Notes under the pieces: model-generated
What the model saw: the letters and a program-made list of their open reading frames with translations, nothing else
Database searches by the model: none
Told to the model about the DNA's origin: nothing
Position numbers and translations under genes: made by a program
Shown here: positions 1-59,770 of the stretch, piece by piece
How the letters are laid out: every line of letters starts with the position of its first letter
Numbering within the stretch: position 1 is the stretch's first letter
DNA from: a virus
IMG/VR virus record: IMGVR_UViG_3300042691_021558
Location: 1 to 59,770 of that record
Reading direction: 5' to 3' (one strand)
DNA length: 59,770 bases

Positions 1-38
1 CCTGTGGTTGCTCTTTTGTACAAGGTCTGTAATTTCAT
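1..38 (-). CDS. 5' end of a CDS, possibly ATP-dependent DNA ligase
   Basis: Only the first 12 or so codons are present; the gene runs off the left edge. The ATG at 38..36 is followed by MKLQTLYKRATTG. A start of the form LYKR-(S/T)-TG is typical of the N-terminus of phage ATP-dependent DNA ligases, and that is the only basis for the guess. An AT-rich promoter-like stretch (TTCTTATATTTAAA on the minus strand) lies just upstream, which supports a real gene start. The identification is weak because so little of the protein is visible. Confidence 0.35.
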   Translation of the reverse strand, partial: MKLQTLYKRATT

Positions 39-101
39 GTCTCTTATTTTTATACTTTAAATATAAGAATTATTTTTCATATATCCTAGTATTATTCTAA
101 T

Positions 102-755
102 TTAAATCCACATAGCATGTTCTGTATATAACCGTAGTTGATGTTGATTAATGTATGGAGCTAATACGTGTTGCGATGTCGGCGTAAGCCTAAAAGTCCA
201 TGTTCTCCATACACGTTCATAATGAAAATGAATATCAACAGGAATGTGGGTTCGTTGTGGTTTATATTCTAATTCAACCGGATAGTATGTATCAGGTGTT
301 GCATTACTAGGAAACAAAGTAAACCATCGATACGTGCACGGAACTCCTGCAGTAATACCCATCAAACCTTTTGATATCTTCAAGCAAATTAATCGTTTCT
401 GATCGAACGATTCCATTGGTATATCAATATTCCTATCCGCAATATTTAATCGACCATGTTTTTCAAACTGCGTAACATCTAATACCATTGAATCTCGCGC
501 CGGCTTGGATACACTTAAAAAATGTGAAATGATTCGATGGTTTGGTAATATGTCATCGAATAAAATCTGTTGCACCTTAGGGTACGTCGACGTTTGCATC
601 GATTGTTCAACCTTTGAATACAGATCCGGATAGAATGCAGAAATAAACCGTTCAGCACCCTCGAACACAACTGGTTCTAACATCTCAATTTCTTTATGCT
701 TTGCATCAAATGTCGCCGGATCATATACCGGTACTCTGAATTTCATTGAACTCAT
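102..755 (-). CDS. hypothetical protein, 217 aa
   Basis: A long uninterrupted minus-strand frame starting MSSMKFRV. No signal peptide or membrane segment is visible. The protein has many aromatic residues (Trp/Tyr/Phe) and short polar stretches, consistent with a soluble mostly-beta protein. It follows the 62-aa gene upstream with no gap (start at 755, neighbour's stop at 756), so the two are likely co-translated. I do not recognise the family and infer no function. Confidence 0.75.
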   Translation of the reverse strand: MSSMKFRVPVYDPATFDAKHKEIEMLEPVVFEGAERFISAFYPDLYSKVEQSMQTSTYPKVQQILFDDILPNHRIISHFLSVSKPARDSMVLDVTQFEKHGRLNIADRNIDIPMESFDQKRLICLKISKGLMGITAGVPCTYRWFTLFPSNATPDTYYPVELEYKPQRTHIPVDIHFHYERVWRTWTFRLTPTSQHVLAPYINQHQLRLYTEHAMWI

Positions 756-944
756 CTATTTGCTATTAAACCATTTTTTATAAACCTTGTTGTCTTTAAT
801 TGCAGGTGGTCGGTGACGGAGGTTAGGATCCGCCTTCATTATGCGATTGTATGCATCTTGCATATTCAGCGCCGCTTTGTTCTGATATGGCACATGTTCT
901 TGCCGCTCATTATCAAAATTCTTATTTGGCTGAATTGCACTCAT
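756..944 (-). CDS. small hypothetical protein, 62 aa
   Basis: Starts MSAIQPNKNFDNE. The frame can be extended by two codons to a TTG, but the ATG at 944 is preceded by GGAG at normal spacing, so I place the start there. The protein is highly charged, with a basic C-terminal half (DNKVYKKWFNSK at the end). It overlaps the 3' end of the next upstream gene by 23 nt. Family not recognised. Confidence 0.6.
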   Translation of the reverse strand: MSAIQPNKNFDNERQEHVPYQNKAALNMQDAYNRIMKADPNLRHRPPAIKDNKVYKKWFNSK

Positions 945-1401
945 ACTCAACTCCTAATGCATCGATCAATGCTTTAATTGCTTCAAATTCAGTGAAGTGC
1001 AGTGATATCATTTTGCTATCTGAAATTGCAATATCCCATCCTTCGCCGTTAGTCCATTCAGTAACCTCGACATAGTCATGTTTCTTGTGCCATGCATCAT
1101 GCAGATTCACAAAGGCTGATGCTCGTTTACTTAGTTCAATTTTCTTGCTATCGATCCATTCTTCGGCAGCTTCTAATCCTTCTTCTACCTTACGTTGTTT
1201 CTCAATATGCGCTCGGATATCACCAATAGTATGAATACCTTGTGCTGAGTTATCAGTTGGATACACTTCAGTAGCATCGGGTAATAGTTCTGCTATCAAA
1301 TCCGTAAACCACATTTCGGCTCCCAATACACCGCCTCCTACTCTGCGCGCGATGTCGCGGGACTCGCCATCTTTTAGTAATACTGCAAATGTTGTGCTCA
1401 T
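922..1401 (-). CDS. hypothetical protein, 159 aa
   Basis: Begins MSTTFAVLLKDGE. The frame stays open upstream to 1431, but that part runs into the preceding membrane-protein gene, whose stop is at 1406, so the ATG at 1401 is preferred. The sequence is acidic with a helical, coiled-coil-prone middle (roughly residues 75-115) and a C-terminal part rich in Trp/Glu. No catalytic motif was recognised. Confidence 0.65.
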   Translation of the reverse strand: MSTTFAVLLKDGESRDIARRVGGGVLGAEMWFTDLIAELLPDATEVYPTDNSAQGIHTIGDIRAHIEKQRKVEEGLEAAEEWIDSKKIELSKRASAFVNLHDAWHKKHDYVEVTEWTNGEGWDIAISDSKMISLHFTEFEAIKALIDALGVEYECNSAK

Positions 1402-1405
1402 AGTC

Positions 1406-1633
1406 TTATTTTTTATCTTCAAATATATCATCGACGCCTAACAGGTTGTTGTAGGTTTCTCTCCAATTGGTAATTACTGGTTGCAACACAAAAAAAGAAA
1501 CGGCACCTGCAGGAGCCCAAACCCACCACAAATGCAATGGAGCTACTACTACGATGATAGTTGCTAATAGTCCGGTTGCTAATGTCATCACCGTAAACAA
1601 AGTTACTAGGAATCTTTTAAACATTGTCTTCAT
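1406..1633 (-). CDS. small membrane protein, about 75 aa
   Basis: Contains two hydrophobic segments, approximately residues 7-30 (LVTLFTVMTLATGLLATIIV) and 35-55 (LWWVWAPAGAVSFFVLQPV), with a positively charged start (MKTMFKRF) and an acidic tail ending DIFEDKK. The frame is open to 1672, but the upstream codons overlap the 90-aa gene and are low-complexity Asn/Lys/Met, so an internal ATG near 1633 is more likely. This is a probable inner-membrane protein of unknown role. Confidence 0.6.
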   Translation of the reverse strand: MKTMFKRFLVTLFTVMTLATGLLATIIVVVAPLHLWWVWAPAGAVSFFVLQPVITNWRETYNNLLGVDDIFEDKK

Positions 1634-1889
1634 TGTTTTCATTTTCTTGTTGTTTTTGTTGTTCATATTCATAACGACTAACGATCAATTCTCTTTGCAT
1701 TCTGCCTCGATTGCTTTCTCTGGCTTGCACCTGCTGATAGGCTTCTTCTAATTCTTCAGTGGTCATGTATGCAATCTCTCTTTGAGTTGGTGTCATGAAA
1801 TCACGTGGATCAATAGACTGCTGTAATTGTTTTAACAATGCATCAAACTGCTCTTGTTCTGACATTTCTGTGTTTTGTTCTTCAGACAT
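1617..1889 (-). CDS. small hypothetical protein, 90 aa, helical
   Basis: Starts MSEEQNTEMSEQEQF. Very rich in Gln and Glu with no hydrophobic segment, so it is predicted to be soluble, largely helical and coiled-coil-prone. It is preceded by an AT-rich promoter-like element (ATTTCATATAATAAA on the minus strand). Its 3' end overlaps the start region of the small membrane protein downstream. Function unknown. Confidence 0.6.
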   Translation of the reverse strand: MSEEQNTEMSEQEQFDALLKQLQQSIDPRDFMTPTQREIAYMTTEELEEAYQQVQARESNRGRMQRELIVSRYEYEQQKQQENENNEDNV

Positions 1890-1919
1890 ATTTTTATTTT
1901 ATTATATGAAATTATTAGT

Positions 1920-2441
1920 TTATTTCCAATTGATTCGGTGTGCATATACACGATTAGCATATCCGTTAACACACGGTCTTCCTGTGTTATAACAGCCAAA
2001 CACTGTCTTCCAATCTCCGTATTTGTTATACAACTTGCGAAGCACTTTCATTGATGTCATAACATTGTATTCAATATCATTGCGTAATCTTTCACGCGAA
2101 ACATTGTCATGATTATTGCTACGAGCAGTTGGTAACATGATTTGCATAGGTCCTAAGGCTCCTGCTGATGATCCTTGTGCGTGATTATAGTTCCAATGAA
2201 AAGGACCATTGTAGCCTGTTTCTGCTGCAGCAATGCCATATGCATAACGCTTTGGAATGTTAAACGAATCTGCATATCGTTCAATATGAAAATACATTTG
2301 CATACACGGAGGATCCTGTGTGGTAACTGCTTTATATTCTCGAATTGTTTCTGTTTGAATTGGTACCGACTCGGTGTTATCAAATGAAACGATAGCAGCC
2401 GCACCTCCGGCTACTATCATTAGAATCTTAAATCTAATCAT
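1920..2441 (-). CDS. lytic transglycosylase (SLT-like) with N-terminal membrane anchor or signal
   Basis: Peptidoglycan-cleaving lysozyme-like fold. The N-terminus MIRFKILMIVAGGAAA is a signal peptide or membrane anchor. The catalytic-domain signature is the AAAETGYN segment (catalytic Glu of lytic transglycosylases), followed by SAGALGPMQIM (the family's G-x-MQ-x-M motif) and YGDWKTVFGCYNTG (AYN-like motif). A second ATG lies four codons upstream at 2453; I prefer 2441. It overlaps the preceding membrane-protein gene. It could serve in DNA entry (virion muralytic enzyme) or late lysis. It lies far from the main lysis cassette near 35 kb, which favours a separate role. Confidence 0.8.
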   Translation of the reverse strand: MIRFKILMIVAGGAAAIVSFDNTESVPIQTETIREYKAVTTQDPPCMQMYFHIERYADSFNIPKRYAYGIAAAETGYNGPFHWNYNHAQGSSAGALGPMQIMLPTARSNNHDNVSRERLRNDIEYNVMTSMKVLRKLYNKYGDWKTVFGCYNTGRPCVNGYANRVYAHRINWK

Positions 2442-2757
2442 TTGACTTAGCATTTTGATAAATACGATTCGTATACATACGGAAGATGGTCATACCAATC
2501 TCATCCGAGTATACAACATACTTACCAGTTTTTCTTTCAATCAGCATAAGCTCATTTGCTTCATTAACTGCAATTGAAATTTCATCCGGTGCAAATGCTT
2601 TTGCATATGGATTCGATACAAGTTCTTTCTTTGGAGGAAAGTTTTGCGTGTATCGCCCAATGGAAAATCCTAGAGCCAATGCGCCAACAATTGTTGCATA
2701 ACTTAATACTCGTTTCGCAACTGTTACGAACTGTTCTTTACTTACTGGCATTTTCAT
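2434..2757 (-). CDS. membrane-anchored protein upstream of the transglycosylase, 108 aa
   Basis: MKMPVSKEQFVTVAKR is followed by one hydrophobic segment (VLSYATIVGALALGFSIG, roughly residues 17-35), then a soluble domain of about 70 residues. Extra in-frame codons exist up to 2793 but overlap the next gene. It is translationally overlapped with the transglycosylase gene, so the two membrane-associated products may act together; that is inference from position only. Confidence 0.6.
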   Translation of the reverse strand: MKMPVSKEQFVTVAKRVLSYATIVGALALGFSIGRYTQNFPPKKELVSNPYAKAFAPDEISIAVNEANELMLIERKTGKYVVYSDEIGMTIFRMYTNRIYQNAKSND

Positions 2758-2774
2758 ATATATTTGTTTTTGGA

Positions 2775-3053
2775 TTACTTGTTTGTGTTGCAACTAGCTG
2801 CAAACTGTTCAATTGTCTTAACTCCACAGGCACATGTGCGAGTGATGCTATCAAATTGACAATGCGGGCGTGCTTTGAGTTTGTTCTGAATCCATACATG
2901 TTGCTCAGATTCAATTGGAGAAACTCGGCTGTCTGGATACGTTGTACGAGCTATTCTCAACCTTCTAGGTTCTTCTCGTTTGGGTTTACATAACATTCCT
3001 AAGTGTCGAAGCATCAATAGGAAACTTGTGGTAAGATTTCTTTTTCGTGTCAT
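2775..3053 (-). CDS. hypothetical basic, Cys-containing protein, 92 aa
   Basis: Starts MTRKRNLTTSF and is strongly basic in its first half (Arg/Lys clusters around residues 24-36). The C-terminal part carries Cys residues around RPHCQF, TCACGV and ASCNTNK, which might form a small metal site or disulfides. It follows a clear promoter-like element at about 3071-3084, making it the first gene of a short operon running down to about 1 kb. Family not recognised. Confidence 0.55.
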   Translation of the reverse strand: MTRKRNLTTSFLLMLRHLGMLCKPKREEPRRLRIARTTYPDSRVSPIESEQHVWIQNKLKARPHCQFDSITRTCACGVKTIEQFAASCNTNK

Positions 3054-3070
3054 AACTCTTTCTCTTTTTT

Positions 3071-3084
3071 ATAATATAAGAAAT
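3071..3084 (-). promoter_or_regulatory. AT-rich promoter-like element, class A
   Basis: Minus-strand ATTTCTTATATTAT, 18 nt upstream of the ATG at 3053. The same core, TTTCTTATATT(TATAA), recurs upstream of several operons in this window (3293, 5599, 10173, 18954, 20256, 53328, 53995), which is the basis for calling it a promoter. Confidence 0.45.
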
Positions 3085-3119
3085 ATTTAGCAATTATCCA
3101 ACCGATATCGGTAGAGTTT

Positions 3120-3281
3120 TTAATCTAAATAGATGTCATGAAACACAATGCAATATGCATTTAGTGTAGCTGCTTGATCAAACAACATGGTTCTCTTAAA
3201 CGGATCTGTAGCTACTTTATATTGTGCTACAATAATATTAGCGTACGCTTGTGCTAACTTTCTAATAACTCTCTTTTTCAT
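3120..3281 (-). CDS. small hypothetical protein, 53 aa
   Basis: An ATG at 3281 opens a clean 53-codon frame (MKKRVIRKLAQAYANIIVAQ at the start) ending in TAA at 3120. It has its own promoter-like element just upstream (3293-3307). The protein is basic at the N-terminus and helical, and ends in an aromatic/acidic tail (IVFHDIYLD). Its size, position and upstream signal support a real gene. Function unknown. Confidence 0.55.
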   Translation of the reverse strand: MKKRVIRKLAQAYANIIVAQYKVATDPFKRTMLFDQAATLNAYCIVFHDIYLD

Positions 3282-3292
3282 AATTCTTTTTC

Positions 3293-3307
3293 TATAATAT
3301 AAGAAAT
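3293..3307 (-). promoter_or_regulatory. AT-rich promoter-like element, class A
   Basis: Minus-strand ATTTCTTATATTATA, about 12 nt upstream of the 53-aa gene start. Same core as the other class A elements. Confidence 0.45.
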
Positions 3308-3323
3308 AAAAAGAAAAGACCCA

Positions 3324-3335
3324 ACCTGCCCAGGC
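3324..3335. repeat. left arm of a 12-bp inverted repeat flanking a small membrane-protein gene
   Basis: ACCTGCCCAGGC here is the reverse complement, with one G:U-compatible change, of GCCCGGGCAGGT at 3701-3712. The two arms bracket the 112-aa membrane-protein gene, one in its 3' flank and the other in its 5' leader. Confidence 0.7.
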
Positions 3336-3341
3336 GATTAA

Positions 3342-3680
3342 TTAATCTTTAAGTAAATCTTTCTTTGTGTTCTTTTTCACTTCAAAATACGTATCAATTA
3401 GTTTGTCAATACGTTTGTCAGTGTATGCTTTGCTTTCGCGATGCATTTCATCCATCACACGATGCATACTTTCATCATTGCGATTAATTTGGTTTCTCAG
3501 AGTTTGTTCCACCATGTTGATGTCTCTGAAGATTTCGCGTTCGGTATCTTCCTGGCGCTTTTTTAATGGTAGCAATTCTTTTGCTAACGCTGTTACCTTA
3601 AGCACACCTATAACGATTGCAACTACAATTGCAAACACAATCATCGTAAGTATACCTATAGCAAATGATCCTATACTCAT
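3342..3680 (-). CDS. membrane protein with C-terminal coiled coil, 112 aa
   Basis: The start at 3680 is fixed by an ideal Shine-Dalgarno (AAGGAG, 7-8 nt before ATG); the longer frame to 3719 is rejected. Residues about 2-32 form one strongly hydrophobic segment (MSIGSFAIGILTMIVFAIVV...). Residues about 40-100 are a charged heptad-like helix (KKRQEDTEREIFRDINMVEQ...), and the tail is Lys-rich. The architecture resembles small phage spanin- or anchor-type proteins, but no family is recognised. The gene sits inside the 12-bp inverted repeat. Confidence 0.65.
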   Translation of the reverse strand: MSIGSFAIGILTMIVFAIVVAIVIGVLKVTALAKELLPLKKRQEDTEREIFRDINMVEQTLRNQINRNDESMHRVMDEMHRESKAYTDKRIDKLIDTYFEVKKNTKKDLLKD

Positions 3681-3700
3681 AATAGTTCTCCTTGGTTGAT

Positions 3701-3712
3701 GCCCGGGCAGGT
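3701..3712. repeat. right arm of a 12-bp inverted repeat
   Basis: GCCCGGGCAGGT lies 21 nt upstream of the ATG at 3680. In the minus-strand mRNA it can pair over 12 bp with the arm at 3324-3335 beyond the stop codon. Confidence 0.7.
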
Positions 3713-3722
3713 GGATCATTAA

Positions 3723-4124
3723 TTATTTTGTAATTTTAAATAATTCGTAGTTGCTGTTCTTAGTTTCAAATTTGATATAATCTTCACGTTGCTCAACAAT
3801 TCGAGTTACGCCTGTTGTCTGCCAAGTAAAGAACTGATTGAACGGAGACATTAGCAACGATCTACCTTCTGCAGGTTCGTCGTGTCTTGCTTTGTAGTAA
3901 CCGGTTTCATTCCATTCGAGCCATGTAATCCTTGCACTGGTACACGTTAAACCATCACGTTCTCGTACTAGCTTCCAATTCTTTTCGCCATCGACTACTC
4001 CTTGATCTACGGCAGCTTTAATCAAGTCATCTTCAACCACAACCGGTATCTTTATTTGATTTAATTTACTCTTCGGCTGTGGCATATCGCCATCCGACAG
4101 TTGTGGGTCGTTCCAATCTTTCAT
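3723..4124 (-). CDS. hypothetical protein, 133 aa
   Basis: Starts MKDWNDPQLSDGDMPQ. Acidic N-terminal tail, then a compact domain rich in aromatic residues (WLEWNETGYYKARHDE; FNQFFTWQTTGV), consistent with a small beta-rich fold. It ends 2 nt after the downstream neighbour's stop region, within a tight operon of unknown genes. No motif assigns a function. Confidence 0.65.
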   Translation of the reverse strand: MKDWNDPQLSDGDMPQPKSKLNQIKIPVVVEDDLIKAAVDQGVVDGEKNWKLVRERDGLTCTSARITWLEWNETGYYKARHDEPAEGRSLLMSPFNQFFTWQTTGVTRIVEQREDYIKFETKNSNYELFKITK

Positions 4125-4125
4125 A

Positions 4126-4350
4126 TTAATCTAATTTTAATCCAGCTTCTGATTTTAATTCATGCAATGTTTCTCGGATCTTTTCCACTGCTTCATAAGC
4201 CTCACCGGTTAGTTTATCATTGTATTTTAACTCGCTTCGTAAGTGTTGGTCCAAGTCCCACACTATCATTTTCCATTTCCATCCATTGATGGCTGACTCC
4301 ATTTCTTCACGATCTTCGTCGAAGTCAAATTCTAAAGTTACCTTTGCCAT
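4126..4350 (-). CDS. small acidic hypothetical protein, 74 aa
   Basis: MAKVTLEFDFDEDREEMESA: strongly acidic N-terminus, then helices with alternating charge (TGEAYEAVEKIRETLHELKS). No membrane segment. It overlaps the 3' end of the phosphoesterase gene by 13 nt, indicating coupled translation. Family unknown. Confidence 0.65.
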   Translation of the reverse strand: MAKVTLEFDFDEDREEMESAINGWKWKMIVWDLDQHLRSELKYNDKLTGEAYEAVEKIRETLHELKSEAGLKLD

Positions 4351-5063
4351 ATTATTTCATTTGTTATGTTATCCCATTCAAAGTGCCATGGTTCCTGTGC
4401 ATAATTGTATCGTTCATTCAACACTGCTGCATTGAAGTAGTGAGTGTGACCATCGAAGTAGTGTCCGTATCCTGAATGAATATGCCCACATACATGTATC
4501 TTGGGACGTATAGTTTCAATACGCTTTGCCAATAACTCACAACCTAAATGCTGACCTCTTCGGCCTTCTACATCATCCAAGAAACCCCAAGCAGGCCCAT
4601 GTGTCACTAGTATATCAATGTTGTCAGGAATATCATTCCACTTTTGTTCCAACTCCCAACCATCGCGTGGCAAGTTGAATGCCCAATCATAAAACCAAGG
4701 TTGCCATGGCGAACCATATATGCGAACATTTTCTTCTGGCATATCGCCATTTGCACCATCATTGTATACTCCTAACCAATCATCTTCTAGGTACTCGATA
4801 GTCTTGTAACCTGTTAGTATGCCTTTTGCCTCTTCAGGCGCATCTTGCATCCATCGGTCATGATTGCCGGCAATGAACACTTTGGTGTCATAGCTGTTAA
4901 GTTGATCCAACCACTTGAAGAACATCATCGCTTCAGTTGGACTATATCCTGATGTCATGAAGTCTCCGGCATGGATCAGAATATCGCCACCTGGAAGATC
5001 TTTACTTAACAAGTCATGCTTTGCGTGGGTATCTGATATTAATGTTATTTTATATTTTGCCAT
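4338..5063 (-). CDS. calcineurin-like metallophosphoesterase, 241 aa
   Basis: Carries the full set of dimetal phosphoesterase motifs in order: ISDTHAKHD (D-x-H), ILIHAGDFM (GD), FIAGNHDRWM (GNHD), ILVTHGPAWG and VCGHIHSGYG (GH-x-H). The spacing and the W-rich middle resemble the small calcineurin-like hydrolases that cleave phosphodiesters or nucleotides. The substrate cannot be read from sequence. It is followed, 4 nt upstream in the operon, by a second phosphoesterase of a different subtype, suggesting a paired role in nucleic acid or nucleotide processing. Confidence 0.85.
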   Translation of the reverse strand: MAKYKITLISDTHAKHDLLSKDLPGGDILIHAGDFMTSGYSPTEAMMFFKWLDQLNSYDTKVFIAGNHDRWMQDAPEEAKGILTGYKTIEYLEDDWLGVYNDGANGDMPEENVRIYGSPWQPWFYDWAFNLPRDGWELEQKWNDIPDNIDILVTHGPAWGFLDDVEGRRGQHLGCELLAKRIETIRPKIHVCGHIHSGYGHYFDGHTHYFNAAVLNERYNYAQEPWHFEWDNITNEIIWQR

Positions 5064-5067
5064 ATTC

Positions 5068-5586
5068 TTATCGTGTTATACCTAGGTCTTTAAGACTCTT
5101 TGGCGTGTAATTAACTTGTTCACAGGATACACAAATATATCGTCGGTCTACTCGGTTGAAAATAGTTCGACCAAATAGTTTAACTGGTACCTCAACCACC
5201 TTTTCGTGTATGTGACCGTGTATGTTGTATTTAATACGATAATCCATTTCCATTGGGTGAACTGGGCAGTGTGTCAGGAAGATGCCTTTATACTGCACCA
5301 TACCGGCAAGGTAGTCAACATGCTCTAACATTTTACGGGAGTGGTTGGGCTTGTCGTGGTTTCCTCCCACTACTATCTTGCGACCGTTAAGACGATCCAA
5401 TATATCATAGTTCGCCTTTTCCATTGTTACATCCCCTAAAATATAGGTAATATCGCGTTTGTGTACCGTTTTGTTCCATTGCTGCGCGATAAACTCGTCT
5501 TGTTCGCCTGCTGAGGCGAATCCTCGATGCTTTGCCATGTTCTCATGACCAAAGTGCAAGTCTGCTATGAATCGTACTGTACTCAT
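5068..5586 (-). CDS. calcineurin-like metallophosphoesterase, YfcE-like, 172 aa
   Basis: Short phosphoesterase with FIADLHFGHEN (D-x-H), TYILGDVTM (GD), VVGGNHDKPN (GNHD), FLTHCPVHP and YNIHGHIHE (GH-x-H). All metal ligands appear intact. The length and motif spacing fit the compact YfcE/PE subfamily found in many phages. It is the first gene after a class A promoter-like element at 5599-5610 and is co-transcribed with the 241-aa phosphoesterase. Substrate unknown. Confidence 0.85.
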   Translation of the reverse strand: MSTVRFIADLHFGHENMAKHRGFASAGEQDEFIAQQWNKTVHKRDITYILGDVTMEKANYDILDRLNGRKIVVGGNHDKPNHSRKMLEHVDYLAGMVQYKGIFLTHCPVHPMEMDYRIKYNIHGHIHEKVVEVPVKLFGRTIFNRVDRRYICVSCEQVNYTPKSLKDLGITR

Positions 5587-5598
5587 TTTCTTTTTCTT

Positions 5599-5610
5599 TA
5601 ATATAAGAAT
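5599..5610 (-). promoter_or_regulatory. AT-rich promoter-like element, class A
   Basis: Minus-strand ATTCTTATATTA, 13 nt upstream of the phosphoesterase ATG at 5586. Same core as the other class A elements. Confidence 0.4.
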
Positions 5611-5631
5611 AAAAAATGAAACATCCTAATA

Positions 5632-7614
5632 TTATCTGAACAATGTTACATGCCCGTGCAACATGGACTTTCCATCTGTGTCAGGATCGCCATACGTAAC
5701 CATGTAGAAATAAACTCCATCTTGGCACATCCTGCCTTGATATGTTCCATCCCATCCTGCATTTGCATCATACGACTGCCAAATGAGTTGTCCCCAACGA
5801 TTATAGATAGTGAGCTCGAACTCATACGGATCGAAGCCAGAAGTAAAAACGGGTTGCCACATGTTGTTATATTCATCGCCATCCGGTGTAAACGTGTTAG
5901 GAATGAATATCAAAGTCTCTGGACATTGTGATACAGTTACCGATGCAGTCTGAGTATTAGATATGCACCCATTTGCATAATATGTTACAGATACCGTATT
6001 CACGCCTTCCATGCTCCACGTTATGGTTTCATTCAATGTGTTTTGCTGGATTGTGTCACCCATCCATATCCATTCATAGTAACCACCAGGCGGCGTGCTT
6101 TGTGCACTCCAAGTTATGTTTGTTATATCTAACTCACATAATTCATAGAATGCATTATATGGCGTTATAGAATCTAATACTGGTGTCGGATACACTGTAA
6201 TTTGTATGACCGTATCAAACACACAACCGCTTTGCTGATATTCATATGTTATCGAGTTGGTGCCAACTGCTATGCTAGGATCAAACTGTACTCCGGTTAC
6301 TCCGATTCCTGTGAATTGTCCTCCTATAGGTACTGCTGATAAATTAACAACATCATCATACTCACACAAAGGCGCCTGTGGTTGTATGACAGGATCGATA
6401 TTAAATATGAATAAATCAACTGCTTCAGTTAAACCGACGCACCCATTAAGCTCCGGCGTTACTTGCACTGCTCCTGGAATGAATCCTGGTGGTAATGCAC
6501 TCCAATCCACCGTAATGCTATCTGTACCTTGTCCTGATGTGATAACACCAACCGCATCCCAAACAAATATAACTCCTGGTTGTGATGTTGTAACATAACT
6601 AGCTAGGTTTGATTGCCAACAAATTGTGTCTGATGACTGTATTGGAGTGACAACGGGAATTGCAGTTCCAGGTAACACAAACACAGTGTCTGGTCCAGGT
6701 CCGACTGCGCCATTACATGTAGACCAACCTGCATTGCAAATTGGATAAACAAATCGACAAGTATACTGTGCTCCAGCGGCTGGTGGTGTTACTGTGATTG
6801 AAGCTCCAGTTCCTATAGGTGCTGCTACTCCTACTTGGTACCAAGTTAATGTAGGTGTAACCGTAGGTCCGTCAGGAGTCCAACGCCACGAATCATTGGT
6901 TGCGGTCCACGCAGTTGAGTTTCGTCCTGGCACGGCTACTGCTGCAGTACCTGTTGCATTGTGTATGGCTTCAACGGCAGTACCACCCGACCATTGCAGA
7001 CAGGCAGGCTTGTTTTGTATATGGTTTTCAATCACATTGGTTGATTCGTATATTACTATGTGAAATGTTCCAAAGTTATTTGTGCATGAAAACATTGGTA
7101 CTCCGATCCAACTCACTGTAAGTTTTCTACAAGGTGCAACTCCTGATACTTGATATCTTATTTGTCCACCTAGGCCAGGATGCCAATCCTGCCACGGTCC
7201 CATGATACAATTTCTAGGGACTAATGCATTTACCGTTGGTACTGTTTGGGATGTAAACGTAGTAGGTTGTGCTGGGCTAAATGATATCCATCCATTGGAT
7301 CCTACGTAGAACTGAGTATAGGTTTGACCATAGAAACAAAACGTGAATCCTATATTAAAAGGACCTTGCTGTGAATCATCAGTCATTACCAAATTAGTTC
7401 CTGTGTTAGTTTGTGCTGCATATGGAATGCTAGTAACTGCGTATGCTGTGGTTTGTTTTGGATTTGTCCCTGCTGCACATTGTGATAAATCTGCGGTCAA
7501 TGTTGTTGATGCAACGCCACACGGTAATGTCTGATCAGGACCTAATGCCGGACAATACTGAGAATTAACTGTGCTAGCAGCTAGCAGTATTAAAAATGTA
7601 AATAAGTGTTTCAT
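5632..7614 (-). CDS. secreted surface protein with T9SS type B (gliding-motility) C-terminal sorting domain, 660 aa
   Basis: The N-terminus MKHLFTFLILLAASTVNSQ is a Sec signal peptide. Residues about 20-250 form a Cys-rich beta domain (FNIGFTFCFYGQTYTQFYVG; SNGWISFSP) like the N-terminal modules of Bacteroidota surface proteins. Residues about 250-560 look like Ig/PKD-type repeats. Residues about 570-660 match the T9SS type B sorting domain: IPNTFTPDGDEYNNMW, LTIYNRWGQLIWQS, GWDGTYQG, CQDGVYFYMVTY. By family knowledge such proteins are exported through the host's T9SS to the cell surface or medium. It has its own late-type upstream element. Striking cargo for a phage. Confidence 0.85.
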   Translation of the reverse strand: MKHLFTFLILLAASTVNSQYCPALGPDQTLPCGVASTTLTADLSQCAAGTNPKQTTAYAVTSIPYAAQTNTGTNLVMTDDSQQGPFNIGFTFCFYGQTYTQFYVGSNGWISFSPAQPTTFTSQTVPTVNALVPRNCIMGPWQDWHPGLGGQIRYQVSGVAPCRKLTVSWIGVPMFSCTNNFGTFHIVIYESTNVIENHIQNKPACLQWSGGTAVEAIHNATGTAAVAVPGRNSTAWTATNDSWRWTPDGPTVTPTLTWYQVGVAAPIGTGASITVTPPAAGAQYTCRFVYPICNAGWSTCNGAVGPGPDTVFVLPGTAIPVVTPIQSSDTICWQSNLASYVTTSQPGVIFVWDAVGVITSGQGTDSITVDWSALPPGFIPGAVQVTPELNGCVGLTEAVDLFIFNIDPVIQPQAPLCEYDDVVNLSAVPIGGQFTGIGVTGVQFDPSIAVGTNSITYEYQQSGCVFDTVIQITVYPTPVLDSITPYNAFYELCELDITNITWSAQSTPPGGYYEWIWMGDTIQQNTLNETITWSMEGVNTVSVTYYANGCISNTQTASVTVSQCPETLIFIPNTFTPDGDEYNNMWQPVFTSGFDPYEFELTIYNRWGQLIWQSYDANAGWDGTYQGRMCQDGVYFYMVTYGDPDTDGKSMLHGHVTLFR

Positions 7615-7642
7615 GGTAACCTTTTAAATAAATATGTAAAGT

Positions 7643-7675
7643 AAAAAAGCCCCGGAGTATTACACTGCGAGGCTT
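7643..7675 (-). terminator. rho-independent terminator
   Basis: On the minus strand AAGCCTCG, a 13-nt loop and CGGGGCTT (8 bp with one G:U) are followed by a run of six T. It ends transcription before the promoter of the 660-aa protein gene. Confidence 0.8.
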
Positions 7676-7715
7676 TAAATGTGTCAAGTTATCTGAGTGA
7701 TAAGGAGTATAGACA

Positions 7716-7865
7716 ATGTCAACGACTACGTCACTGTCAAAGACCTTCCTTGCAGCAAAGGCAAAGTCAAAAACTAAGTCTCGGTTTGTTAGCCAATTAT
7801 CTTCTCGAGTAACCTGTCTAACGGTTGAGTTCTATCTCAGTTTTAAGTTTGCAAGGAAGCGGTAG
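7716..7865 (+). CDS. possible plus-strand small ORF, 49 aa
   Basis: This is the only plus-strand frame with a convincing ribosome site: AAGGAG eight nt before the ATG at 7716, then 49 codons (MSTTTSLSKTFLAAKAKSKT...) ending in TAG. The product would be small, basic and Ser/Thr/Lys-rich. It overlaps the inverted repeat at 7745/7850, so the region may instead be a structured minus-strand RNA. Low confidence because every other gene is on the minus strand. Confidence 0.25.
   Translation: MSTTTSLSKTFLAAKAKSKTKSRFVSQLSSRVTCLTVEFYLSFKFARKR
7745..7859 (-). ncRNA. candidate structured RNA between two terminators
   Basis: The segment between the terminators at 7949-7981 and 7643-7675 lacks a minus-strand gene. 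It contains a perfect 10-bp inverted repeat, CTTCCTTGCA (7745-7754) with TGCAAGGAAG (7850-7859). Inside are two further minus-strand hairpins, TGAG-6 nt-CTCA and GTTAG...CTAAC, giving a plausible multi-branched fold of about 115 nt. Together with the downstream terminator this looks like an independent small RNA of up to about 300 nt. It lacks the tRNA-like end expected of a tmRNA. Confidence 0.4.
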
Positions 7866-7948
7866 TTTCTGAAGCGTAATCAACGCGAATTAATGTAGTT
7901 TATACAATATCTTGCTATATCTATATGAAAACCCTACCACCCTGATAC

Positions 7949-7981
7949 AAAAAGAAAGGGCTTTGGCTTGTGCTTCCGCCC
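7949..7981 (-). terminator. probable terminator after the 306-aa gene
   Basis: The minus strand reads GGGC, 16 nt, GCCC, followed by TTTCTTTTTG. It lies just after the stop of the coiled-coil protein gene at 7995. Confidence 0.6.
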
Positions 7982-7994
7982 TAACTTACCTTGA

Positions 7995-8915
7995 TTATTT
8001 TGATTCTTTTGCGATGAACATATCAATTACTGGCTGGAATCTTTCCGGCACTGATATACGCCATGATGCGATATCATTGATTTGTTTTTCCAATTGTTCT
8101 TGGAACTCAAATTTAGCTTTCTTTTCAGCCGCATACCATTGTTCTTTAAGAGTTTCAAACTCTGCCCAAACTGTATTGTTATGTGCCGTAGCCGTAGCCA
8201 TTTCATCTGCATTCGCTCGGGCGATACGAGCATTCTCAGCCGTAACTAGGTTTTTAACCTTGGCTTTGAAATAATTAACTCGCTGTTCGAATTCACGGTG
8301 CATTGCTGCCAATTCTTCATGAATTTGAGCCAATGATGCCGGAGTGTGATGACAATGAACTTCTACTGGAGTCTTTTCTCCTTCTTTTACAGTAATCCAT
8401 TCTAGAGATTTCATGTTAGGCAATTCTATGCGTAACGCGTCTAATTCTCCACCTCGGTGAATAAATTGACCTATATGACTTGCATACGCCTCAGCTTCTA
8501 GGTATTCATTGTATTCAGCAACTGAAAGTTGATCCCATCCCCAAGACTCATCAACTTGATCAATTTGATTATTATATTTTAATTCCGCGCGCTCTGGGAA
8601 TGCAACTTGGTTTGTATAATCAAACTCCATGTTGCGTGTTACTTTAAGCATGGCATCCTTTGCACGGATATTCTCCATAAGGAATGCCTGAGTTGCGCTT
8701 AAGCGAGCTTTCTCTTGAAGCAATGCAACGATATCGGTTGGAATCGGATTAGCTGGTTGCTGAGTATACGTCTTGCCGTTAACAGTCACCGTCTTAGATG
8801 CATTGTTAATAATAGACAACCGATCCTTGATGTCACGCACTCTTTGGTTGCAAAGGTTGCTTACTGATTGAGCTTGTGATAGAGATAATCCGGTTGTTGC
8901 TAATGAATGTTTCAT
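7995..8915 (-). CDS. coiled-coil-rich hypothetical protein, 306 aa
   Basis: Starts MKHSLATTGLSLSQAQ. It contains long helical, charged stretches: residues about 75-105, and a long one at about 195-285 rich in Ala/Glu/Lys (ELAAMHREFEQRVNYFKAKV...). No signal peptide or membrane segment. It stands alone between the tRNA cluster upstream and a terminator downstream, so it is probably monocistronic. Size and helical content would fit a scaffold or DNA-associated protein, but no family is recognised. Confidence 0.7.
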   Translation of the reverse strand: MKHSLATTGLSLSQAQSVSNLCNQRVRDIKDRLSIINNASKTVTVNGKTYTQQPANPIPTDIVALLQEKARLSATQAFLMENIRAKDAMLKVTRNMEFDYTNQVAFPERAELKYNNQIDQVDESWGWDQLSVAEYNEYLEAEAYASHIGQFIHRGGELDALRIELPNMKSLEWITVKEGEKTPVEVHCHHTPASLAQIHEELAAMHREFEQRVNYFKAKVKNLVTAENARIARANADEMATATAHNNTVWAEFETLKEQWYAAEKKAKFEFQEQLEKQINDIASWRISVPERFQPVIDMFIAKESK

Positions 8916-8994
8916 GTTTTCCTTGTTTAATTGTTTAACTTAATTAATAATAAGATACTTAATTCTAATTTCCAAATGTTTTTTAAACTTTTTG

Positions 8995-9068
8995 CACGCC
9001 TGGATGGATTCGAACCACCAACACTCGGATTTGGAATCCGATGCTCTACCAATTGGAGCTACAGACGC
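8995..9068 (-). tRNA. tRNA-Trp (anticodon CCA)
   Basis: Cloverleaf readable on the minus strand: acceptor GCGTCTG with CAGGCGT (two G:U pairs), D arm GCTC/GAGC, anticodon stem TCGGA/TCCGA with loop TTCCAAA, T arm GGTGG-TTCGAAT-CCATC. Discriminator G, no encoded CCA. 74 nt. Confidence 0.9.
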
Positions 9069-9074
9069 ATTTTG

Positions 9075-9212
9075 TAGTCAGGACAGGATTCGAACCTGTG
9101 TCTTTTGTTTCGGCCATGCGAGCTCATCTGCATGCTTAGGCTTTTTGTCTTCTCGGCTCCGGAACCTTACGACTGTAGCGTCACCTGATTGGCTACCAAT
9201 TGCCACCTGACT
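9075..9212 (-). tRNA. tRNA-like RNA, 138 nt, with oversized central region
   Basis: The ends are fully tRNA-like: perfect 7-bp acceptor AGTCAGG/CCTGACT with discriminator A, D arm GGC-AATTGGTA-GCC and a perfect T arm ACAGG-TTCGAAT-CCTGT. Between D and T arms lie about 90 nt instead of about 27. No standard 5-bp anticodon stem with a 7-nt loop can be drawn adjacent to the D arm. The insert has its own hairpins (GGTT-CCGG-AGCC; ATGC-10 nt-GCAT nested in GCC/GGC). It may be a tRNA with an insertion, a decayed fusion or a tRNA mimic. Amino acid identity not assignable. Confidence 0.55.
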
Positions 9213-9223
9213 AACCGTTAAAA

Positions 9224-9421
9224 TTAATACTCTCGGCCCTCGAACAACTTAATCAATCGGTAATGCCATTCTGCAGGAAAATCTGCGAGTCTGGAACTAC
9301 TCTTTGCTTGTTGATGTGCCTCTTTTCTTGTCGTCGCCTCTACTATACGGTAGGGCGCTTGGTATCCATTTCTGTGACACCATTCCACTCTCCAAAGTGG
9401 ATACTGTGCTTGCGCTTTCAT
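9224..9421 (-). CDS. small hypothetical protein within the tRNA cluster, 65 aa
   Basis: The ATG at 9421 (MKAQAQYPLWRVEWCHRNGY) is preferred over an in-frame TTG three codons upstream. The product is a compact basic protein with an aromatic N-terminal half and a helix rich in Arg/Lys/Ala (TTRKEAHQQAKSSSRL). The pattern WRVEW...EATTRKEAHQQAK is reminiscent of very small phage proteins with a beta-beta-alpha layout. Function unknown. It lies between tRNA genes on the same strand. Confidence 0.55.
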   Translation of the reverse strand: MKAQAQYPLWRVEWCHRNGYQAPYRIVEATTRKEAHQQAKSSSRLADFPAEWHYRLIKLFEGREY

Positions 9422-9483
9422 AATGATCAATGATCATTGTCAGCCATAAGAATTGAGCATGTTACCCTTGTTTATTAATTTAG

Positions 9484-9566
9484 TACTCGGAGCGGGACTT
9501 GAACCCGCACGACCAATTGGCCAACAGATTTTAAGTCTGTCGTGTCTACCATTCCACCACCCAAGC
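9484..9566 (-). tRNA. tRNA-Leu (anticodon TAA)
   Basis: 83 nt on the minus strand: acceptor GCTTGGG/TCCGAGT (several G:U), D arm of the Leu type (GTGGAATGGTAGACAC), anticodon stem/loop CAGAC-TTAAAAT-CTG with TAA, long class II variable arm (TTGGCCAATTGGTCGT) and T arm GCGGG-TTCAAGT-CCCGC. Discriminator A. Confidence 0.88.
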
Positions 9567-9638
9567 AAGTGCCTGTCTTTCCAGGCTGTACAACAAGGAT
9601 ATTCTTTGCGCATTAAGGACTCTCTTGTGCTTCCTTTG

Positions 9639-9712
9639 TACTCCTAGCAGGACTCGAACCTGCAACGCCTAGATCCTAAATCTAGTGTGTCTACCAATTC
9701 CACCATAGAAGC
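9639..9712 (-). tRNA. tRNA-Leu (anticodon TAG) with short variable loop
   Basis: 74 nt: acceptor GCTTCTA/TAGGAGT, Leu-like D arm (GTGGAATTGGTAGACAC), anticodon arm CTAGA-TTTAGGA-TCTAG with anticodon TAG, and T arm GCAGG-TTCGAGT-CCTGC, discriminator A. Its variable region is only GCGTT (5 nt), whereas bacterial tRNA-Leu normally has a long variable arm, as its neighbour does. Decoding of CUA is expected from the anticodon; charging by host LeuRS is less certain. Confidence 0.85.
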
Positions 9713-9716
9713 TTGA

Positions 9717-9879
9717 GCGTAGTGGGACTGCAGATCCCTGAGGCTCCTACGCAAGTTGTTCCTCTTTATGCCGGCGCCGCTCCCTGCACGGGACTTGTAC
9801 TTTGTCCTATTAAGCGTTTATGCAAAAGACACATCCTGGTACGCCGACCTGGGTAACCCAAATCCAATGCGTGATGTGT
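9717..9879 (-). other. structured spacer between tRNA genes
   Basis: This 174-nt gap between tRNA-Leu(TAG) and tRNA-Glu has no ORF but several hairpins on the minus strand: GCGTAG/CTACGC (9717-9752) enclosing GGGA-7 nt-TCCC; ACACATC/GATGTGT (9829-9879) enclosing ACGC/GCGT and TGGG-TTA-CCCA; and GC-rich GGCGCC and CCC-GTGCA-GGG elements between. It does not fold as a standard tRNA. It may be a processing element or a further structured RNA. Confidence 0.35.
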
Positions 9880-9886
9880 ACTTTAG

Positions 9887-9958
9887 TAGTCCCACGGAGA
9901 ATCGAACTCCGATTTCTAGGATGAAAACCTAACGTCCTAACCGTTAGACGATGGGACC
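9887..9958 (-). tRNA. tRNA-Glu (anticodon TTC)
   Basis: 72 nt on the minus strand: acceptor GGTCCCA/TGGGACT, D arm GTC-TAACGGTTAG-GAC, anticodon arm TTAGG-TTTTCAT-CCTAG, T arm CGGAG-TTCGATT-CTCCG, discriminator A, no encoded CCA. Confidence 0.92.
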
Positions 9959-10003
9959 ATAAATAAGAATGGCGTTTAAACCTTGCGTACCAGCTACCAT
10001 TCT

Positions 10004-10162
10004 TTATTCTTTACTTCCTGAGTGTATCAAAAAGTCTCGATACTCGTCATTCTCCAATTCACATAACCGATCCAAGCAAGCATCATACGAGCCGGTTTTC
10101 AATATGCGGCCGGTGTAATCAACCAATAGCCAAACATCAGGACCAAATTTGATAATTTCCAT
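10004..10162 (-). CDS. small hypothetical protein, 52 aa
   Basis: ATG at 10162 opens MEIIKFGPDVWLLVDYTGRI and the frame closes with TAA at 10004. The product is a small acidic protein with an aliphatic beta-like first half and a helical Glu/Asp-rich second half. It sits directly after a class A promoter-like element and before the tRNA cluster, so it probably heads the tRNA transcript. The 3' flank has an 8-bp inverted repeat (AAGAATGG...CCATTCTT, about 9967-10002). Confidence 0.55.
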   Translation of the reverse strand: MEIIKFGPDVWLLVDYTGRILKTGSYDACLDRLCELENDEYRDFLIHSGSKE

Positions 10163-10172
10163 CTCTTTATTT

Positions 10173-10194
10173 TTATAATATAAATATAAGAAAT
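10173..10194 (-). promoter_or_regulatory. AT-rich promoter-like element, class A
   Basis: The minus strand reads ATTTCTTATATTTATATTAT immediately upstream of the 52-aa gene and tRNA cluster. Same core as the other class A elements. Confidence 0.5.
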
Positions 10195-10208
10195 AAAAAC
10201 CAAAAGTC

Positions 10209-10610
10209 CTAATCTTTCTGCAACATTTTTTCTACTCGATTGCGAGCCTTCTCACCTAATGGTATTGGATGACCTTCTTCATCGATATGCACGAACTTGA
10301 TGTGTGTGCGAAGCACTATAACCTGATTGCCCGTGTATACATTGTGTGCTCTGGCTTCCATGTACAGGTTGATGGATGAGTTACCTATTGCTTGTGGCTG
10401 ACCATATATCTTAAGTAGTTGGCCTTCCCGGGCTGGCTTCTCAAAATTGCATTTGTCAATGCTAACCGTAACCATACGGGGTGTATCACAAAGTTGCATT
10501 GAGTAGCCGGCTGCAGCTGCATCGATCCAAGCCAACAGCTTTCCTCCGAACAGGTTGCCATGAAACCCTAGGTCGGATTTCTTGATTGGGTGTGTGTTTA
10601 GTAATTCCAT
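10209..10610 (-). CDS. acyl-CoA thioesterase (hotdog fold), 133 aa
   Basis: Hydrolyses acyl-CoA to free acid and CoA in this family. The hotdog/ACOT signature is clear: GFHGNLFGGKLLAWIDAAAA (HGN-x-FGG-x-LL-x-W-x-D with the catalytic Asp), then MVTVSIDKCNFEKPA and the C-terminal VLRTHIKFVHID strand. Length is normal for a single-hotdog enzyme. The start at 10610 overlaps the GNAT stop by 1 nt (TAATG); the longer frame to 10640 is rejected. A lipid or acyl-CoA enzyme is unusual in a phage and may have been acquired from the host with the two genes upstream. Confidence 0.88.
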   Translation of the reverse strand: MELLNTHPIKKSDLGFHGNLFGGKLLAWIDAAAAGYSMQLCDTPRMVTVSIDKCNFEKPAREGQLLKIYGQPQAIGNSSINLYMEARAHNVYTGNQVIVLRTHIKFVHIDEEGHPIPLGEKARNRVEKMLQKD

Positions 10611-10939
10611 TATTCCACTGTTTTCTCTACGTATGTGCAAGTCTCACCTGCATCAAATCCTTTTTCTAATAGCAAGGGCAGGGAAGCTGGCTTGCACCAA
10701 GCATACACCAAGTACCCTTTGAATCTTTGCTGCACATACTCCCAACGGGCGTCCCACAGCATTCGAAAGATTCCTTTGCGACGATGGTCTTCATGTACCC
10801 AAGCATCTAGGAACTTGATGCGTTGTGTTTCTTCTCGTTCCATGTAGATGTGTCCTACAATGTCTCCGTTTACCATGGCGATCCAGGTTTCAAGTCGTTG
10901 AGCATTGCTTTTAAGATGTACTATTTTAATGTCTTCCAT
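10610..10939 (-). CDS. GNAT-family acetyltransferase, 109 aa
   Basis: Small GNAT fold: beta strands around WIAMVNGDIVGHIYM, then the acetyl-CoA-binding motif A in WVHEDHRRKGIFRMLWD (R-R-x-G-x pattern), then AWCKPASLPLLLEKGF (the common 'xNxxAxxLYxKxGF'-like end). The acceptor substrate cannot be predicted. The stop overlaps the thioesterase start (TAATG) and the ABC-domain stop... start spacing upstream is 3 nt, so the three genes form one translational unit. Confidence 0.8.
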   Translation of the reverse strand: MEDIKIVHLKSNAQRLETWIAMVNGDIVGHIYMEREETQRIKFLDAWVHEDHRRKGIFRMLWDARWEYVQQRFKGYLVYAWCKPASLPLLLEKGFDAGETCTYVEKTVE

Positions 10940-10942
10940 AAG

Positions 10943-11767
10943 TTAATGTATTCGTTTTAATATGTCACTTAATCGGCTATACATTTCTACTGCTATCGGT
11001 ACTGACATCAGTGCAATAAGAAAATTGTTTACATACGAGTATACTGTAATCACACTACCAATTGTAACATGTTGGGTTGTAAGTACCAACACTATGATCG
11101 ACGCAAACAAAAATATGTTTTTAATCATCATGATGAGAAACCAATTCTTTCCTTGCAGAGTTGATTGGAATATCTCTAGTTGGCGCCGGCGATTAAAAAA
11201 CAGCACTGAGGCATCATATCCAGCTTGTATAGCGTCTCCTTTGCGTTCATAATGTGTGTTCCTCAGTTTGATTGCCTGCTTTATTTTGCTGTATAGTAAG
11301 GTTACAGCAGCAAGTATCATCACGAATGCAATACTAACCAACACACCAACCTGCCAATTTTCTGAGTAAATAAACCCGATGGATCCTACGATTGTAACAA
11401 TGGTTGCGATATAGTAATGCACATATCCTTCCAATACATTAACAATATCATGGGCCATATCTGTTCTAGCAATTTTGGTTGATGCATCATGATGCGGTTG
11501 CCGCAGAAATCGAAACACGATGCTGTTGTATATTCGAGTGTACACTTTGGTATCATACACCATTCGTTTATAATTAAAAAATGCAGATAAGAAATATGAG
11601 GTTCCTAACAGCACCAACCAATGCCATGTGCCACTCATCAGGCCGTCAATGCTTTTACCAAGCAGAAATGGTGTTGCTAGATTAGACAGCTCGGTGACGA
11701 GCATGAACAAGTAAATGAATGATAGCTGGCGTCGATGCTGTTTGAATATCTCATAAATTTTATTCAT
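10943..11767 (-). CDS. ABC exporter-type transmembrane domain without ATPase, 274 aa
   Basis: Six hydrophobic segments (approx. residues 15-38, 45-62, 118-138, 140-160, 215-235 and 240-260) in the arrangement of a type 1 ABC exporter membrane domain. The intracellular-loop features are recognisable (FRFLRQPHHDASTKIARTDM like the exporter's first coupling region, and the ARTDMAHDIVN segment). No Walker A, signature or Walker B follows; the protein stops where the nucleotide-binding domain would start. Either a half-transporter that borrows a host ATPase, or a non-transporting derivative. Linked to GNAT and thioesterase genes. Confidence 0.75.
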   Translation of the reverse strand: MNKIYEIFKQHRRQLSFIYLFMLVTELSNLATPFLLGKSIDGLMSGTWHWLVLLGTSYFLSAFFNYKRMVYDTKVYTRIYNSIVFRFLRQPHHDASTKIARTDMAHDIVNVLEGYVHYYIATIVTIVGSIGFIYSENWQVGVLVSIAFVMILAAVTLLYSKIKQAIKLRNTHYERKGDAIQAGYDASVLFFNRRRQLEIFQSTLQGKNWFLIMMIKNIFLFASIIVLVLTTQHVTIGSVITVYSYVNNFLIALMSVPIAVEMYSRLSDILKRIH

Positions 11768-12263
11768 AGTTTAATTGATTAACGTCACTTTGATCGTCGG
11801 GTATGCCGGTGAGTGAATATCTATCTTTATTTAGATCCGCAGCTAGTTTAGTCTTAATAAACTGCTCCTCGCCTACCGGATCATATATGTTCCCTTGCGA
11901 ATCTCGTACCCAGTAATGCGGAATAAACTTCCATTGATCAGCATATTCGCTAGTCTCAATCCACTGTTTTCTATCGTTAGCATCATTCCAATTCCCACCA
12001 TCCGAAATAAACTCGCGTTTCATTTCTTCAGTGAAGTCAGCTTTATCGTATACGACTGAATCCGCCTTAAAATATCCTTCTACGCGATTCAATTCTTGCG
12101 CCCCATGTTTTGTCAAAAACTGCATAAAACTCAACGCAGCAGGACCACAATTATCTCTTTTGCAGAAGTACTTCAGTTCCTTAGGACTTACGGTTTGTTT
12201 CCACTGAGCAATAAGACTCTCTGGCGATGCTGTCTCTTTCAATAAATCTTTTAATCGTATCAT
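11760..12263 (-). CDS. hypothetical protein with papain/C39-like Cys-His-Asp pattern, 167 aa
   Basis: Residues 1-10 (MIRLKDLLKE) resemble a phage propeptide ending in LxE. Further on, FCKRDNCGPAALSF places a Cys at the start of a helix, and HYWVRDSQGNIYDPVGE places a His-Trp and Asp-Pro in the arrangement of cysteine peptidase or transglutaminase-like folds (C...H...D). This reading is inference from the pattern, not a family match I am sure of. It overlaps the ABC-domain gene by 8 nt. Confidence 0.6.
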   Translation of the reverse strand: MIRLKDLLKETASPESLIAQWKQTVSPKELKYFCKRDNCGPAALSFMQFLTKHGAQELNRVEGYFKADSVVYDKADFTEEMKREFISDGGNWNDANDRKQWIETSEYADQWKFIPHYWVRDSQGNIYDPVGEEQFIKTKLAADLNKDRYSLTGIPDDQSDVNQLNYE

Positions 12264-12278
12264 ACGTATAAATATCGA

Positions 12279-12315
12279 TTAATTTGATAACGGTGCTTTA
12301 ATTGTTGGGTGTGAT
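12279..12315. repeat. copy 1 of the thyA 3'-end direct repeat (remnant)
   Basis: 24 nt identical (12279-12302) and a further about 12 nt nearly identical to 12548-12584. Read in the thyA frame it encodes QSHPTIKAPLSN-stop, the same C-terminus as the intact thyA (QSHPHIKAPLSN-stop). It is a detached copy of the gene's 3' end, separated from thyA by the 78-aa gene. Confidence 0.85.
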
Positions 12316-12534
12316 TGTTACTTTATACTTCATTGTTTTGTCATTCATATCCATAATACCAAATACAACAGAATCCGTATCATCAGGATTAATTAATGTA
12401 GGTGTTACGAGATAACCTTGCAGAATTTCTAAGTCTCTACGTATTTGTTTTACTAAATCAATAGGGATTTTAGTTTCAATTTCTGATTTTTCAAATGTTT
12501 CTGGATTGTAATAATCCGCTTTGTAATTTTCCAT
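12298..12534 (-). CDS. small hypothetical protein between the two thyA 3' repeats, 78 aa
   Basis: MENYKADYYNPETFEKSEIE: a small protein with a central helix (IDLVKQIRRDLEILQGYLV) and a C-terminal beta hairpin-like part (SVVFGIMDMNDKTMKYKVT). Its last codons lie inside the upstream copy of the duplicated thyA 3' end, read in another frame. It therefore appears to have been inserted there or trapped by a duplication. No nuclease motif is visible. Function unknown. Confidence 0.65.
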   Translation of the reverse strand: MENYKADYYNPETFEKSEIETKIPIDLVKQIRRDLEILQGYLVTPTLINPDDTDSVVFGIMDMNDKTMKYKVTITPNN

Positions 12535-12547
12535 GATTTTTATTTTT

Positions 12548-12584
12548 TTAATTTGATAACGGTGCTTTAATGTGTGGGTGTGAT
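12548..12584. repeat. copy 2 of the thyA 3'-end direct repeat (in the intact gene)
   Basis: Last codons and stop of the intact thyA. Pairs with 12279-12315 (24 nt identical core plus a similar flank). Confidence 0.85.
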
Positions 12585-13690
12585 TGGTAGTTGCCTAGTT
12601 GAAGATCCTCCTCCAACAGACACTTGCAGAAGTTATCGTTGCTGAAACCTTCTACCACTGCTACGGCATCTATAGGTCCTACTCCACATTCTCCAGATTC
12701 AGTTGGCCACCACTCTGTGTTAATGTTTAAGGTTGGTAATGGATATGGTTCTCTTGTTAGTTGTTCCTTTGCTTGTTCAATATGATTAGAATACAAATGC
12801 GTATCACCCAAGTTACCAATCAATTCATCTGGAACCATGTTCACTGCCTTTGCAATGATTTCAAGTAGTAAACCATAAGAAGCAATATTGAATGGTAAAC
12901 CTAAGAATGTATCTACTGAACGTTGGTTCCACATTAAAGAGATTGCTCTGGTTGGTATGTTATTTCTATCCCAAGATTCAACCGTCATAGGTGATACAAA
13001 CTCAGAATCATACTTAGCTAATTTTCTTCTTTCTTCCAAACTCAACTCTCTTGTATAAACTTGAAATCCATAATGACAAGGTGGAAGTGTCATTTGGTCT
13101 AATTCACCTACATTCCAAGCTGAAACCATTAGGCGTCTTGAGTCTGGGTTTGTTTTAAGTTGGTATATGAGCACTCCTATTTGATCGTGCCATAAAGATC
13201 CTTTAGCTAAAGGGTGAACATCAGGAATACTCAACCATCCTTGCCACTTTCTCCATTGTTTACCGTACACGGGACCTAAATCACCATATAGTTCTGAAAA
13301 CTTATCGTTATTTTTAACCCAGTTAATAAATTCTTCTTTTGAAAAAGGTCTATTTTGGGTTTCATCGTTTTCATAAATAACACCATGAAGTTTATCCTTT
13401 TCATATTTTTTTAAATACGCTTTATACGCATCACCATCCCATATATGACAATCATTATCAACAAGGTATTTGATGTTCGTATCACCACGCAAGAACCACA
13501 TTAGCTCTGTTGCTATAAGTCTGAATGGCATCTTTTTAGTTGTGAGCAAAGGAAACCCTTCTGACATCTTATGACGTATCTGCCTACCGAATACAGATAG
13601 TGTTCCTGTACCTGTTCGGTCTTGTTTAGTTACTCCATTCTCTAAGATATCTTGGAGCAATGCTGTGTATTGTTTATCTAGCGTATTCAA
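12548..13690 (-). CDS. thyA: thymidylate synthase ThyA, 380 aa, with insertions
   Basis: Makes dTMP from dUMP and methylene-THF. Motifs: DRTGTGTLSVFGRQ (phosphate-binding Arg), PPCHYGFQVY (catalytic Cys), RSVDTFLGLPFNIASYG, NLGDTHLYSNH, C-terminal PHIKAPLSN. It is about 115 residues longer than E. coli ThyA, with extra sequence after IWDGDAYKAYLKKYEKDK and after YTRELSLEERRK. The start appears to be TTG at 13690, overlapping the previous stop (TTGA). Fits the dUTPase elsewhere in the window, which supplies dUMP. Its 3' end is duplicated downstream. Confidence 0.95.
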   Translation of the reverse strand: MNTLDKQYTALLQDILENGVTKQDRTGTGTLSVFGRQIRHKMSEGFPLLTTKKMPFRLIATELMWFLRGDTNIKYLVDNDCHIWDGDAYKAYLKKYEKDKLHGVIYENDETQNRPFSKEEFINWVKNNDKFSELYGDLGPVYGKQWRKWQGWLSIPDVHPLAKGSLWHDQIGVLIYQLKTNPDSRRLMVSAWNVGELDQMTLPPCHYGFQVYTRELSLEERRKLAKYDSEFVSPMTVESWDRNNIPTRAISLMWNQRSVDTFLGLPFNIASYGLLLEIIAKAVNMVPDELIGNLGDTHLYSNHIEQAKEQLTREPYPLPTLNINTEWWPTESGECGVGPIDAVAVVEGFSNDNFCKCLLEEDLQLGNYQSHPHIKAPLSN

Positions 13691-14034
13691 AAGTATAAGT
13701 CTTGTAATCGTTTAATTTCTGCAATTATATCTTTTAGTCGGTTGATCTCTGCAATCACATCGTCACCTAACTCAATCTTTGACATCATTGAGATATCAAC
13801 AAGCTGTGTTTCCAACAAGTGAATTAGTTGTTCTTCTGCAGATGCCGTAATCAGCTCTACTGGCTCCAATTGTCCCTCATTGAAAATATGCAATAGACCA
13901 TAGTCATCCATTTCTCCAACTACTCGAATGTCGCCACCCAATGTTTCAAACACACCTACGATTGTGCAAGGAAAATCATATCCTTTTGGTTTGTAGGCTT
14001 TGTCCCCTACCTGGAATTTTGTTTGTTTATTCAT
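13687..14034 (-). CDS. hypothetical protein with SH3-like N-terminal half, 115 aa
   Basis: MNKQTKFQVGDKAYKPKGYD followed by TIVGVFETLGGDIRVVGEMD reads like a small SH3-type beta barrel ('vGDkAyk...' pattern), then a Leu/Ile-rich helix at the C-terminus (EEQLIHLLETQL; INRLKDIIAEIKRLQ). Its stop overlaps the TTG start of thyA, so thyA is translated from its ribosomes. Role unknown. Confidence 0.65.
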   Translation of the reverse strand: MNKQTKFQVGDKAYKPKGYDFPCTIVGVFETLGGDIRVVGEMDDYGLLHIFNEGQLEPVELITASAEEQLIHLLETQLVDISMMSKIELGDDVIAEINRLKDIIAEIKRLQDLYF

Positions 14035-14299
14035 AACCTTCTACTAGTTTCATTATGTTTCGTGCTAACTCTCCTGCGGTGCGAGTGCCATCCAGGCTCC
14101 ATTCAATAATCATATGCTCAACCTCAGCTGAGGTATCATACAAGCCATCAGCCTCAGCATCTGACACTAAGTCCTGTAATGCAACTTCCTGCCGTTGCTT
14201 TTTTGTCATTGTTGGTATCTCAACAGTAACATACTGTGGTGTCAATTGATCCGGTCCGATCCCAACGCACACTTCGATTGTTTTATTTCGTTTCGCCAT
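14027..14299 (-). CDS. small hypothetical protein, 90 aa
   Basis: MAKRNKTIEVCVGIGPDQLT: a short soluble protein with a beta-like N-terminus and an acidic helix (QRQEVALQDLVSDAEADGLY). It overlaps both neighbours (8 nt with the 115-aa gene, 17 nt with the 38-aa gene), so it is part of the thyA operon. Family unknown. Confidence 0.6.
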   Translation of the reverse strand: MAKRNKTIEVCVGIGPDQLTPQYVTVEIPTMTKKQRQEVALQDLVSDAEADGLYDTSAEVEHMIIEWSLDGTRTAGELARNIMKLVEGYE

Positions 14300-14399
14300 A
14301 TTTTTTTCTTAGGAATTCTGCGTATGCTACTCGTCGCTTAGGTTTAATGAAAACCCAACCATAAGTCATTTCAAACCATTTAATGAATCTATATTTCAT
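14283..14399 (-). CDS. very small basic protein, 38 aa
   Basis: ATG at 14399 overlaps the upstream stop as ATGA and opens MKYRFIKWFEMTYGWVFIKP, ending in TAA at 14283. The product is very basic (KPKRRVAYAEFLRKKYGETK at the end). The exact stop/start overlap and conserved operon spacing support translation. Function unknown. Confidence 0.5.
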   Translation of the reverse strand: MKYRFIKWFEMTYGWVFIKPKRRVAYAEFLRKKYGETK

Positions 14400-14671
14400 A
14401 CTCGATGTGCTTCTAACAAGTTAATTAATGCTTGTGTTTTTGCAAAATCATAAAAACGAATAGCTGGGTCTGTTTCGAAAAATTCGGCAAACCATTCACC
14501 ATCTACAGTTTCATCTGATGCATTTGTTATGAGTTCGAATCCTCGAGCAATTGTATACGTATAATAATAAAATTCATCTTCCGTCCATGTATTGCCAAGA
14601 TCGTCTTCACATTCTACACCTTCTTCGTGTTGTCGCTCAAAACCTAGTAATTGTATTTCTTTTTCTGTCAT
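14396..14671 (-). CDS. small acidic hypothetical protein, 91 aa
   Basis: MTEKEIQLLGFERQHEEGVE: acidic, aromatic-rich (EDEFYYYTYTIARGF), no membrane segment. Residues 5-50 resemble the short DUF-type phage proteins that begin 'LGFer...' but I cannot name the family. ATGA overlap with the 38-aa gene downstream. Confidence 0.6.
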   Translation of the reverse strand: MTEKEIQLLGFERQHEEGVECEDDLGNTWTEDEFYYYTYTIARGFELITNASDETVDGEWFAEFFETDPAIRFYDFAKTQALINLLEAHRV

Positions 14672-14687
14672 AACTTATAATATAAAT

Positions 14688-14900
14688 TTATTCTATAATT
14701 TCAAAGTCTATATCGGGTATTGTTTCACAAAACATGAAATGAGTCTGTGTTCTCAGAGCATGGTCTGCCCCGACTGCTAACATGTACTGTTGCACTATTT
14801 CCATGTTAGGTGGTTCATCTAATTTAGCAGCAAAACAGCTTACTGGCTTCTGCGTTATAATAATGTAAGCTACATCATTGTGCTTGTATACCTTCTGCAT
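14688..14900 (-). CDS. small hypothetical protein, 70 aa
   Basis: The ATG at 14900 (MQKVYKHNDVAYIIITQKPV) is preferred over a TTG eleven codons upstream that lies inside the preceding gene. Beta-rich first half, acidic C-terminus (CETIPDIDFEIIE). Operon with groEL upstream. Function unknown. Confidence 0.55.
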   Translation of the reverse strand: MQKVYKHNDVAYIIITQKPVSCFAAKLDEPPNMEIVQQYMLAVGADHALRTQTHFMFCETIPDIDFEIIE

Positions 14901-14920
14901 ATTAACCTCATTAAAAGTGC

Positions 14921-15183
14921 TTATTTGACCCAATCTTCATATGCAAACATGATGGCATCTGAAATGTTTAGTGTAGGATCTTCTTTCATTAGCTTTAGTG
15001 CAAAGGTAACTACCTCAACTTCTACTTTAAGATCCACTGCTTCCTGCAGCACCCAATCTACTACATCGAGAGAGCGACTGAATTCCTCAGCCGCCCTTTT
15101 CTTTTTCTTGCCCTGGACCATGCGTTTAAACTTTGCAAACAGTTTAGCATCATCCTGGCTATTTCTTTTTGGAAATGTTTTCA

Positions 15184-15184
<1 letters not shown>
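14921..15184 (-). CDS. hypothetical helical protein downstream of groEL, 87 aa
   Basis: Begins MKTFPKRNSQDDAKLFAKFK, start overlapping the groEL stop (TGATG). A basic stretch (GKKKKRAAEEFSR) is followed by a helical acidic domain ending MFAYEDWVK. Size and helical layout are those of small transcription accessory proteins, but no match is clear enough to name one. Its synthesis is coupled to GroEL. Confidence 0.6.
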
Positions 15185-16815
<1,631 letters not shown>

Positions 16816-16832
16816 TTATTTCCTTTTATAAC

Positions 16833-16852
16833 TTTATTTAATATAAATATTT
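16833..16852 (-). promoter_or_regulatory. AT-rich promoter-like element, class B, upstream of groEL
   Basis: Minus-strand AAATATTTATATTAAATAAA, about 20-40 nt upstream of the groEL ATG. Shares the ATATTTAT core of class B elements (26185, 30856, 35829, 51718). Confidence 0.4.
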
Positions 16853-18941
16853 ACTGAGCCATTTCCAAGAATTTTTTGTTAATTGTTTTGGAAACCTCGG
16901 TCATATTTTCTGGACGAATGAATTGAGCATCCTGACCATACATAGTTTTGAAACATCGCACATCAGTTTCATATGACCCGTGTGAGATGAAGTAACTAAT
17001 AACATTGATACCTATCTCGCGCATTCCATCCACGCAACGCTTTGTGAACTGCACAGGATCAAACCAATAATCTGCTCCGCTAATTGCGGTAGGTGCTCCA
17101 TCTGAGTAGTTAATGAAAATCAATTCATCGCCTTTAGCATCCGCTTTAATGTCATTCTCAATACTTTTGAATGCTACACCTTCCGGAGTACAACCAAATG
17201 TGCTAAGATATTTGAACATGTTTCGGATCTTGCTAATCTTGTCGTGAGCTGAGTCATATGCATACACAGTCACACAACGCTCACTGCTTCCTGCAATATT
17301 GGATGTTCCTCGCAAAGATATTTGCACTCGGATTCCTGTGGTCATTGCTGCAGCTTGTGCGATTGCTACTGCTGAGGTAATTGCTTGTTCCAACTTGTCG
17401 CCAGACATCGATCCGGATGCATCAATTGAAATATGAATAAAATAGTTCTTGTAACGGTCAGTTACGATGCGGTGGAACACATTAGCATTGTTATATCCTA
17501 ATTGTGATACCAATCGACGGTCAATCTTACCAGCTGTCAATCTAGTAGTTTTAAGTGTGCGGTCTGCACTACGTAGTTGCAATTTGTTTCCTAACTGCTT
17601 GCCTAAAACAATACCTCGATTAACTGCTTCATTCATACGGACCATGTCTCGTACACCATACCCATTATCAGTGAGTTGTCGTTTTCCGTTAATAACATCA
17701 GCCGCATTGCTAGAAAACAACTGAGGCAAACTGCATACAATAGATTGAGTTAGCTTCTTAATAACAACCGTTGTCACCGGACAGCCATCGCCTGCTTTGT
17801 TAGTATACACATCGCGGGTTTCGGTTCCTGACTCGCGAAGAGCATTAACAACTGCTGCATCACTTTTGCTAAGACGTCCTTGTTTCTTTTGCTCGCCGGA
17901 CAAGAATTCTCGTTGAGCTTGGATAGCCTTTGCCAGTTTATCCAACTCTTTCATTGACATCTTAGGATGCGTTTCTTCTGATTGGTCGTCATCAGATCCA
18001 TCGCCACCATCGCCAGGTTCTCCTTCGCCTTCGCTGTCAGACGGTTCGCCTTCTGAATCTGCATCTCCTGGTATTCCTGCTTGTGGAGTTCCTCCTGCTT
18101 GTGGTGTCGGCTGAGTTGTCCCGGGATTTGGTACTGATGGCAATGTGCCTACTGCGGATCTTACTATGCGGAACATATCAATAGCCAACATCAAAGCATC
18201 CTCGGTAGTCTTTAAGCGATCAATGTTGCGAAGATCTACTAGGTTCCATATATCTCGCAAAGCCTTAAGCGAATCTAATTGTCGGTTTGGATTAGTGAAG
18301 TTGATGATGTGGAACATGTACGTGTCCCAATCTTCATCGGTCTTCTCGTTTCCAATCAACGCTTTGTCAATAATTTTGTCGTTGAAGTATTTGTCATACA
18401 TTGCTTCATAATACATACGGTATCCCGGAGCATTAGTATAGATTTTATAATCGATGCGACGGTCTTCAACCCAATTCAATAAGTCTTTGATTACTGCAAA
18501 GTCGCGGTTGGTCATTGTCATTTCTGGATCCAAGCCTTGCATCTGAACAATCTTTCCCATCCTAGTACCAGATAATGAATGAGAACCTTTAAACATGGTA
18601 AAGTCAGTGTATGCAATATGGGAACCTTCATGCAATGCTAATCCTACAGCTGGGTCAAAGTTCTTGTCCTCCAACTTGGTACCAATCACAACTTTCTCGC
18701 CATCGGTGTAACTTTGGTCGTTGCTTTGGAATACTACTGGGATCTGCTTGCCTGTAACGATATTAACAAAGTTACCGATAGCTCGTTGAGCTGCAGCCAA
18801 TTTGGTAAAGTCGGTGCTTTTGCCTCGGCCAAAGTCGGTATCAAAATCTTCGTTTAACCAAAAGCTTGATGCTGCGCGTTGGTATCCGCGGAAGCCAGTG
18901 CCGGCTTGAATTGCATTGGGAAATTTAATGTCTCTTTTCAT
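16851..18941 (-). CDS. vWA-domain protein with N-terminal HExxH (CobT-like), 696 aa
   Basis: Residues 100-115 contain LALHEGSHIAYTDF, a zinc-type HExxH, followed at about 150 by LLNWVEDRRIDYK. Residues 270-325 are an acidic, Gly/Pro-rich linker. Residues about 500-690 form a von Willebrand A domain with an intact MIDAS motif DASGSMSGD (D507, S509, S511). This architecture is known from CobT-type and other MoxR partner proteins. The AAA+ gene lies just upstream. Probable role: a metal-dependent adaptor or protease-like protein remodelled by its AAA+ partner. Cobalt chelation itself is not supported by other genes here. Confidence 0.85.
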   Translation of the reverse strand: MKRDIKFPNAIQAGTGFRGYQRAASSFWLNEDFDTDFGRGKSTDFTKLAAAQRAIGNFVNIVTGKQIPVVFQSNDQSYTDGEKVVIGTKLEDKNFDPAVGLALHEGSHIAYTDFTMFKGSHSLSGTRMGKIVQMQGLDPEMTMTNRDFAVIKDLLNWVEDRRIDYKIYTNAPGYRMYYEAMYDKYFNDKIIDKALIGNEKTDEDWDTYMFHIINFTNPNRQLDSLKALRDIWNLVDLRNIDRLKTTEDALMLAIDMFRIVRSAVGTLPSVPNPGTTQPTPQAGGTPQAGIPGDADSEGEPSDSEGEGEPGDGGDGSDDDQSEETHPKMSMKELDKLAKAIQAQREFLSGEQKKQGRLSKSDAAVVNALRESGTETRDVYTNKAGDGCPVTTVVIKKLTQSIVCSLPQLFSSNAADVINGKRQLTDNGYGVRDMVRMNEAVNRGIVLGKQLGNKLQLRSADRTLKTTRLTAGKIDRRLVSQLGYNNANVFHRIVTDRYKNYFIHISIDASGSMSGDKLEQAITSAVAIAQAAAMTTGIRVQISLRGTSNIAGSSERCVTVYAYDSAHDKISKIRNMFKYLSTFGCTPEGVAFKSIENDIKADAKGDELIFINYSDGAPTAISGADYWFDPVQFTKRCVDGMREIGINVISYFISHGSYETDVRCFKTMYGQDAQFIRPENMTEVSKTINKKFLEMAQ

Positions 18942-18953
18942 ATCAACTCTTTT

Positions 18954-18976
18954 TATATATTATAAATATAAGAAAT
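18954..18976 (-). promoter_or_regulatory. AT-rich promoter-like element, class A
   Basis: The minus strand reads ATTTCTTATATTTATAATAT, 13 nt upstream of the vWA gene start. Nearly identical to the element upstream of the MoxR gene at 20256-20279. Confidence 0.55.
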
Positions 18977-19004
18977 TATTTGGTATTATCCAACCAAAAA
19001 GATT

Positions 19005-19069
19005 AAAAAAATGGAGCTGTTTACACACTAACCGTTATGCCTATCAGGTTAAACGGGTCACTCCATTTT
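19005..19069 (-). terminator. rho-independent terminator after the MoxR/CobS gene
   Basis: On the minus strand AAAATGGAG and CTCCATTTT close a long stem-loop containing an inner helix around ACCCGTT/AACGGTT, followed by a T run. It separates the AAA+ gene from the vWA promoter. Confidence 0.75.
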
Positions 19070-19089
19070 CTTGAGCTATGAAAAAGATC

Positions 19090-20241
19090 TTAGAATGGGA
19101 TATTGTTTAAGTTATCTGTATCGGCTCCTACATTGAAAATGTCTTTCTCTGCAGTTGCCATATGTTTCTGAATAATTTGTTTCACAAAGGTTCTTTCAGA
19201 ATCTGCACCTCCTGATGCATCAAAGAAAGGAAGGATTGCTACCTCAGCAGCTTCAATCAAAGTGAATCCATCTGCTAACAAGTCGCAAATACGAACCGTC
19301 ATACGAGTGGATACCATGGTGCTGAGTTTACCGTCTTCAGATCTCCATTCTTTGCGAGTAGAGTCTGCAATGTCAGCCACTGCATGAATAAGCTCTGGTG
19401 TCACCTTGTTACCAAACTTATAAGTCAATAGTGCTGCTTCACGCTCCATGGAAAGGATATCAACCTCAATGATTTCGAAACGATCCATCAAGGCACGGTC
19501 AAGCACGCGTGTCGATGTATACTCGGTACCAATGTTTGCCGTAGCAATAAATGATACACCCTCAGCAACCTTAATAGTCGGAGCATCAACATCTTCGTCT
19601 AGGCGAAGGTAACGCTGACCCTCATCCAACACTGTCATAAGGATGTTCCATGCCTCAGGATGCGCACGAGACAACTCGTCAAGCAAGATTACAGCATTCT
19701 CAGTTTGGATAGCCTTCACAAACGCTGACTCGTCAAATGTGGTCTCGCCAGCTTTGAAATGCGTGTTACCAATCAGAGTAGCACGCGGATCCTGTGTAGC
19801 TCCTAAGTTAAAATAAAAGAATGCTCGGCCGGTTGCTTGTGGCAAAGCCTTTGCTGCTTGTGTCTTACCACAACCTGCAGGTCCTACCATCATGATGTTC
19901 TTGCCACGAACTGCTGAACGAACCAAGTACTTCCATTTGATGTCAGACATTTCTAGGTCAGCCGGCTTGATGTTCTTAGCATTGTTAATGAATGCCATCA
20001 CCGGATCCATCTCTGTAGCTTCTGCTACTTGTGGGGTGCGTGGCTCTGCAGGAATATCTGCCATTGGCACTCGCTTACCGCGACACGTGTCAAAATTATA
20101 CTTTAGCCCTTCCATGTTGGTTGCAGCCAAATTGATCATGTCCGCGCGGAACAAGTGCGTAATGTTTGCGCCGGTGTTTACCTCAATTACACGTACGCCT
20201 TTTGCATCGATTTCAACGATACCATAAGTTTCTTTTTTCAT
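19090..20241 (-). CDS. MoxR/CobS-type AAA+ ATPase, 383 aa
   Basis: AAA+ ATPase with Walker A GPAGCGKTQAAK (residues 120-131), Walker B VILLDELSRAH (about 185-195), and downstream sensor and arginine-finger regions (IATANIGTEYTST; RVLDRALMDRFE). Residues 1-95 form a separate N-terminal domain. MoxR/CobS ATPases act as rings with vWA partners; the vWA protein is encoded immediately downstream under its own promoter. Phage CobS-like proteins are known from other T4-like phages. Function of the pair in infection is not established. Confidence 0.9.
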   Translation of the reverse strand: MKKETYGIVEIDAKGVRVIEVNTGANITHLFRADMINLAATNMEGLKYNFDTCRGKRVPMADIPAEPRTPQVAEATEMDPVMAFINNAKNIKPADLEMSDIKWKYLVRSAVRGKNIMMVGPAGCGKTQAAKALPQATGRAFFYFNLGATQDPRATLIGNTHFKAGETTFDESAFVKAIQTENAVILLDELSRAHPEAWNILMTVLDEGQRYLRLDEDVDAPTIKVAEGVSFIATANIGTEYTSTRVLDRALMDRFEIIEVDILSMEREAALLTYKFGNKVTPELIHAVADIADSTRKEWRSEDGKLSTMVSTRMTVRICDLLADGFTLIEAAEVAILPFFDASGGADSERTFVKQIIQKHMATAEKDIFNVGADTDNLNNIPF

Positions 20242-20255
20242 AACTCTTTTGATTT

Positions 20256-20279
20256 TTATATATTATAAATATAAGAAAT
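20256..20279 (-). promoter_or_regulatory. AT-rich promoter-like element, class A
   Basis: The minus strand reads ATTTCTTATATTTATAATAT, 15 nt upstream of the AAA+ gene start. Same sequence as the element at 18954-18976. Confidence 0.55.
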
Positions 20280-20297
20280 CTTTTGATAGAAACCAAC

Positions 20298-21377
20298 CTA
20301 TTTGTAAACTTTTTTCATAGTTCCGTCATTATATACTTCGAAATATATTCCGTGCATGGTGTTAAGACTGCCCGCGGATACTTCTTGACCCATCATGTTA
20401 ATTAGTTTAACAACATATTTGTCAGCTGTGTTATCAACTAGTATTGGTCCGTATATTTTAAATTTTCCGTCTTTGTCTACTTGAACTAAACGATAATAAT
20501 TCATGGTTGGCTCAAAGTCGTTGTCAATAAATGTATATGATGAAACCATAGTACTGTTTCCTACTGCTGGTTCCAGACCGATAACTGATTTTTCTGTAAA
20601 CTCACTGGTCGTTGTTCGTTCAATCCAATAGTAATCTGAATTATGTTCTGAGGCTGTTTTCCATGCCAATAAGTTTCCAGATTGCGTTGGTAGTCCTTCG
20701 AAGGACATCATTTCTACCGGTAGCGGATCAATTTGAATTAGTTCAATATTATCTAACCACCATTCTTCCCCGGCTGAATTAACTCGACAATAAAAATCTA
20801 CAGCAACTGATGTTAAGTTTGATGCTAACATCAATGTGTATGTTGCTGGAGTTGCGGTTGATGCTCCTGCTGCTGCTTGGTAAACATCGCCGGTTGGTGC
20901 TGCTGAATTTGTAAATGTTCCGTTTGCTGTATGTATAACTACACCGGTGTTGGTATAAGGCCATGTTGCATTTGAATTGCCTGTAATTCTCATTTCATTT
21001 ACATATGTGCCACCGTTTGCTGATACTTGCACACTTAAATAATCAGCAGCATCTAAACCGCGTGTTGCAGAAGCTGATGAGTATGTATAGGATGCTACTC
21101 GGAATCTAAGTTCATACATTTTGGTTGGATCCAAAGTTACAGTTGGTAGTGAATACCAATCTTGTTCTATTCCAGATGAACCATTACCTACGCCAAGAAT
21201 TGCTGCAGATGTGGATGGAGATACAGATGCATTAGTAAACCAACCTGATGTTGCACCAAACAACCAACCTGCTGACAGATAAGTTGTTGAAGAAGTTTCC
21301 ATGTTATCGAATTCAATAACGGTTTGTGTTCTAGCAAATCCTGCTAAAAATACAAATGCTAATAATAGTTTATTCAT
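20298..21377 (-). CDS. secreted protein with T9SS type A sorting domain, 359 aa
   Basis: Start at 21377 gives a clean signal peptide (MNKLLLAFVFLAGFARTQ); the in-frame extension to 21491 overlaps another small gene and is rejected. Residues about 20-210 form a beta-sandwich-like domain with 'W...W' pairs. Residues about 220-285 contain LAWKTASEHNSDYYWIERTT and YYRLVQVDKDGKFKIYG, the module that precedes type IX sorting signals. The last about 45 residues (KLINMMGQEV, GIYFEVYNDGTMKKVYK) are the T9SS type A CTD. Predicted to be exported through the host T9SS. Confidence 0.8.
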   Translation of the reverse strand: MNKLLLAFVFLAGFARTQTVIEFDNMETSSTTYLSAGWLFGATSGWFTNASVSPSTSAAILGVGNGSSGIEQDWYSLPTVTLDPTKMYELRFRVASYTYSSASATRGLDAADYLSVQVSANGGTYVNEMRITGNSNATWPYTNTGVVIHTANGTFTNSAAPTGDVYQAAAGASTATPATYTLMLASNLTSVAVDFYCRVNSAGEEWWLDNIELIQIDPLPVEMMSFEGLPTQSGNLLAWKTASEHNSDYYWIERTTTSEFTEKSVIGLEPAVGNSTMVSSYTFIDNDFEPTMNYYRLVQVDKDGKFKIYGPILVDNTADKYVVKLINMMGQEVSAGSLNTMHGIYFEVYNDGTMKKVYK

Positions 21378-21522
21378 GTGATTTGTTTTTGTGTTTTGTT
21401 TTACGGGTATATGTTTTTTTAGATTGTTCCGTTCTAGAAACAAATCGTCCATCAAAGAAGCCTTGTTGTTTTTGTGATTCTCGGGAAGCACCTAAATTAA
21501 TTTTTAGTATCTGGTTGTTCAT
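21370..21522 (-). CDS. small basic protein, 50 aa
   Basis: ATG at 21522 opens MNNQILKINLGASRESQKQQ and the frame ends at 21370 (...TKHKNKSHE). Its codon content is protein-like and very basic, and it overlaps both neighbours, including 8 nt with the T9SS gene. Not recognised; possibly a nucleic-acid-binding peptide. Confidence 0.5.
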   Translation of the reverse strand: MNNQILKINLGASRESQKQQGFFDGRFVSRTEQSKKTYTRKTKHKNKSHE

Positions 21523-21673
21523 AACGTGACATTGTTTGTTCGAATGCTACTTCGTAGGCTCGAGCTAAATCAAATCGATGGTCATATTTTAGTTTGTCTA
21601 CTAGTTCAAATACTTGTTCGTGCACACCTTGTTTGTATGCCTTCATCATTATCTCTTCAATTCGATCTGCCAT
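21497..21673 (-). CDS. small hypothetical protein, 58 aa
   Basis: ATG at 21673 opens MADRIEEIMMKAYKQGVHEQ; ends TAA at 21497. Acidic, helical, no membrane segment. The 3' end overlaps the 50-aa gene by 26 nt. Function unknown. Confidence 0.5.
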   Translation of the reverse strand: MADRIEEIMMKAYKQGVHEQVFELVDKLKYDHRFDLARAYEVAFEQTMSRYEQPDTKN

Positions 21674-21707
21674 TACTACACTCCAAATATAATAAATAAA
21701 ACTTTAA

Positions 21708-22175
21708 TTACCAAGCTCGGCAAGACCAATATCTTGCTTTTGTGCGAGGGCCTGGATTTTCACAATTATGTCTAGCTCTGAATGATTTTCTACGAGCTGG
21801 ATTAGATTTCTTTATGCGCATTGTTTTTTGACCAGCACGTTTTGCTGAGGTACCTCCGTGACCAAAGTTAACTTTAACTACATTGCCTTCTGCATTGCGT
21901 ACATACACTTTGAACTTCTTGACATCGCCACGCATTGGTTTGCCCAATTTAACTTTGCGTCCTTGGTACTCAGCTTCATTAAGACCAGGTTCAATCAGAT
22001 TAATATGTTCTGATTCATTAACACTGCGTTCAATGTATTCTACAAGACATTGAGCACAATATCCTTCTGCTTCTTTAATTGGAACACAGTTCGGAACTTT
22101 GCGTCCTCCTTTTTTCTTCATTCCAATCATTTCATATCCGGACCAGCATGGTGCAGATTCATCAATATAATTCAT
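21708..22175 (-). CDS. phage protein with C-terminal DUF5872-like domain, 155 aa
   Basis: The N-terminus MNYIDESAPCWSGYEMIG is followed by a Cys-rich stretch (VPNCVPIKEAEGYCAQCLVE). The C-terminus, residues about 115-155 (KSNPARRKSFRARHNCENPG and RTKARYWSCRAW), matches the short domain I know as DUF5872 in T4-like phage proteins. MNYIDE, ending in IxE, resembles a cleavable N-terminal propeptide. It overlaps its neighbour (start/stop adjacent at 22175/22176). Probably a virion component. Confidence 0.65.
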   Translation of the reverse strand: MNYIDESAPCWSGYEMIGMKKKGGRKVPNCVPIKEAEGYCAQCLVEYIERSVNESEHINLIEPGLNEAEYQGRKVKLGKPMRGDVKKFKVYVRNAEGNVVKVNFGHGGTSAKRAGQKTMRIKKSNPARRKSFRARHNCENPGPRTKARYWSCRAW

Positions 22176-22922
22176 TTACAACTCCTGTCGTATTGCTAAT
22201 TTAGGTAAATATGATTTCCAAGTTGCCAACACCTTTTGCATTTCTGCATCAGTGATAGCACCACTTTCCACAAAGCCTTGCAAGAATGTTGTTACTGCTT
22301 CGCGGAATGGTGTACGAGTCTTTTTTGCTTTAAGATATAGTCCATGTATCATTGCCGGAATTTCTTTTGGCAACATGAAGTATTTGAATGGTGGCACTTG
22401 TCCAGCCTCAATCTTCTTTCGCAGTGGCATATCCGATGCAATGTATTTGCCATCAATAGTATTCCATCCTGATTGAGTGATATGTTCGATTTCATGTCGT
22501 AGCACATCTCGCAATTGCATTGCAACCTCACTTAAAACCTTAGGATACTCTGCAGGATCAATTTCGAATCGTACTTCAATTAATGGTGGTTCATCAGAAT
22601 CTCGTTTAGTGCTATTATAAGCATCGCCTCCATAATTAAAATTATTTAGGCCATCGATCCATTGCACTTTAAGTGAAAGATAAAACTCTAATGGAATAGT
22701 TTCGTTTGAAACCTCTTCAAAATATATCTCTTCAAGCTCATCACTAGTAATCTGTGGTGCAGTGGCTGCATCTGTAAAATATATCTTCTTGCCAGCAAAC
22801 TCACCATTAGGATCCTTAGTTGATGCAAAACTATCTTTAACAACTGATAACAATGTACGCGATAAACTAGTAACTAACGCGTCATAGCGTCCTTCTGTAA
22901 TAAGTGTTTTCATTGATATCAT
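22176..22922 (-). CDS. putative zinc-metallopeptidase-like phage protein, 248 aa
   Basis: Begins MKTLITEG (or three codons earlier), a (L/I)xE start like the neighbouring virion-type genes. The middle contains LRDVLRHEIEHITQSGWN, an HExxH motif typical of zincin metallopeptidases, followed by an Asp/Arg-rich helix. No transmembrane segment. May be a head- or tail-associated peptidase or a structural homologue. Function inferred from motif only. Confidence 0.65.
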   Translation of the reverse strand: MISMKTLITEGRYDALVTSLSRTLLSVVKDSFASTKDPNGEFAGKKIYFTDAATAPQITSDELEEIYFEEVSNETIPLEFYLSLKVQWIDGLNNFNYGGDAYNSTKRDSDEPPLIEVRFEIDPAEYPKVLSEVAMQLRDVLRHEIEHITQSGWNTIDGKYIASDMPLRKKIEAGQVPPFKYFMLPKEIPAMIHGLYLKAKKTRTPFREAVTTFLQGFVESGAITDAEMQKVLATWKSYLPKLAIRQEL

Positions 22923-22933
22923 ATTAATAAATA

Positions 22934-23485
22934 TCAGCCTAATAAATTATAGTTCCAGAATGTTTCTTTGTCTTTGTTGAATGGATTACCGGTTTGTTGA
23001 TAGTAACAGTTCAAGCAAAGCATCTGCAAATTTTCTATGCGATGATTGGTTTCATCCCCATCCATATGATCTAATAACAACGGCACTGTGTCGTCTGTTA
23101 CCCTGCGTTCAGCATATCCACAACATGCACATTGCTCCGGCATAATGTTCAAGGCGAAGAGTCTGTTGCGAAGTTTCCAACCCGGATAATTTGGATAATG
23201 TCCTTCTAGTATTTTATCAATTGAATATATACCTGCTGTGGCTCGTTGTGAGTCTTTGGTAATGCCTAAGCCGGCTTGGTTGGTATGCAGATCATAAAGT
23301 GTCTTACCTGTTTCCCGATCCACATACATTTTTGCATATTTCTTCCAGGTAGTGAAAGACACTTTGAGAAAGCGTGCCGCTTCTGCATTTGATTTGGTGT
23401 TGGACATAGCATAACGAATATCTGACTCTGGCAGGTTAAAAGATTCCCTGCCTCGTCCATATACATATTTATACTGCTTGTCCAT
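22934..23485 (-). CDS. HNH endonuclease, 183 aa
   Basis: ATG at 23485 (MDKQYKYVYGRGRESFN) is preferred over the TTG at 23491. Residues about 30-75 contain a helix-turn-helix-like stretch (NAEAARFLKVSFTTWKKYAK). The HNH nuclease core is CACCGYAERRV, then LLLDHMDGDETNHRIENLQM, then LCLNCY: two CxxC-type zinc pairs and the H-N-x-(8)-N layout. Likely a free-standing homing-type endonuclease; typical of T4-like phages. Confidence 0.85.
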   Translation of the reverse strand: MDKQYKYVYGRGRESFNLPESDIRYAMSNTKSNAEAARFLKVSFTTWKKYAKMYVDRETGKTLYDLHTNQAGLGITKDSQRATAGIYSIDKILEGHYPNYPGWKLRNRLFALNIMPEQCACCGYAERRVTDDTVPLLLDHMDGDETNHRIENLQMLCLNCYYQQTGNPFNKDKETFWNYNLLG

Positions 23486-23487
23486 AA

Positions 23488-23874
23488 TCAATAAACACCC
23501 TTTTTACGAAGCTCTAATACCGCGGTTTTAGGCAGTGTCTTGCGTTCCCACATTTCACGCATCTCAGGCTTTAAGTTTCTGGTAAAGTCGAGGAACGTGG
23601 CCGGATATACCCCACTACGACGCTTTACTTCATCATACCAAGTAGAATAGGTTGAATACAATTCATCAAAGCGTTCTGCATCTGACATTGTATCTTGATG
23701 TTCGAGTTGATCCTTAAGTGGCCACAAATCAATTGGCACATTTGGATCTTTGCGACGTGCTGGTAGGCGTGGTTGATTCTTTTCTCGATTTATATTTCGT
23801 GTGATGAATTTATCCATCATATTAATACTACGATCTTTCGGGGACATCCCGGAGTGTGCAGATTTTTTACCCAT
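23488..23874 (-). CDS. hypothetical protein, 128 aa
   Basis: MGKKSAHSGMSPKDRSINMM: basic N-terminus (about residues 20-45 with KNQPRLPARRKDPN), then a helical domain with Trp/Tyr repeats (YSTYSTWYDEVKRR). Located 2 nt upstream of the HNH gene. No function recognised. Confidence 0.6.
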   Translation of the reverse strand: MGKKSAHSGMSPKDRSINMMDKFITRNINREKNQPRLPARRKDPNVPIDLWPLKDQLEHQDTMSDAERFDELYSTYSTWYDEVKRRSGVYPATFLDFTRNLKPEMREMWERKTLPKTAVLELRKKGVY

Positions 23875-23878
23875 AACC

Positions 23879-24055
23879 TTATTTCATTTTTTCTGTTAAT
23901 ACAACTATTCGTCTCCAAACATCTTCTGCTTGGTATATATACTTTTTGAACTCAACTACATTTTGTATAGTTCGTGCCTGATCTGCTTTGCGCAGGATTC
24001 GATGATATCGGGCGTGTAAAAACCCAATGCGAATTTTTCTTATCCAATTAATCAT
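23879..24055 (-). CDS. small basic hypothetical protein, 58 aa
   Basis: ATG at 24055 overlaps the ClpS-like gene's stop as ATGA; opens MINWIRKIRIGFLHARYHRI and ends at 23879. Very basic, with a helical middle (LRKADQARTIQNVVEFKKYI). Likely real because of the exact overlap. Function unknown. Confidence 0.5.
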   Translation of the reverse strand: MINWIRKIRIGFLHARYHRILRKADQARTIQNVVEFKKYIYQAEDVWRRIVVLTEKMK

Positions 24056-24348
24056 TTTGATTGTTTTATAACTGTTACGTTTAACCCTTGATCTCGCAAG
24101 TCATCACATATATCAAGACATAAATCATATGCATCTACAAATACCGAACATTGCTTGTTGTTATGTGTAATTGTAGCACACTGAACTGCTTGATAATAAT
24201 TGTGGCCGCAGATTTCAATTAGGCAATCGACTACATGCTCGACTGTATTTACGGCATCATCCATCAATACTACTTGATACTGGCCCCGTCTCTTTGTTAA
24301 TTTTTTCTGTGACATCTCTGATGATTGCTGCTTGTTCCCAAAACTCAT
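24052..24348 (-). CDS. ClpS-like adaptor protein, about 98 aa
   Basis: The ClpS family delivers N-end-rule substrates to ClpA/ClpC proteases. The core is clear: QYQVVLMDDAVNTVEHVVDC, then LIEICGHNYYQAVQCATITH and NNKQCSVFVDAYDLCLDIC, in the order and spacing of bacterial ClpS (beta-alpha-beta with the DD-N-T and His-containing motifs). The start is uncertain (ATG at 24360, 24348 or 24315); all overlap the UvrB/C-like 77-aa gene. A phage ClpS could redirect host ClpAP toward other targets. No Clp ATPase or protease gene is seen here. Confidence 0.75.
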   Translation of the reverse strand: MSFGNKQQSSEMSQKKLTKRRGQYQVVLMDDAVNTVEHVVDCLIEICGHNYYQAVQCATITHNNKQCSVFVDAYDLCLDICDDLRDQGLNVTVIKQSK

Positions 24349-24490
24349 TTTCTTTTGCATAATTTAAAGAATCGTTTAAAAATCTTAGTTTCCGATCCAT
24401 GTTCCATTGGCCTGGCCATTCCCACTTGTTTGTGGACATGACGTTAATAGATTTAATGAATACTGTGTCTATAAAATTCTTTGTTTCCAT
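24257..24490 (-). CDS. small protein with UvrB/UvrC-like motif, 77 aa
   Basis: METKNFIDTVFIKSINVMST, then RKLRFLNDSLNYAKENEFWE and QAAIIRDVTEKINK, which fits the UVR motif (UvrB/UvrC interaction motif also found in ClpC-associated proteins such as McsA). It overlaps the ClpS start region heavily in another frame. The UVR motif and the ClpS neighbour both point toward Clp-type proteases, but that link is inference. Confidence 0.55.
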   Translation of the reverse strand: METKNFIDTVFIKSINVMSTNKWEWPGQWNMDRKLRFLNDSLNYAKENEFWEQAAIIRDVTEKINKETGPVSSSIDG

Positions 24491-24541
24491 ACTATATTAT
24501 ATGAAATTATTTTGTGGTATCCAAATTGATAACTAATCAGA

Positions 24542-24868
24542 TTATTTGCTGTTCCGAATGATCAACTCACCTAAAACTTCTAATCGACCTACTTCTCGTT
24601 GAAACTCGATTTGAGTCATGGAAGTAGATATTTTCTTGTAGGTAGCATCATATTCTTTTTTTGCGGCTTCTAAATCAAATTTACCTTCTGCAGCCCGTTT
24701 GTAGTATGGCAGTTTTACTTTGAAATGGTGCCATGTTAGTAGAGCTAACCCGCCTTTCTTTTTTGCATTGTCAGAAATCTTTTCTGCACCAGACTCGCGG
24801 GTGTCAGCAAATGATTCAAAAGTATCTGGTTTGTCTTTTGCTTCAAAAAGTAAATTACGTAGTTTCAT
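24542..24868 (-). CDS. hypothetical protein with LxE N-terminus, 108 aa
   Basis: MKLRNLLFEAKDKPDTFESF: a short leader ending in LFE|A like other virion-associated genes nearby, then a basic helical domain (KKGGLALLTWHHFKVKLPYY). The segment after residue 35 reads as a compact alpha-helical protein, common in T4-like virion genes. Function unknown. Confidence 0.6.
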   Translation of the reverse strand: MKLRNLLFEAKDKPDTFESFADTRESGAEKISDNAKKKGGLALLTWHHFKVKLPYYKRAAEGKFDLEAAKKEYDATYKKISTSMTQIEFQREVGRLEVLGELIIRNSK

Positions 24869-24880
24869 ATTAATAAATAT

Positions 24881-25519
24881 TTACTTGTTTGGTTTCTCCG
24901 GTTTGAATTCAGTTATATATGAATAATCTGTTTCATATCCAGATTTACCTTCAACTGAATAAACTGTCATATCAATTTTATATCCTGGATTTTTGTCAAT
25001 TCGTTTATACGTCCAAGCAGTATCGATCCATATGATGCGGTTGTTAGGATATATAAAGTAGTTGCCATTATCCATTTTGAATACATGTCCACATTTGTGT
25101 TCTGGAGTTTCAGAGAAGTTTGTGTCTAACACGTTTCGATTTTCATGTGACCAATCCAGAGTGAATAAATATACACCCTGGCGTTTTACACCTGTTATGG
25201 AAATTAAATCTGCTCGTAACCCGGATAATCGCTCTCGTACTTGCACATCAATGTATGATGAAAAACAGTCCCAATAAACATGTTCTGTTAGTGGTAATCG
25301 TTCTGCATCTTTTCGCCATGCAAATGCATTAATGGGCCTTCTAGTCCAATTGACTCCATTTTCTAAGAATGCCTCAAATAATGGAGTTCTTTTTTGAATA
25401 GATGCAACACTGTGCACATCTGCGGCTGTGAATTCACCATGACCTTTTTCATGGTTAAATAAAAACTCATTTCGTATATAACATGTTAGAGTTGGAACAT
25501 TTGCGTTTAAATACGCCAT
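24881..25519 (-). CDS. hypothetical protein, 212 aa
   Basis: MAYLNANVPTLTCYIRNEFL: soluble, aromatic-rich, probably beta-rich throughout (VYWDCFSSYIDVQVRERLSG; KMDNGNYFIYPNNRIIWIDT). No signal peptide or catalytic motif recognised. It lies between two genes of virion type, which makes a structural or DNA-packaging role possible but unproven. Confidence 0.65.
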   Translation of the reverse strand: MAYLNANVPTLTCYIRNEFLFNHEKGHGEFTAADVHSVASIQKRTPLFEAFLENGVNWTRRPINAFAWRKDAERLPLTEHVYWDCFSSYIDVQVRERLSGLRADLISITGVKRQGVYLFTLDWSHENRNVLDTNFSETPEHKCGHVFKMDNGNYFIYPNNRIIWIDTAWTYKRIDKNPGYKIDMTVYSVEGKSGYETDYSYITEFKPEKPNK

Positions 25520-25524
25520 ATAAC

Positions 25525-26004
25525 TTATTTTTTATGTTTAAAATATTGAACTTCCCGTTCATGTTCCTCCGCGGCTGATTTAGAATCAAATGTTCCTAAG
25601 TTTTTACCTGCGTGGCTGTATAAGCGATATCCGGATTTTACTTTGCGAATAATCTCACGAATAAAGTTTTTCATTTCAGCTTGATTGTTAAGCGTAACTG
25701 GTACGAATTGTGGTTGCTGTGAATTGTATGCATCATCATTGCTATGTTGCATTCCCTTAGGACTTGTTTGCAACGAATTCATGATGAATCCACCAACTTC
25801 TTCTACATCGTCTTTGGATGTTGCAATATGATCTACTGCCCACCCATGTCCATTAGAAAGAATTCGATCTACCTGAGCCGGATCCATTTGCAACAATGCA
25901 TCTACCGATTTTTTGATAGTCTTTAAGTTTTCAAAAAACATGTAATTGCTAGTGTTGGTATAATCCATTTCAGAGTTACAACCACATTCGTTCAGTCGTT
26001 TCAT
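25525..26004 (-). CDS. hypothetical virion-type protein, 159 aa
   Basis: Start at 26004 (MKRLNECGCNSEMDYTNTSN) follows the holin-like gene's stop by 1 nt; the longer frame to 26040 overlaps that gene and is rejected. MKRLNE fits the (L/I)xE leader pattern. Later parts are acidic helical with a basic C-terminus (GYRLYSHAGKNLGTFDSKSA...), which reads like a short beta hairpin near residue 130. Function unknown. Confidence 0.6.
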   Translation of the reverse strand: MKRLNECGCNSEMDYTNTSNYMFFENLKTIKKSVDALLQMDPAQVDRILSNGHGWAVDHIATSKDDVEEVGGFIMNSLQTSPKGMQHSNDDAYNSQQPQFVPVTLNNQAEMKNFIREIIRKVKSGYRLYSHAGKNLGTFDSKSAAEEHEREVQYFKHKK

Positions 26005-26005
26005 G

Positions 26006-26176
26006 TTATGCCTTTTTAGCAACGATAGACCAAATTGCACCCGTAAGTGTCATTGCTCCACCAACAATCTCAGTTACTACAGTTTCGTCAACTAAACCTT
26101 TCATCACGAAGATACCTCCGACAAAAGTTAATGCGTGACGAACAATTCCTAGAATTTGTTCTTTTGTAAGTTTCAT
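26006..26176 (-). CDS. small holin-like membrane protein (Pam3-gp28 type), 56 aa
   Basis: MKLTKEQILGIVRHALTFVG: two hydrophobic helices (about 8-27 GIVRHALTFVGGIFVMKG and 33-52 EIVGGAMTLTGAIWSIV) and a Lys-rich end (AKKA). The pattern RH-x-LT-x-x-GG ... GA-x-x-TL-x-x-x-WS is that of the Pam3-gp28 family of putative holins. The class B promoter-like element at 26185 lies just upstream. It is a candidate holin or antiholin, separate from the main cassette at 33.9 kb. Confidence 0.65.
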   Translation of the reverse strand: MKLTKEQILGIVRHALTFVGGIFVMKGLVDETVVTEIVGGAMTLTGAIWSIVAKKA

Positions 26177-26184
26177 ATTGTTCC

Positions 26185-26200
26185 TTTATTATAAATATCA
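26185..26200 (-). promoter_or_regulatory. AT-rich promoter-like element, class B
   Basis: The minus strand reads TGATATTTATAATAAA, 8 nt before the holin-like gene start. The same ATATTTATAATAAA core appears near 30856 and 51718. Confidence 0.5.
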
Positions 26201-26800
26201 TTATGATTTCTTTAGCTGCAATACAACGTTAATACCATATACTGCAGACGTAGTTGCACTTTCTCGAAGTTGAATATTAATTAAATCACCGAGTAATACA
26301 TCTATTGCCGAATTGCTTACAGCTTTATCGACAAATGAGGTAAGATCTAAACCAGCAGCAACTTGACCTACAACAGTACCATTTTTTGCTATACTAACTT
26401 TGACATCTGCAGCGCCTTGAGTCGTAGTATATGATGTAGCGCTACCCGACACAATAACACCAGTAAATGGTGCAAATATTCCTATTCGGTTAGCAGTTGG
26501 ATATGGCGCTGTTGGAACGCCTCCTATATAGTTAATGCTACCAGAAGTAGTATTTGTTTTCATTGAATGAAAAAATGTAAGAGTCATATACTCTGCAGCC
26601 CCAGCTGCATTCACTGCATATGATGCAGTTGTTGCAAATGATGCTGTGCCTAACAATGTCCCGGTAAATGATCCTGTAAATGATCCGCTAGCTATAACGG
26701 TATCAGTGCTACCTCCACTTAATGCATCAATCGATCTAGTTACATGTGCTGCTTGTATAGTACCACCGTCGGTAATACCTGTTTTATTTATTATCGCCAT
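26201..26800 (-). CDS. putative fibre or head-decoration protein, 199 aa
   Basis: Starts MAIINKTGITDGGTIQ and continues with Ser/Thr/Gly-rich repeats (ASGSFTGSFTGTLLGTASFA; TTASYAVNAAG), followed by a beta-rich domain of about 120 residues. Low charge, many Ala/Gly/Thr: typical of trimeric phage fibre or decoration proteins. A shared ASYAV-like repeat is common in Bacteroidota phage fibres. It overlaps the upstream small gene and precedes the holin-like gene. Confidence 0.65.
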   Translation of the reverse strand: MAIINKTGITDGGTIQAAHVTRSIDALSGGSTDTVIASGSFTGSFTGTLLGTASFATTASYAVNAAGAAEYMTLTFFHSMKTNTTSGSINYIGGVPTAPYPTANRIGIFAPFTGVIVSGSATSYTTTQGAADVKVSIAKNGTVVGQVAAGLDLTSFVDKAVSNSAIDVLLGDLINIQLRESATTSAVYGINVVLQLKKS

Positions 26801-26978
26801 TGTCTATGTTCCTTTTTTTATATATCGGCCAATTTTTTGTTTGTTCGTTTAACCAGGCCTGTCGATCATCACACCCACAATCTTCATCTAGTATCTGTGC
26901 AATTCGTTTTGCTAGCTGATCTAATCCTGTTGCAACAGTTATTTTTTTAATATCGTCGCCTAAGCCTTTACTTTGCAT
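26784..26978 (-). CDS. small conserved phage protein (SKGLGD...DCGCD type), 64 aa
   Basis: Start at 26978 has a Shine-Dalgarno GGAGG 5 nt upstream; the codons up to 26990 are rejected. The sequence MQSKGLGDDIKKITVATGLD ... ILDEDCGCDDRQAWLNE is a pattern I know from short proteins of Bacteroidota phages. It contains a Cys pair. Function unknown. Overlaps both neighbours. Confidence 0.6.
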   Translation of the reverse strand: MQSKGLGDDIKKITVATGLDQLAKRIAQILDEDCGCDDRQAWLNEQTKNWPIYKKRNIDNGDNK

Positions 26979-28326
26979 CAATTCCTCCATTGTTCATTGA
27001 GTTTCTAAGTTGCATGATCATTGTTTGATACTGAGCCGTTTGTGGTATTTCAAACACAGTTCGTCCTGGAAACTGATAATCATGTTCTGGATGCATCATT
27101 AGCATATGACCCGTTTCATCAATTCCTAACACAGGATGTGCTACTTCACGCATTGTGATCGCCCCGGTTGGAGTTGGTATCATGGTGCAGAAGCCTGGAT
27201 GTTTCCATTGTCCTTCTGGATCAATTACTCCGCCTGTTTTTCGTATAACATTGGCCCAACCTTTAAGGTCTAATGGTCGTTTGCGCGTAACATGCAAAAC
27301 CAATGATTCTGTTATTTCTTTTTCATCGTCTGATTTTAGGAAGGCAGATGGCATAATATGTTTATCCATTTTGAGTGCCTTTGCTAGTATTGCTACTAAA
27401 CTACCACCTGGCATAATTGCTACTGTAGTTAGTCCTAACAGTTTCACCACATCTTTCATTTGGTTACGAACCCATGCCCATTCTTCCGAAGTTAGTTTCT
27501 CACCGTTAATATGACGAAGCAGCATCACCATGGCTTGTTTGGTTTCATCTTTCTCAGTACGCATTGCCGAAATAAAGTGTTTTACTTTATCCTTTGCTTT
27601 GTTAACTGTGTCAGCCATATTGATTTCATTTAAAGAACTTTCTAACGCAAGTTGACCCATTGTAATCTTTTTTTCAAGGTTCTTTAAACGTTCGATATAT
27701 CCTTTATTACGTAGATGTTTGAATGCCATGTTTTCCACCGAATACTCGCCTTCTGCTTCTAAACCAGTTTGGCGAAGATGCTGGAGTCGTTGTGTGATGT
27801 TTTTAATTTTTTGTTCTATGTGTGGATCCGTCTCTTTGAGTGAATCAATATCGTATTCGTATGGTTCTGCTTTTTGTTGAATGGCTCCATCATCTACAGT
27901 AACAGTGTCGGAGGCTGGTTTGCGTATCCATTTATCACGTAGCACGGAATATATTCCTACTGATGAATGCAAGTCCTCATTTGAATCTTGGGCATACAAC
28001 TCAATGTTCATGCCTTTATATGTTAAAGGGTGTGTAGTGTTCCATATGCTTTTCTTTGCATGCATATAATTTTTAACTATGTGTAGATTGTCTCCAATTT
28101 CTAAATAGTTAATAACAACATGCAAATCAATATCACTATGTTCCGTCCAATTGTAATTAGCACTACTACCGATGATTATAACATCATGGATATCACAACG
28201 TACTTCTAAGAAATTGTAAAATGCTTTTGCAATTTTCATGAACCCAACACGAAGCTTGGGATGAAGTTTGTCTCCATCCCAAAGCTTTGGATTAAGTGTG
28301 CTATGTGTTTGATATTCGGTTATCAT
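26968..28326 (-). CDS. nucleotidyltransferase - LETM1-like fusion protein, 452 aa
   Basis: Begins MITEYQTHSTLNPK. Residues about 40-140 form a nucleotidyltransferase-like domain with IIGSSANYNWTEHSDIDLHV (GS-x-(n)-D-x-D motif). Residues about 230-310 contain a LETM1-like region (LTSEEWAWVRNQMKDVVKLL; VAIMPGGSLVAILAKALKMD, ending MPSAF). A third domain of about 115 residues follows. (L/I)xE sites (SLNE|I at about 230; EITE|S at about 325) sit at both domain junctions. Likely an injected virion protein processed by a prohead protease; the catalytic activity is not demonstrated. Confidence 0.7.
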   Translation of the reverse strand: MITEYQTHSTLNPKLWDGDKLHPKLRVGFMKIAKAFYNFLEVRCDIHDVIIIGSSANYNWTEHSDIDLHVVINYLEIGDNLHIVKNYMHAKKSIWNTTHPLTYKGMNIELYAQDSNEDLHSSVGIYSVLRDKWIRKPASDTVTVDDGAIQQKAEPYEYDIDSLKETDPHIEQKIKNITQRLQHLRQTGLEAEGEYSVENMAFKHLRNKGYIERLKNLEKKITMGQLALESSLNEINMADTVNKAKDKVKHFISAMRTEKDETKQAMVMLLRHINGEKLTSEEWAWVRNQMKDVVKLLGLTTVAIMPGGSLVAILAKALKMDKHIMPSAFLKSDDEKEITESLVLHVTRKRPLDLKGWANVIRKTGGVIDPEGQWKHPGFCTMIPTPTGAITMREVAHPVLGIDETGHMLMMHPEHDYQFPGRTVFEIPQTAQYQTMIMQLRNSMNNGGIDAK

Positions 28327-28328
28327 TG

Positions 28329-30842
28329 TTATTTCGTATTAGTAGCAGTCGGTGTAGCAAACTTAACTTTTTCAACATTACCTTTTTCATCTCGTGTTAC
28401 AAAATCATAATCGCCTGGATCAGATTTATATACTGGTAATGTTTTTGATGCTATTTTATCCGTTCCTTCTACGGCGCCTTTTATTACTGGTTTAACATAT
28501 GAGTTATACATGTTTCGTACCGCATTAAATGATCCAAATGCCCATGCTAATAATGATACAATGAATCCTTGTCGCTGGTCTCGGTTTTCGGTATACACGC
28601 CAGTTTTTTCTAGTAAATCTTGAAATTCATTGTAAATTACATCTAATGCTTTTGGTCTAGCAAACAATCGTTTTATAACATACAACATCATCTCAATTGC
28701 TTTAAAGAGCCAACTCAGCCACGCACCGCCATTCGTACTTAGCCATTTCATTGGTGATTCAAACAGTGGATCTAAAATCCCGGAAGATCTCCAATCATAC
28801 TTGAATGTTCCAAGTACGCGGCCGGCATCATATGTACGGTGAATTGCGTTTGGTAACAGTGCACAGAATCTAGCCCAAAACGTTTTTGTATATTCGACAA
28901 AAATTAAATTACCTGTATTAATTGTTTCTTTAATAAATTGGTTGGTCCAAAGTCGTTGTGCTTCTTTACCTACTACGCTACCGCCTACTGTTTTTGTAGC
29001 CATGAACAATGGAACGATTATTTTCTTGTAAATTTCATCACCTTTACCAGAGTTGATAGTTTTTGCAATTGCACCCCAAATCTCAGCATCGATATTTTTA
29101 GTAGTAGTATTCAATAAATCTGCAGGTAGTCCCAATGTTCGAAGCATGTTTATATTTACAGCACCGCCTGGTAATCTAAATGCTGCCGTTTTAATCCATG
29201 TTGTTATAGAATCTCTGTTTTTATTTAAAATATTAAACAATATCGTTCTACCGCCAGGCGTATTTAACACTGATGCTAAGAATACATCCGGACGTTTTCT
29301 ACATAAAACCGTAAATGAGTTTACCATGTTCGAGGCTACCGAATCCCATACTTTTTTTGGAAGCATTGCAACAACATTTCCCCATACTTTTCCTAACATG
29401 GTTGGGGCAGTGTTTTTGAAGAATTTAGATGTAGCAAGTAAAATTTCTTTTTTATTTTTTTTGCTATATGTTTTAACCGCAGTAGCTAAAAATACTTCAT
29501 CCGCACCTTCTTCTGCAATTTTTAATAATCGTTCTGATTTAGCTGCGTTAATAAGAGCCCAGTTTTGGAATGCATCGCCATACCGTAATACCAACTGTTC
29601 TCCAATTCTCGATAACGCAGCATTTGTTGCCCGAAAACCTTTTACAAAATTTAATAATAATTGTTTTAAGTTTTTTATTTTAGCTAGTTTGCTAAACTTT
29701 TTAATAAATTCTTTTACATTTTTACGTTGGCGTGCATTTGTTCTCCACATTTCTAGGAATGCTTCTTCTGATTTCATTGCTGCTTGTATCGCTTCTGGTC
29801 CAACTTTACCACCAAATTTTACCGCTGCTATAAGTCGTTTACTACCTAACTTAATGATACTACCAGCAAATGGAATAACCGCAATCATTGATAAGCATCC
29901 TTCTAATTTGCGGCCGCGAATGAAATAAGCAATTCCATTAAGTAAATCAATTATATCACCATATCCTGGAATTAATCCTGCCCAATCCAATATAGACTGT
30001 ATGGTATCTTTTACTTGTTCTAATGGTTTATCGGATATATCTTCAAATCCACGTGCTGAACGCTTATATAAATTTGGATCTTTAAGTCCATGTCCTGCTA
30101 TTAAAAAGAATCTTTTAATCCACCCGGATTCCTTATACACATCAAATTCACCAGATTTTACATCATCGGTTAAGTTAAATATTAAATTTTTACCTTTTTT
30201 ATAAATGTATCCGAATACTTGTCCGCCTGGATTACTTATTTGAATTTTATTTCCAGTTAGCTTCCATTTGAATTTAGTACTAGTACTTAAATCTGGTCGC
30301 ATATAAACATATCCGTCAGATTGGAAATGAAACAATGTTCCTGATTTTAAATCTGCGGCATACACCGGGACTTGCCAGTTATACGAGTTTACCGCAGCAT
30401 TCGTTAAACGTCCTGCATTGTTTGGAGATAATTTATCTGTACGGAATACTTGGGTTTTAAACAATTGCTCTGCTGGGGCTAAATTCTCTGGCCATGGTTT
30501 TAACTTTTTACTCGCAATTATCTTATCCATTTCTTTTTCGTTTTTCGTTAAGAATGAATTAGGCCCCATTTGTGTAGGGAATACTCGTAAATTTGGATCT
30601 GGCTTTAACGGATCAAATGTTGTTTTTTGTGTTACAAGTTTTGTTAGTGAATCTTCTTCCCGGGCAGTTAATAATTGTTCACTTAAAACTGCATCTTTTT
30701 GAAAAGCTTCGCGGAGCACTGCTTCTATAGTTAACTCATTCTGAAGAGCTGATGTATTAGTGTCTGTCGGTGTAGGTTTGATATCACGAAGTATCGCTTC
30801 TCGCAATACAACATCTAACGTAATGTTTGTAGATTGATTCAT
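28329..30842 (-). CDS. large virion-associated protein, 837 aa
   Basis: N-terminal region (residues 1-60) carries repeated LREA/LSE elements (VVLREAILRD; AVLREAFQKDAVLSEQ), like protease-cleaved leaders. Residues about 260-320 contain two hydrophobic stretches (LIPGYGDIIDLLNGIAYFIR; GCLSMIAVIPFAGSIIKLGS), and another lies at about 690-730 (WLSWLFKAIEMMLYVIKRLF). The pattern PGYGD...IPFAG is reminiscent of membrane-interacting or toxin-like regions. A large protein injected with the genome or attached to the head is likely; exact role unknown. It abuts the nucleotidyltransferase-LETM1 gene by 2 nt. Confidence 0.6.
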   Translation of the reverse strand: MNQSTNITLDVVLREAILRDIKPTPTDTNTSALQNELTIEAVLREAFQKDAVLSEQLLTAREEDSLTKLVTQKTTFDPLKPDPNLRVFPTQMGPNSFLTKNEKEMDKIIASKKLKPWPENLAPAEQLFKTQVFRTDKLSPNNAGRLTNAAVNSYNWQVPVYAADLKSGTLFHFQSDGYVYMRPDLSTSTKFKWKLTGNKIQISNPGGQVFGYIYKKGKNLIFNLTDDVKSGEFDVYKESGWIKRFFLIAGHGLKDPNLYKRSARGFEDISDKPLEQVKDTIQSILDWAGLIPGYGDIIDLLNGIAYFIRGRKLEGCLSMIAVIPFAGSIIKLGSKRLIAAVKFGGKVGPEAIQAAMKSEEAFLEMWRTNARQRKNVKEFIKKFSKLAKIKNLKQLLLNFVKGFRATNAALSRIGEQLVLRYGDAFQNWALINAAKSERLLKIAEEGADEVFLATAVKTYSKKNKKEILLATSKFFKNTAPTMLGKVWGNVVAMLPKKVWDSVASNMVNSFTVLCRKRPDVFLASVLNTPGGRTILFNILNKNRDSITTWIKTAAFRLPGGAVNINMLRTLGLPADLLNTTTKNIDAEIWGAIAKTINSGKGDEIYKKIIVPLFMATKTVGGSVVGKEAQRLWTNQFIKETINTGNLIFVEYTKTFWARFCALLPNAIHRTYDAGRVLGTFKYDWRSSGILDPLFESPMKWLSTNGGAWLSWLFKAIEMMLYVIKRLFARPKALDVIYNEFQDLLEKTGVYTENRDQRQGFIVSLLAWAFGSFNAVRNMYNSYVKPVIKGAVEGTDKIASKTLPVYKSDPGDYDFVTRDEKGNVEKVKFATPTATNTK

Positions 30843-30855
30843 ATTATAATTTCCT

Positions 30856-30872
30856 ATTTATTATAAATATCA
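30856..30872 (-). promoter_or_regulatory. AT-rich promoter-like element, class B
   Basis: Minus-strand TGATATTTATAATAAATAG about 14 nt upstream of the 837-aa gene start (ATG at 30842). Same ATATTTATAATAAA core as at 26185 and 51718. Confidence 0.5.
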
Positions 30873-31220
30873 TCATTTCCAAAAGAGCTGTATTAAAATC
30901 AATGCAAATGCTAATCCGAGAGACACTGCTGTTTTTAAATTGATGGCTTCATCCCGGAATACCCAGGTCATGATGGCAAACATAGTAATACCAGTAACAA
31001 ATGAAACAAATCGACCCGGCCAAAATGCACCGTCAAACCCGGTAACTGCAAATCGTGTTGCTTCCATAAACAACCAAGTGATTGGAACACCCATTAGCAT
31101 AAGTGCCCATCGGTATGTTTTAGCCCATGGCCATATTAATGGTCCATTTGTTTGTATCCAAACGAAGCTTTGTCCTACTAAAAAAATTAATATGGAAAAT
31201 ATAATGTATTTATAGTTCAT
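30873..31220 (-). CDS. four-helix membrane protein, 115 aa
   Basis: ATG at 31220 (MNYKYIIFSILIFLVGQSFV) chosen over the longer frame to 31253, whose extra codons lie in a promoter-like stretch. Four hydrophobic segments: about 3-22, 38-55, 72-92 and 95-113. The second is followed by MEATRFAVTG. The protein has the size and shape of small multidrug/EamA-like half proteins, but no family is confirmed. Last gene of the lysis/signalling operon. Confidence 0.65.
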   Translation of the reverse strand: MNYKYIIFSILIFLVGQSFVWIQTNGPLIWPWAKTYRWALMLMGVPITWLFMEATRFAVTGFDGAFWPGRFVSFVTGITMFAIMTWVFRDEAINLKTAVSLGLAFALILIQLFWK

Positions 31221-31258
31221 ATCATATAATATGAAATTTACTACAGAATTCAAAGTAA

Positions 31259-31831
31259 TTATTTATTAGAGTCAGATGCGTATTTAACACCCATGATAGT
31301 GCCGATGATACTAAAAGCATTTGTTAGCAATATACCAAACATATTACTCCACGTGCTACCAATGATCTGAGTATCTTTATTAACAAACAATGCAACCATA
31401 TATATAACGGTAGTTGTGACACCTACTCCGATTATGATAATAAGTGATATACGAACAATTAGATTGATTAACTCGAACTGAGTTCGTTTTTGTATCATGT
31501 CTAAACTGTCCATGGCGGCATCGCGGGCTGTTTCAGCATCACATTTGGATTGTTCTGCATCCGTTGCTGCTTGTTGAAGTTCTATCATCAACTGTTGATT
31601 TTGTTCGTTTGATTCAACTAGTTGTTTGTTTTGATCTTGTATTTGTTTGGTTATTTCTAATCGTTTTCGTCGATTTTCTTTATCGCGGGTTGTGCATGTT
31701 TTTATATATGCATCAAACTCAATATCATCGGTTGAATCAATTAACTTTAGAATGTTGCCTTCTAGAGCTATATTTTTACGGGCATATAACTCAATTAATT
31801 TTTGTTTAGTATTATCATCTAATACTATCAT
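31259..31831 (-). CDS. coiled-coil protein with two C-terminal membrane helices, 190 aa
   Basis: Residues about 45-112 form a long coiled coil (EITKQIQDQNKQLVESNEQN ... AEQSKCDAETARDAAMDSLD). Two membrane segments follow: about 120-146 (LINLIVRISLIIIIGVGVTT) and 158-180 (MFGILLTNAFSIIGTIMGV). The start overlaps the response-regulator stop as ATGA. It is an attractive output partner for the receiver protein upstream, because no other effector is encoded in the operon. That link is inference from gene order. Confidence 0.65.
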   Translation of the reverse strand: MIVLDDNTKQKLIELYARKNIALEGNILKLIDSTDDIEFDAYIKTCTTRDKENRRKRLEITKQIQDQNKQLVESNEQNQQLMIELQQAATDAEQSKCDAETARDAAMDSLDMIQKRTQFELINLIVRISLIIIIGVGVTTTVIYMVALFVNKDTQIIGSTWSNMFGILLTNAFSIIGTIMGVKYASDSNK

Positions 31832-32265
31832 CGATACACTTTAAATGGGGCAGTGCGTGCTTTATACCCGTCATAGTCTGCGCGGAATTGTTCTAAACGA
31901 GGTTCGATATCATCTGACTTAATTATCCAAAACTGTGCGCCGGCTTGAATTGCCTTTGCTTGTTCTTCTGGTTCATTTGATGATGAGATGATTCCAATAA
32001 CCACGTTATTACCATACTCAAAATTAATTTTTCTGATAAGTTCGATACCATCAAACGAACTACCAATAATATTCAAGTCAACAAATACACATTCGGGTTT
32101 ATCGTTAGCATCGCCACTTTGAAACCATTTTTGAAACAGTTTTGCTGCTTCGTCGGAACTATTTAATGAGTTTAAAGACAAACTTATATCGAGCAATGAA
32201 CATGCATCTTCAAATACTAAGTGGAATAAATCTTCATCATCTACCAATAAAATTGAATCAATCAT
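31828..32265 (-). CDS. response-regulator receiver domain protein, 145 aa
   Basis: Single receiver domain without a DNA-binding or other output domain. Key residues: acidic pair D9-D10 (ILLVDDEDLFH), phosphoacceptor D63 (CVFVDLNIIG), Ser motif about S94-S96 (GIISSSNEPE) and Lys116 (FWIIKSDDIE), all in the expected order and spacing. The start overlaps the histidine-kinase stop by 8 nt. It is the probable phosphorylation partner of that kinase. Stand-alone receivers usually act by protein-protein interaction, as in CheY or Spo0F. Confidence 0.85.
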   Translation of the reverse strand: MIDSILLVDDEDLFHLVFEDACSLLDISLSLNSLNSSDEAAKLFQKWFQSGDANDKPECVFVDLNIIGSSFDGIELIRKINFEYGNNVVIGIISSSNEPEEQAKAIQAGAQFWIIKSDDIEPRLEQFRADYDGYKARTAPFKVYR

Positions 32266-33871
32266 TTTTGCTTTCCTTTATTTTTATTTTCATTTTTGTG
32301 CCTGTTTCATTTTTTTCACAGGTAATATTAAATCCATGTTCTTCTAAAATAGCAACACAAATATTTAAACCCAAACCAGTTCCAGCTTCAGTTTGGCCTT
32401 CTTTCCGAGTATATGGTTTTGATAAATGATCAAAATCTTTTTGTGTAATACCTCTACCATTATCTTGAACGTAAATGGTATCATCATCGGAATATATTTT
32501 AACAAACTTAGTGTCAGAATCATTATACTTTAAACCGTTTCTAATCAAGTTATCCAATGCTGTACAGAACAATGCTTCGTTTACTTCGATGGTTGGTAAC
32601 TGGTCGATAATAACTTGACTACTGTATGCAGTTGATGACAAGTAATCGGATAATATCATTTTCAAATCACATTCAGCTTTATTTAGTACAACATCTTTTT
32701 TTACGAGATTGGTAAATTCATATACACCTTTATACACTTTTTGTGAATGTTTCAATCCTTCTTTAATCATGCGGATTGGGGCTTCAATTTTTAATGAACT
32801 AATATCATCAGAACTTAATCTTCTTTCTAACGAACTAAGTCCCCTAGGCATATACGTATTAATACCTGAATGCATATCGTGTCTTAATATCTTAGCTGCG
32901 TGTTCTAGATACGTATTTTTCTTTTCAATCTCTTTCTTTTGTTCATATGAATCGGTAATATTAGTAGCAATTTTCAATATGCGATATATCTTGCCGTCCA
33001 TTCCGATAATTGGATTATAAGTTGATTGTAAATACACTAAAGAGCCATCTTTTTTAACTCTTGTAATTTCACCGGTAAATAATATACCGTCATTTAGTTT
33101 TTTCCAAAAAAGAGCATATTCTTCACTGTTAAAATGTGTGTCGTCTATAAATATTCTGTGGTGTTTTCCGACTAGTTCATCAGCTGAATCATATCCCATG
33201 GTTGTTAAAAACAAGTCATTAGCAAAAATAATGTTACCTTCTAAATCAAATTCAATAACTGCGTTAGATTTATTTATGGCATTCATTCTATTACGAATTT
33301 CTACTTCTTTTTTCTTAAGCTCCGTAACGTCTTGTCGTATTGATGAAAACCCTTCTAAATTGCCATGTTTATCAAATCGGGCTCTAATGTATGTGTCGAC
33401 ATAATATAGGTCACCTGTTTTTGTTTTGTTGGTGACAATTGCATTCCATATCTCACCTTTCATCACTGTTTCATACATCTTACCCCAGTACCCATCGGGT
33501 TGTAGACCAGAGTTTACGATGATATGATCTTTACCGATAACCTCATCTAAAGACCATCCTGATACTTCTTCAAATTTTTTATTAACGTATGTTATTTTAC
33601 CAGTTTTATCAGCAATTGAAATAATTGCAGCTGTGTCAATAAACTCATCAGTATCTTTTATTTTTTTTAATAAAGTACTTGTTATATCAGCTGCGTGTGA
33701 TTTCATTAAAAAATAAAATAGTGGTAAGAACACTAAAAAACACACAATTTCAATTCCGCGTGTAATGTAACTAGAATCTAATACTGAAAAGAATACTAAA
33801 CCTTTTGTTATAGCAAAAACTACTAATGTTACTATGGTAATACCTTTAAGTATTTTATGTAAACTAATCAT
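32258..33871 (-). CDS. membrane-bound sensor histidine kinase with two PAS domains, 537 aa
   Basis: Two N-terminal membrane helices (about 10-33 and 38-58) leave a short periplasmic loop. PAS 1 spans about 75-185 (IISIADKTGKITYVNKKFEE) and PAS 2 about 203-310 (FDLEGNIIFANDLFLTTMGY). The phosphoacceptor region is LRHDMHSG (H331). The ATP-binding domain carries N-box TALDNLIRNGLKYN (N441), G1 VQDNGRGI and G2 TEAGTGLGLN. Starts 1 nt after the holin stop and overlaps the response regulator. A complete kinase in a phage lysis operon is highly unusual. It could sense redox, ligand or membrane state through PAS and control lysis timing; that role is inference. Confidence 0.9.
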   Translation of the reverse strand: MISLHKILKGITIVTLVVFAITKGLVFFSVLDSSYITRGIEIVCFLVFLPLFYFLMKSHAADITSTLLKKIKDTDEFIDTAAIISIADKTGKITYVNKKFEEVSGWSLDEVIGKDHIIVNSGLQPDGYWGKMYETVMKGEIWNAIVTNKTKTGDLYYVDTYIRARFDKHGNLEGFSSIRQDVTELKKKEVEIRNRMNAINKSNAVIEFDLEGNIIFANDLFLTTMGYDSADELVGKHHRIFIDDTHFNSEEYALFWKKLNDGILFTGEITRVKKDGSLVYLQSTYNPIIGMDGKIYRILKIATNITDSYEQKKEIEKKNTYLEHAAKILRHDMHSGINTYMPRGLSSLERRLSSDDISSLKIEAPIRMIKEGLKHSQKVYKGVYEFTNLVKKDVVLNKAECDLKMILSDYLSSTAYSSQVIIDQLPTIEVNEALFCTALDNLIRNGLKYNDSDTKFVKIYSDDDTIYVQDNGRGITQKDFDHLSKPYTRKEGQTEAGTGLGLNICVAILEEHGFNITCEKNETGTKMKIKIKESKND

Positions 33872-34288
33872 TTATCGTATACCTTTATGCTTATCTAATG
33901 CATCTAGAATTTGATTAAGAACTGGTGCTTTTATAAACCCTGCCATCGATGCATTTTTAAGTGTACTGATAATTTGTAATATAATGAATGGAATTAAAAT
34001 TGTTTCACTTAACCAAGAAGTTCCTGGATATCCTTTTTCTACAGACAGCAACACCGTTAAAATTATAATCCATGTTGCGGCTGTTCGAAGTACTTTGATT
34101 GCTTTACATGTTTGAAAACCTTCTCGCTTTATTCCAGCAATTACACCAAAAAACCCATCGACAAACACTACTGCAATTAATGCTAGATATTGCTCGTAAT
34201 AGTCGATAGATAGATTAAAAAAATACGAACATATAAATGATATCATGGTCGTTGTGGATAATATTATTGCTAGAGCGGTTGTTTTCAT
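33872..34288 (-). CDS. holin (phage lysis holin family), 138 aa
   Basis: Membrane protein with several hydrophobic helices: about 5-25 (AIILSTTTMISFICSYFF), 34-53 (LALIAVVFVDGFFGVIAG), 67-82 (AATWIIILTVLLSV) and 94-113. The GIKREGFQTCKAIKVLRT segment after helix 2 resembles the holin family of the TcdE/phi-LC3 type (HOL_4 type). Its start overlaps the L,D-transpeptidase-like gene stop (ATGA), and its stop abuts the histidine kinase. Probable role: pore formation that releases endolysins. Confidence 0.75.
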   Translation of the reverse strand: MKTTALAIILSTTTMISFICSYFFNLSIDYYEQYLALIAVVFVDGFFGVIAGIKREGFQTCKAIKVLRTAATWIIILTVLLSVEKGYPGTSWLSETILIPFIILQIISTLKNASMAGFIKAPVLNQILDALDKHKGIR

Positions 34289-35079
34289 TTTATATCTGAA
34301 GATTCAATTAAAGTATATGAAAATTTATTACCATTTGCTGTTTTAGCTTTGCGACAAATTGACATAAACTCTTCAAAATCAGCAGAACGTTTAAATACCT
34401 GGCAGCCTTCCGACCAATTTTCTACATATGTTGAATCAGCGCCGGCTTTATGAATGTTGATTCCAAATACACCTTCTTGAATTGATTTTTCATCATATAC
34501 CATATCTTTGTTTGGATCGCGGAACACTTTAACTGGTTTGTTTTGTCCTAATGCTTCATACTTCCCGGCATGCAAACGCATTATGTGTGAATCGATATAT
34601 TGTCCTTCTACTAAACGAGCAACACCAGCTTTGTTTCCATACTGCATTACGCCTTTTGTTCCTGGATCGGTTGTTGCTGACCAACAATGGAATTTTTCTT
34701 CTCCGTTTACGGTGTAAGATACTGTAATGTGATCATCGAATAGATTGGTTACTTTCTGTCCAGTTGCTGAATTACGAACTCCGATTATATTTAAAACATA
34801 ATCGTTGCCATCAAACCATTTATATCCTTTTGCTTTTACTGCTGACTCAATTTGGTCTTTTGTGTATTTTGAAACCGATGCTGGTTTTGCTTCTACAACG
34901 ATTCCCATCTTAGCTAATGTTGCTGGGCCGACTACTCCATCTGCAGTTAATCCATTTTTAGTTTGCCACGCTTTAACTGCTTCTTCTGTTTTAGGTCCAA
35001 AATTTCCTACTGGATCTACACCTAATACTACTTGAATTTTTTTAACCGTCTCGTTGTTATCACCTTTTTTTAGTATCAT
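34285..35079 (-). CDS. peptidoglycan-binding protein with L,D-transpeptidase-like domain, 264 aa
   Basis: Residues 1-60 form a PG_binding_1 domain (KKGDNNETVKKIQVVLGVDP; KTEEAVKAWQTKNGLTADGV; VVGPATLAKMG). The C-terminal half ends with GVFGINIHKAGAD and NWSEGCQVFKR, the H-x-(n)-S-x-GC arrangement of YkuD/L,D-transpeptidase-type catalytic domains. A cell-wall-targeting enzyme in the lysis cassette. It may act as an endolysin that cleaves or remodels peptide bridges; exact chemistry not shown. Confidence 0.75.
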   Translation of the reverse strand: MILKKGDNNETVKKIQVVLGVDPVGNFGPKTEEAVKAWQTKNGLTADGVVGPATLAKMGIVVEAKPASVSKYTKDQIESAVKAKGYKWFDGNDYVLNIIGVRNSATGQKVTNLFDDHITVSYTVNGEEKFHCWSATTDPGTKGVMQYGNKAGVARLVEGQYIDSHIMRLHAGKYEALGQNKPVKVFRDPNKDMVYDEKSIQEGVFGINIHKAGADSTYVENWSEGCQVFKRSADFEEFMSICRKAKTANGNKFSYTLIESSDIK

Positions 35080-35106
35080 AAAACTATCCTTATTCGTAAT
35101 TGTTGT

Positions 35107-35568
35107 TTAATCTTTCTTAAAATATAAATTTGCTTCTGCTTCGCGGCGACGAACTAGACCCCTTAACACGCGGCCTCCTGCCTTTGTCCATTTCATGAAC
35201 TCAGCTCGGATAGTTTCGTCTGACGGATCAGCATTAACTTTTTTTAATAATGTTGATGATTTTAGGTTTGCTGGACCTAGATTGTAGGCAAATGATACTA
35301 ATGCATCGAATTGATTCTGATTGATGTCATCTCGACAATATGAATCTACATACTGCTCAAAACTTGCTAACATGCTTTTCAATAAGTCTGTGCCATGGAC
35401 TTCCGTGATTGGAGTATCGGACATTGTTACTTTTTTACCACCTGGATAAAAAGTTGCGCCGTAACCAATAGTAGGAATTCCTGCAGGGCACTTATAAGGT
35501 GCTGCGCGGAACCCTTCCATTGTTTTGATTATTTCAATTCCGGCCGTTCCTGTTTTTGTAATTTTCAT
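35107..35568 (-). CDS. endolysin, GH24 lysozyme, 153 aa
   Basis: Cleaves the MurNAc-GlcNAc glycan backbone. T4-lysozyme-family signature: MEGFRAAPYKCPAGIPTIGYG holds the E-8-C-5-T triad (E18, C27, T33), followed by CRDDINQNQFDALVSFAYNL (GH24 helix) and RGLVRRREAEANLY at the C-terminus. No signal peptide is visible, so access depends on the holin downstream. Length is close to the T4 lysozyme. Confidence 0.92.
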   Translation of the reverse strand: MKITKTGTAGIEIIKTMEGFRAAPYKCPAGIPTIGYGATFYPGGKKVTMSDTPITEVHGTDLLKSMLASFEQYVDSYCRDDINQNQFDALVSFAYNLGPANLKSSTLLKKVNADPSDETIRAEFMKWTKAGGRVLRGLVRRREAEANLYFKKD

Positions 35569-35586
35569 GACTGTTTAAACCTTTAT

Positions 35587-35805
35587 TTATTTTTTCATTA
35601 AAAACTTTTCAGCTACATTACCAGCAATACAGATAATTACAATAGTTTTAACTGCGTCTACTAGGTCTGTAGATGGTTTAATTGATTCATGTGAATATGA
35701 ATTTAACACCATGGTAACAGAAATAAATAGGAATCCTAAAAATGCAATAACTCGTTTCATTGAGGTGTCTCCACCGGTAAACATTTCTTTGATAAAATTT
35801 TTCAT
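35587..35805 (-). CDS. small two-helix membrane protein, possible holin/antiholin, 72 aa
   Basis: MKNFIKEMFTGGDTSMKRVI: hydrophobic segments about 17-34 (RVIAFLGFLFISVTMVL) and 49-66 (DAVKTIVIICIAGNVAEKFL), acidic loop between, Lys-rich end. Size, position at the head of the lysis operon and topology fit a phage holin or antiholin. A class B promoter-like element lies at 35829. Confidence 0.6.
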   Translation of the reverse strand: MKNFIKEMFTGGDTSMKRVIAFLGFLFISVTMVLNSYSHESIKPSTDLVDAVKTIVIICIAGNVAEKFLMKK

Positions 35806-35828
35806 GTAGCTACTTTCTTATACTTCAA

Positions 35829-35840
35829 GTATAAATATCA
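35829..35840 (-). promoter_or_regulatory. AT-rich promoter-like element, class B, for the lysis operon
   Basis: The minus strand reads TGATATTTATAC, 24 nt upstream of the ATG at 35805. It likely starts the lysis/two-component operon. Confidence 0.4.
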
Positions 35841-35863
35841 GTAACTAGAATTTAATTGCAGTA

Positions 35864-36718
35864 TTATTCTTCAGAAACTGCTCGACCTATTTGTCTAGTC
35901 CAATCTAGGTCTGTGCGCACTATAACATTTTTAGTCATTGCGGCTACTAACATTGTTCTGTCGACACCTAGTTGGTTTGCAAGATATGCTAACGCAGCTA
36001 TGTCTTTAGGAAAACAATGCCCCCCAAAACCAAAATCGCCATCATGGCCAGGAACTGACCAATGTGAATTGCCCAATCGATCATCATAACGGGCATATTC
36101 GATTACTTTATCATAATCAATGTTTAAACCTTGGCAGATCTGATACATTTCGTTTGCAAATGAAATTTTTGTGGCTAAGAATGTATTAGTTACATACTTG
36201 ATCATTTCAGCAATGGTACTGCTTGTTTTAATGATTGGCACTTTAGGAAATGCCTTTTCAAAATATCGTTTAACAATTGTAGTAGCAGAGTTAGGTCCTC
36301 CGAGTATGATTCGATTTTGATTTTTATAATCATCAACTGCGTTAGACTCTGTTAAGAACTCTGGATTAAACACAATATCCAATTCAGTGTATAATTTATT
36401 TAATCGATCTGTTGTTCCTGGTGGAATAGTAGACTTAACAACTACAATATAATTTTTCTTATTGTATGCAATTACGTTGTTTTGAATTTCTGTTAGTGCA
36501 ACATTTAAAATTTTTAAATCACATTCACCAGATTTCATCATCGGAGTAGGAACACATACAAATGCAATATCAGTGTTTAAAACTACATCTTCGATGCCGT
36601 TAACATTGCGAAATTTGTTTCCATCTTTATCATATGCTTTAATATCAAATACATGTTGCATTCCTAATCGCACAGCATTTCCTACAAACCCCTGGCCAAT
36701 AATTCCTAATGTATTCAT
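35864..36718 (-). CDS. UDP-glucose/GDP-mannose 6-dehydrogenase-like protein, 284 aa, lacking the C-terminal domain
   Basis: Oxidises UDP-hexose to UDP-hexuronate in this family. NAD-binding start LGIIGQGFVGNAVRLGM; CVPTPM; VVKSTIPPGTT; FNPEFLTE; catalytic-Cys region FGFGGHCFPKD. It ends at about residue 284, while full enzymes have about 430 residues with a third UDP-binding domain. It may be a natural short form or a subunit partner. First gene of the glycan island in transcription terms is upstream; this is one of the last. Confidence 0.85.
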   Translation of the reverse strand: MNTLGIIGQGFVGNAVRLGMQHVFDIKAYDKDGNKFRNVNGIEDVVLNTDIAFVCVPTPMMKSGECDLKILNVALTEIQNNVIAYNKKNYIVVVKSTIPPGTTDRLNKLYTELDIVFNPEFLTESNAVDDYKNQNRIILGGPNSATTIVKRYFEKAFPKVPIIKTSSTIAEMIKYVTNTFLATKISFANEMYQICQGLNIDYDKVIEYARYDDRLGNSHWSVPGHDGDFGFGGHCFPKDIAALAYLANQLGVDRTMLVAAMTKNVIVRTDLDWTRQIGRAVSEE

Positions 36719-36719
36719 A

Positions 36720-37577
36720 TTACAATCCGTTAATATATTGCTTTAATTTATCTGTCGGTGTCCAATTTAATAATTCTAACGCTACATCTCGTTCACGTAA
36801 TGTTATACGATAGTTTCCTTTTTGATCTGGTAAATATGTTGTTGTGCAATTGAACTTCTCTATAAACATGGCTGCTACTTCATTCATTGAATAATTTACT
36901 CCAGTACCCAATTCCCACGCATCCTCGATATAATGTTCAGTTTCCATGATTCGAATCAATCCATCAACAATGTGGTCTACATGTGTGAAATCTCTGCGCT
37001 GTTCGCCATCACCAATAATAGTAATTGGTTGTCCGTCTCGTACTTGTTTTCTCCAAATTCCAATCACAGCTGCATAGTCGCCATCCACAATTTCATTTGG
37101 TCCATACACATTGTAAAATCTTGCAATCTGCACTTTAAGTCCATAACACTCTTCATACATCTTACAAATTTCTTCTCCTAAGAACTTGCTTAAAGCATAT
37201 GGTGAAATCCTAGGATTATGCCAACGGGATGATGATCCTGCATACACAACCTTTGCATCCGTATGTCTAGCATATTCTAAAACTTTGAAAGTTCCTGTTG
37301 TGTTTGCGTCATATGTTTCTAATGGTAGTTTAAATGATATTTGAATACGTGCAACTGCAGCAATATGGAATATAACATCAAATTTATCAACTGCTGGATT
37401 AAATATATTATCAATGTTATTAACATCATCTATAATGTATTTAACATTCTCTATTTTATTGTCCAATGTGCCGCAAGATAAATTGTCAATACATGTTACG
37501 CCATGTCCTAATGCAACCAATTGTTTACATAAGTTTGAGCCAATAAAGCCTAGCCCACCTGTTACTAAAATTTTCAT
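36720..37577 (-). CDS. NAD-dependent sugar epimerase/dehydratase (GalE-like), 285 aa
   Basis: Extended short-chain dehydrogenase: MKILVTGGLGFIGSNLCKQL (GxxGxxG), VIFHIAAVARI, VVYAGSSSRW and SPYALSKFLGE (the catalytic Y-x-x-x-K), FYNVYGPNE. Works on a nucleotide sugar; the exact reaction (4-epimerase or 4,6-dehydratase) is not determined. Starts 10 nt after the GT2 gene. It shares its sugar-pathway context with the dehydrogenase downstream. Confidence 0.85.
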   Translation of the reverse strand: MKILVTGGLGFIGSNLCKQLVALGHGVTCIDNLSCGTLDNKIENVKYIIDDVNNIDNIFNPAVDKFDVIFHIAAVARIQISFKLPLETYDANTTGTFKVLEYARHTDAKVVYAGSSSRWHNPRISPYALSKFLGEEICKMYEECYGLKVQIARFYNVYGPNEIVDGDYAAVIGIWRKQVRDGQPITIIGDGEQRRDFTHVDHIVDGLIRIMETEHYIEDAWELGTGVNYSMNEVAAMFIEKFNCTTTYLPDQKGNYRITLRERDVALELLNWTPTDKLKQYINGL

Positions 37578-37587
37578 ATTCTAATTT

Positions 37588-38352
37588 CTATTTGTTTGTT
37601 ATAAATTTTTTGTTTGTTAATGGATCGTGTCCTATGTATCCACCCCATTTGTATCGGGCATATTCATGGCCGGCTTGTTCTGCCAAGTTACGTTTCTCTC
37701 CATTTGCAGAAACTGCCGCAAAGTGATAAAAATGACAGTTCCATGTTCTTAGCATACGTAGTCCTGATAGTTGACATTTTAAAAAAAAGTCCCAATCGGC
37801 TACCATACCCATTTCATAATTTTCATCCCATCCGCCAACTCGAAGATAATCAAGCTTTGACATAAAGATAGGAAGTGTGGATCCACATTCCTCAGTTTTA
37901 TCCCCAGATGCATAATGATAATCAAACAACCAAAATGCTTCAAGATCGAATGATGCAATGTCAGTTCCTAAATTTTCTATAATAAACTGAGGAAACATAC
38001 TAGGAAACGGTTCTACTTGATTAGGTGTTATTACAGCACCTTCTTGCCATTCTTCTTCCAATGTAGAATCCCAAAATCTTGGAAACACGTTATCGTCATT
38101 AACAATAAGTATTTTATCATATCGCGAATTGTATACACCTAGATTAGTTCCCCGACATTGACCTGCATTTTGTTCTAAGTTCAATATATCAATTGAATCT
38201 TTCCAACGGTCTAAGACCTCTTTATTCAAGTCATAGTACCCGTCTACAACAACGATAATCTGATTTTTATTGCATTGTCCTTCAATTGCAGAACGCAAAC
38301 AAAGATCCAATGCGTCTGGACTTTTATATGTAGGAATTATTACTGATATCAT
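37588..38352 (-). CDS. GT2 glycosyltransferase, 254 aa
   Basis: ATG at 38352 overlaps the upstream stop as ATGA. MISVIIPTYKSPDALDLCLR and ILIVNDDNVFPRFWD (the D-x-D-like metal site) identify a GT-A fold family 2 enzyme. GGWDENYEMGMVADWDFFLK (ED-like) supports it. Sugar donor and acceptor unknown. Part of the glycan island. Confidence 0.8.
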   Translation of the reverse strand: MISVIIPTYKSPDALDLCLRSAIEGQCNKNQIIVVVDGYYDLNKEVLDRWKDSIDILNLEQNAGQCRGTNLGVYNSRYDKILIVNDDNVFPRFWDSTLEEEWQEGAVITPNQVEPFPSMFPQFIIENLGTDIASFDLEAFWLFDYHYASGDKTEECGSTLPIFMSKLDYLRVGGWDENYEMGMVADWDFFLKCQLSGLRMLRTWNCHFYHFAAVSANGEKRNLAEQAGHEYARYKWGGYIGHDPLTNKKFITNK

Positions 38353-39044
38353 AGTGTTGACCAATCTGTTAATGGTGATAACCAAGCTGTTTCACCATGG
38401 GTAGCATAACCAGGAATCGGTGTTATTAACAATTGGTTTTGTTTTCTCAATTCTAAAAACATATGAAAATCATTAGGATGTGTACCGGCTGTGTGTGTTC
38501 TCAGAATTGTTTCTGTAAATTTCAATGTTGATACTTTGCTAGCAAATGTCATCGTAGTTGAATTAGTAATTTTCCAATGGCATGAATCCGTTAAGTAAAT
38601 ACGGGTATCTTCAGCACCGCCTTCACAGTATGGATTTCCGCCGCGGCTTGGATCTAAGTACTTGTCTGGATGATCGTATAGTGCAACGAATGATGCACCT
38701 AAGTCAAATCCTTGTTTCAATACATCTGGAGAACCTTGCTTATGTAAATAATCATTTTCTACAAAATACACAATTTCATCATCTGCATAGGTTAATGCTT
38801 TATCTAACGCTAAATTGAATGTGCCGGCACCATTACCAACCGATACCTGAATGATATTTGCTGGGTCAATGTATCGTTTAATCATTGCTAACGTAGCATC
38901 ACTACAATTGTCCGCAATAATTAGAATGTCATAAATATGATTAAAAAATACATTGCAGAAATTTTTTAAACATGATTCATTGTTGATGTAGTCTGGCTTT
39001 ACTTTATTGTAACCAGCATCTGATATTCTATATATTATTTTCAT
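38349..39044 (-). CDS. glycosyltransferase, GT-A fold, 231 aa
   Basis: MKIIYRISDAGYNKVKPDYI; ILIIADNCSDATLAMIKRYI and VYFVENDYLHKQ (acidic metal-binding motif) are typical of GT-A enzymes, as is the later ALYDHPDKY. ATGA overlap with the downstream GT2. Donor unknown. Confidence 0.75.
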   Translation of the reverse strand: MKIIYRISDAGYNKVKPDYINNESCLKNFCNVFFNHIYDILIIADNCSDATLAMIKRYIDPANIIQVSVGNGAGTFNLALDKALTYADDEIVYFVENDYLHKQGSPDVLKQGFDLGASFVALYDHPDKYLDPSRGGNPYCEGGAEDTRIYLTDSCHWKITNSTTMTFASKVSTLKFTETILRTHTAGTHPNDFHMFLELRKQNQLLITPIPGYATHGETAWLSPLTDWSTL

Positions 39045-39997
39045 TTTAAAAATACGTTGTTAAACTGTTTCATTACCAACTCTGGTGAATACATTGAATA
39101 TGCATTCCAATTTTCATGTTTATTTATAATATCCGGAAAATTTGTTAAAATTCCAATTAATTCGTCATAGTTGTTATAGATTATTGATTTATCTCCTAGC
39201 ATTTCAATATGTGCTAAATCATTGAATCCGGAATCACACCACGATGTTGTTATAATTGGTTTATTTTTTACAGAAAATTCAGCTACAGTTAAACCAAATG
39301 ATTCTCCTCCATTTCTTGCGTGTATACACGCATCACATGTATTAATAAATCCAATCTTTGTAGTCATATCAGATGTGCCACTTATAAAAAATACATTTGA
39401 CTCATCGCAAAATTGATTAGAATTCATAAACAAAAAATACATATTTTTGTTAGCTCGTGCAACATTTATAACAGCTTCGCGAGCAAATGGAATATTAAAT
39501 GAATCCGGGCCGCCATAATATCCAAATACTAGTGCATCTGTTGGTATATTAAAAAATTGACGATAGTTTTCCATATGGTCGTATTTTAAAATATCAACAA
39601 TATGCGGGACAAATGGCAATGTACCGCCTGACATTTGTGTTGATAACCATTTAGATACATATGCATATACATCTCCGTGTGGATCATGTAACTGAAAAAC
39701 GGAATGTACTAAATTTTTAGCATTCGGTACTAGTTTGCCATCATTCATACCAGCTTTTATATAATAAACGGCATCAATTTGATTTTGATCGATATAAGAT
39801 ATAACATCATCAAATTTGTCATATAAAAATACATTAAACTGTTTTTGAAATTTATCCAATGCAGCTAAATCTGAGTTTCGATTTGATATAATTACTGAAT
39901 CATTGTTTAATAATTCTTGATTATAATATGCATAATCAAATAAGGCAATTTCAGTTCCTCGAAGGCCTAGTTGTTCACTATGAAATGCAATTTTCAT
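39041..39997 (-). CDS. GT4-type glycosyltransferase, 318 aa
   Basis: GT-B fold: FGYYGGPDSFNIPFAREAVI, CDACIHARNGGESFGLTVAE (the E-x-x-(n)-E donor-binding motif region) and SWCDSGFNDLAHIEML. Two Rossmann halves, no signal peptide. Overlaps the neighbours by 4 nt on each side. Confidence 0.8.
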   Translation of the reverse strand: MKIAFHSEQLGLRGTEIALFDYAYYNQELLNNDSVIISNRNSDLAALDKFQKQFNVFLYDKFDDVISYIDQNQIDAVYYIKAGMNDGKLVPNAKNLVHSVFQLHDPHGDVYAYVSKWLSTQMSGGTLPFVPHIVDILKYDHMENYRQFFNIPTDALVFGYYGGPDSFNIPFAREAVINVARANKNMYFLFMNSNQFCDESNVFFISGTSDMTTKIGFINTCDACIHARNGGESFGLTVAEFSVKNKPIITTSWCDSGFNDLAHIEMLGDKSIIYNNYDELIGILTNFPDIINKHENWNAYSMYSPELVMKQFNNVFLK

Positions 39998-40683
39998 ATA
40001 TTTAAAAAGTTGTTTAATTTGTTAATGTTCATTGTAATATCACCAGGTACCCGATCAGGCTTATACGATGGTTTAACTCGATCATTGGTTTTTATTGCTA
40101 AGTCGTATATAGTTTTAGAATCTGTACCAACATTGTAGACTCCAGTTGCTTGTTGATGAATCAGTTTAACAATTAAATTGCTAATAACATCTACAGAATC
40201 ACAATTTGTATGTATATCTACCCAAGCAGTATCATACGGAAATGGATTAGGTTTATGTGATAATCGACAAATTAAATAGTTGTTACTTCGTAATTGAACT
40301 AATGCATCGCCAACTAATTTTGTGTAACCATACCAAGTTGGTATGTGAACTGGGACATCGGTTTCTGATGCTACTGGTACAGAGCCGGCATAGATATAAT
40401 CGGTAGAAATATGAATTAATTTTTTGTTAGTCGAATTGCATACATCAATTAAATCGTTGAGAGCTTGAAGATTAACGTCCCACGCTGTTTGCATATCTAC
40501 GCCGTATGTATCAGTATATGCAATACAGTTAACTACAGTATCGTATGAATCATTTAGTAAATGTGACCATTCTGATAACTGAGTAATATCAATATTGTTA
40601 TGTGTTCTGGAAATATAGTCCCAATTGGTTTGCCGAATTAATTCTTGTCCCAATAAGCCTTGTCCGAGTACAACTACGTTCAA
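39994..40683 (-). CDS. RmlD-like sugar-nucleotide reductase, 229 aa
   Basis: Short-chain dehydrogenase of the dTDP-4-dehydrorhamnose reductase type: VVVLGQGLLGQELIRQTN, DTVVNCIAYTDTYG, LIHISTDYIYAGSVPV, WYGYTKLVGDALVQ (Y-x-x-x-K). It probably reduces a 4-keto-6-deoxysugar. The start is TTG at 40683, with its first three bases forming TTGA with the upstream stop. Shorter than the usual 290-300 aa. Confidence 0.75.
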   Translation of the reverse strand: MNVVVLGQGLLGQELIRQTNWDYISRTHNNIDITQLSEWSHLLNDSYDTVVNCIAYTDTYGVDMQTAWDVNLQALNDLIDVCNSTNKKLIHISTDYIYAGSVPVASETDVPVHIPTWYGYTKLVGDALVQLRSNNYLICRLSHKPNPFPYDTAWVDIHTNCDSVDVISNLIVKLIHQQATGVYNVGTDSKTIYDLAIKTNDRVKPSYKPDRVPGDITMNINKLNNFLNI

Positions 40684-41969
40684 AATTTAAAATCCTTTAT
40701 AACTTGTTCTATATACATAAATACCTCATCCGTATAATGTGGTGCTGCTCCAATAAAGAACACTGAATCTAAAACTTTGTTAGCTTCTGGATATTTAGAT
40801 GAATCATCTAAAAAACTATAACCTGGATGTAGTAATATGTTCCCGGCAAAATAGTTTCTTGTTTGTATTTTATTCTTTTCTAGATGTTCTACTAGTTTAT
40901 GTTTCAGCCCCGGTGTTTCGCATATGAATGGAGTTCCAAACCAACATGGTTCTGCTGATTCTAAGGTTACCGGAGTTCGTAAATTTGGTATATGCTTTAA
41001 AAATATATCACTAATTACAGTTTTTGATCTTTTTCGTTTTGATTCAATATCATCTAGTTTTTTCAACTGTTCGATGCCGATGGCTCCTTGTAAATCTAAT
41101 GGCTTAAGATTATACCCCATTTCTGAAAATACATACTTATGATCAATTACGCCATCGTAATTATCTAACCACTTATCAAAACGATTACCGCATGTGCCAC
41201 ACGCTAATAGATTTGCTGATCCTATACAATAGCAGTCGCGACCCCACCAACTAATTGACACAAATAACTTTTTTAATTCATCATCATTTGTACAAATCAT
41301 TCCGCCTTCTCCGGTGGATATATGATGTGCTGGGTAGAATGAATTTGAAAATGCAACGTAATATTCATTTAAATATTTGCCATTCCATTTAGATCCTAAA
41401 CTATCACAATTATCCCCAACAAGTTTCAAATTGTATTTTTCACATAGTTCTAGTAATCTATCAATGTTCGGTGGATTACCTAGTACTGGAGAAACAAAGA
41501 TTGCTTTTGTTTTTGGAGTAATTTTTTGTTCAAGTAAATCCAAATCAAAATTCAAGGTGTCCCATTCAATATCAACAAAAATTGGTTTTAATCGATGTTG
41601 ATAAATTACTGATATTGTAGTTGCAAACCCAACAGGCGACACTATAATTTCATCATCATCAGCCCAATTAAATCTACGCTTCAATGCAGCAATCAAAACC
41701 AAATTGGCTGAACTACCTGAGTTTACCATGTGTGAATGTTTAACATTGAACTTTTTACTAAACTCGAGTTCAAACTTATAAACTCGTTCTCCGGTAGTAA
41801 TCCATTTACCATTCAAAAATGAATGAATTGCAGCTTCGGTTTCTTTTTCATCCCAATATGGTCCTGAGTAATATATTGGAGTAGTGCCCGGTATAAAATT
41901 TTTATTATTGTAAATATATGGAGCTACGTGATTGCCAATTAATGTTTGTATGTCGCTTTTTTGTATCAT
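40680..41969 (-). CDS. RfbH-type CDP-4-keto-6-deoxyglucose 3-dehydratase (E1), 429 aa
   Basis: DegT/DnrJ-like PLP-fold enzyme whose usual Lys is replaced by His: NSFYPAHHISTGEGG (H215/H216). Cys residues C188, C246 and C248 are spaced as in the C-x57-C-x1-C iron-sulfur binding pattern of the E1 enzyme of 3,6-dideoxyhexose synthesis (SWWGRDCYC, then LLACGTCGNRFD). This combination identifies the C3-deoxygenation dehydratase rather than an aminotransferase. It would need an E3-like reductase, not seen here. Suggests the phage makes or modifies a 3,6-dideoxyhexose. Confidence 0.85.
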   Translation of the reverse strand: MIQKSDIQTLIGNHVAPYIYNNKNFIPGTTPIYYSGPYWDEKETEAAIHSFLNGKWITTGERVYKFELEFSKKFNVKHSHMVNSGSSANLVLIAALKRRFNWADDDEIIVSPVGFATTISVIYQHRLKPIFVDIEWDTLNFDLDLLEQKITPKTKAIFVSPVLGNPPNIDRLLELCEKYNLKLVGDNCDSLGSKWNGKYLNEYYVAFSNSFYPAHHISTGEGGMICTNDDELKKLFVSISWWGRDCYCIGSANLLACGTCGNRFDKWLDNYDGVIDHKYVFSEMGYNLKPLDLQGAIGIEQLKKLDDIESKRKRSKTVISDIFLKHIPNLRTPVTLESAEPCWFGTPFICETPGLKHKLVEHLEKNKIQTRNYFAGNILLHPGYSFLDDSSKYPEANKVLDSVFFIGAAPHYTDEVFMYIEQVIKDFKF

Positions 41970-42679
41970 TGTTGTGTATAATTTTTAAATTCAGTAACTG
42001 ATGGAAATTCTGTTAACTTGCCAAAATGTTGTTCTAACAATGGATCAAATTCAAACGGCGGTGTGCCATTAAATGGTGTTGTATACTGATAGTTTCCCCA
42101 TTTATGTTTAACGTATTCTGCATTATGTTGACCAACCTTTAAGCTAGGAGAATTTGGATCAGTAGATGTGGAATTTCCGTTAAACATACTAGGAACATTT
42201 AGATTTATGTTTTGTACATTATGCAATTTACAGCGATGGTCATAATCGTTATCTTCACACCCAGCCCATAGTATATTTTCATCAAATCTACCAACCGTAT
42301 TAAATATGTCTCGATGCATGCAATATAGTGCATATCCAAATCCGTTATTGTATGTGGTAGCTAATGATGTGGCAGTTGAATTATCCCACAATGCATCCAG
42401 AATTTCCAAACTGAATCTGGAATCTTCTTCACTAACAATAACTTTTTCTAGTCCCATATGGTTGAATGCGATATCACATATAAAATTCCATCCTCCTGCG
42501 CAGCCAATATTGGTTGTGGTTGTATAGACATCAAAATTATCAGTTATATACGAATTTAGTTGCTGTCGCCCGTTATCGATAAAGTAAAATTGATATTCAT
42601 CAGAATAATTGGCTAAATTGAACCATTCAGTAAAATAATCATTTGCATTATATCCTAATACAAAAACATGTTTTTTCAT
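41966..42679 (-). CDS. glycosyltransferase, GT-A fold, 237 aa
   Basis: MKKHVFVLGYNANDYFTEWF; TNIGCAGGWNFICDIAFNHM; KVIVSEEDSRFS (acidic site); FDENILWAGCEDNDYDHRCK. The pattern of a small family 2-like enzyme. Overlaps upstream and downstream neighbours by 4 nt. Confidence 0.7.
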   Translation of the reverse strand: MKKHVFVLGYNANDYFTEWFNLANYSDEYQFYFIDNGRQQLNSYITDNFDVYTTTTNIGCAGGWNFICDIAFNHMGLEKVIVSEEDSRFSLEILDALWDNSTATSLATTYNNGFGYALYCMHRDIFNTVGRFDENILWAGCEDNDYDHRCKLHNVQNINLNVPSMFNGNSTSTDPNSPSLKVGQHNAEYVKHKWGNYQYTTPFNGTPPFEFDPLLEQHFGKLTEFPSVTEFKNYTQQ

Positions 42680-43560
42680 AATAAACTTTCTATAATTTGT
42701 TCTATAACTTCACTATCTGTATAATAAGGATTCATCATCAAATGTCCAACCGTTTCAAAATATTTATCTGGTCCTAGTTGTGGAGACTCTATCTTTTTTA
42801 ATACTCCGTTAGGTCCGTATAATTGATATATGAAATCTCCAGTTAAAATAGTGCGACACCCTACCCCGGCAGCTAAATTTGCTAACCCGCCTTCAGTTCC
42901 TATAAATGCATCGCAATGCTTTAAAACAGACGCTTCAAACAAAATTGACTTTGTATCAGTATCTGCTACATGTATAGTTTGTTGTTGATTTGCTGAATCA
43001 AACCCAATTGGATACAATGTAAAATGTTCCTGTAAGCCATCAATTATATATTGAATATCGCGATGACTACCACCGTAACCTAAATTAGGAACATCGACTC
43101 CGGCTTCATACTGTTCCGGTGTAAATAAATAGGTTTTTGGTTGCCAATTGGACATTACTCCTATAACCGGCTTACCTGTTTCTTGTCGAATATCGTTTAT
43201 ATATTTTTCTGCTACAACATCGTATTCTGGTGTAGTGTATATTTGATATGATTTTGAAACAACATCAAACCCTGCTTGTTGTTGATATTCTTCACATGGC
43301 GTAATTTCATAATGTAACTCACTTAATTCAATAACACGATCATATCCAGATAATTCCAAAACCGGTCTAGGTCCAGGAATACTAGAAACAAATACTTGGT
43401 TGATAAATGGATTATTAGCAACAAGCTGTTGCATTTGTGGAAATCCAATTAAATAATCAACTTGTGTATATTGTGTTGATAATGTTTCTGCTAATGATGT
43501 AGCAAACATAATGTCACCAAAGAAACCATATGTAACTACTAAACATTTAGTATTTTGCAT
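42676..43560 (-). CDS. GT9-like (heptosyltransferase-type) glycosyltransferase, 294 aa
   Basis: GT-B enzyme: MQNTKCLVVTYGFFGDIMFA, DYLIGFPQMQQLVANNPFI, and a C-terminal part CDAFIGTEGGLANLAAGVGC resembling the D-x-GGxxHLAaAxg motif of family 9. ADP-heptose is a typical donor for the family, but the donor here cannot be read from sequence. Confidence 0.75.
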   Translation of the reverse strand: MQNTKCLVVTYGFFGDIMFATSLAETLSTQYTQVDYLIGFPQMQQLVANNPFINQVFVSSIPGPRPVLELSGYDRVIELSELHYEITPCEEYQQQAGFDVVSKSYQIYTTPEYDVVAEKYINDIRQETGKPVIGVMSNWQPKTYLFTPEQYEAGVDVPNLGYGGSHRDIQYIIDGLQEHFTLYPIGFDSANQQQTIHVADTDTKSILFEASVLKHCDAFIGTEGGLANLAAGVGCRTILTGDFIYQLYGPNGVLKKIESPQLGPDKYFETVGHLMMNPYYTDSEVIEQIIESLL

Positions 43561-43918
43561 AACTTTTTTCTTCTATAAATGTAGACCCATATTTCAAGTT
43601 GATTTGTTTTTTAATATCAGCTCTGAGGTCGTTTGTAATGTATACTTGTCGAGCATATTCCACAAACATGTCATCAAACTGTTTTCTGGATTCCATTTCT
43701 CGTAAAACATCTTCAATATCCCACAGTTTAACATTTATTGCAACTAACTGCTCATAATCAGACATTGCAATATTCAAATCCGCAAAAACTATTTCATGCA
43801 AATACAAGTATTCGCGATTAACATTTTCCAACTTGGCAGAATCGGTTATCTTTTGTCGTTTAATGTCTAAGATTGAAAGCTTATCAACAATCTCCCCTAC
43901 TGATACTTCTATATTCAT
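43547..43918 (-). CDS. DUF6165-like protein, 123 aa
   Basis: MNIEVSVGEIVDKLSILDIK matches the 'GE(I/V)(I/V)DK(L/I)(T/S)IL(D/E)IK' start of the short DUF6165 proteins that accompany glycosyltransferases. The rest is acidic helical (REYLYLHEIVFADLNIAMSD). It probably assists neighbouring glycan enzymes. Overlaps both neighbours. Confidence 0.7.
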   Translation of the reverse strand: MNIEVSVGEIVDKLSILDIKRQKITDSAKLENVNREYLYLHEIVFADLNIAMSDYEQLVAINVKLWDIEDVLREMESRKQFDDMFVEYARQVYITNDLRADIKKQINLKYGSTFIEEKSYAKY

Positions 43919-44664
43919 TGTTCAACACGATAATTAGTACTTTTAATCCAACGCACATTGGGCAGGCCTGCGACGAATTCTTCAATATCTGCTTTCACAT
44001 TACGATACCCTAAATGTCGATATTCATATGCCCGAGCAAATAATTGTCGACCTTCAACAAAGTCTTTTTGATGTTCCACGGTCTTTTTTGACATATCTCC
44101 GTTGTCAGCATGATATAGGCATAAGAATGTACCTGTTTCATTTCTTACAGGTGTGTATCCAGCCCATTTAAAACGTTCTCTGAGATCTTCATCTTCATTT
44201 CCCCATCCTTTGTATAATGGATTCAATCCGTTAATTGCATCCCATTGTTCTTTGCGGATTACAACTACGCCACCATAAAAGTTTTCATCGATACCATCTT
44301 CCCATTTACGATACCCACCTGGAATATCATAATAGTCTCGTTTGGTTAGATCTGGATTCACAAAAATTCCTTTGCGAGCTGGCAATACTGGTTGGTCTGC
44401 AATTGCATAACTAACATCGTCAGTTGGACAATAATCAACTTGATGCAACACAATGATGTTACCGGTTGCAACTTGTGCTGCTACATTCTGTGTGTTTGCT
44501 AAATTGAAATTGTCTGTATCGTTTTGTTCAGACACAATAATTTCAAAATCCATTCCTTCAAAATGTTTAAATAGTGCCGGAATCAATGTTTCTAAATGTT
44601 CTTTACGGTCACGATAAGGAATAATAATTGAATACTTATCGTTTGAAATTTGCGATTCTGTCAT
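43915..44664 (-). CDS. galactosyltransferase-like (GT7 C-terminal-like) protein, 249 aa
   Basis: YSIIIPYRDRKEHLETLIPA is the N-terminal motif of beta-1,4-galactosyltransferase-like GT-A enzymes, and LYKGWGNEDEDLRERFKWAG the W-G-x-ED-x-D substrate-binding motif. The acceptor is unknown. Overlaps the following glycosyltransferase gene by 29 nt. Confidence 0.8.
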   Translation of the reverse strand: MTESQISNDKYSIIIPYRDRKEHLETLIPALFKHFEGMDFEIIVSEQNDTDNFNLANTQNVAAQVATGNIIVLHQVDYCPTDDVSYAIADQPVLPARKGIFVNPDLTKRDYYDIPGGYRKWEDGIDENFYGGVVVIRKEQWDAINGLNPLYKGWGNEDEDLRERFKWAGYTPVRNETGTFLCLYHADNGDMSKKTVEHQKDFVEGRQLFARAYEYRHLGYRNVKADIEEFVAGLPNVRWIKSTNYRVEQ

Positions 44665-45409
44665 ATTGATGTACTACTTTATATTGTGAAACTGTGTTTA
44701 AATCAAATGCAACTAACCCTGCGTTAATTACATGTAAATGCACTGCAAACTTATCTTCTAATGTGGTAAATTTGGTTTGCTCTTTGTATTTGGTTTGTAT
44801 GAGGTAATTAAATGATGTTTGATCTGCTACTTTAAGTTTACCGGCAGATAACAAATAAATATCCATACACATTTCTTGAACTAATGCCAAAGGACCTCCC
44901 CATACACCGACATTATGTACTTGTTTATCTGACAATACATCTATTCCAATCAAGCCTAAGTTCACATATACATGTTCTTTGTTCCATGCTTCTTGGTTGT
45001 AAGTAATAATTTCGCTCGTTGCTGTGATCTTATCTGGATCTAGTCCGTCAAATGGATTTGAGTTAAAATATACATCTCGTACATCCGTAATAATAACGTG
45101 TGCATGATCTGCTGTTTTTAGATAGGACCATATATGGAAGAAACGAACATTGTGAATCAGATTATATGATGATTCAACTGTCATTGTTCCGGTATTGGTG
45201 GTAAATTCTGGCAATTCTCTGCCCCAGCAGTCAAATGTAGGATTCATGATCGATACATTGTTTTCTTTGAGATATTCTACCAATGTGTCTGTTGCATTAT
45301 AAATAAGCAACATTCTTTCTACATTCTCAAAATTAGATGTCTCAACCCAACCCTGCACATCTGCGACTGTATAATTGCCTGAGATAGCTCCTATTAATAA
45401 ATTTTTCAT
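44636..45409 (-). CDS. glycosyltransferase-like protein with D-x-D, 257 aa
   Basis: MKNLLIGAISGNYTVADVQG; HAHVIITDVRDVYFNSNPFD (D-x-D-like) followed by YVNLGLIGIDVLS. GT-A-like architecture, not assigned to a family. 4 nt overlap with the 318-aa gene upstream. Confidence 0.6.
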   Translation of the reverse strand: MKNLLIGAISGNYTVADVQGWVETSNFENVERMLLIYNATDTLVEYLKENNVSIMNPTFDCWGRELPEFTTNTGTMTVESSYNLIHNVRFFHIWSYLKTADHAHVIITDVRDVYFNSNPFDGLDPDKITATSEIITYNQEAWNKEHVYVNLGLIGIDVLSDKQVHNVGVWGGPLALVQEMCMDIYLLSAGKLKVADQTSFNYLIQTKYKEQTKFTTLEDKFAVHLHVINAGLVAFDLNTVSQYKVVHQYDRIANFKR

Positions 45410-46362
45410 AAGTTTAATAACTTTAATATATTATAAGTAATTTTTGGATAGGATATATTATTTTCGTACCAGTTTTTTGCATTATTTTTTACAAATTCTA
45501 GCAATTCTTTGTTTCCAATAACTTCATGATATCTTGCTGCAATTCTTTTAGACAATTCATCCGGGTTTGCATATCGATATTCGGCATCGTATTCTGCATC
45601 TACTGCTACGTAATGAAAATCTGGTATCAATGGGTCAGATGTCTCAACAATAAGTGTAGGCCGCATTAAAGGTATGCCTATTCCAAACATTTCGATATCA
45701 CGAAAACACAAATCGCCACATAGTGCACCACCTCCACCGCCGATTGATAATGCTAATTCAAACTGAAATGATTCTTGTAAATAATGTTCAAACGGAATCG
45801 GGCCGGCGCCAAAGTATAATTCGGATTCATTTAAATGATTTGGTAGAAGTTCCAATGATTTTCTAACTCCTAGATATCGGGTGTCGACGCCTGAATTATA
45901 CAAACTACCGCGCCAATATAATCTAGAATCTAGTTTAATGCTTTGACGGTGTGTTTGTATCATATCATAGTTTGTGCCTAGTTGCCACACAGTATCTGGG
46001 TATGGTCCGGCTACTATATTTTTACGAATTACTGGATCTGTACATATGGTATCCCAAAACGCTGAATTATATTGTCCAATCACAGCGCCAACAAATCCAG
46101 GCTTTGATGATAATTCTACAGTTAATGATGGATGATCTCCAAAGTCGAATGTTTTAAACGTATCATCATATTCAAATATGAGTATGGATCCTTGGTTAAT
46201 TGCAACGCCGGCATACACCGTGTTTCCATCACCAACGTGCTCATTCCATTCAACATCATATCCGCGAGTATGTAATTCATTAACAATTCCAATTGTATTG
46301 TTATGATCAAAACGGTGTTCTGCAATTCCTTTATGAAAACTGTGTAATTTTATTTTTGTCAT
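45406..46362 (-). CDS. putative glycosyltransferase, 318 aa
   Basis: LYWRGSLYNSGVDTRYLGVR and ALCGDLCFRDIEMFGIGIPL; the latter resembles the acidic active-site region of capsular/GT90-like enzymes ('FRD...'). Later VAVDAEYDAEYRYANPDELS is consistent with the GT-B C-terminal half. Family assignment tentative. Confidence 0.55.
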   Translation of the reverse strand: MTKIKLHSFHKGIAEHRFDHNNTIGIVNELHTRGYDVEWNEHVGDGNTVYAGVAINQGSILIFEYDDTFKTFDFGDHPSLTVELSSKPGFVGAVIGQYNSAFWDTICTDPVIRKNIVAGPYPDTVWQLGTNYDMIQTHRQSIKLDSRLYWRGSLYNSGVDTRYLGVRKSLELLPNHLNESELYFGAGPIPFEHYLQESFQFELALSIGGGGGALCGDLCFRDIEMFGIGIPLMRPTLIVETSDPLIPDFHYVAVDAEYDAEYRYANPDELSKRIAARYHEVIGNKELLEFVKNNAKNWYENNISYPKITYNILKLLNL

Positions 46363-46916
46363 GATCGTATAAATCTAATATCTTCCTGTAAATTATTTAT
46401 CTCAGATAACACTTCATACGTTGTAAATCCAGCTTTATACATCACATCAAAATACATTTCTCGATCTGGCGCGCCAATATTATATACAACACCTGGTTTA
46501 GGTACTTCTAATATTATTTCTGATGCACGACGTATTAAGTTTTGTCCGCCGTTAATTATATCAACTTCAGATCCTTGCACATCTAGTTTAATAATGTCAA
46601 ATGTTTCAGTTGGGAATAATAAATCTAATGTCGTAGTCGTTAAATTTAAAATTTGAATATTTGATTCATTAAAATGTTCTGTATTTTCTAAGTAATATGA
46701 TGCACCTGTTGTAGTAGGAGAATCCGTAGTTATATAAAATTCTACTTGTTTAACAATATCACTTAAACATACTATATGATATGGTACATTTAATAATTTA
46801 AGTGTTGGCTCGTTATTTGGATTAGCTTCGATTAGTACAAACTTTGCGCCTGGATATTGTAGTTGCGTTTGTTTGTACCACCACCCATCATTTGCTCCGA
46901 TATCTAGTATATTCAT
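46359..46916 (-). CDS. FkbM-family methyltransferase, 185 aa
   Basis: SAM-dependent methyltransferase of the FkbM type: MNILDIGANDGWWYKQTQLQ (motif I D-x-GAN-x-G), VLIEANPNNEP, FDIIKLDVQGSEVDIINGG (FkbM K-x-D-v-EG-like motif). It methylates a hydroxyl, often on sugars. Overlaps the glycosyltransferase gene. Confidence 0.85.
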   Translation of the reverse strand: MNILDIGANDGWWYKQTQLQYPGAKFVLIEANPNNEPTLKLLNVPYHIVCLSDIVKQVEFYITTDSPTTTGASYYLENTEHFNESNIQILNLTTTTLDLLFPTETFDIIKLDVQGSEVDIINGGQNLIRRASEIILEVPKPGVVYNIGAPDREMYFDVMYKAGFTTYEVLSEINNLQEDIRFIRS

Positions 46917-46919
46917 AAA

Positions 46920-47516
46920 TTAACTAATTTTTTTATAAACTTTTTTATCAGGTCCGGTTAGATGCAATGAATATTTTTTAGTTTTCAATATAATAGGTTC
47001 TACTTCGGTATCGTGATCATAATGATTATGATTATCAAAAACTATTTGACCATTAACATTAATTTTATCTTTAAAATAATTGAATGCATCTAAAACTGCT
47101 TGAGTATGATGTGGGCCGTCGATAAACACTAACGAAAATTTTGATTCAATTCGTTTATCATTTTCATATATCGGGACGCCATCTGCAAATCTATTAAAAA
47201 ATTCAGTATCTTCTAAATTATAAAATATAAAGTTATAATCATGTTCATATGCCCATTGGAATAAACTTGACATAGTTTGTGTTTTCATATGATTGGTGTA
47301 ATCACTTTTATGTATCCCAGCAATATCATGATAATCGATGTTACCATATGGATCTATAGAAATATGTGGTTTGTTTGTACCAATATTACCTTCCATGATT
47401 AATACGCTACTACCGCCTCGTCTCGTTCCTATTTCAATTGTAGCACCAGAAACATCTTTAGTTTCTATTATTGCTTGTTTTAATTCTTCGTAATGTGCTC
47501 CGTCTAGTTCAATCAT
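46920..47516 (-). CDS. class I SAM-dependent methyltransferase (Methyltransf_24-like), 198 aa
   Basis: GATIEIGTRRGGSSVLIMEG (motif I E-x-G-x-x-x-G), SIDPYGNIDYHD, LVFIDGPHHTQAVLDAFNYF (D-G-x-H-x-x-x-x-x-x-D-F), GQIVFDNHNHYDHD. The HH site occurs in small-molecule or sugar O-methyltransferases. Metal-dependent chemistry possible. Sits between the FkbM and GT17 genes. Confidence 0.75.
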   Translation of the reverse strand: MIELDGAHYEELKQAIIETKDVSGATIEIGTRRGGSSVLIMEGNIGTNKPHISIDPYGNIDYHDIAGIHKSDYTNHMKTQTMSSLFQWAYEHDYNFIFYNLEDTEFFNRFADGVPIYENDKRIESKFSLVFIDGPHHTQAVLDAFNYFKDKINVNGQIVFDNHNHYDHDTEVEPIILKTKKYSLHLTGPDKKVYKKIS

Positions 47517-47522
47517 AATAAA

Positions 47523-48317
47523 TTAATTTCTGTGTTTTGGGTGTATTAAATGTTGATATTGATCAATATTATTGATTATGTAATTTGGTAATGGAATTTC
47601 ATTAACCGGGAGTATATATCCGCCTCCTCGATTAAAGATATCAGCACCGGTGTTTAAACATGAATCAATATGCGTATCAGTTTTAAATTGTGGTTGATTA
47701 AATTCATAATGTGAGTATGATTCTAGTTTTTTAACTATACGTTCTTTTCCGCCCATCCAACTCCAATGCCAACCTCCGTTAGGTACAAGTGTTCCAACAA
47801 TTTTTTTACGGATGTTTTCTTGTGGCGAACCACCTATATCTAATAGTGTCTGAAAGTTAAAAACTTTGAATTGAGTCCATGTTTTTTCAAATGATACACA
47901 ATTAATCCAGTAGTTGCAAAAAATCATTTCCAAAGCGTATATATCACCTGTTTTTACATACGGTATTAATGCTTTAACTGTTTCAGTGTATGGAATTTCA
48001 TCTGAGTCGCCATATAGCAATATATCTTCTGGTTGAACTCCAATTTCAGTTAAAATATCAATGTATTTACCTGTAACTAGTTCTTCAATTTTATCGGCTT
48101 TTAATTCAAATGCATTTTCCGGATAATCGGTAAATGTTCTATGAAATATCTTATCTCCTTTAAACGGGAAAGCTGGAAATTCTGGTCTAGGATCCATTTG
48201 ATATGTATGTGATGCTTCGAGAAAAATAAAACCATCTACTACACTATCTAATTCATTCATAATGATATCCGTTAGTTCGGACTCATCTGTATATGTACTT
48301 ACTTTATAAACTTTCAT
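47523..48317 (-). CDS. GT17-like glycosyltransferase, 264 aa
   Basis: FIFLEASHTYQMDPRPEFPA, LLYGDSDEIPYTETVKALIP (the D-x-D-EI-x metal motif typical of family 17), GGWHWSWMGGKERIVKKLES. Family 17 enzymes transfer N-acetylglucosamine. Acceptor unknown. Overlaps the GT2-like gene upstream by 14 nt. Confidence 0.75.
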   Translation of the reverse strand: MKVYKVSTYTDESELTDIIMNELDSVVDGFIFLEASHTYQMDPRPEFPAFPFKGDKIFHRTFTDYPENAFELKADKIEELVTGKYIDILTEIGVQPEDILLYGDSDEIPYTETVKALIPYVKTGDIYALEMIFCNYWINCVSFEKTWTQFKVFNFQTLLDIGGSPQENIRKKIVGTLVPNGGWHWSWMGGKERIVKKLESYSHYEFNQPQFKTDTHIDSCLNTGADIFNRGGGYILPVNEIPLPNYIINNIDQYQHLIHPKHRN

Positions 48318-48954
48318 AATACTCGTTTTGTTTTACTTGCCGATCAATTGTTTTAGGATGATACAAAGAAAATGCCTCTGTGTCAGCTGGTAGCATTGAA
48401 TATGACGTAAACCCATCTAAACGTTCATGCACTTTGTTAATCCATTTAATCTCAGATTTATTCTTCCAGATGCGCCATTGATAGTCTGGCCAATTAACCC
48501 AGCCGGCTGCATTAACATTCCATCCCCATTGTTTTATATGATCCGGAGTAAGTCCTTCTACAGTATTAATTCTAGGTACTAAATATACATCATTATCAGG
48601 ATTCATTTCTAAAAGAGCTGGTAAATGTTTAATAAACAACTCATTTGGAATTTCATCAGCATCTATCTGAAAAATATAATCTCCTGTACAATGTTGGGTA
48701 AGATGATTCTTAAATGCTCCAAAATCATTATTCAATGGATAAAATGCAACTCGAATATTACCTTGTGTATTATGCTTCATAAGATAAACATGTACTTGAC
48801 TTTTATCTTCGGGATGATTTTTCATATCATCCACAGTCAAATCCATTTGAACTACGATCTCGTCTTGCGGTCTTTTGTGTTGCAAAAGAAATGTAATGAG
48901 CCGTTGGATTTCAATGAACTCATTACATACTGTTATTGCATATGAAATTTTCAT
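48304..48954 (-). CDS. GT2-family glycosyltransferase, WaaE-like, 216 aa
   Basis: MKISYAITVCNEFIEIQRLI; DYIFQIDADEIPNELFIKHL (D-A-D-E-x-P as in KdtX/WaaE-type GT2); WRIWKNKSEIKWINKVHERL. Short, single GT-A domain. 4-nt overlap with the GT4 gene upstream. Confidence 0.8.
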   Translation of the reverse strand: MKISYAITVCNEFIEIQRLITFLLQHKRPQDEIVVQMDLTVDDMKNHPEDKSQVHVYLMKHNTQGNIRVAFYPLNNDFGAFKNHLTQHCTGDYIFQIDADEIPNELFIKHLPALLEMNPDNDVYLVPRINTVEGLTPDHIKQWGWNVNAAGWVNWPDYQWRIWKNKSEIKWINKVHERLDGFTSYSMLPADTEAFSLYHPKTIDRQVKQNEYYESL

Positions 48955-50210
48955 ATCTTTTGAAGTTTAGGCAGTTCAATTTTACTGAGAGTTGGCAGTT
49001 TCAATTCTACTGGTTTTGGAATCTTGTTAATGCCTTCATCTGCAATTGCCAATACCTTTTCATATATCTCTGCTACTGCTGTTTTAGTAAATGTTGAATT
49101 TACATAATAACGCTGACGCTTAGCTAAATCCATCCATTTTTTATAATTCTTTTGTATATCCTGCATCATTTTAGCTGCATATCCATAATCAGGCGTAAAC
49201 CACTTTGCCTCCCCAATTAAGAAATCATTTTGTGCTGATGGGTGAATTGGTGTGAGACCTCCTGGTACTGTGCAAATAAAATCTTTCTTTAAGAAATCTA
49301 CTTGGCCAGAATAGTGTGGTGCCATAATGGGTTTACCTGTTGTTGAGAATTCTAACAATGGTCGACCAAATCCTTCTGCCTTGGTAAATGATACCATTGC
49401 TTTTACTTTTGGATGATTGTACATGCTATTCATTTCATCATCAGTTAACTCGCCATGGATTAGATATACAGACGGCAGTTTTGCAGTACCAAACATGTCT
49501 CGAATTTGTGAAATTTTTGTTTCAATTTCCATTCGATCTAGTATGCTATACGTGGCACCGCTAGTTTTCAATATTAATGCAGGTGCATTCTTTGTGTTTT
49601 TATATGTATTGAAAAAACAATGTAATAATCCACTTAAATTTTTACGATCTTCACCAATAACACCCTGCAACCAATGTCCTACTGCTAAGAATGCAAATGA
49701 TTCTGTAATTACATCTAATGCTGTGAATGTGTCGGTTACTGTTTTATTGTTATACACCGTTTCATCAAAATACTCTGGAATTACTTCGATTCTAGTAGTG
49801 ATTGTTTTGTTTTTTGACTTTGCTGTTTGTTCAAATACTTTTTTAGTAAATTCTGAAGGAACAATTACAAGTTGCATTGCGTTTAGATTATCAATCCATG
49901 ATTCTGGACATACATCTCCTTCAGTGCCAGCGGTTACCCCAATATTGTATTTACCAACAGCTTGTAATTCATTTGGCACTGAAATTTGAATCCACACATC
50001 TGGTTGCTCTGTTAATGGCAATGGAACAATTCTAAGTTGGAAATCTGTCGAAATTGGGTATGTCATTGGAGTATGCCCCCATGGTAATGAAACCAATTTA
50101 ACGTCCCATTCAGTTCCTCGTTGTTCAATAATATTTGTTATGATTTCACGTGCGTGATGTCCATAACCTGATTGTGTCGCTACTGGCGACGCTATAACTA
50201 CTTTTCTCAT
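48951..50210 (-). CDS. GT4 glycosyltransferase with C-terminal ELPKLQKI tail, 419 aa
   Basis: GT-B enzyme: YGHHAREIITNIIEQRG, AVGKYNIGVTAGTEGDVCPE and the C-terminal AMVSFTKAEGFGRPLLEFST (E-x7-E region). The last 18 residues are two tandem copies of the same short repeat, KLPTLSKI then ELPKLQKI, and the protein ends there. The same peptide starts the neighbouring glycosyltransferase. This repeat is outside the catalytic fold and may be a docking peptide. TAATG overlap with the upstream 496-aa gene. Confidence 0.85.
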   Translation of the reverse strand: MRKVVIASPVATQSGYGHHAREIITNIIEQRGTEWDVKLVSLPWGHTPMTYPISTDFQLRIVPLPLTEQPDVWIQISVPNELQAVGKYNIGVTAGTEGDVCPESWIDNLNAMQLVIVPSEFTKKVFEQTAKSKNKTITTRIEVIPEYFDETVYNNKTVTDTFTALDVITESFAFLAVGHWLQGVIGEDRKNLSGLLHCFFNTYKNTKNAPALILKTSGATYSILDRMEIETKISQIRDMFGTAKLPSVYLIHGELTDDEMNSMYNHPKVKAMVSFTKAEGFGRPLLEFSTTGKPIMAPHYSGQVDFLKKDFICTVPGGLTPIHPSAQNDFLIGEAKWFTPDYGYAAKMMQDIQKNYKKWMDLAKRQRYYVNSTFTKTAVAEIYEKVLAIADEGINKIPKPVELKLPTLSKIELPKLQKI

Positions 50211-51700
50211 TATGCTACTATTCCTGTTCGTTCGTATTTAGGAGCTTCTACTTTTGTTACGGTGTACATTGGTCTTGATTCCTGATGCATGGTGAATAAA
50301 TCACGGAACATTGAAATCATCTTGTTACCCATTTGTTCTGCAGTTAAGCCGTTATCCATTGCCCATTGTCTACCTGCTAAACCTCGTGTACCTCTTTCTA
50401 ATTCAGACATATCATACCAATAACGAATTGCGTCTGCTACATCTTCAAATTGTACTCGATCATCAAAGATATATGGCGTTTGTGGAGATCCTTGCAGTGA
50501 TCTGTTGCTTGGAAATACTGGTTTTACCCAAGATCCATGTTTTTTGTATTTACCGGTATGATTTGTTGCAAATTCGCCATCAAACCGAATCCATTCACCA
50601 TTTTCATCTTCGAATCCACATTGATCCTGAAGACCACCAGTAACATTGTTAATGATTGGTGTTCCTGATAAGATTGCCTCAGTTGAGCTAAGTCCCCAAC
50701 CTTCATTAGAACCAATATTCACTACAACATCTGCTACATTATATACTGCATTGAGATCTTGTGCTGACATTTTTTGTTCGGAGAAGATAATCTTACAATC
50801 TGGAGCTAATGTTGATGCCACTGCACGAAGATCGGTTCCATTTTCATCAACAGCTTGGGTATGCATAACTAATGCTACACGAGTTTTTTGATCTGTGGGT
50901 AACTGATCTACAAAGTGTTTGAATGCGAGGATAACATCGCCTGGTTGTTTTCTTCTGATATTCCGGTTGTTCCAAAACACCACAAAATCAACTTTATTTT
51001 CTTCTTTGATTTTTGTGTGCATTGAATCATATAATGGATCTAATTTATGCATTGGACAGAACGTGTTATGATTAAGTCCATGCGGCACAAATCCGGTAAG
51101 TACATGGTTCCATTTTTTATCTGCTGGTAATGAATCACTTTCATCATAATTAATCACCCCAAATCCGTTTTGTTTTAGCACTTCTCTATGGATATTGTCT
51201 GATTGCTTGCTGATGCCCATAATCATATCACAACTACCGTAAAAAGGCGCGTTCCACATCGGATATGGTAGGTCGTCCCAAATAGAGTAATATGTAATTG
51301 GAATACGGAATGTGGTTTTAATTTCATGCTCTAATGCATACAACCAGGTCCAATAACGTGGATCTGTAAAGTGAAGAATTGCATCTGGTTGTTCTTGATT
51401 TAGAATTGCAAATAAAATGTTGCGATCTCCATAACCGTTCCAGGCAATTAATTTGACTGATGCATCTTCTATTCCAGTTTCACGTGCCACCTCTGCAGAC
51501 AGATCAAATGCGTTGCCAGCATCTGGGTGATTCAGTGCAGCGCCTAATTGAATCCAATCAAACTCTTTAACTGTGTTAAAAATAATTTCTTTGCTGACCG
51601 TACCGATTCCTGATGGTAAACGAAAATCATCTGCCAATAACAGAATTTTCTTTTTTGCGGGCTTGTTAGGGTCGATTTTTTGTAACTTTGGTAACTCCAT
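50210..51700 (-). CDS. GT4 glycosyltransferase with N-terminal ELPKLQKI, 496 aa
   Basis: MELPKLQKIDPNKPAKKKIL: the short repeat followed by the GT-B core (LLADDFRLPSGIGTVSKEII, GSNEGWGLSSTEAILSGTPI - the donor-binding E-x7-E-like motif). 'WDDLPYPMWNAPFYGSCDMI' marks the linker region of family 4. Preceded by a class B element at 51718. First glycosyltransferase of the island's operon. Confidence 0.85.
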   Translation of the reverse strand: MELPKLQKIDPNKPAKKKILLLADDFRLPSGIGTVSKEIIFNTVKEFDWIQLGAALNHPDAGNAFDLSAEVARETGIEDASVKLIAWNGYGDRNILFAILNQEQPDAILHFTDPRYWTWLYALEHEIKTTFRIPITYYSIWDDLPYPMWNAPFYGSCDMIMGISKQSDNIHREVLKQNGFGVINYDESDSLPADKKWNHVLTGFVPHGLNHNTFCPMHKLDPLYDSMHTKIKEENKVDFVVFWNNRNIRRKQPGDVILAFKHFVDQLPTDQKTRVALVMHTQAVDENGTDLRAVASTLAPDCKIIFSEQKMSAQDLNAVYNVADVVVNIGSNEGWGLSSTEAILSGTPIINNVTGGLQDQCGFEDENGEWIRFDGEFATNHTGKYKKHGSWVKPVFPSNRSLQGSPQTPYIFDDRVQFEDVADAIRYWYDMSELERGTRGLAGRQWAMDNGLTAEQMGNKMISMFRDLFTMHQESRPMYTVTKVEAPKYERTGIVA

Positions 51701-51717
51701 TTATTATTCCTTATAAC

Positions 51718-51733
51718 TTTATTATAAATATCA
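51718..51733 (-). promoter_or_regulatory. AT-rich promoter-like element, class B, upstream of the glycan operon
   Basis: The minus strand reads TGATATTTATAATAAA, about 18 nt upstream of the ATG at 51700. Same core as at 26185 and 30856. Confidence 0.5.
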
Positions 51734-52135
51734 ACCTAGTATAACTACTGGCTTTTTTAACTTGTTAATATTGGTATATGCTGTTTTTAACACAGGATCC
51801 AATGCATCTTCATTTGTTAGTATCATCATGTAATCACATTGTTCTGCAATCAGCTTCATACGATGATGCAATTGGCTGAAATGATATGCTTTACCGTAAT
51901 ATGATTCTGGCATTGCCGAGTATAGATTGTATCCAGAGAACGATGGGTTGTATTCTTTATAATGAATTCCAAATTCCAATGTATACTTTCGTACCATACT
52001 ATTTGCACCTTCATTGCCGCCGGCGCCAATGATTATCAATTCATCACCAAACCGTTGTTTCAATTCTTGCAGAGTTTGCTGAATCTTTCTGCGATTCTGC
52101 CATGCTGTATTTCCTATAACTGCTACTTTTGTCAT
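51731..52135 (-). CDS. SLOG-family (DUF2493-like) nucleotide-binding protein, 134 aa
   Basis: Rossmann-like: MTKVAVIGNTAWQNRRKIQQ, ELIIIGAGGNEGANSMVRKY (the GAxGGxD/E-type SLOG motif), and YMMILTNEDALDPVLKTAYT with KKPVVILG near the end. Such domains bind nucleotides or NAD-derived signals. It overlaps the 72-aa gene downstream-upstream order by 4 nt. Function in the phage unknown. Confidence 0.75.
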   Translation of the reverse strand: MTKVAVIGNTAWQNRRKIQQTLQELKQRFGDELIIIGAGGNEGANSMVRKYTLEFGIHYKEYNPSFSGYNLYSAMPESYYGKAYHFSQLHHRMKLIAEQCDYMMILTNEDALDPVLKTAYTNINKLKKPVVILG

Positions 52136-52350
52136 TTTACTTTTTCATGTAGAAATTTAACACCTTTGGGCATATGACCGTACACTGTTCGGAGCATGGA
52201 TTCTAATAGTTGTCGATTTGCTTTGCAATTAGGATCTGAGATGTTTGTTAGCAAAGTGTACTCACATTTCTGTGTCCCATAACTATGTGACTTATGCTTT
52301 TGCAATTCAAACTGATATACGTATGTATGCTTATGTTCGTAACGGATCAT
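52132..52350 (-). CDS. small hypothetical protein, 72 aa
   Basis: MIRYEHKHTYVYQFELQKHK: basic, His-rich, soluble; ends KGVKFLHEKVK. Overlaps the SLOG gene by 4 nt. Family not recognised. Confidence 0.6.
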   Translation of the reverse strand: MIRYEHKHTYVYQFELQKHKSHSYGTQKCEYTLLTNISDPNCKANRQLLESMLRTVYGHMPKGVKFLHEKVK

Positions 52351-52368
52351 ATCTTATAATAGATAATA

Positions 52369-53325
52369 TTATTCTCGAATCCTACCTTCTCGGGGACAAT
52401 TTACTGAATCAGTTTTGAATGGACAATATTTGCAATTTTTATCACCTTTGCCAGATATTGCCATATAATCTCGGTCTGCATTCTTATTGCCTTCTGCATC
52501 AAAACAAGCGTCAACAAATGCATCGATTTGCTTTTGAACTTTGCGTTGTGTTACTGTACCAGCTGCGGGTTTAAATTGTTGCACTCGCTTTTGTGGAAAC
52601 ATAGATTCTTCAATCATCTTGCGTTTCACTATGAAAAACTCAACATCGATATTTTCTTTAGGTGTACCGAATTGTGCTGAAAAATAATTTTTATATGCAA
52701 TTAGTTGGGCAGCTTTAATGCTGTCTGCCTTTTGATATTTATTCCAACCAGCACGACTTGTTTTAATGTCTAGGATGCTGATAGTATTGGTAGGAACATG
52801 GCGCAATACCACATCAATGAATCCATACCAATATACAGAAGGATTCTTTTCTGATGCTTGAGTACATAACTCAATTTCAATGCCTACTAATTCCCAATCC
52901 TTTGTGGAAAAGTATTGTTTGCGTCGTTTTTTGAACCAATCTAGGATAGCAACGCCATCTTCAAGATATTCTGCTAATTGCAATGGATTTGAAAAATGTT
53001 CTCCGTTACTGTCTGCTACATTACGTGCATATTCTTCTCGGAGCTTGTTTGTAAGGATATCTCGCAAATTTAACTCGTCTGCCTTCTTTACTGTCTCTGT
53101 ATACAACACAGTCAAATAGTACTGCAATGTTTCGTGAAATGCTGTACCAAAACATGTATCTATGCTGGATTGGAAAGGTGCTAGACCATCAATATATGCT
53201 AGCTTCCATTGTCGTGGACATTTTTCATACATTGACCATTGAGAATAAGATATCTTGCGAGGAACCGAATCAGCATCTCGCAATGATAACTTATAAATTG
53301 GATTGATATAGTTTCCTTGCTTCAT
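52369..53325 (-). CDS. PD-(D/E)XK nuclease, Cas4/RecB-like, 318 aa
   Basis: KISYSQWSMYEKCPRQWKLA (N-terminal Cys region), HETLQYYL (His site), VYWYGFIDVVLRH and SILDIKTSRAG (the D-x(n)-E/D-x-K core; here ILDIKTS holds the D-I-K), and a C-terminal cluster CKYCPFKTDSVNCPRE that would bind an iron-sulfur cluster as in Cas4. Acts on DNA; T4-like phages use related nucleases in recombination. Preceded by a class A element at 53328. Confidence 0.85.
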   Translation of the reverse strand: MKQGNYINPIYKLSLRDADSVPRKISYSQWSMYEKCPRQWKLAYIDGLAPFQSSIDTCFGTAFHETLQYYLTVLYTETVKKADELNLRDILTNKLREEYARNVADSNGEHFSNPLQLAEYLEDGVAILDWFKKRRKQYFSTKDWELVGIEIELCTQASEKNPSVYWYGFIDVVLRHVPTNTISILDIKTSRAGWNKYQKADSIKAAQLIAYKNYFSAQFGTPKENIDVEFFIVKRKMIEESMFPQKRVQQFKPAAGTVTQRKVQKQIDAFVDACFDAEGNKNADRDYMAISGKGDKNCKYCPFKTDSVNCPREGRIRE

Positions 53326-53327
53326 AC

Positions 53328-53341
53328 TCTAATATAAGAAG
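53328..53341 (-). promoter_or_regulatory. AT-rich promoter-like element, class A
   Basis: The minus strand reads TTCTTATATTAGAG directly upstream of the nuclease gene. Shares TTCTTATATT with the other class A sites. Confidence 0.4.
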
Positions 53342-53368
53342 AATTATGTTAGAAACCAACCAAACAGT

Positions 53369-53400
53369 AAAAAAGTGCCAACATTACTGCTGACACTTTT
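53369..53400 (-). terminator. rho-independent terminator
   Basis: The minus strand has AAAGTGTCA, a loop of about 10 nt and TGGCACTTT (one G:U) followed by TTT. It ends the transcript of the 185-aa gene before the nuclease promoter. Confidence 0.8.
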
Positions 53401-53417
53401 ATTATTAATGTTATTCA

Positions 53418-53975
53418 TTAAATGTTTTTTGCCATAACAAATTCATCAACTGACTGATCACAATAAGCATCTACAATTCCGTTATATTTTAAGTTACGCC
53501 AATCTTGTTTTGCTAAGCGCTTAGGTGTTTCTTTTATAAAGGTTATAACTTCGTGTGGAACTGGATTTGTTTTGCAAAATTTTAACACTTCATCATAAAT
53601 TTCCTGTAACGTATCTAGATCGTTAGTTTCTACCGCGATGTCCCAATCACTGTCTGACTCAAATGTATCAAAGATAAATCCTTTAATGCTTTTTCGATAT
53701 GAATCAACCCATTCTTTTCTATCTGCATACATGTCATCGAGCCAAGTACATGCATCTGGATTATTTATATACATATAATACTTATACGTATCATCCGACT
53801 CGGTTCTTGCAGGCGTCGTTTTTGGTGTTTTGGGTTGATTTACAATATCCGATGATGCAATTAACATCTTCGCAAAATTTAAAATTACATCATCTTGCGA
53901 ATCAATAACTGATTCTGGATACCCTAATGCTGCTAATTGATACCGCAGCGCTAATAAAATGCTTTGTTCTTTCAT
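53418..53975 (-). CDS. hypothetical protein, 185 aa
   Basis: MKEQSILLALRYQLAALGYP: acidic, helical protein with many Asp/Tyr and no membrane segment. The middle has YMYINNPDACTWLDDMYADR. It stands alone between a terminator and a class A promoter-like element, so it is monocistronic. Function unknown. Confidence 0.65.
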   Translation of the reverse strand: MKEQSILLALRYQLAALGYPESVIDSQDDVILNFAKMLIASSDIVNQPKTPKTTPARTESDDTYKYYMYINNPDACTWLDDMYADRKEWVDSYRKSIKGFIFDTFESDSDWDIAVETNDLDTLQEIYDEVLKFCKTNPVPHEVITFIKETPKRLAKQDWRNLKYNGIVDAYCDQSVDEFVMAKNI

Positions 53976-53994
53976 CTCTTTTTATTTATTGGTT

Positions 53995-54013
53995 AATATG
54001 CTAAATATAAGAA
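53995..54013 (-). promoter_or_regulatory. AT-rich promoter-like element, class A
   Basis: The minus strand has TTTTCTTATATTTAGCATAT upstream of the 185-aa gene. Shares TTCTTATATT. Confidence 0.4.
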
Positions 54014-54055
54014 AAAAAAGAACATGTGTCAACCTTTTTCCAAGAAAAGTTTAAA

Positions 54056-54271
54056 TTATTTGCTAAGTTCCAAATATTGAGCAGATTTTTCTTTGAGATA
54101 TATATCGATTAGATCTTTTGTTTTTTCGAGGTCTTGTTCAAAGCTTCCTTTATGACGACATCGCACAATGCGTTTAATTATATCAAATTCATAACTATTT
54201 AGACCCCAATCGTCAGCAAATTTATATAGGCTATCTTTGCCTTTGTAATATGACTGCGTGTTTACACTCAT
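54056..54271 (-). CDS. small hypothetical protein, 71 aa
   Basis: MSVNTQSYYKGKDSLYKFAD: a helical basic protein with RIVRCRHKGSFEQDLEKTKD and a Leu/Ile-rich C-terminus (IYLKEKSAQYLELSK). The pattern DWGLNSYEFDIIKRI resembles small DNA-binding or dimerising modules, but it is not recognised. Overlaps the gp62-like gene by 4 nt; may be regulatory. Confidence 0.6.
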   Translation of the reverse strand: MSVNTQSYYKGKDSLYKFADDWGLNSYEFDIIKRIVRCRHKGSFEQDLEKTKDLIDIYLKEKSAQYLELSK

Positions 54272-54717
54272 TTTTTAACTCCTTTTATCATTGTTTTAAT
54301 CTCGGCTTCAGTATAGCCGTATAATGCTAACAGTCGGGTGCAACTATCCTGATTAAGTAGATCTGCGTAGTCAGTTGCCTCAGTTTTACTGACTTGATAA
54401 TGTTCTGCAAGTTGTGCGATTAGTTTGTCTGAAAACTTGTCGTCTTTCTTGCCTTTAACATATTTGGCAAACGATTTGTTTGCTGGCAACAGGGAATGAT
54501 ATAACCTATAGGTTTCGCGTGGTTTTAACAGGCCGATTGTGTATGTTTGTAACTCATTGATAATTTCTACTAGATCCTGTCGCATCGAAAGCCATCTGTT
54601 CACGATATATGGTGAAAATTTGGACTGATCCGTTTCTGAATATTTAGACCATTCTTTCTTTTTGCTTGTTACGCCGTCAACGAAATCAAAAATTGTTGCA
54701 CCCTTTTTTTCTGTCAT
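54268..54717 (-). CDS. clamp-loader small subunit, gp62-like, 149 aa
   Basis: Residues about 33-150 (KFSPYIVNRWLSMRQDLVEI; RLYHSLLPANKSFAKYVKGK; LIAQLAEHYQVSKTEATDYA) follow the pattern of T4-like gp62 proteins: an F-x-(I/V)NR-x-LS start, a Lys-rich patch after the small-subunit motif and a C-terminal helix. Located after the gp44-like gene in transcription order, which supports the call. The gene order differs from T4 in having two small genes between. Confidence 0.7.
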   Translation of the reverse strand: MTEKKGATIFDFVDGVTSKKKEWSKYSETDQSKFSPYIVNRWLSMRQDLVEIINELQTYTIGLLKPRETYRLYHSLLPANKSFAKYVKGKKDDKFSDKLIAQLAEHYQVSKTEATDYADLLNQDSCTRLLALYGYTEAEIKTMIKGVKK

Positions 54718-54926
54718 AGTTTGTATTTTTGTTTGTATTTCTGTTCAAATAAATCACCAATACCTATTTCCAATATAACTGCATTATCTGGAATTCCGGG
54801 TATTTTTCGTTCTAACACATCATCGATACTTTTGTTGCGCAATGTTTTCATTTTTGTTTTTGCATTGCTTCGATTGGATGTTTTAAACACGATTGTTACA
54901 TCAGATTTATAATATGGTGCTGACAT
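54714..54926 (-). CDS. small hypothetical protein, 70 aa
   Basis: MSAPYYKSDVTIVFKTSNRS: a small basic protein (NAKTKMKTLRNKSIDDVLER) ending FEQKYKQKYKL. No domain recognised. Its stop overlaps the gp62-like start, and its start overlaps the zinc-ribbon gene's stop (TAATG). Confidence 0.6.
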   Translation of the reverse strand: MSAPYYKSDVTIVFKTSNRSNAKTKMKTLRNKSIDDVLERKIPGIPDNAVILEIGIGDLFEQKYKQKYKL

Positions 54927-55144
54927 TATTTTTTTAGTTTGATTGGTTGAAATTCTTCAGGTATTGATCCACAATCGTCACAACGAAAGACCGGGACAGG
55001 TACCATTGTGTCTTTATCGCCACCCGTTAAGAATTTTGATACTTTGTTGATTGCCATTACCTGACGAAAATACAATCCGTCACATTCTTTGCATTGTATC
55101 GGTTGCATATCATTTGGACCGATATTCACATTCATTTTACTCAT
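54926..55144 (-). CDS. small zinc-ribbon-like protein, 72 aa
   Basis: Two Cys pairs: QCKECDGLYFRQ and FRCDDCGSIPEE, typical of a zinc ribbon. MSKMNVNIGPNDMQPI precedes. It is coupled to gp44-like upstream (4-nt overlap). Could bind nucleic acid or a protein of the replisome. Known from other T4-like phages as a small hypothetical. Confidence 0.65.
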   Translation of the reverse strand: MSKMNVNIGPNDMQPIQCKECDGLYFRQVMAINKVSKFLTGGDKDTMVPVPVFRCDDCGSIPEEFQPIKLKK

Positions 55145-56067
55145 ATTTCTCCTAATAGATTTACAAACATTGCCATTATGTTGATTTCTTTGTCTACTAC
55201 ACTTGCATCTTTGTATTGAGCCTCAGCAATAATCAAAATGCATGGACCAATATGCCCTGTGGCAAAATCATCTAATGCATCAAACAAGAAAGTGTATAAT
55301 GGCGTAAAGTCTCGCACTTTGCTATCTGCAATAATTTGCCGAATCTTTGCAAATGCTGATTTTTTGTCTTTTGAATCCTGCAGTACTGCTAGAATTTCAG
55401 TCATATAATTTGCTTGAATTGCACTTGCTCGATCTAATTGCAATGCACCGCCAACTACTGATGCTTGTGCAGCGTTAATTGCTCTGCGGATATCCGGATA
55501 TGATGAATTGATTATTGCTGCTACATCCTTAATATCGTAACTTACCTCATTTTGCTCTAATACTTGCACTAAACGCTTTGCTACATCTGTTTTACTAGGA
55601 GGTGTGATTGCAAATGTCTGACATCGTGATTGAATTGGATCAATAATCTTTTCAACATAATTACATGTTAAAATAAAGCGTGTTGTTTTACTGTATGTCT
55701 CCATTAGATTGCGAAGAGCTGCCTGTGCATTTGGCGTCAAGTAATCTGCCTCATCCAAAATGATAATTTTCCATCTGCGAAATCCGACTGTTGATGCATA
55801 TCGCTTAATTTTGTCGCGAACTGCATCTACTGAGTTTTCATCTGATGCATTTATATACATAACATCGGCATCCACACTTCCGGCGATAATTTTTGCCAAA
55901 GTGGTCTTCCCGGTGCCAGCTGTGCCATAGAATAACAAGTGAGGAACATCGCCATTAGCAATAAAAACTTTAACTTTTTCAATGATATGCTCATTTCCAA
56001 TATATCCTTCCAATGTGTCTGGGCGAAATGATTCAACCCATAATGTGTTTTCTGTGTTTCCGTACAT
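55141..56067 (-). CDS. clamp loader large subunit, gp44-like AAA+ ATPase, 308 aa
   Basis: Loads the sliding clamp onto DNA. AAA+ motifs: LLFYGTAGTGKTTLAKII (Walker A), KIIILDEADYLTPNAQAALR (Walker B), FILTCNYVEKIIDPIQSRCQ (sensor and Arg finger SRC). The length is close to T4 gp44. Follows dUTPase and the clamp gene. Confidence 0.92.
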   Translation of the reverse strand: MYGNTENTLWVESFRPDTLEGYIGNEHIIEKVKVFIANGDVPHLLFYGTAGTGKTTLAKIIAGSVDADVMYINASDENSVDAVRDKIKRYASTVGFRRWKIIILDEADYLTPNAQAALRNLMETYSKTTRFILTCNYVEKIIDPIQSRCQTFAITPPSKTDVAKRLVQVLEQNEVSYDIKDVAAIINSSYPDIRRAINAAQASVVGGALQLDRASAIQANYMTEILAVLQDSKDKKSAFAKIRQIIADSKVRDFTPLYTFLFDALDDFATGHIGPCILIIAEAQYKDASVVDKEINIMAMFVNLLGEI

Positions 56068-56068
56068 A

Positions 56069-56494
56069 TTATAAACCTGTTGATCCGAATCCTTTATCTC
56101 CTCGTTTAGTTCCTGTTAATGAATCAACCGGCAACCATTCAATTCGCTCTACTTTGCAAAGCACCAATTGTGCAATGCGATCTCCCTTTTTAAATTCAAC
56201 TGATCTAGGTCCATGATTAATCATGATGACACAAATTTCACCGCGGTAATCTGAATCTATAGTTCCTGGAGAATTTAATACTGTAATTCCGTGTTTAATT
56301 GCTAAGCCACTTCTAGGTCTTACTTGAATTTCATACCCTTGTGGAATTTCTACAAATAATCCGGTTGGGACTAGATGCCGACCTCCACAGTCAATTGCAA
56401 AATCTTCAGCGCAACATACATCTAGGCCAGCAGCTCCCGAAGTTTCATACCCCGGAAGCATATTTGCTGATTTATTTTTTACTGGTACTATCAT
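56069..56494 (-). CDS. dut: dUTPase (trimeric), 141 aa
   Basis: Hydrolyses dUTP to dUMP, the substrate for ThyA. Motifs: GAAGLDVCCAED (1), VRPRSGLAIKHGI (2), NSPGTIDSDYRGEI (3), GDRIAQLVLCKVE (4), GDKGFGSTGL (5, C-terminal). The start at 56494 (MIVPVKNKSANML) follows the clamp stop; the longer frame to 56521 is rejected. Full-length. Confidence 0.95.
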   Translation of the reverse strand: MIVPVKNKSANMLPGYETSGAAGLDVCCAEDFAIDCGGRHLVPTGLFVEIPQGYEIQVRPRSGLAIKHGITVLNSPGTIDSDYRGEICVIMINHGPRSVEFKKGDRIAQLVLCKVERIEWLPVDSLTGTKRGDKGFGSTGL

Positions 56495-56496
56495 AA

Positions 56497-57207
56497 TTAA
56501 TTCTGTAATTGTACTAGCCAATAAGATGATTGAAAGTCAGTTCCTGCAAAATCAATTCTTGCAAGCCCGTCTGGAGACACATGAAGCTGACCAGCATCTC
56601 CGCGATTTGCAGTCAATACTTCTTTCAATTTATCTGCTGAGAAACAAATTGGATCCATATCATCTACGGGAGTATTGCCTATTTCAAATGAAATATTGTC
56701 TGCATTAATTGTGGTATAGTTAATTACAAAGATAATCTTGCCACCTTTAACTTGCACTGCAAAGTTTTTTGCATCGGGTAAGGCATTCTTTGCTTTGATG
56801 AACTTGGTGATGAACTCATCATTAACATCAATTGATACCATGTACTCAGGCTCTGCATTAATAGTTGGTACTGCAGGAATAACCGTTGTGTCAGCCAACA
56901 TGAATGTTAATTTTGTGGATCCTTCGGAAATTTTCATTGCATAATTCTTTCCTCCAGCTTCTTGCACATTGATTTCAATGTTTTCGCCTACTGCTCCTAA
57001 CATCTTTGTCAATGCACCGGTATGATTGATACCTAACGACCCTTTCATGAACGGAGTCGTCTTCCATTGAATTTTACCTACCACTGTCTGATCTTGGTCG
57101 ATTAAGTCGCACCCAACACCATCAGCATTTTCTTTTAGAATAACCGCTTCACAGTTTCCTGCTAAGTAATAACGATTAATAAATGATTGTAACTTGCTTT
57201 TTTCCAT
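56497..57207 (-). CDS. sliding clamp, gp45-like, 236 aa
   Basis: MEKSKLQSFINRYYLAGNCE starts as T4-like clamps. Beta-rich throughout, of the expected size, ending SSYWLVQLQN. Gene order (clamp, dUTPase, clamp loader large, two small genes, clamp loader small) supports the assignment. Besides processivity, T4-like clamps activate late transcription. Confidence 0.85.
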   Translation of the reverse strand: MEKSKLQSFINRYYLAGNCEAVILKENADGVGCDLIDQDQTVVGKIQWKTTPFMKGSLGINHTGALTKMLGAVGENIEINVQEAGGKNYAMKISEGSTKLTFMLADTTVIPAVPTINAEPEYMVSIDVNDEFITKFIKAKNALPDAKNFAVQVKGGKIIFVINYTTINADNISFEIGNTPVDDMDPICFSADKLKEVLTANRGDAGQLHVSPDGLARIDFAGTDFQSSYWLVQLQN

Positions 57208-57216
57208 TTTTACCTT

Positions 57217-58467
57217 TTAAAATTTAAAGAATTCTGCGAATTTATTTGCATCGGTCGTTGATATTGAATCTCCGCCGAATTTTTTATATGTTTTTTTGTA
57301 TTTTGAGTATACGTGCATTGCATTGTCTGGATCTGAGAACATATCGTGTAATGATAACACTACATTGAATAAATCAGTTGGAATAGCCGTTTCTAACAAT
57401 TCAACGTGGCTATCAACCATTTTATCAATATCATTTGCAATGTCTACATAAAGGTGCGTGTTGTGCACAACCATACGAGGCATACCTTCTTGTGAATAAC
57501 GGTCTAATCCGTCTACTGTCTGACCTCCTAGGTATTCATATGTAAAATCCTTACACGCCGGGCAATCTAGGCTACAAGGCACATGTTTTGTCTTGTCAAT
57601 TTCTACAGACTCTTTGCCTTTCTTGATATGCGTCTTTCTGCGATACTCTGCATTCTTTGGAAAATACAATTCTGTGAATGTTTGTGTTTTATAGTTACCT
57701 GAGTGCAGATATGTTCCATATACTGGATATTGACCCGGAGAAGAAGAATCTGTAGATAATTGCACTCTGCCTTTAGTCAAATCATTGAGCAATTTTTGCA
57801 AAGTTGATAAGATGAAGAAATCCGATATTTTTGAGATACCTAACAAGTGAATGTATTGCACATGGGGCTTTTCAAATTCGCGTTCCTGCAACATTAGTGC
57901 AATCACATACATGAAATCTACTAGGCGCTTTGGACCTCCAATACACCAACCGTTAAAGTCAAAATCTTTGAACTTGTGGTACCAAGTGTTGTATTCTTCA
58001 TTATATGTCCCCTGGATCACATTCAAGAATTTAGTTTTACCTGACTGATGCTTTTCAAACCACTTAAAGTTGTCAAAGGAAATATCCATTGAATCTTGAA
58101 AACGATTCTCAAAAGTAACACGAGGTGGAATATCCAAGTTTGCTGCTACATCGCTGTTTGCTTCTAGCCAATGGAATATCTTTTCTCGAATTGTGCTGTC
58201 CCATTTTAGTGCACCTGTAGCAATCTGGAATCCTCCAGAATCACCAAACACTAACACATCATCATCTAGCCCGATTTGCTGACGGAAATCCATTTTCTTG
58301 TAATGGTGTCCTGCTGTGATTAGAAAATACGGGTGGCGCCATTCTTCTGGATAATCTTTTCCAAAAAATCGCATCGTAGTGCCATCTTCGAATTTTGAAT
58401 CCTTTTTGAAAGCAGATACCATCGATCCTGCTGACAGCGAAGGATAGTATATAAACTTTTTACTCAT
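57217..58467 (-). CDS. dpdA: DpdA-like transglycosylase for 7-deazaguanine DNA modification, 416 aa
   Basis: TGT-superfamily enzyme. Motifs: FGDSGGFQIATG (D-SGGF-Q, residues 75-85), NVIQGTYNEEYN, GWCIGGPKRLVDF, IHLLGISKISDF, QLSTDSSSPGQYP (probable nucleophile D240) and the zinc site CSLDCPACKDF. The SGGF/STDSSS combination marks phage-type DpdA rather than tRNA queuine enzymes. It inserts 7-deazaguanine derivatives into DNA. Start at 58467 overlaps the GT stop (TAATG). The QueD-like gene two genes upstream provides the deazapurine precursor. Confidence 0.85.
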   Translation of the reverse strand: MSKKFIYYPSLSAGSMVSAFKKDSKFEDGTTMRFFGKDYPEEWRHPYFLITAGHHYKKMDFRQQIGLDDDVLVFGDSGGFQIATGALKWDSTIREKIFHWLEANSDVAANLDIPPRVTFENRFQDSMDISFDNFKWFEKHQSGKTKFLNVIQGTYNEEYNTWYHKFKDFDFNGWCIGGPKRLVDFMYVIALMLQEREFEKPHVQYIHLLGISKISDFFILSTLQKLLNDLTKGRVQLSTDSSSPGQYPVYGTYLHSGNYKTQTFTELYFPKNAEYRRKTHIKKGKESVEIDKTKHVPCSLDCPACKDFTYEYLGGQTVDGLDRYSQEGMPRMVVHNTHLYVDIANDIDKMVDSHVELLETAIPTDLFNVVLSLHDMFSDPDNAMHVYSKYKKTYKKFGGDSISTTDANKFAEFFKF

Positions 58468-59636
58468 TATTTTTGTCCTTTTAATAAATGGGCACAATAT
58501 TCTGCTTCGTGCCAAACGTTAATTTCTTGTGTGATATCATTTGCGATAATATATGCTTCCATTTGTCGTCCAATATCCGATATCTTTGCAAAGTTATATT
58601 TCTGCCCCCAATCTTTGCATACTATTTCTAACACATCAATTGCATTAGTCACATCAAATGGTCTATATAAACGATTCTCTGGAATAAATTCTGGGAATGA
58701 TCTGAAATTTGGAAATACTACATCACAACCAAATGCGGTGGATTCTAATACGGTCCAAGACACATAATCTTGCAAGGATGAATTGAATTGCAATTTTGCA
58801 GTTGCTAATTCTCGATAATATTCTTCTTTGGTAAGATTGCTTAGCAGTCGGAATCTAGGTTGTTCTGCTGCTAAGGCTTCCATTGCGTCAATAACACCAG
58901 GTAGCATTGACTTGAATGACTTACCTGAGGTTGTTACATTCCAAACATACTCTTTGTTCCGTTCCAGGAACTGTTTTGCTACTTCAAGCATAAAGAACGG
59001 ATTCTTTTCTTTGTCTAGACGGCTTGAATATACTACTTTGTTTTCGCGTGGGGCAAACCAATCAAATCCAGGCAATTTTGCATGTGTCATATCTAAATGC
59101 AATGGCAATGATACAACATGTATTGGTGCTTCAAATCCTGCTTGTCGTAATTGATCTCGGTGAATTGTGGAACCTACAAAGATTCCTGTCATTCGCGTAT
59201 CAAGGCCCAATTCAAACCCTCGCATCCATTTACGCATTGGCCAAGTAAAATCATATTCGTCTACACTTTGTGCATGTAGCATTGCATAAATTTTAATGTT
59301 GATACCGTAAAGATCCAATGCATATAATATTGACTCGATTCCTGGGTGCCAATAATCTTGCAAGAAGATGATGTCACCATCTTTGACTTGGTCTGTATTC
59401 AACATGTCCAAGAACGTGCTGCATTGTGACATTGCAAATTTACCTCTGCCCACTGCATCTAATACTGCACCTACCTTAATTTGTTGATCAGGATCAAACT
59501 CTCCTGCAACATCAATAAATTTTAATTGACCTGCGGCTTCATATGGAGCAAAGGTTGCTGGCATCCATTCCTTACTCAACTGGTAAGTATAACGAGCTTT
59601 AAGTGGCTCTAATCCAAAATAAAATAAGTTTCTCAT
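58467..59636 (-). CDS. GT4-like glycosyltransferase between QueD-like and DpdA genes, 389 aa
   Basis: GT-B enzyme: MRNLFYFGLEPLKARYTYQL, YAMLHAQSVDEYDF, VVYSSRLDKEKNPFFMLEVA and TVLESTAFGCDVVFPNFRSF (donor-binding). No DNA-binding domain visible. It overlaps both modification genes (ATGA with QueD-like, TAATG with dpdA), which suggests, but does not prove, that it glycosylates a modified base or a virion molecule in the same pathway. Confidence 0.8.
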   Translation of the reverse strand: MRNLFYFGLEPLKARYTYQLSKEWMPATFAPYEAAGQLKFIDVAGEFDPDQQIKVGAVLDAVGRGKFAMSQCSTFLDMLNTDQVKDGDIIFLQDYWHPGIESILYALDLYGINIKIYAMLHAQSVDEYDFTWPMRKWMRGFELGLDTRMTGIFVGSTIHRDQLRQAGFEAPIHVVSLPLHLDMTHAKLPGFDWFAPRENKVVYSSRLDKEKNPFFMLEVAKQFLERNKEYVWNVTTSGKSFKSMLPGVIDAMEALAAEQPRFRLLSNLTKEEYYRELATAKLQFNSSLQDYVSWTVLESTAFGCDVVFPNFRSFPEFIPENRLYRPFDVTNAIDVLEIVCKDWGQKYNFAKISDIGRQMEAYIIANDITQEINVWHEAEYCAHLLKGQK

Positions 59637-59770
59637 CTTTCTATAATTGCTCCGTTTTCATTATCTTCCCAAACTTCTACTTTATATAATGCAGGAAAAA
59701 ATTCTAACAACCATTCTCCAATATCCTCACAACTCATTCTACCAAACTCTAATATGTTTGTTTCAGAACT
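59633..59770 (-). CDS. 3' part of QueD-like 6-carboxytetrahydropterin synthase (partial)
   Basis: Only the last 45 codons are present; the gene continues past the right edge. Sequence FGRMSCEDIGEWLLEFFPAL, then YKVEVWEDNENGAIIER, matches the C-terminus of the QueD/PTPS family: (T/S)-x-E-x-(I/L)-(A/G)-x-(W/L)-(L/I) helix followed by the E-(T/D)-x-x-x-G-A strand. QueD makes the carboxytetrahydropterin precursor of preQ0. The overlap with the GT gene (ATGA) links it to DpdA. Named from partial sequence only. Confidence 0.6.
   Translation of the reverse strand, partial: SSETNILEFGRMSCEDIGEWLLEFFPALYKVEVWEDNENGAIIER

Follow-up and report, generated by a model that had tools for sequence, protein, structure and literature searches.

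A probable type B T9SS cargo protein encoded by T4-like Bacteroidota phages, with a possible role in superinfection exclusion

Introduction

Phage genes whose products carry the sorting signal of a host secretion system raise the question of what a virus would do with a protein placed outside the infected cell. Phage proteins with T9SS sorting domains were described for Cryophage, which was proposed to commandeer the T9SS of its host through them (Bellas et al. 2020, PMC7468147), and this type A case was noted as a unique occurrence (PMC7468147). Here we analyse a candidate type B cargo gene in a 59,770-base IMG/VR record, the whole of which we call the window. An earlier note, made from the letters of the DNA, had described its product as a phage-encoded surface protein with a Sec signal, a Cys-rich N-terminal domain, Ig/PKD-like repeats and a complete type B sorting domain. 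We consider in turn whether the protein would leave the cell, how the gene is related to the phage that carries it, and what role the protein may play.

Domain architecture and export signals

The reading frame was recovered with the coordinates (5632-7614) and the length (660 aa) that had been proposed for it. Its strand, not given in the earlier note, is the minus strand, and the three motifs quoted there (IPNTFTPDGDEYNNMW, GWDGTYQG and DGVYFYMVTY) match it exactly. The following features were assigned to the gene:

5632..7614, minus strand: CDS of the predicted T9SS type B cargo protein, 660 aa (ATG start; TIGR04131 and CHU_C above curated cut-offs; homologues)
7561..7614, minus strand: predicted signal peptide, residues 1-18 (Q-rule in homologues and hydrophobic leader)
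6670..7560, minus strand: N-terminal Cys-rich beta domain, weakly NIDO-like, residues 19-315 (invariant Cys and structure model)
5917..6669, minus strand: Ig-like repeats, residues 316-566 (GhpA profile match and Foldseek)
5635..5904, minus strand: T9SS type B C-terminal sorting domain (CTD), residues 571-660 (TIGR04131, CHU_C, six-frame search, dN/dS)

The leader of the window protein is MKHLFTFLILLAASTVNS, followed by Gln, with a predicted cleavage site before Gln19. All 58 distinct and intact homologues share Gln at position +1, preceded by S, G, A, T or N, after a leader of 16-19 aa with a strongly hydrophobic core. Gln at +1 after cleavage is known as the Bacteroidetes Q-rule for signal peptidase I substrates (PMC5837995). 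Composition and conservation thus bear out the proposed Sec signal as a predicted signal peptide.

The type B domain forms the extreme C-terminus of the protein (residues 571-660 of 660), and the profile is matched through its last position (85/85). NCBIfam TIGR04131, the search suggested in the earlier note, recognized residues 571-660 with 57.2 bits (cut-off 35, E 1.4e-15), and Pfam CHU_C recognized residues 570-654 with 61.4 bits (cut-off 27); with both scores above the curated cut-offs, the description of a complete sorting domain holds. A six-frame search of the window record returned a single type B match, at 5635-5904 on the minus strand (E 4.7e-18). The type A profile TIGR04183 reached 14.9 bits on the window protein, below its cut-off of 23, and a PHROGs search with this protein gave no matching family. 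As to the proposed export through the host T9SS, the type B CTD and the other testable sequence evidence would favour passage by Sec and then by T9SS, and we regard the window protein as very probably a T9SS-exported surface protein. That the host possesses a T9SS is a reasonable supposition by way of the Bacteroidota genomes that carry cellular sister proteins (see below), each of which holds 18-57 type B CTD proteins.

The Cys-rich character of the N-terminal domain was confirmed by 11 Cys residues that are invariant across 34 aligned phage homologues. A fold search with the model of this domain (pLDDT 83.6, pTM 0.76) yielded no solved PDB structure below E 0.001; its profile matches gave no recognized function and included no carbohydrate- or collagen-binding family. 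Pfam NIDO was found in 4 of 22 family members (best E 0.0071), a resemblance that offers a weak lead. The Ig-like repeats that follow differ in number between homologues, the full lengths of which range from 654 to 819 aa. Comparison of a sequence profile with the repeats of Aureispira GhpA gave E 4.5e-102 over 14 stretches. The full-length model is all-beta (pLDDT 80.8, pTM 0.44), its top fold match being Ig-like fragments of GhpA, and Foldseek of this model against the GhpA Ig-like repeats gave E 1.9e-13. The Ig-like part of the earlier description is thus upheld by profile and fold matches, whereas the PKD part is not, there being no Pfam PKD match.

The phage and its other genes

The window encodes a T4-type clamp loader, sliding clamp and exonuclease. 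A near-identical 169-kb contig (G001/L002), which has an identical copy of the cargo protein, encodes the Gp23 major capsid protein, a Gp20-type portal, a T4-type terminase, tail sheath, tail tube and a T4 baseplate/hub protein. Judged by gene content, the window represents part of a T4-like myophage genome, and the presence of capsid, portal, terminase, sheath and tube genes on the near-identical contig agrees with the earlier statement that the cargo gene is phage-encoded.

Four tRNA genes (Trp, Leu, Leu, Glu; 8994-9958, minus strand) are located upstream of the cargo gene, and an Rfam search detected nothing beyond them. On the same strand, the window contains a complete GroEL chaperonin (15184-16812; TIGR02348, 827.9 bits) and, as recognized by eye, an ABC exporter membrane half-like protein without the ATPase domain (10943-11767) and a run of sugar-nucleotide and glycosyltransferase-like genes (36000-51700), which suggests phage-encoded glycan synthesis. 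A PAS-domain sensor histidine kinase and a response-regulator-like protein are encoded at 31828-33871 (minus strand); relatives of both, and of an adjoining 190-aa protein, occur near the cargo gene in about ten other phage loci.

A membrane-anchored protein with the C-terminal end ...SKAYTDKRIDKLIDTYFEV is encoded at 3342-3719 (minus strand), and a protein similar to it stands directly upstream of the cargo gene in locus L004. The product of 20298-21491 (minus strand), with an internal start at MNKLLLAFVFLAGFARTQ, is a second exported-looking protein. It ends in what looks like a short type A tail, although neither Pfam nor NCBIfam recognized a type A CTD in it or in its homologues. Relatives of this protein are present in 17 viral loci, in one of which (L035) the gene lies directly upstream of the cargo gene. 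Two small exported proteins are encoded on the near-identical phage contig (L263, 6335-9470), both after TATTTAT motifs; one of them belongs to the CAP family (43.1 bits, cut-off 21.1).

Distribution, selection and origin of the family

A scan of environmental viral contigs showed relatives of the cargo protein to be encoded on at least 155 viral stretches, 80 of which were kept, with 58 distinct and intact copies. Within the annotated phage collection, the full-protein query matched in only two uncultured huge phages; a full-length match with the full domain architecture comes from a 634-kb uncultured phage. Each of the 18 larger phage records searched has exactly one type B CTD gene, the cargo gene. 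Type A cargo scored above the cut-off in three of 16 other phage records, so it is not general.

Median dN/dS among close pairs (63-66 pairs; 63 for the CTD) was 0.113 in the N-domain, 0.171 in the Ig-like repeats and 0.098 in the CTD. The values are low in every domain and lowest in the CTD; the copies are thus under purifying selection, and the sorting signal is being kept. Chance is excluded as the source of these matches because of the E-values, the conservation and the dN/dS taken together. One copy (L040) is broken by frame changes, the result of gene decay or of a sequencing error.

A genome scan returned 92 relatives, nearly all from Bacteroidota MAGs. In the tree of N-domains, built by a quick method from the fetched loci only and with long branches among the distant rows, all 58 phage sequences form one clade (SH-aLRT 99), and the sister of this clade consists of chromosomal Bacteroidota proteins of the same layout. 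Four of these chromosomal sister loci were read and have chromosomal-type genes on their flanks. On this tree, the family is of single origin among the phage copies tested, and since chromosomal relatives exist, the ancestral function was not phage-specific. The chromosomal location of the nearest non-phage relatives could also point to host DNA, that is, to a recently captured passenger gene or to mis-classified chromosome pieces. Such an origin conflicts with the single clade of 58 phage copies, with dN/dS of about 0.1 in these copies and with the T4-like structural genes on the same contigs; together with the comparison of chromosomal loci, these observations rule it out, and we grant it hardly any probability.

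Genomic context and regulation

The tail-tube gene is located directly upstream of the cargo gene, on the same strand and at a constant spacing, in 41 of 81 loci, a count that is a lower bound because of contig ends. In these tail-slot loci, a hub-like gene lies two genes downstream of the cargo gene; the one in L018 scored just under the cut-off of Pfam T4_baseplate. Such an arrangement would be expected of a virion (tail) component that is made with the tail genes, with its leader and CTD being relics or serving attachment.

We further scanned the viral contigs with the tube protein, which gave about 600 relatives, 80 of which were kept. In most of the kept loci, the hub-like gene follows directly after the tube gene with no cargo gene between them, and in the others the slot is filled by small membrane proteins or unknown genes. 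Locus L164 (tube 90% identical) represents an empty site, the flanks of which align to L018 at 87% and 88.5%. In L018 itself, the cargo gene sits between a terminator hairpin and the promoter region of the next gene.

The motif TATTTATA precedes the tail genes of these loci, namely the tube gene (38/40), the plus1 gene (33/33) and the sheath gene (24/26). TATTTAT is found before only one of 29 tail-slot cargo copies (1.6 expected); these copies possess TATATT or TATGTT instead (25/29) and have a terminator upstream, so that, by sequence, they bear transcription signals of their own. Outside the tail slot, TATTTAT precedes 22 of 29 cargo copies, including that of the window, versus 1.6 expected. 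Two elements were located upstream of the window's copy:

7628..7634, minus strand: TATTTAT motif, 13 nt before the cargo ATG (putative late promoter element of the phage)
7646..7676, minus strand: hairpin and T-run, possible terminator of the preceding unit (folding scan, -14.8 kcal/mol, weak)

A stricter consensus terminator scan (loop of at most 8 nt) found none upstream of the window's cargo gene. Among the window genes, 11 of 65 have TATTTAT upstream, versus 2.3% in shuffled upstream regions. On the 169-kb contig, the motif is present before the sheath, tube, hub and portal genes, and absent before the polymerase and helicase-type genes and before the capsid gene. It probably constitutes a late promoter element.

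Because of the empty site, the upstream terminator and the absent tail late motif, the tail-slot cargo gene is, on this genomic evidence, an accessory gene (moron) and not a core virion gene. The earlier note had set export against a protein that remains in virions or in the cytoplasm; the accessory tail-slot arrangement argues against a virion protein. Close relatives whose tail genes are normal have nothing in the slot, Gln at +1 is kept in 58/58 leaders, constraint is strongest on the CTD, and in the window's phage the cargo gene, which lies outside the tail slot, is separated from the sheath gene by about 87 kb. Taken with the terminator and the missing slot motif, the empty site and the conserved leader and CTD rule out the tail component, which we rate as very improbable.

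Proposed function

The earlier note had suggested surface remodelling, superinfection exclusion, adhesion or biofilm effects during infection as possible roles. The cargo protein would be made in the infected cell, probably late in the case of the window's phage; Sec would export it, and signal peptidase I would remove the leader ahead of Gln19. The Cys-rich domain would then fold and be oxidized in the periplasm, the type B CTD would direct passage through the host T9SS, and the N-terminal domain would be shown outside the cell on the Ig-like stalk. Phages with the cargo gene thereby probably remodel the exterior of infected cells. Exclusion of other phages could come about if a surface receptor were masked, or through competition for the T9SS output that receptors need.

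We tentatively propose superinfection exclusion as the main role, an assignment by analogy that could well prove wrong. It is favoured because morons of other phages act in this way (PMC10883804), because phage resistance arises in F. columnare mutants of T9SS and gliding (PMC9233685), and because exclusion is also what the Cryophage authors proposed for their cargo of type A (PMC7468147). The putative late motif of the window's copy speaks against exclusion, as it misfits an early-acting protein; lineages may differ in the time of expression. Other points that weigh against our reading are the N-domain, with neither a recognized function nor a solved fold match, the place of the window's copy outside the tail slot, its weak terminator and the existence of chromosomal relatives. 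Taken together, the proposal of a moron-type phage cargo of the host T9SS that is displayed outside the cell and serves most likely in superinfection exclusion appears to us somewhat probable.

Adhesion is the main rival to this role. As an adhesin or aggregation factor, the protein would bind infected cells to one another, to particles or to surfaces and thereby let the progeny emerge close to fresh hosts, and its Ig-like stalk and N-terminal domain would represent a short version of bacterial surface adhesins. Ig-like repeats and a CTD of the GhpA kind agree with this explanation, as do the chromosomal relatives (large cargo proteins of the surface type, 0.5-2.5 kaa) and the late-type motif at the window's copy. 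However, what the protein has in common with GhpA is limited to generic repeats and the CTD and does not extend to the N-domain, and the binding families named above were not recognized; adhesion as the main role therefore seems to us unlikely.

The CTD is the more variable end of the protein, with a mean pairwise identity of 0.55 versus 0.67 for the N-domain. Copies L010 and L015 share 90% of the N-domain and 53% of the CTD, whereas L055 and L073 share 73% and 94%, respectively. As these comparisons have it, CTDs are exchanged between family copies. An exchange as if to match hosts would also suit a decoy or saturating T9SS substrate, which keeps host adhesins and receptors from being displayed by occupying the translocon or PorV and in which the N-domain is not the actor; moreover, some flavobacterial phages need a T9SS-dependent surface to infect (PMC9233685). 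The high conservation of the N-domain would be needless for a mere plug, and we consider a decoy quite unlikely. Returning to exclusion, one tail slot (L169, 3865-5630) contains three separate ORFs of 205, 187 and 191 aa; all three begin with a Q-rule leader, whereas a type B CTD (42 bits) is present in the last one alone. If the protein is indeed an exclusion effector, this slot would mean a multi-chain surface assembly. A broader proposal, that T4-like Bacteroidota phages maintain a dedicated, exchangeable surface effector which works through T9SS only, with swapped CTDs fitted to hosts, and which closes the infected cell to rivals, is speculative and in our view rather doubtful.

Comparison with known systems

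Both this family and the Cryophage cargo are phage-encoded proteins with T9SS sorting domains, the Cryophage set being variable between phage variants (PMC7468147). In Cryophage, the CTDs are of type A and are attached to an endoglucanase, a glycoside hydrolase 39 and a PA14 protein (PMC7468147), whereas the present CTD is of type B and follows a non-enzymatic N-domain and an Ig-like stalk. Unlike the Cryophage proteins, those described here belong to a single family with one origin, which is found in many T4-like phages and has an accessory slot within their tail operon. ORFs with T9SS sorting domains are also found in other Bacteroidota phages, the crAss-like phages, but these ORFs have BACON repeats and no N-domain recognized in common with the family (PMC6949934).

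Among bacterial proteins, the Aureispira grappling hook protein GhpA (PDB 9flp and others) has Ig-like repeats and a C-terminal domain that matches the CTD columns of the family; it differs in its length (5898 aa), its bacterial origin, the lack of the N-domain and the generic nature of the repeats. Homology to GhpA over the whole length, including the N-domain, was ruled out, since the matches cover only the repeats and CTD columns and none comes from profile positions 1-296. The chromosomal Bacteroidota type B cargo proteins L082-L093 share both the N-domain (53-61% identity, best segment) and the CTD, but they are mostly longer (0.8-1.4 kaa) and fall in a clade separate from the phage copies. 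Similar to the exclusion morons Cor and HK97 gp15, the cargo gene is accessory, and those morons act at the envelope against other phages; their sequences (cited in PMC10883804) are unrelated, and none is known to use T9SS.

Our search of the open-access literature found no paper on type B cargo in phage genomes. Phage T9SS cargo as such is already known; the widespread type B variant and a previously unrecorded family are new. These findings suggest that Bacteroidota phages have an established strategy of turning the host secretion system to their own use. The cargo gene offers a handle on the hosts of such phages, which should have T9SS, and it provides a testable case for the link between T9SS-dependent surfaces and phage infection.

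Follow-up and report, generated by a model that had tools for sequence, protein, structure and literature searches.

A conserved histidine kinase, receiver and coiled-coil membrane protein unit of large environmental phages, often encoded near lysis genes, may link cell state to lysis

The timing of lysis by virulent phages is usually pictured as a built-in clock, and T4 lysis inhibition is the classic exception. In T4, the antiholins RI and RIII act on the holin T (PMC6832632). In cells, the two-component system LytST/LytSR lies beside holin/antiholin-like genes and regulates the expression of lrgAB (PMC6997555), and LrgAB-type proteins have now been tied to pyruvate transport. Signalling genes and domains have also been described in phages: the quorum-sensing genes of phage phiCDHM1 were described as bacterially acquired (PMC3901668), and for the cREC domains of jumbo phages any co-occurrence with histidine kinases is explicitly denied (PMC7824862). 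Our literature searches, whose coverage was partial and had bioRxiv outside it, returned no description of a phage lysis cassette that includes a kinase and its receiver, which agrees with an earlier note on this DNA whose author knew of no described phage system of this layout. The locus analysed here lies in a virus record of 59,770 bases (hereafter the window) and encodes a histidine kinase (HK), a stand-alone receiver (RR) and a coiled-coil protein with two transmembrane (TM) helices (CC), which together we call the module; all ORFs of the module and of the lysis run are on the minus strand (Table 1).

Table 1 Genes of the module and the lysis run in the window, listed in the order of transcription
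Feature	Coordinates	Strand	Remarks
Small membrane (TM) protein	35587..35805	-	heads the lysis run
GH24 lysozyme (endolysin)	35107..35568	-	Pfam lysozyme, 8.6e-43
Peptidoglycan (PG)-binding protein with L,D-transpeptidase (LDT)-like catalytic domain (phrog_3000)	34285..35079	-	PG_binding_1, 8.3e-14
Holin	33872..34288	-	Phage_holin_4_1 (3.9e-6, Pfam)
HK (histidine kinase)	32258..33871	-	537 aa; Pfam two PAS + HATPase_c
RR (stand-alone receiver)	31828..32265	-	145 aa; Response_reg, no output domain
CC (coiled-coil two-TM protein)	31259..31831	-	190 aa; EGN domain, coiled coil, TM hairpin
Four-helix membrane protein	30873..31253	-	probable start ATG at 31220, 115 aa

The gene order, positions and overlaps given in the earlier note were all recovered, every ORF being found where it had been placed: HK and RR overlap by 8 nt, RR and CC overlap by 4 nt (ATGA), and the stop of the holin gene abuts the start of HK. 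A 169-kb IMG/VR contig (L004 = G001) encodes a module and neighbours identical to those of the window. The holin is 64% identical to that of Flavobacterium phage immuto_2-6A, and relatives of the small membrane protein hold the same position in other module-bearing phages. The label of the PG-binding/LDT-like protein stood in its first part, through the PG_binding_1 match, and was weakly backed in its second, because the YkuD match (0.026) is below the cut-off and was obtained with a relative; a SEGC motif is visible. A promoter scan told little, with 35 promoter-like sites in the sequence and 45 in shuffles under a sigma-70 model that is ill-suited to Bacteroidota, and a terminator scan was likewise uninformative. 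Elsewhere in the window, a long run of sugar-nucleotide/glycosyltransferase-type genes (36720-51700) lies just upstream of the lysis run, and the region 15184-20241 holds a GroEL gene and, in its vicinity, genes for an AAA-type ATPase and for a protein with a CobT-like match (cobalamin biosynthesis).

HK begins with two TM helices separated by a short loop, continues with two PAS domains, and carries H331, an N-box (DNLIRNGLKYND) and the G1 (DNGRG) and G2 (GTGLGL) boxes. Pfam matched both PAS domains and HATPase_c (5.7e-16) and gave no HisKA match for the H-box. RR (Response_reg, 1.6e-8) consists of a receiver only over its whole length, and no DNA-binding output domain was found on it by Pfam. 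These HK features, like the RR residues D9/D10, D63, S94-96 and K116, had been read from this single sequence beforehand, and both readings were confirmed. When orthologues were checked for degraded catalytic residues, these were found to be retained: D9, D10, D63, S94-96 and K116 of RR are invariant in 68 of 68 distinct relatives, and H331 of HK is kept in 58 of 58. The H and G motifs occur in nearly all HKs, and a simple N-motif pattern missed some variants. Six divergent RRs share 79-90% identity in protein, as against 47-65% at third codon positions; RR genes appear to be under long purifying selection. Judged by sequence features, namely the phospho-His, the G-boxes, the receiver site and the adjoining genes, HK and RR qualify as a two-component system. 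The commonest gaps between HK and RR across loci are -8 to +24 nt. In about 30 loci there is a second kinase-family ORF upstream of RR, so that a module sometimes has two kinases, and in 20 loci of the collapsed set described below a secreted coiled-coil protein sits between the two. This inter-kinase protein (L033, L047-L050, L144, L154 and similar loci) is secreted-looking, has about 200 aa, a coiled coil and the motif YPIQT..KGDSVVIxT, and may be a spanin or a sensory partner. In six loci (L188, L199, L221, L282, L297, L229), a YceI-like gene, identified by eye, adjoins the kinase gene.

Scans of IMG/VR gave 87 relatives of HK and at least 590 of RR, the best 80 of each being listed as loci; with near-identical copies collapsed, 155 distinct RR genes were examined. 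CC follows RR directly in almost all of the 155. Of 151 junctions, 82 are 4-nt overlaps (ATGA) and 42 overlap by a single nucleotide, and another gene intervenes between RR and CC in L259, L242, L256 and L304. A search from the CC side, using a divergent CC as the query, found RR upstream in 78 of 79 loci, and the lone locus lacking it is at a contig end, with just 58 nt upstream of the CC match. Each of the 32 large contigs tested carries one copy of RR. This near-obligate linkage of RR and CC, together with the single copy of RR, indicates that HK-RR-CC is one unit, and it is this unit, not an HK-RR pair beside a holin, that is conserved. We consider it highly probable that it represents a real, phage-specific phosphorelay module with a membrane protein as its output. 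In INPHARED, searches with HK, RR and CC, divergent marine members included, turned up the module in none of the named phages, and HK matched there through PAS or ATPase regions alone. Flavobacterium phage immuto_2-6A encodes a relative of the holin, yet inspection of its locus showed no adjoining HK or RR. The hosts are probably Bacteroidota, because the nearest named relative of the window's holin is in a Flavobacterium phage and because a cellular relative of the module (L156, see below) is in a Bacteroidetes MAG.

CC is composed of a conserved N-terminal domain (EGN, residues ~1-71), a heptad-phased coiled coil and a C-terminal two-helix TM hairpin, and two TM helices were predicted in 142 of 150 proteins at the CC position. 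In the AF2 model (mean pLDDT 82.5, pTM 0.34), an N-terminal helical part is followed by one long helix that spans the coiled coil and TM1, and then by the TM2 helix. The TM2 region is the most conserved stretch of CC and holds invariant polar residues. The spacer that separates the N-terminal from the pre-TM motif has 50, 57, 64, 71, 78, 85 or 92 residues, that is, 1 mod 7, in 139 of 140 distinct CCs (L217 being counted after its motif was re-read), and the single exception differs by +11 residues, a hendecad. A hendecad also preserves the phase of a coiled coil. On a CC tree built by FastTree without the spacer, the length changed 27 times, an approximate count. Since any long coiled coil favours heptad indels, this phasing shows a continuous rigid helix; such a helix, with an RR-side domain, fits the transmission of a signal to the membrane. 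In scans of Pfam, PHROG and NCBIfam, CC matched no holin family, and its AF2 model matched no solved structure in the PDB, the structure search returning nothing but one uncharacterised viral relative. No family match (Pfam, PHROG) linked CC to T4 RI or RIII, such short proteins being known to diverge fast. CC is small and has two TM helices, as a class II holin (N-in/C-in) does, but it carries a long cytoplasmic coiled coil. We discarded the idea that CC serves as a histidine phosphotransfer protein, as it has no conserved His.

These properties of CC bear on the question of where the relay sends its signal. HK and RR are of ordinary bacterial type, and the closest natural protein to RR with a solved structure is the two-component response regulator 3ilh. 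One reading is that HK and RR connect to the two-component networks of the host, for example as a phosphate sink or through crosstalk, and reprogram host transcription, with CC merely anchoring RR at the membrane. We regard this as quite improbable, since RR has no output domain, the near-obligate translational coupling of RR and CC and the heptad phasing of CC imply a dedicated output, and the invariant residues of the TM hairpin exceed the needs of an anchor.

Outside viruses the family is nearly absent, with 2 cellular matches in 84,980 species genomes vs at least 590 viral RR matches. One of the two (L155, from an uncultured bacterial bin) has a TM-type CC and large terminase-like and PhoH-like genes (ORFs read by eye), and is probably a mis-binned phage contig. 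Two-component genes are common in bacteria, and the module might in principle be recently captured bacterial cargo, a moron with no phage-specific role; this is already contradicted by the cellular and viral counts, and the long purifying selection on RR also argues against it, so that we find it extremely improbable. The other match (L156, 5709-9090) has cellular genes around it in a Bacteroidetes MAG and encodes HK, RR and a CC variant in the same order with overlapping genes; in this variant, the EGN domain is joined to HisKA and HATPase_c in place of the TM hairpin. This effector swap in a single MAG suggests that the EGN domain may be the part that RR addresses, i.e., a likely input module, and that the rest of CC is an output that can be exchanged, being a kinase in the bacterium and a membrane hairpin in phages. 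The L156 genes are a possible parent of the phage module, in which case phages would have put a membrane-acting hairpin in place of the kinase that served as output in a bacterial protein controlled by RR. A search of 395 genomes of the class of this MAG with RR and the EGN domain found none besides L156.

The module is usually encoded near genes for lysis. A GH19 endolysin, which was not found in the window's phage, is present in 21 of 32 large contigs, usually as a single copy. With near-duplicate contigs dropped, it is found no more than 7 kb from RR in 15 of 19 independent contigs, where 1.43 are expected under uniform placement (naive P 2e-14, a value that ignores kinship and the functional clustering of phage genes); the LDT-like gene is near RR in 8 of 13 contigs (0.96 expected), and GH24 in 1 of 4. 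Late genes are often clustered in phages. In four contigs (G007, G008, G011, G020), 18-75 kb separate the GH19 gene from RR, and an M15 peptidase gene is close to the module in two independent contigs and distant in one. Relative to the module, four orientations were seen for the GH19 gene (down+ 42, up- 13, up+ 8, down- 2), and a tree puts the number of changes in its arrangement at about 28, which disfavours a single inherited layout. The GH19 gene directly follows CC in 27 of 149 loci, mostly after a gap of 10-14 nt, which is the slot of a holin; in the window, the CC gene is not directly upstream of an endolysin. The window's order (small TM protein, LDT, holin, HK, RR, CC, TM126, nucleotidyltransferase) is repeated in the divergent L275, L279 and L303, with GH24 absent from the shared operon, and L180 keeps the small TM protein and the GH24 lysozyme, with an M15 peptidase where the window has LDT and the holin. 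The window's protein at 26968-28326 (phrog_36119) resembles nucleotidyltransferases weakly, and its relatives stay downstream of CC in divergent phages.

Thus, the HK-RR pair does occur beside lysis genes in related phages, as the earlier note had proposed to check. Its description of the system as fused into the lysis operon fits the window's phage and some of its relatives. In other phages the module forms an operon of its own, separate or divergent, in the vicinity of another type of endolysin, and of the 87 loci whose 6-kb flanks are complete, 32 show no recognised endolysin or holin in that range. The link to lysis is therefore strong and not universal. The same note had named either CC or the holin as the output. 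A holin adjoins the module in a minority of loci from few lineages, which demotes the holin as the target of the relay and leaves CC, the constant partner of RR, as the likely output. Other frequent neighbours of the module are DnaK, a metallophosphoesterase-like protein and a four-TM protein of SMR-like type. The AF2 model of the window's four-helix protein resembles the small multidrug transporters EmrE/Gdx (Foldseek prob 0.97-0.99, E ~0.3-0.5), and its relatives are near the module in about 19 loci. These neighbours, the roughly one-third of well-flanked loci without recognised lysis neighbours and the want of a holin family match for CC would suit a membrane signalling unit with a job other than lysis, such as superinfection exclusion, control of ion or small-molecule flux, defence evasion or other regulation of the host membrane, whose proximity to lysis genes arises because both are late membrane-acting genes. 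We think this rather unlikely: the GH19 endolysin remains near the module through many rearrangements, as does the LDT-like gene, and the order of the lysis operon recurs in divergent phages.

On balance, we favour control of lysis by the HK-RR-CC relay as the best explanation. In this phage-specific signalling unit, HK in the inner membrane would sense the state of the infected cell or of its envelope through its TM helices and PAS domains and autophosphorylate at H331, and the phosphate would pass to D63 of RR. RR, which has no DNA-binding domain, would bind the EGN domain of CC and alter the coiled coil, and the register-locked helix would carry this change to the inner membrane, where the two-helix hairpin could then promote or restrain the formation of membrane lesions in a holin- or antiholin-like manner, by which the endolysin encoded nearby would be released at a chosen moment. 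Tentatively, we propose that CC may itself act as a holin or antiholin gated by the signal: the phosphorylated receiver would switch its hairpin through the coiled coil, and the phage would thereby time lysis according to the sensed input. CC need not be a holin, because the window's phage already has a recognised one beside HK.

Hundreds of large environmental phages carry an intact HK-RR relay together with CC, usually near the genes that burst the host, and may use it to sense the cell before lysis. If this is true, many such phages sense the state of the cell and decide the moment of the burst, and standard two-component mutants (H331A, D63A) offer a way to test phage decision-making. A new class of receiver output would also follow, a membrane-hairpin switch rather than DNA or a motor.

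Among known systems, the nearest cellular analogue is LytST-lrgAB, which likewise is a two-component system adjoining holin/antiholin-like genes; it is cellular and acts on expression, whereas the phage RR has no DNA-binding domain, and neither a LytTR-type RR nor LrgA/LrgB homologues were found in Pfam and NCBIfam scans. T4 lysis inhibition resembles the proposed relay in that a phage-encoded signal would be transduced to lysis timing at the inner membrane, but it uses direct antiholins and no phosphorelay, and a sequence relation was not found. Phage phiCDHM1 also bears signalling genes, which are of the quorum-sensing type and not a conserved module beside lysis genes. With canonical two-component systems and receivers of the CheY and Spo0F type, the module shares the H, N and G boxes of HK, the full phosphoacceptor site of RR and adjacent overlapping genes, and the output proposed for RR is, as for CheY, by protein contact and not by DNA binding. 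It differs from them in being phage-encoded, in an H-box unmatched by Pfam HisKA, in sometimes having two kinases, and in its output, a coiled-coil two-TM protein of which no description was found in the literature. Finally, the cREC proteins are also receiver-fold proteins of large phages, but in the phages described here the receiver is coupled to a kinase.
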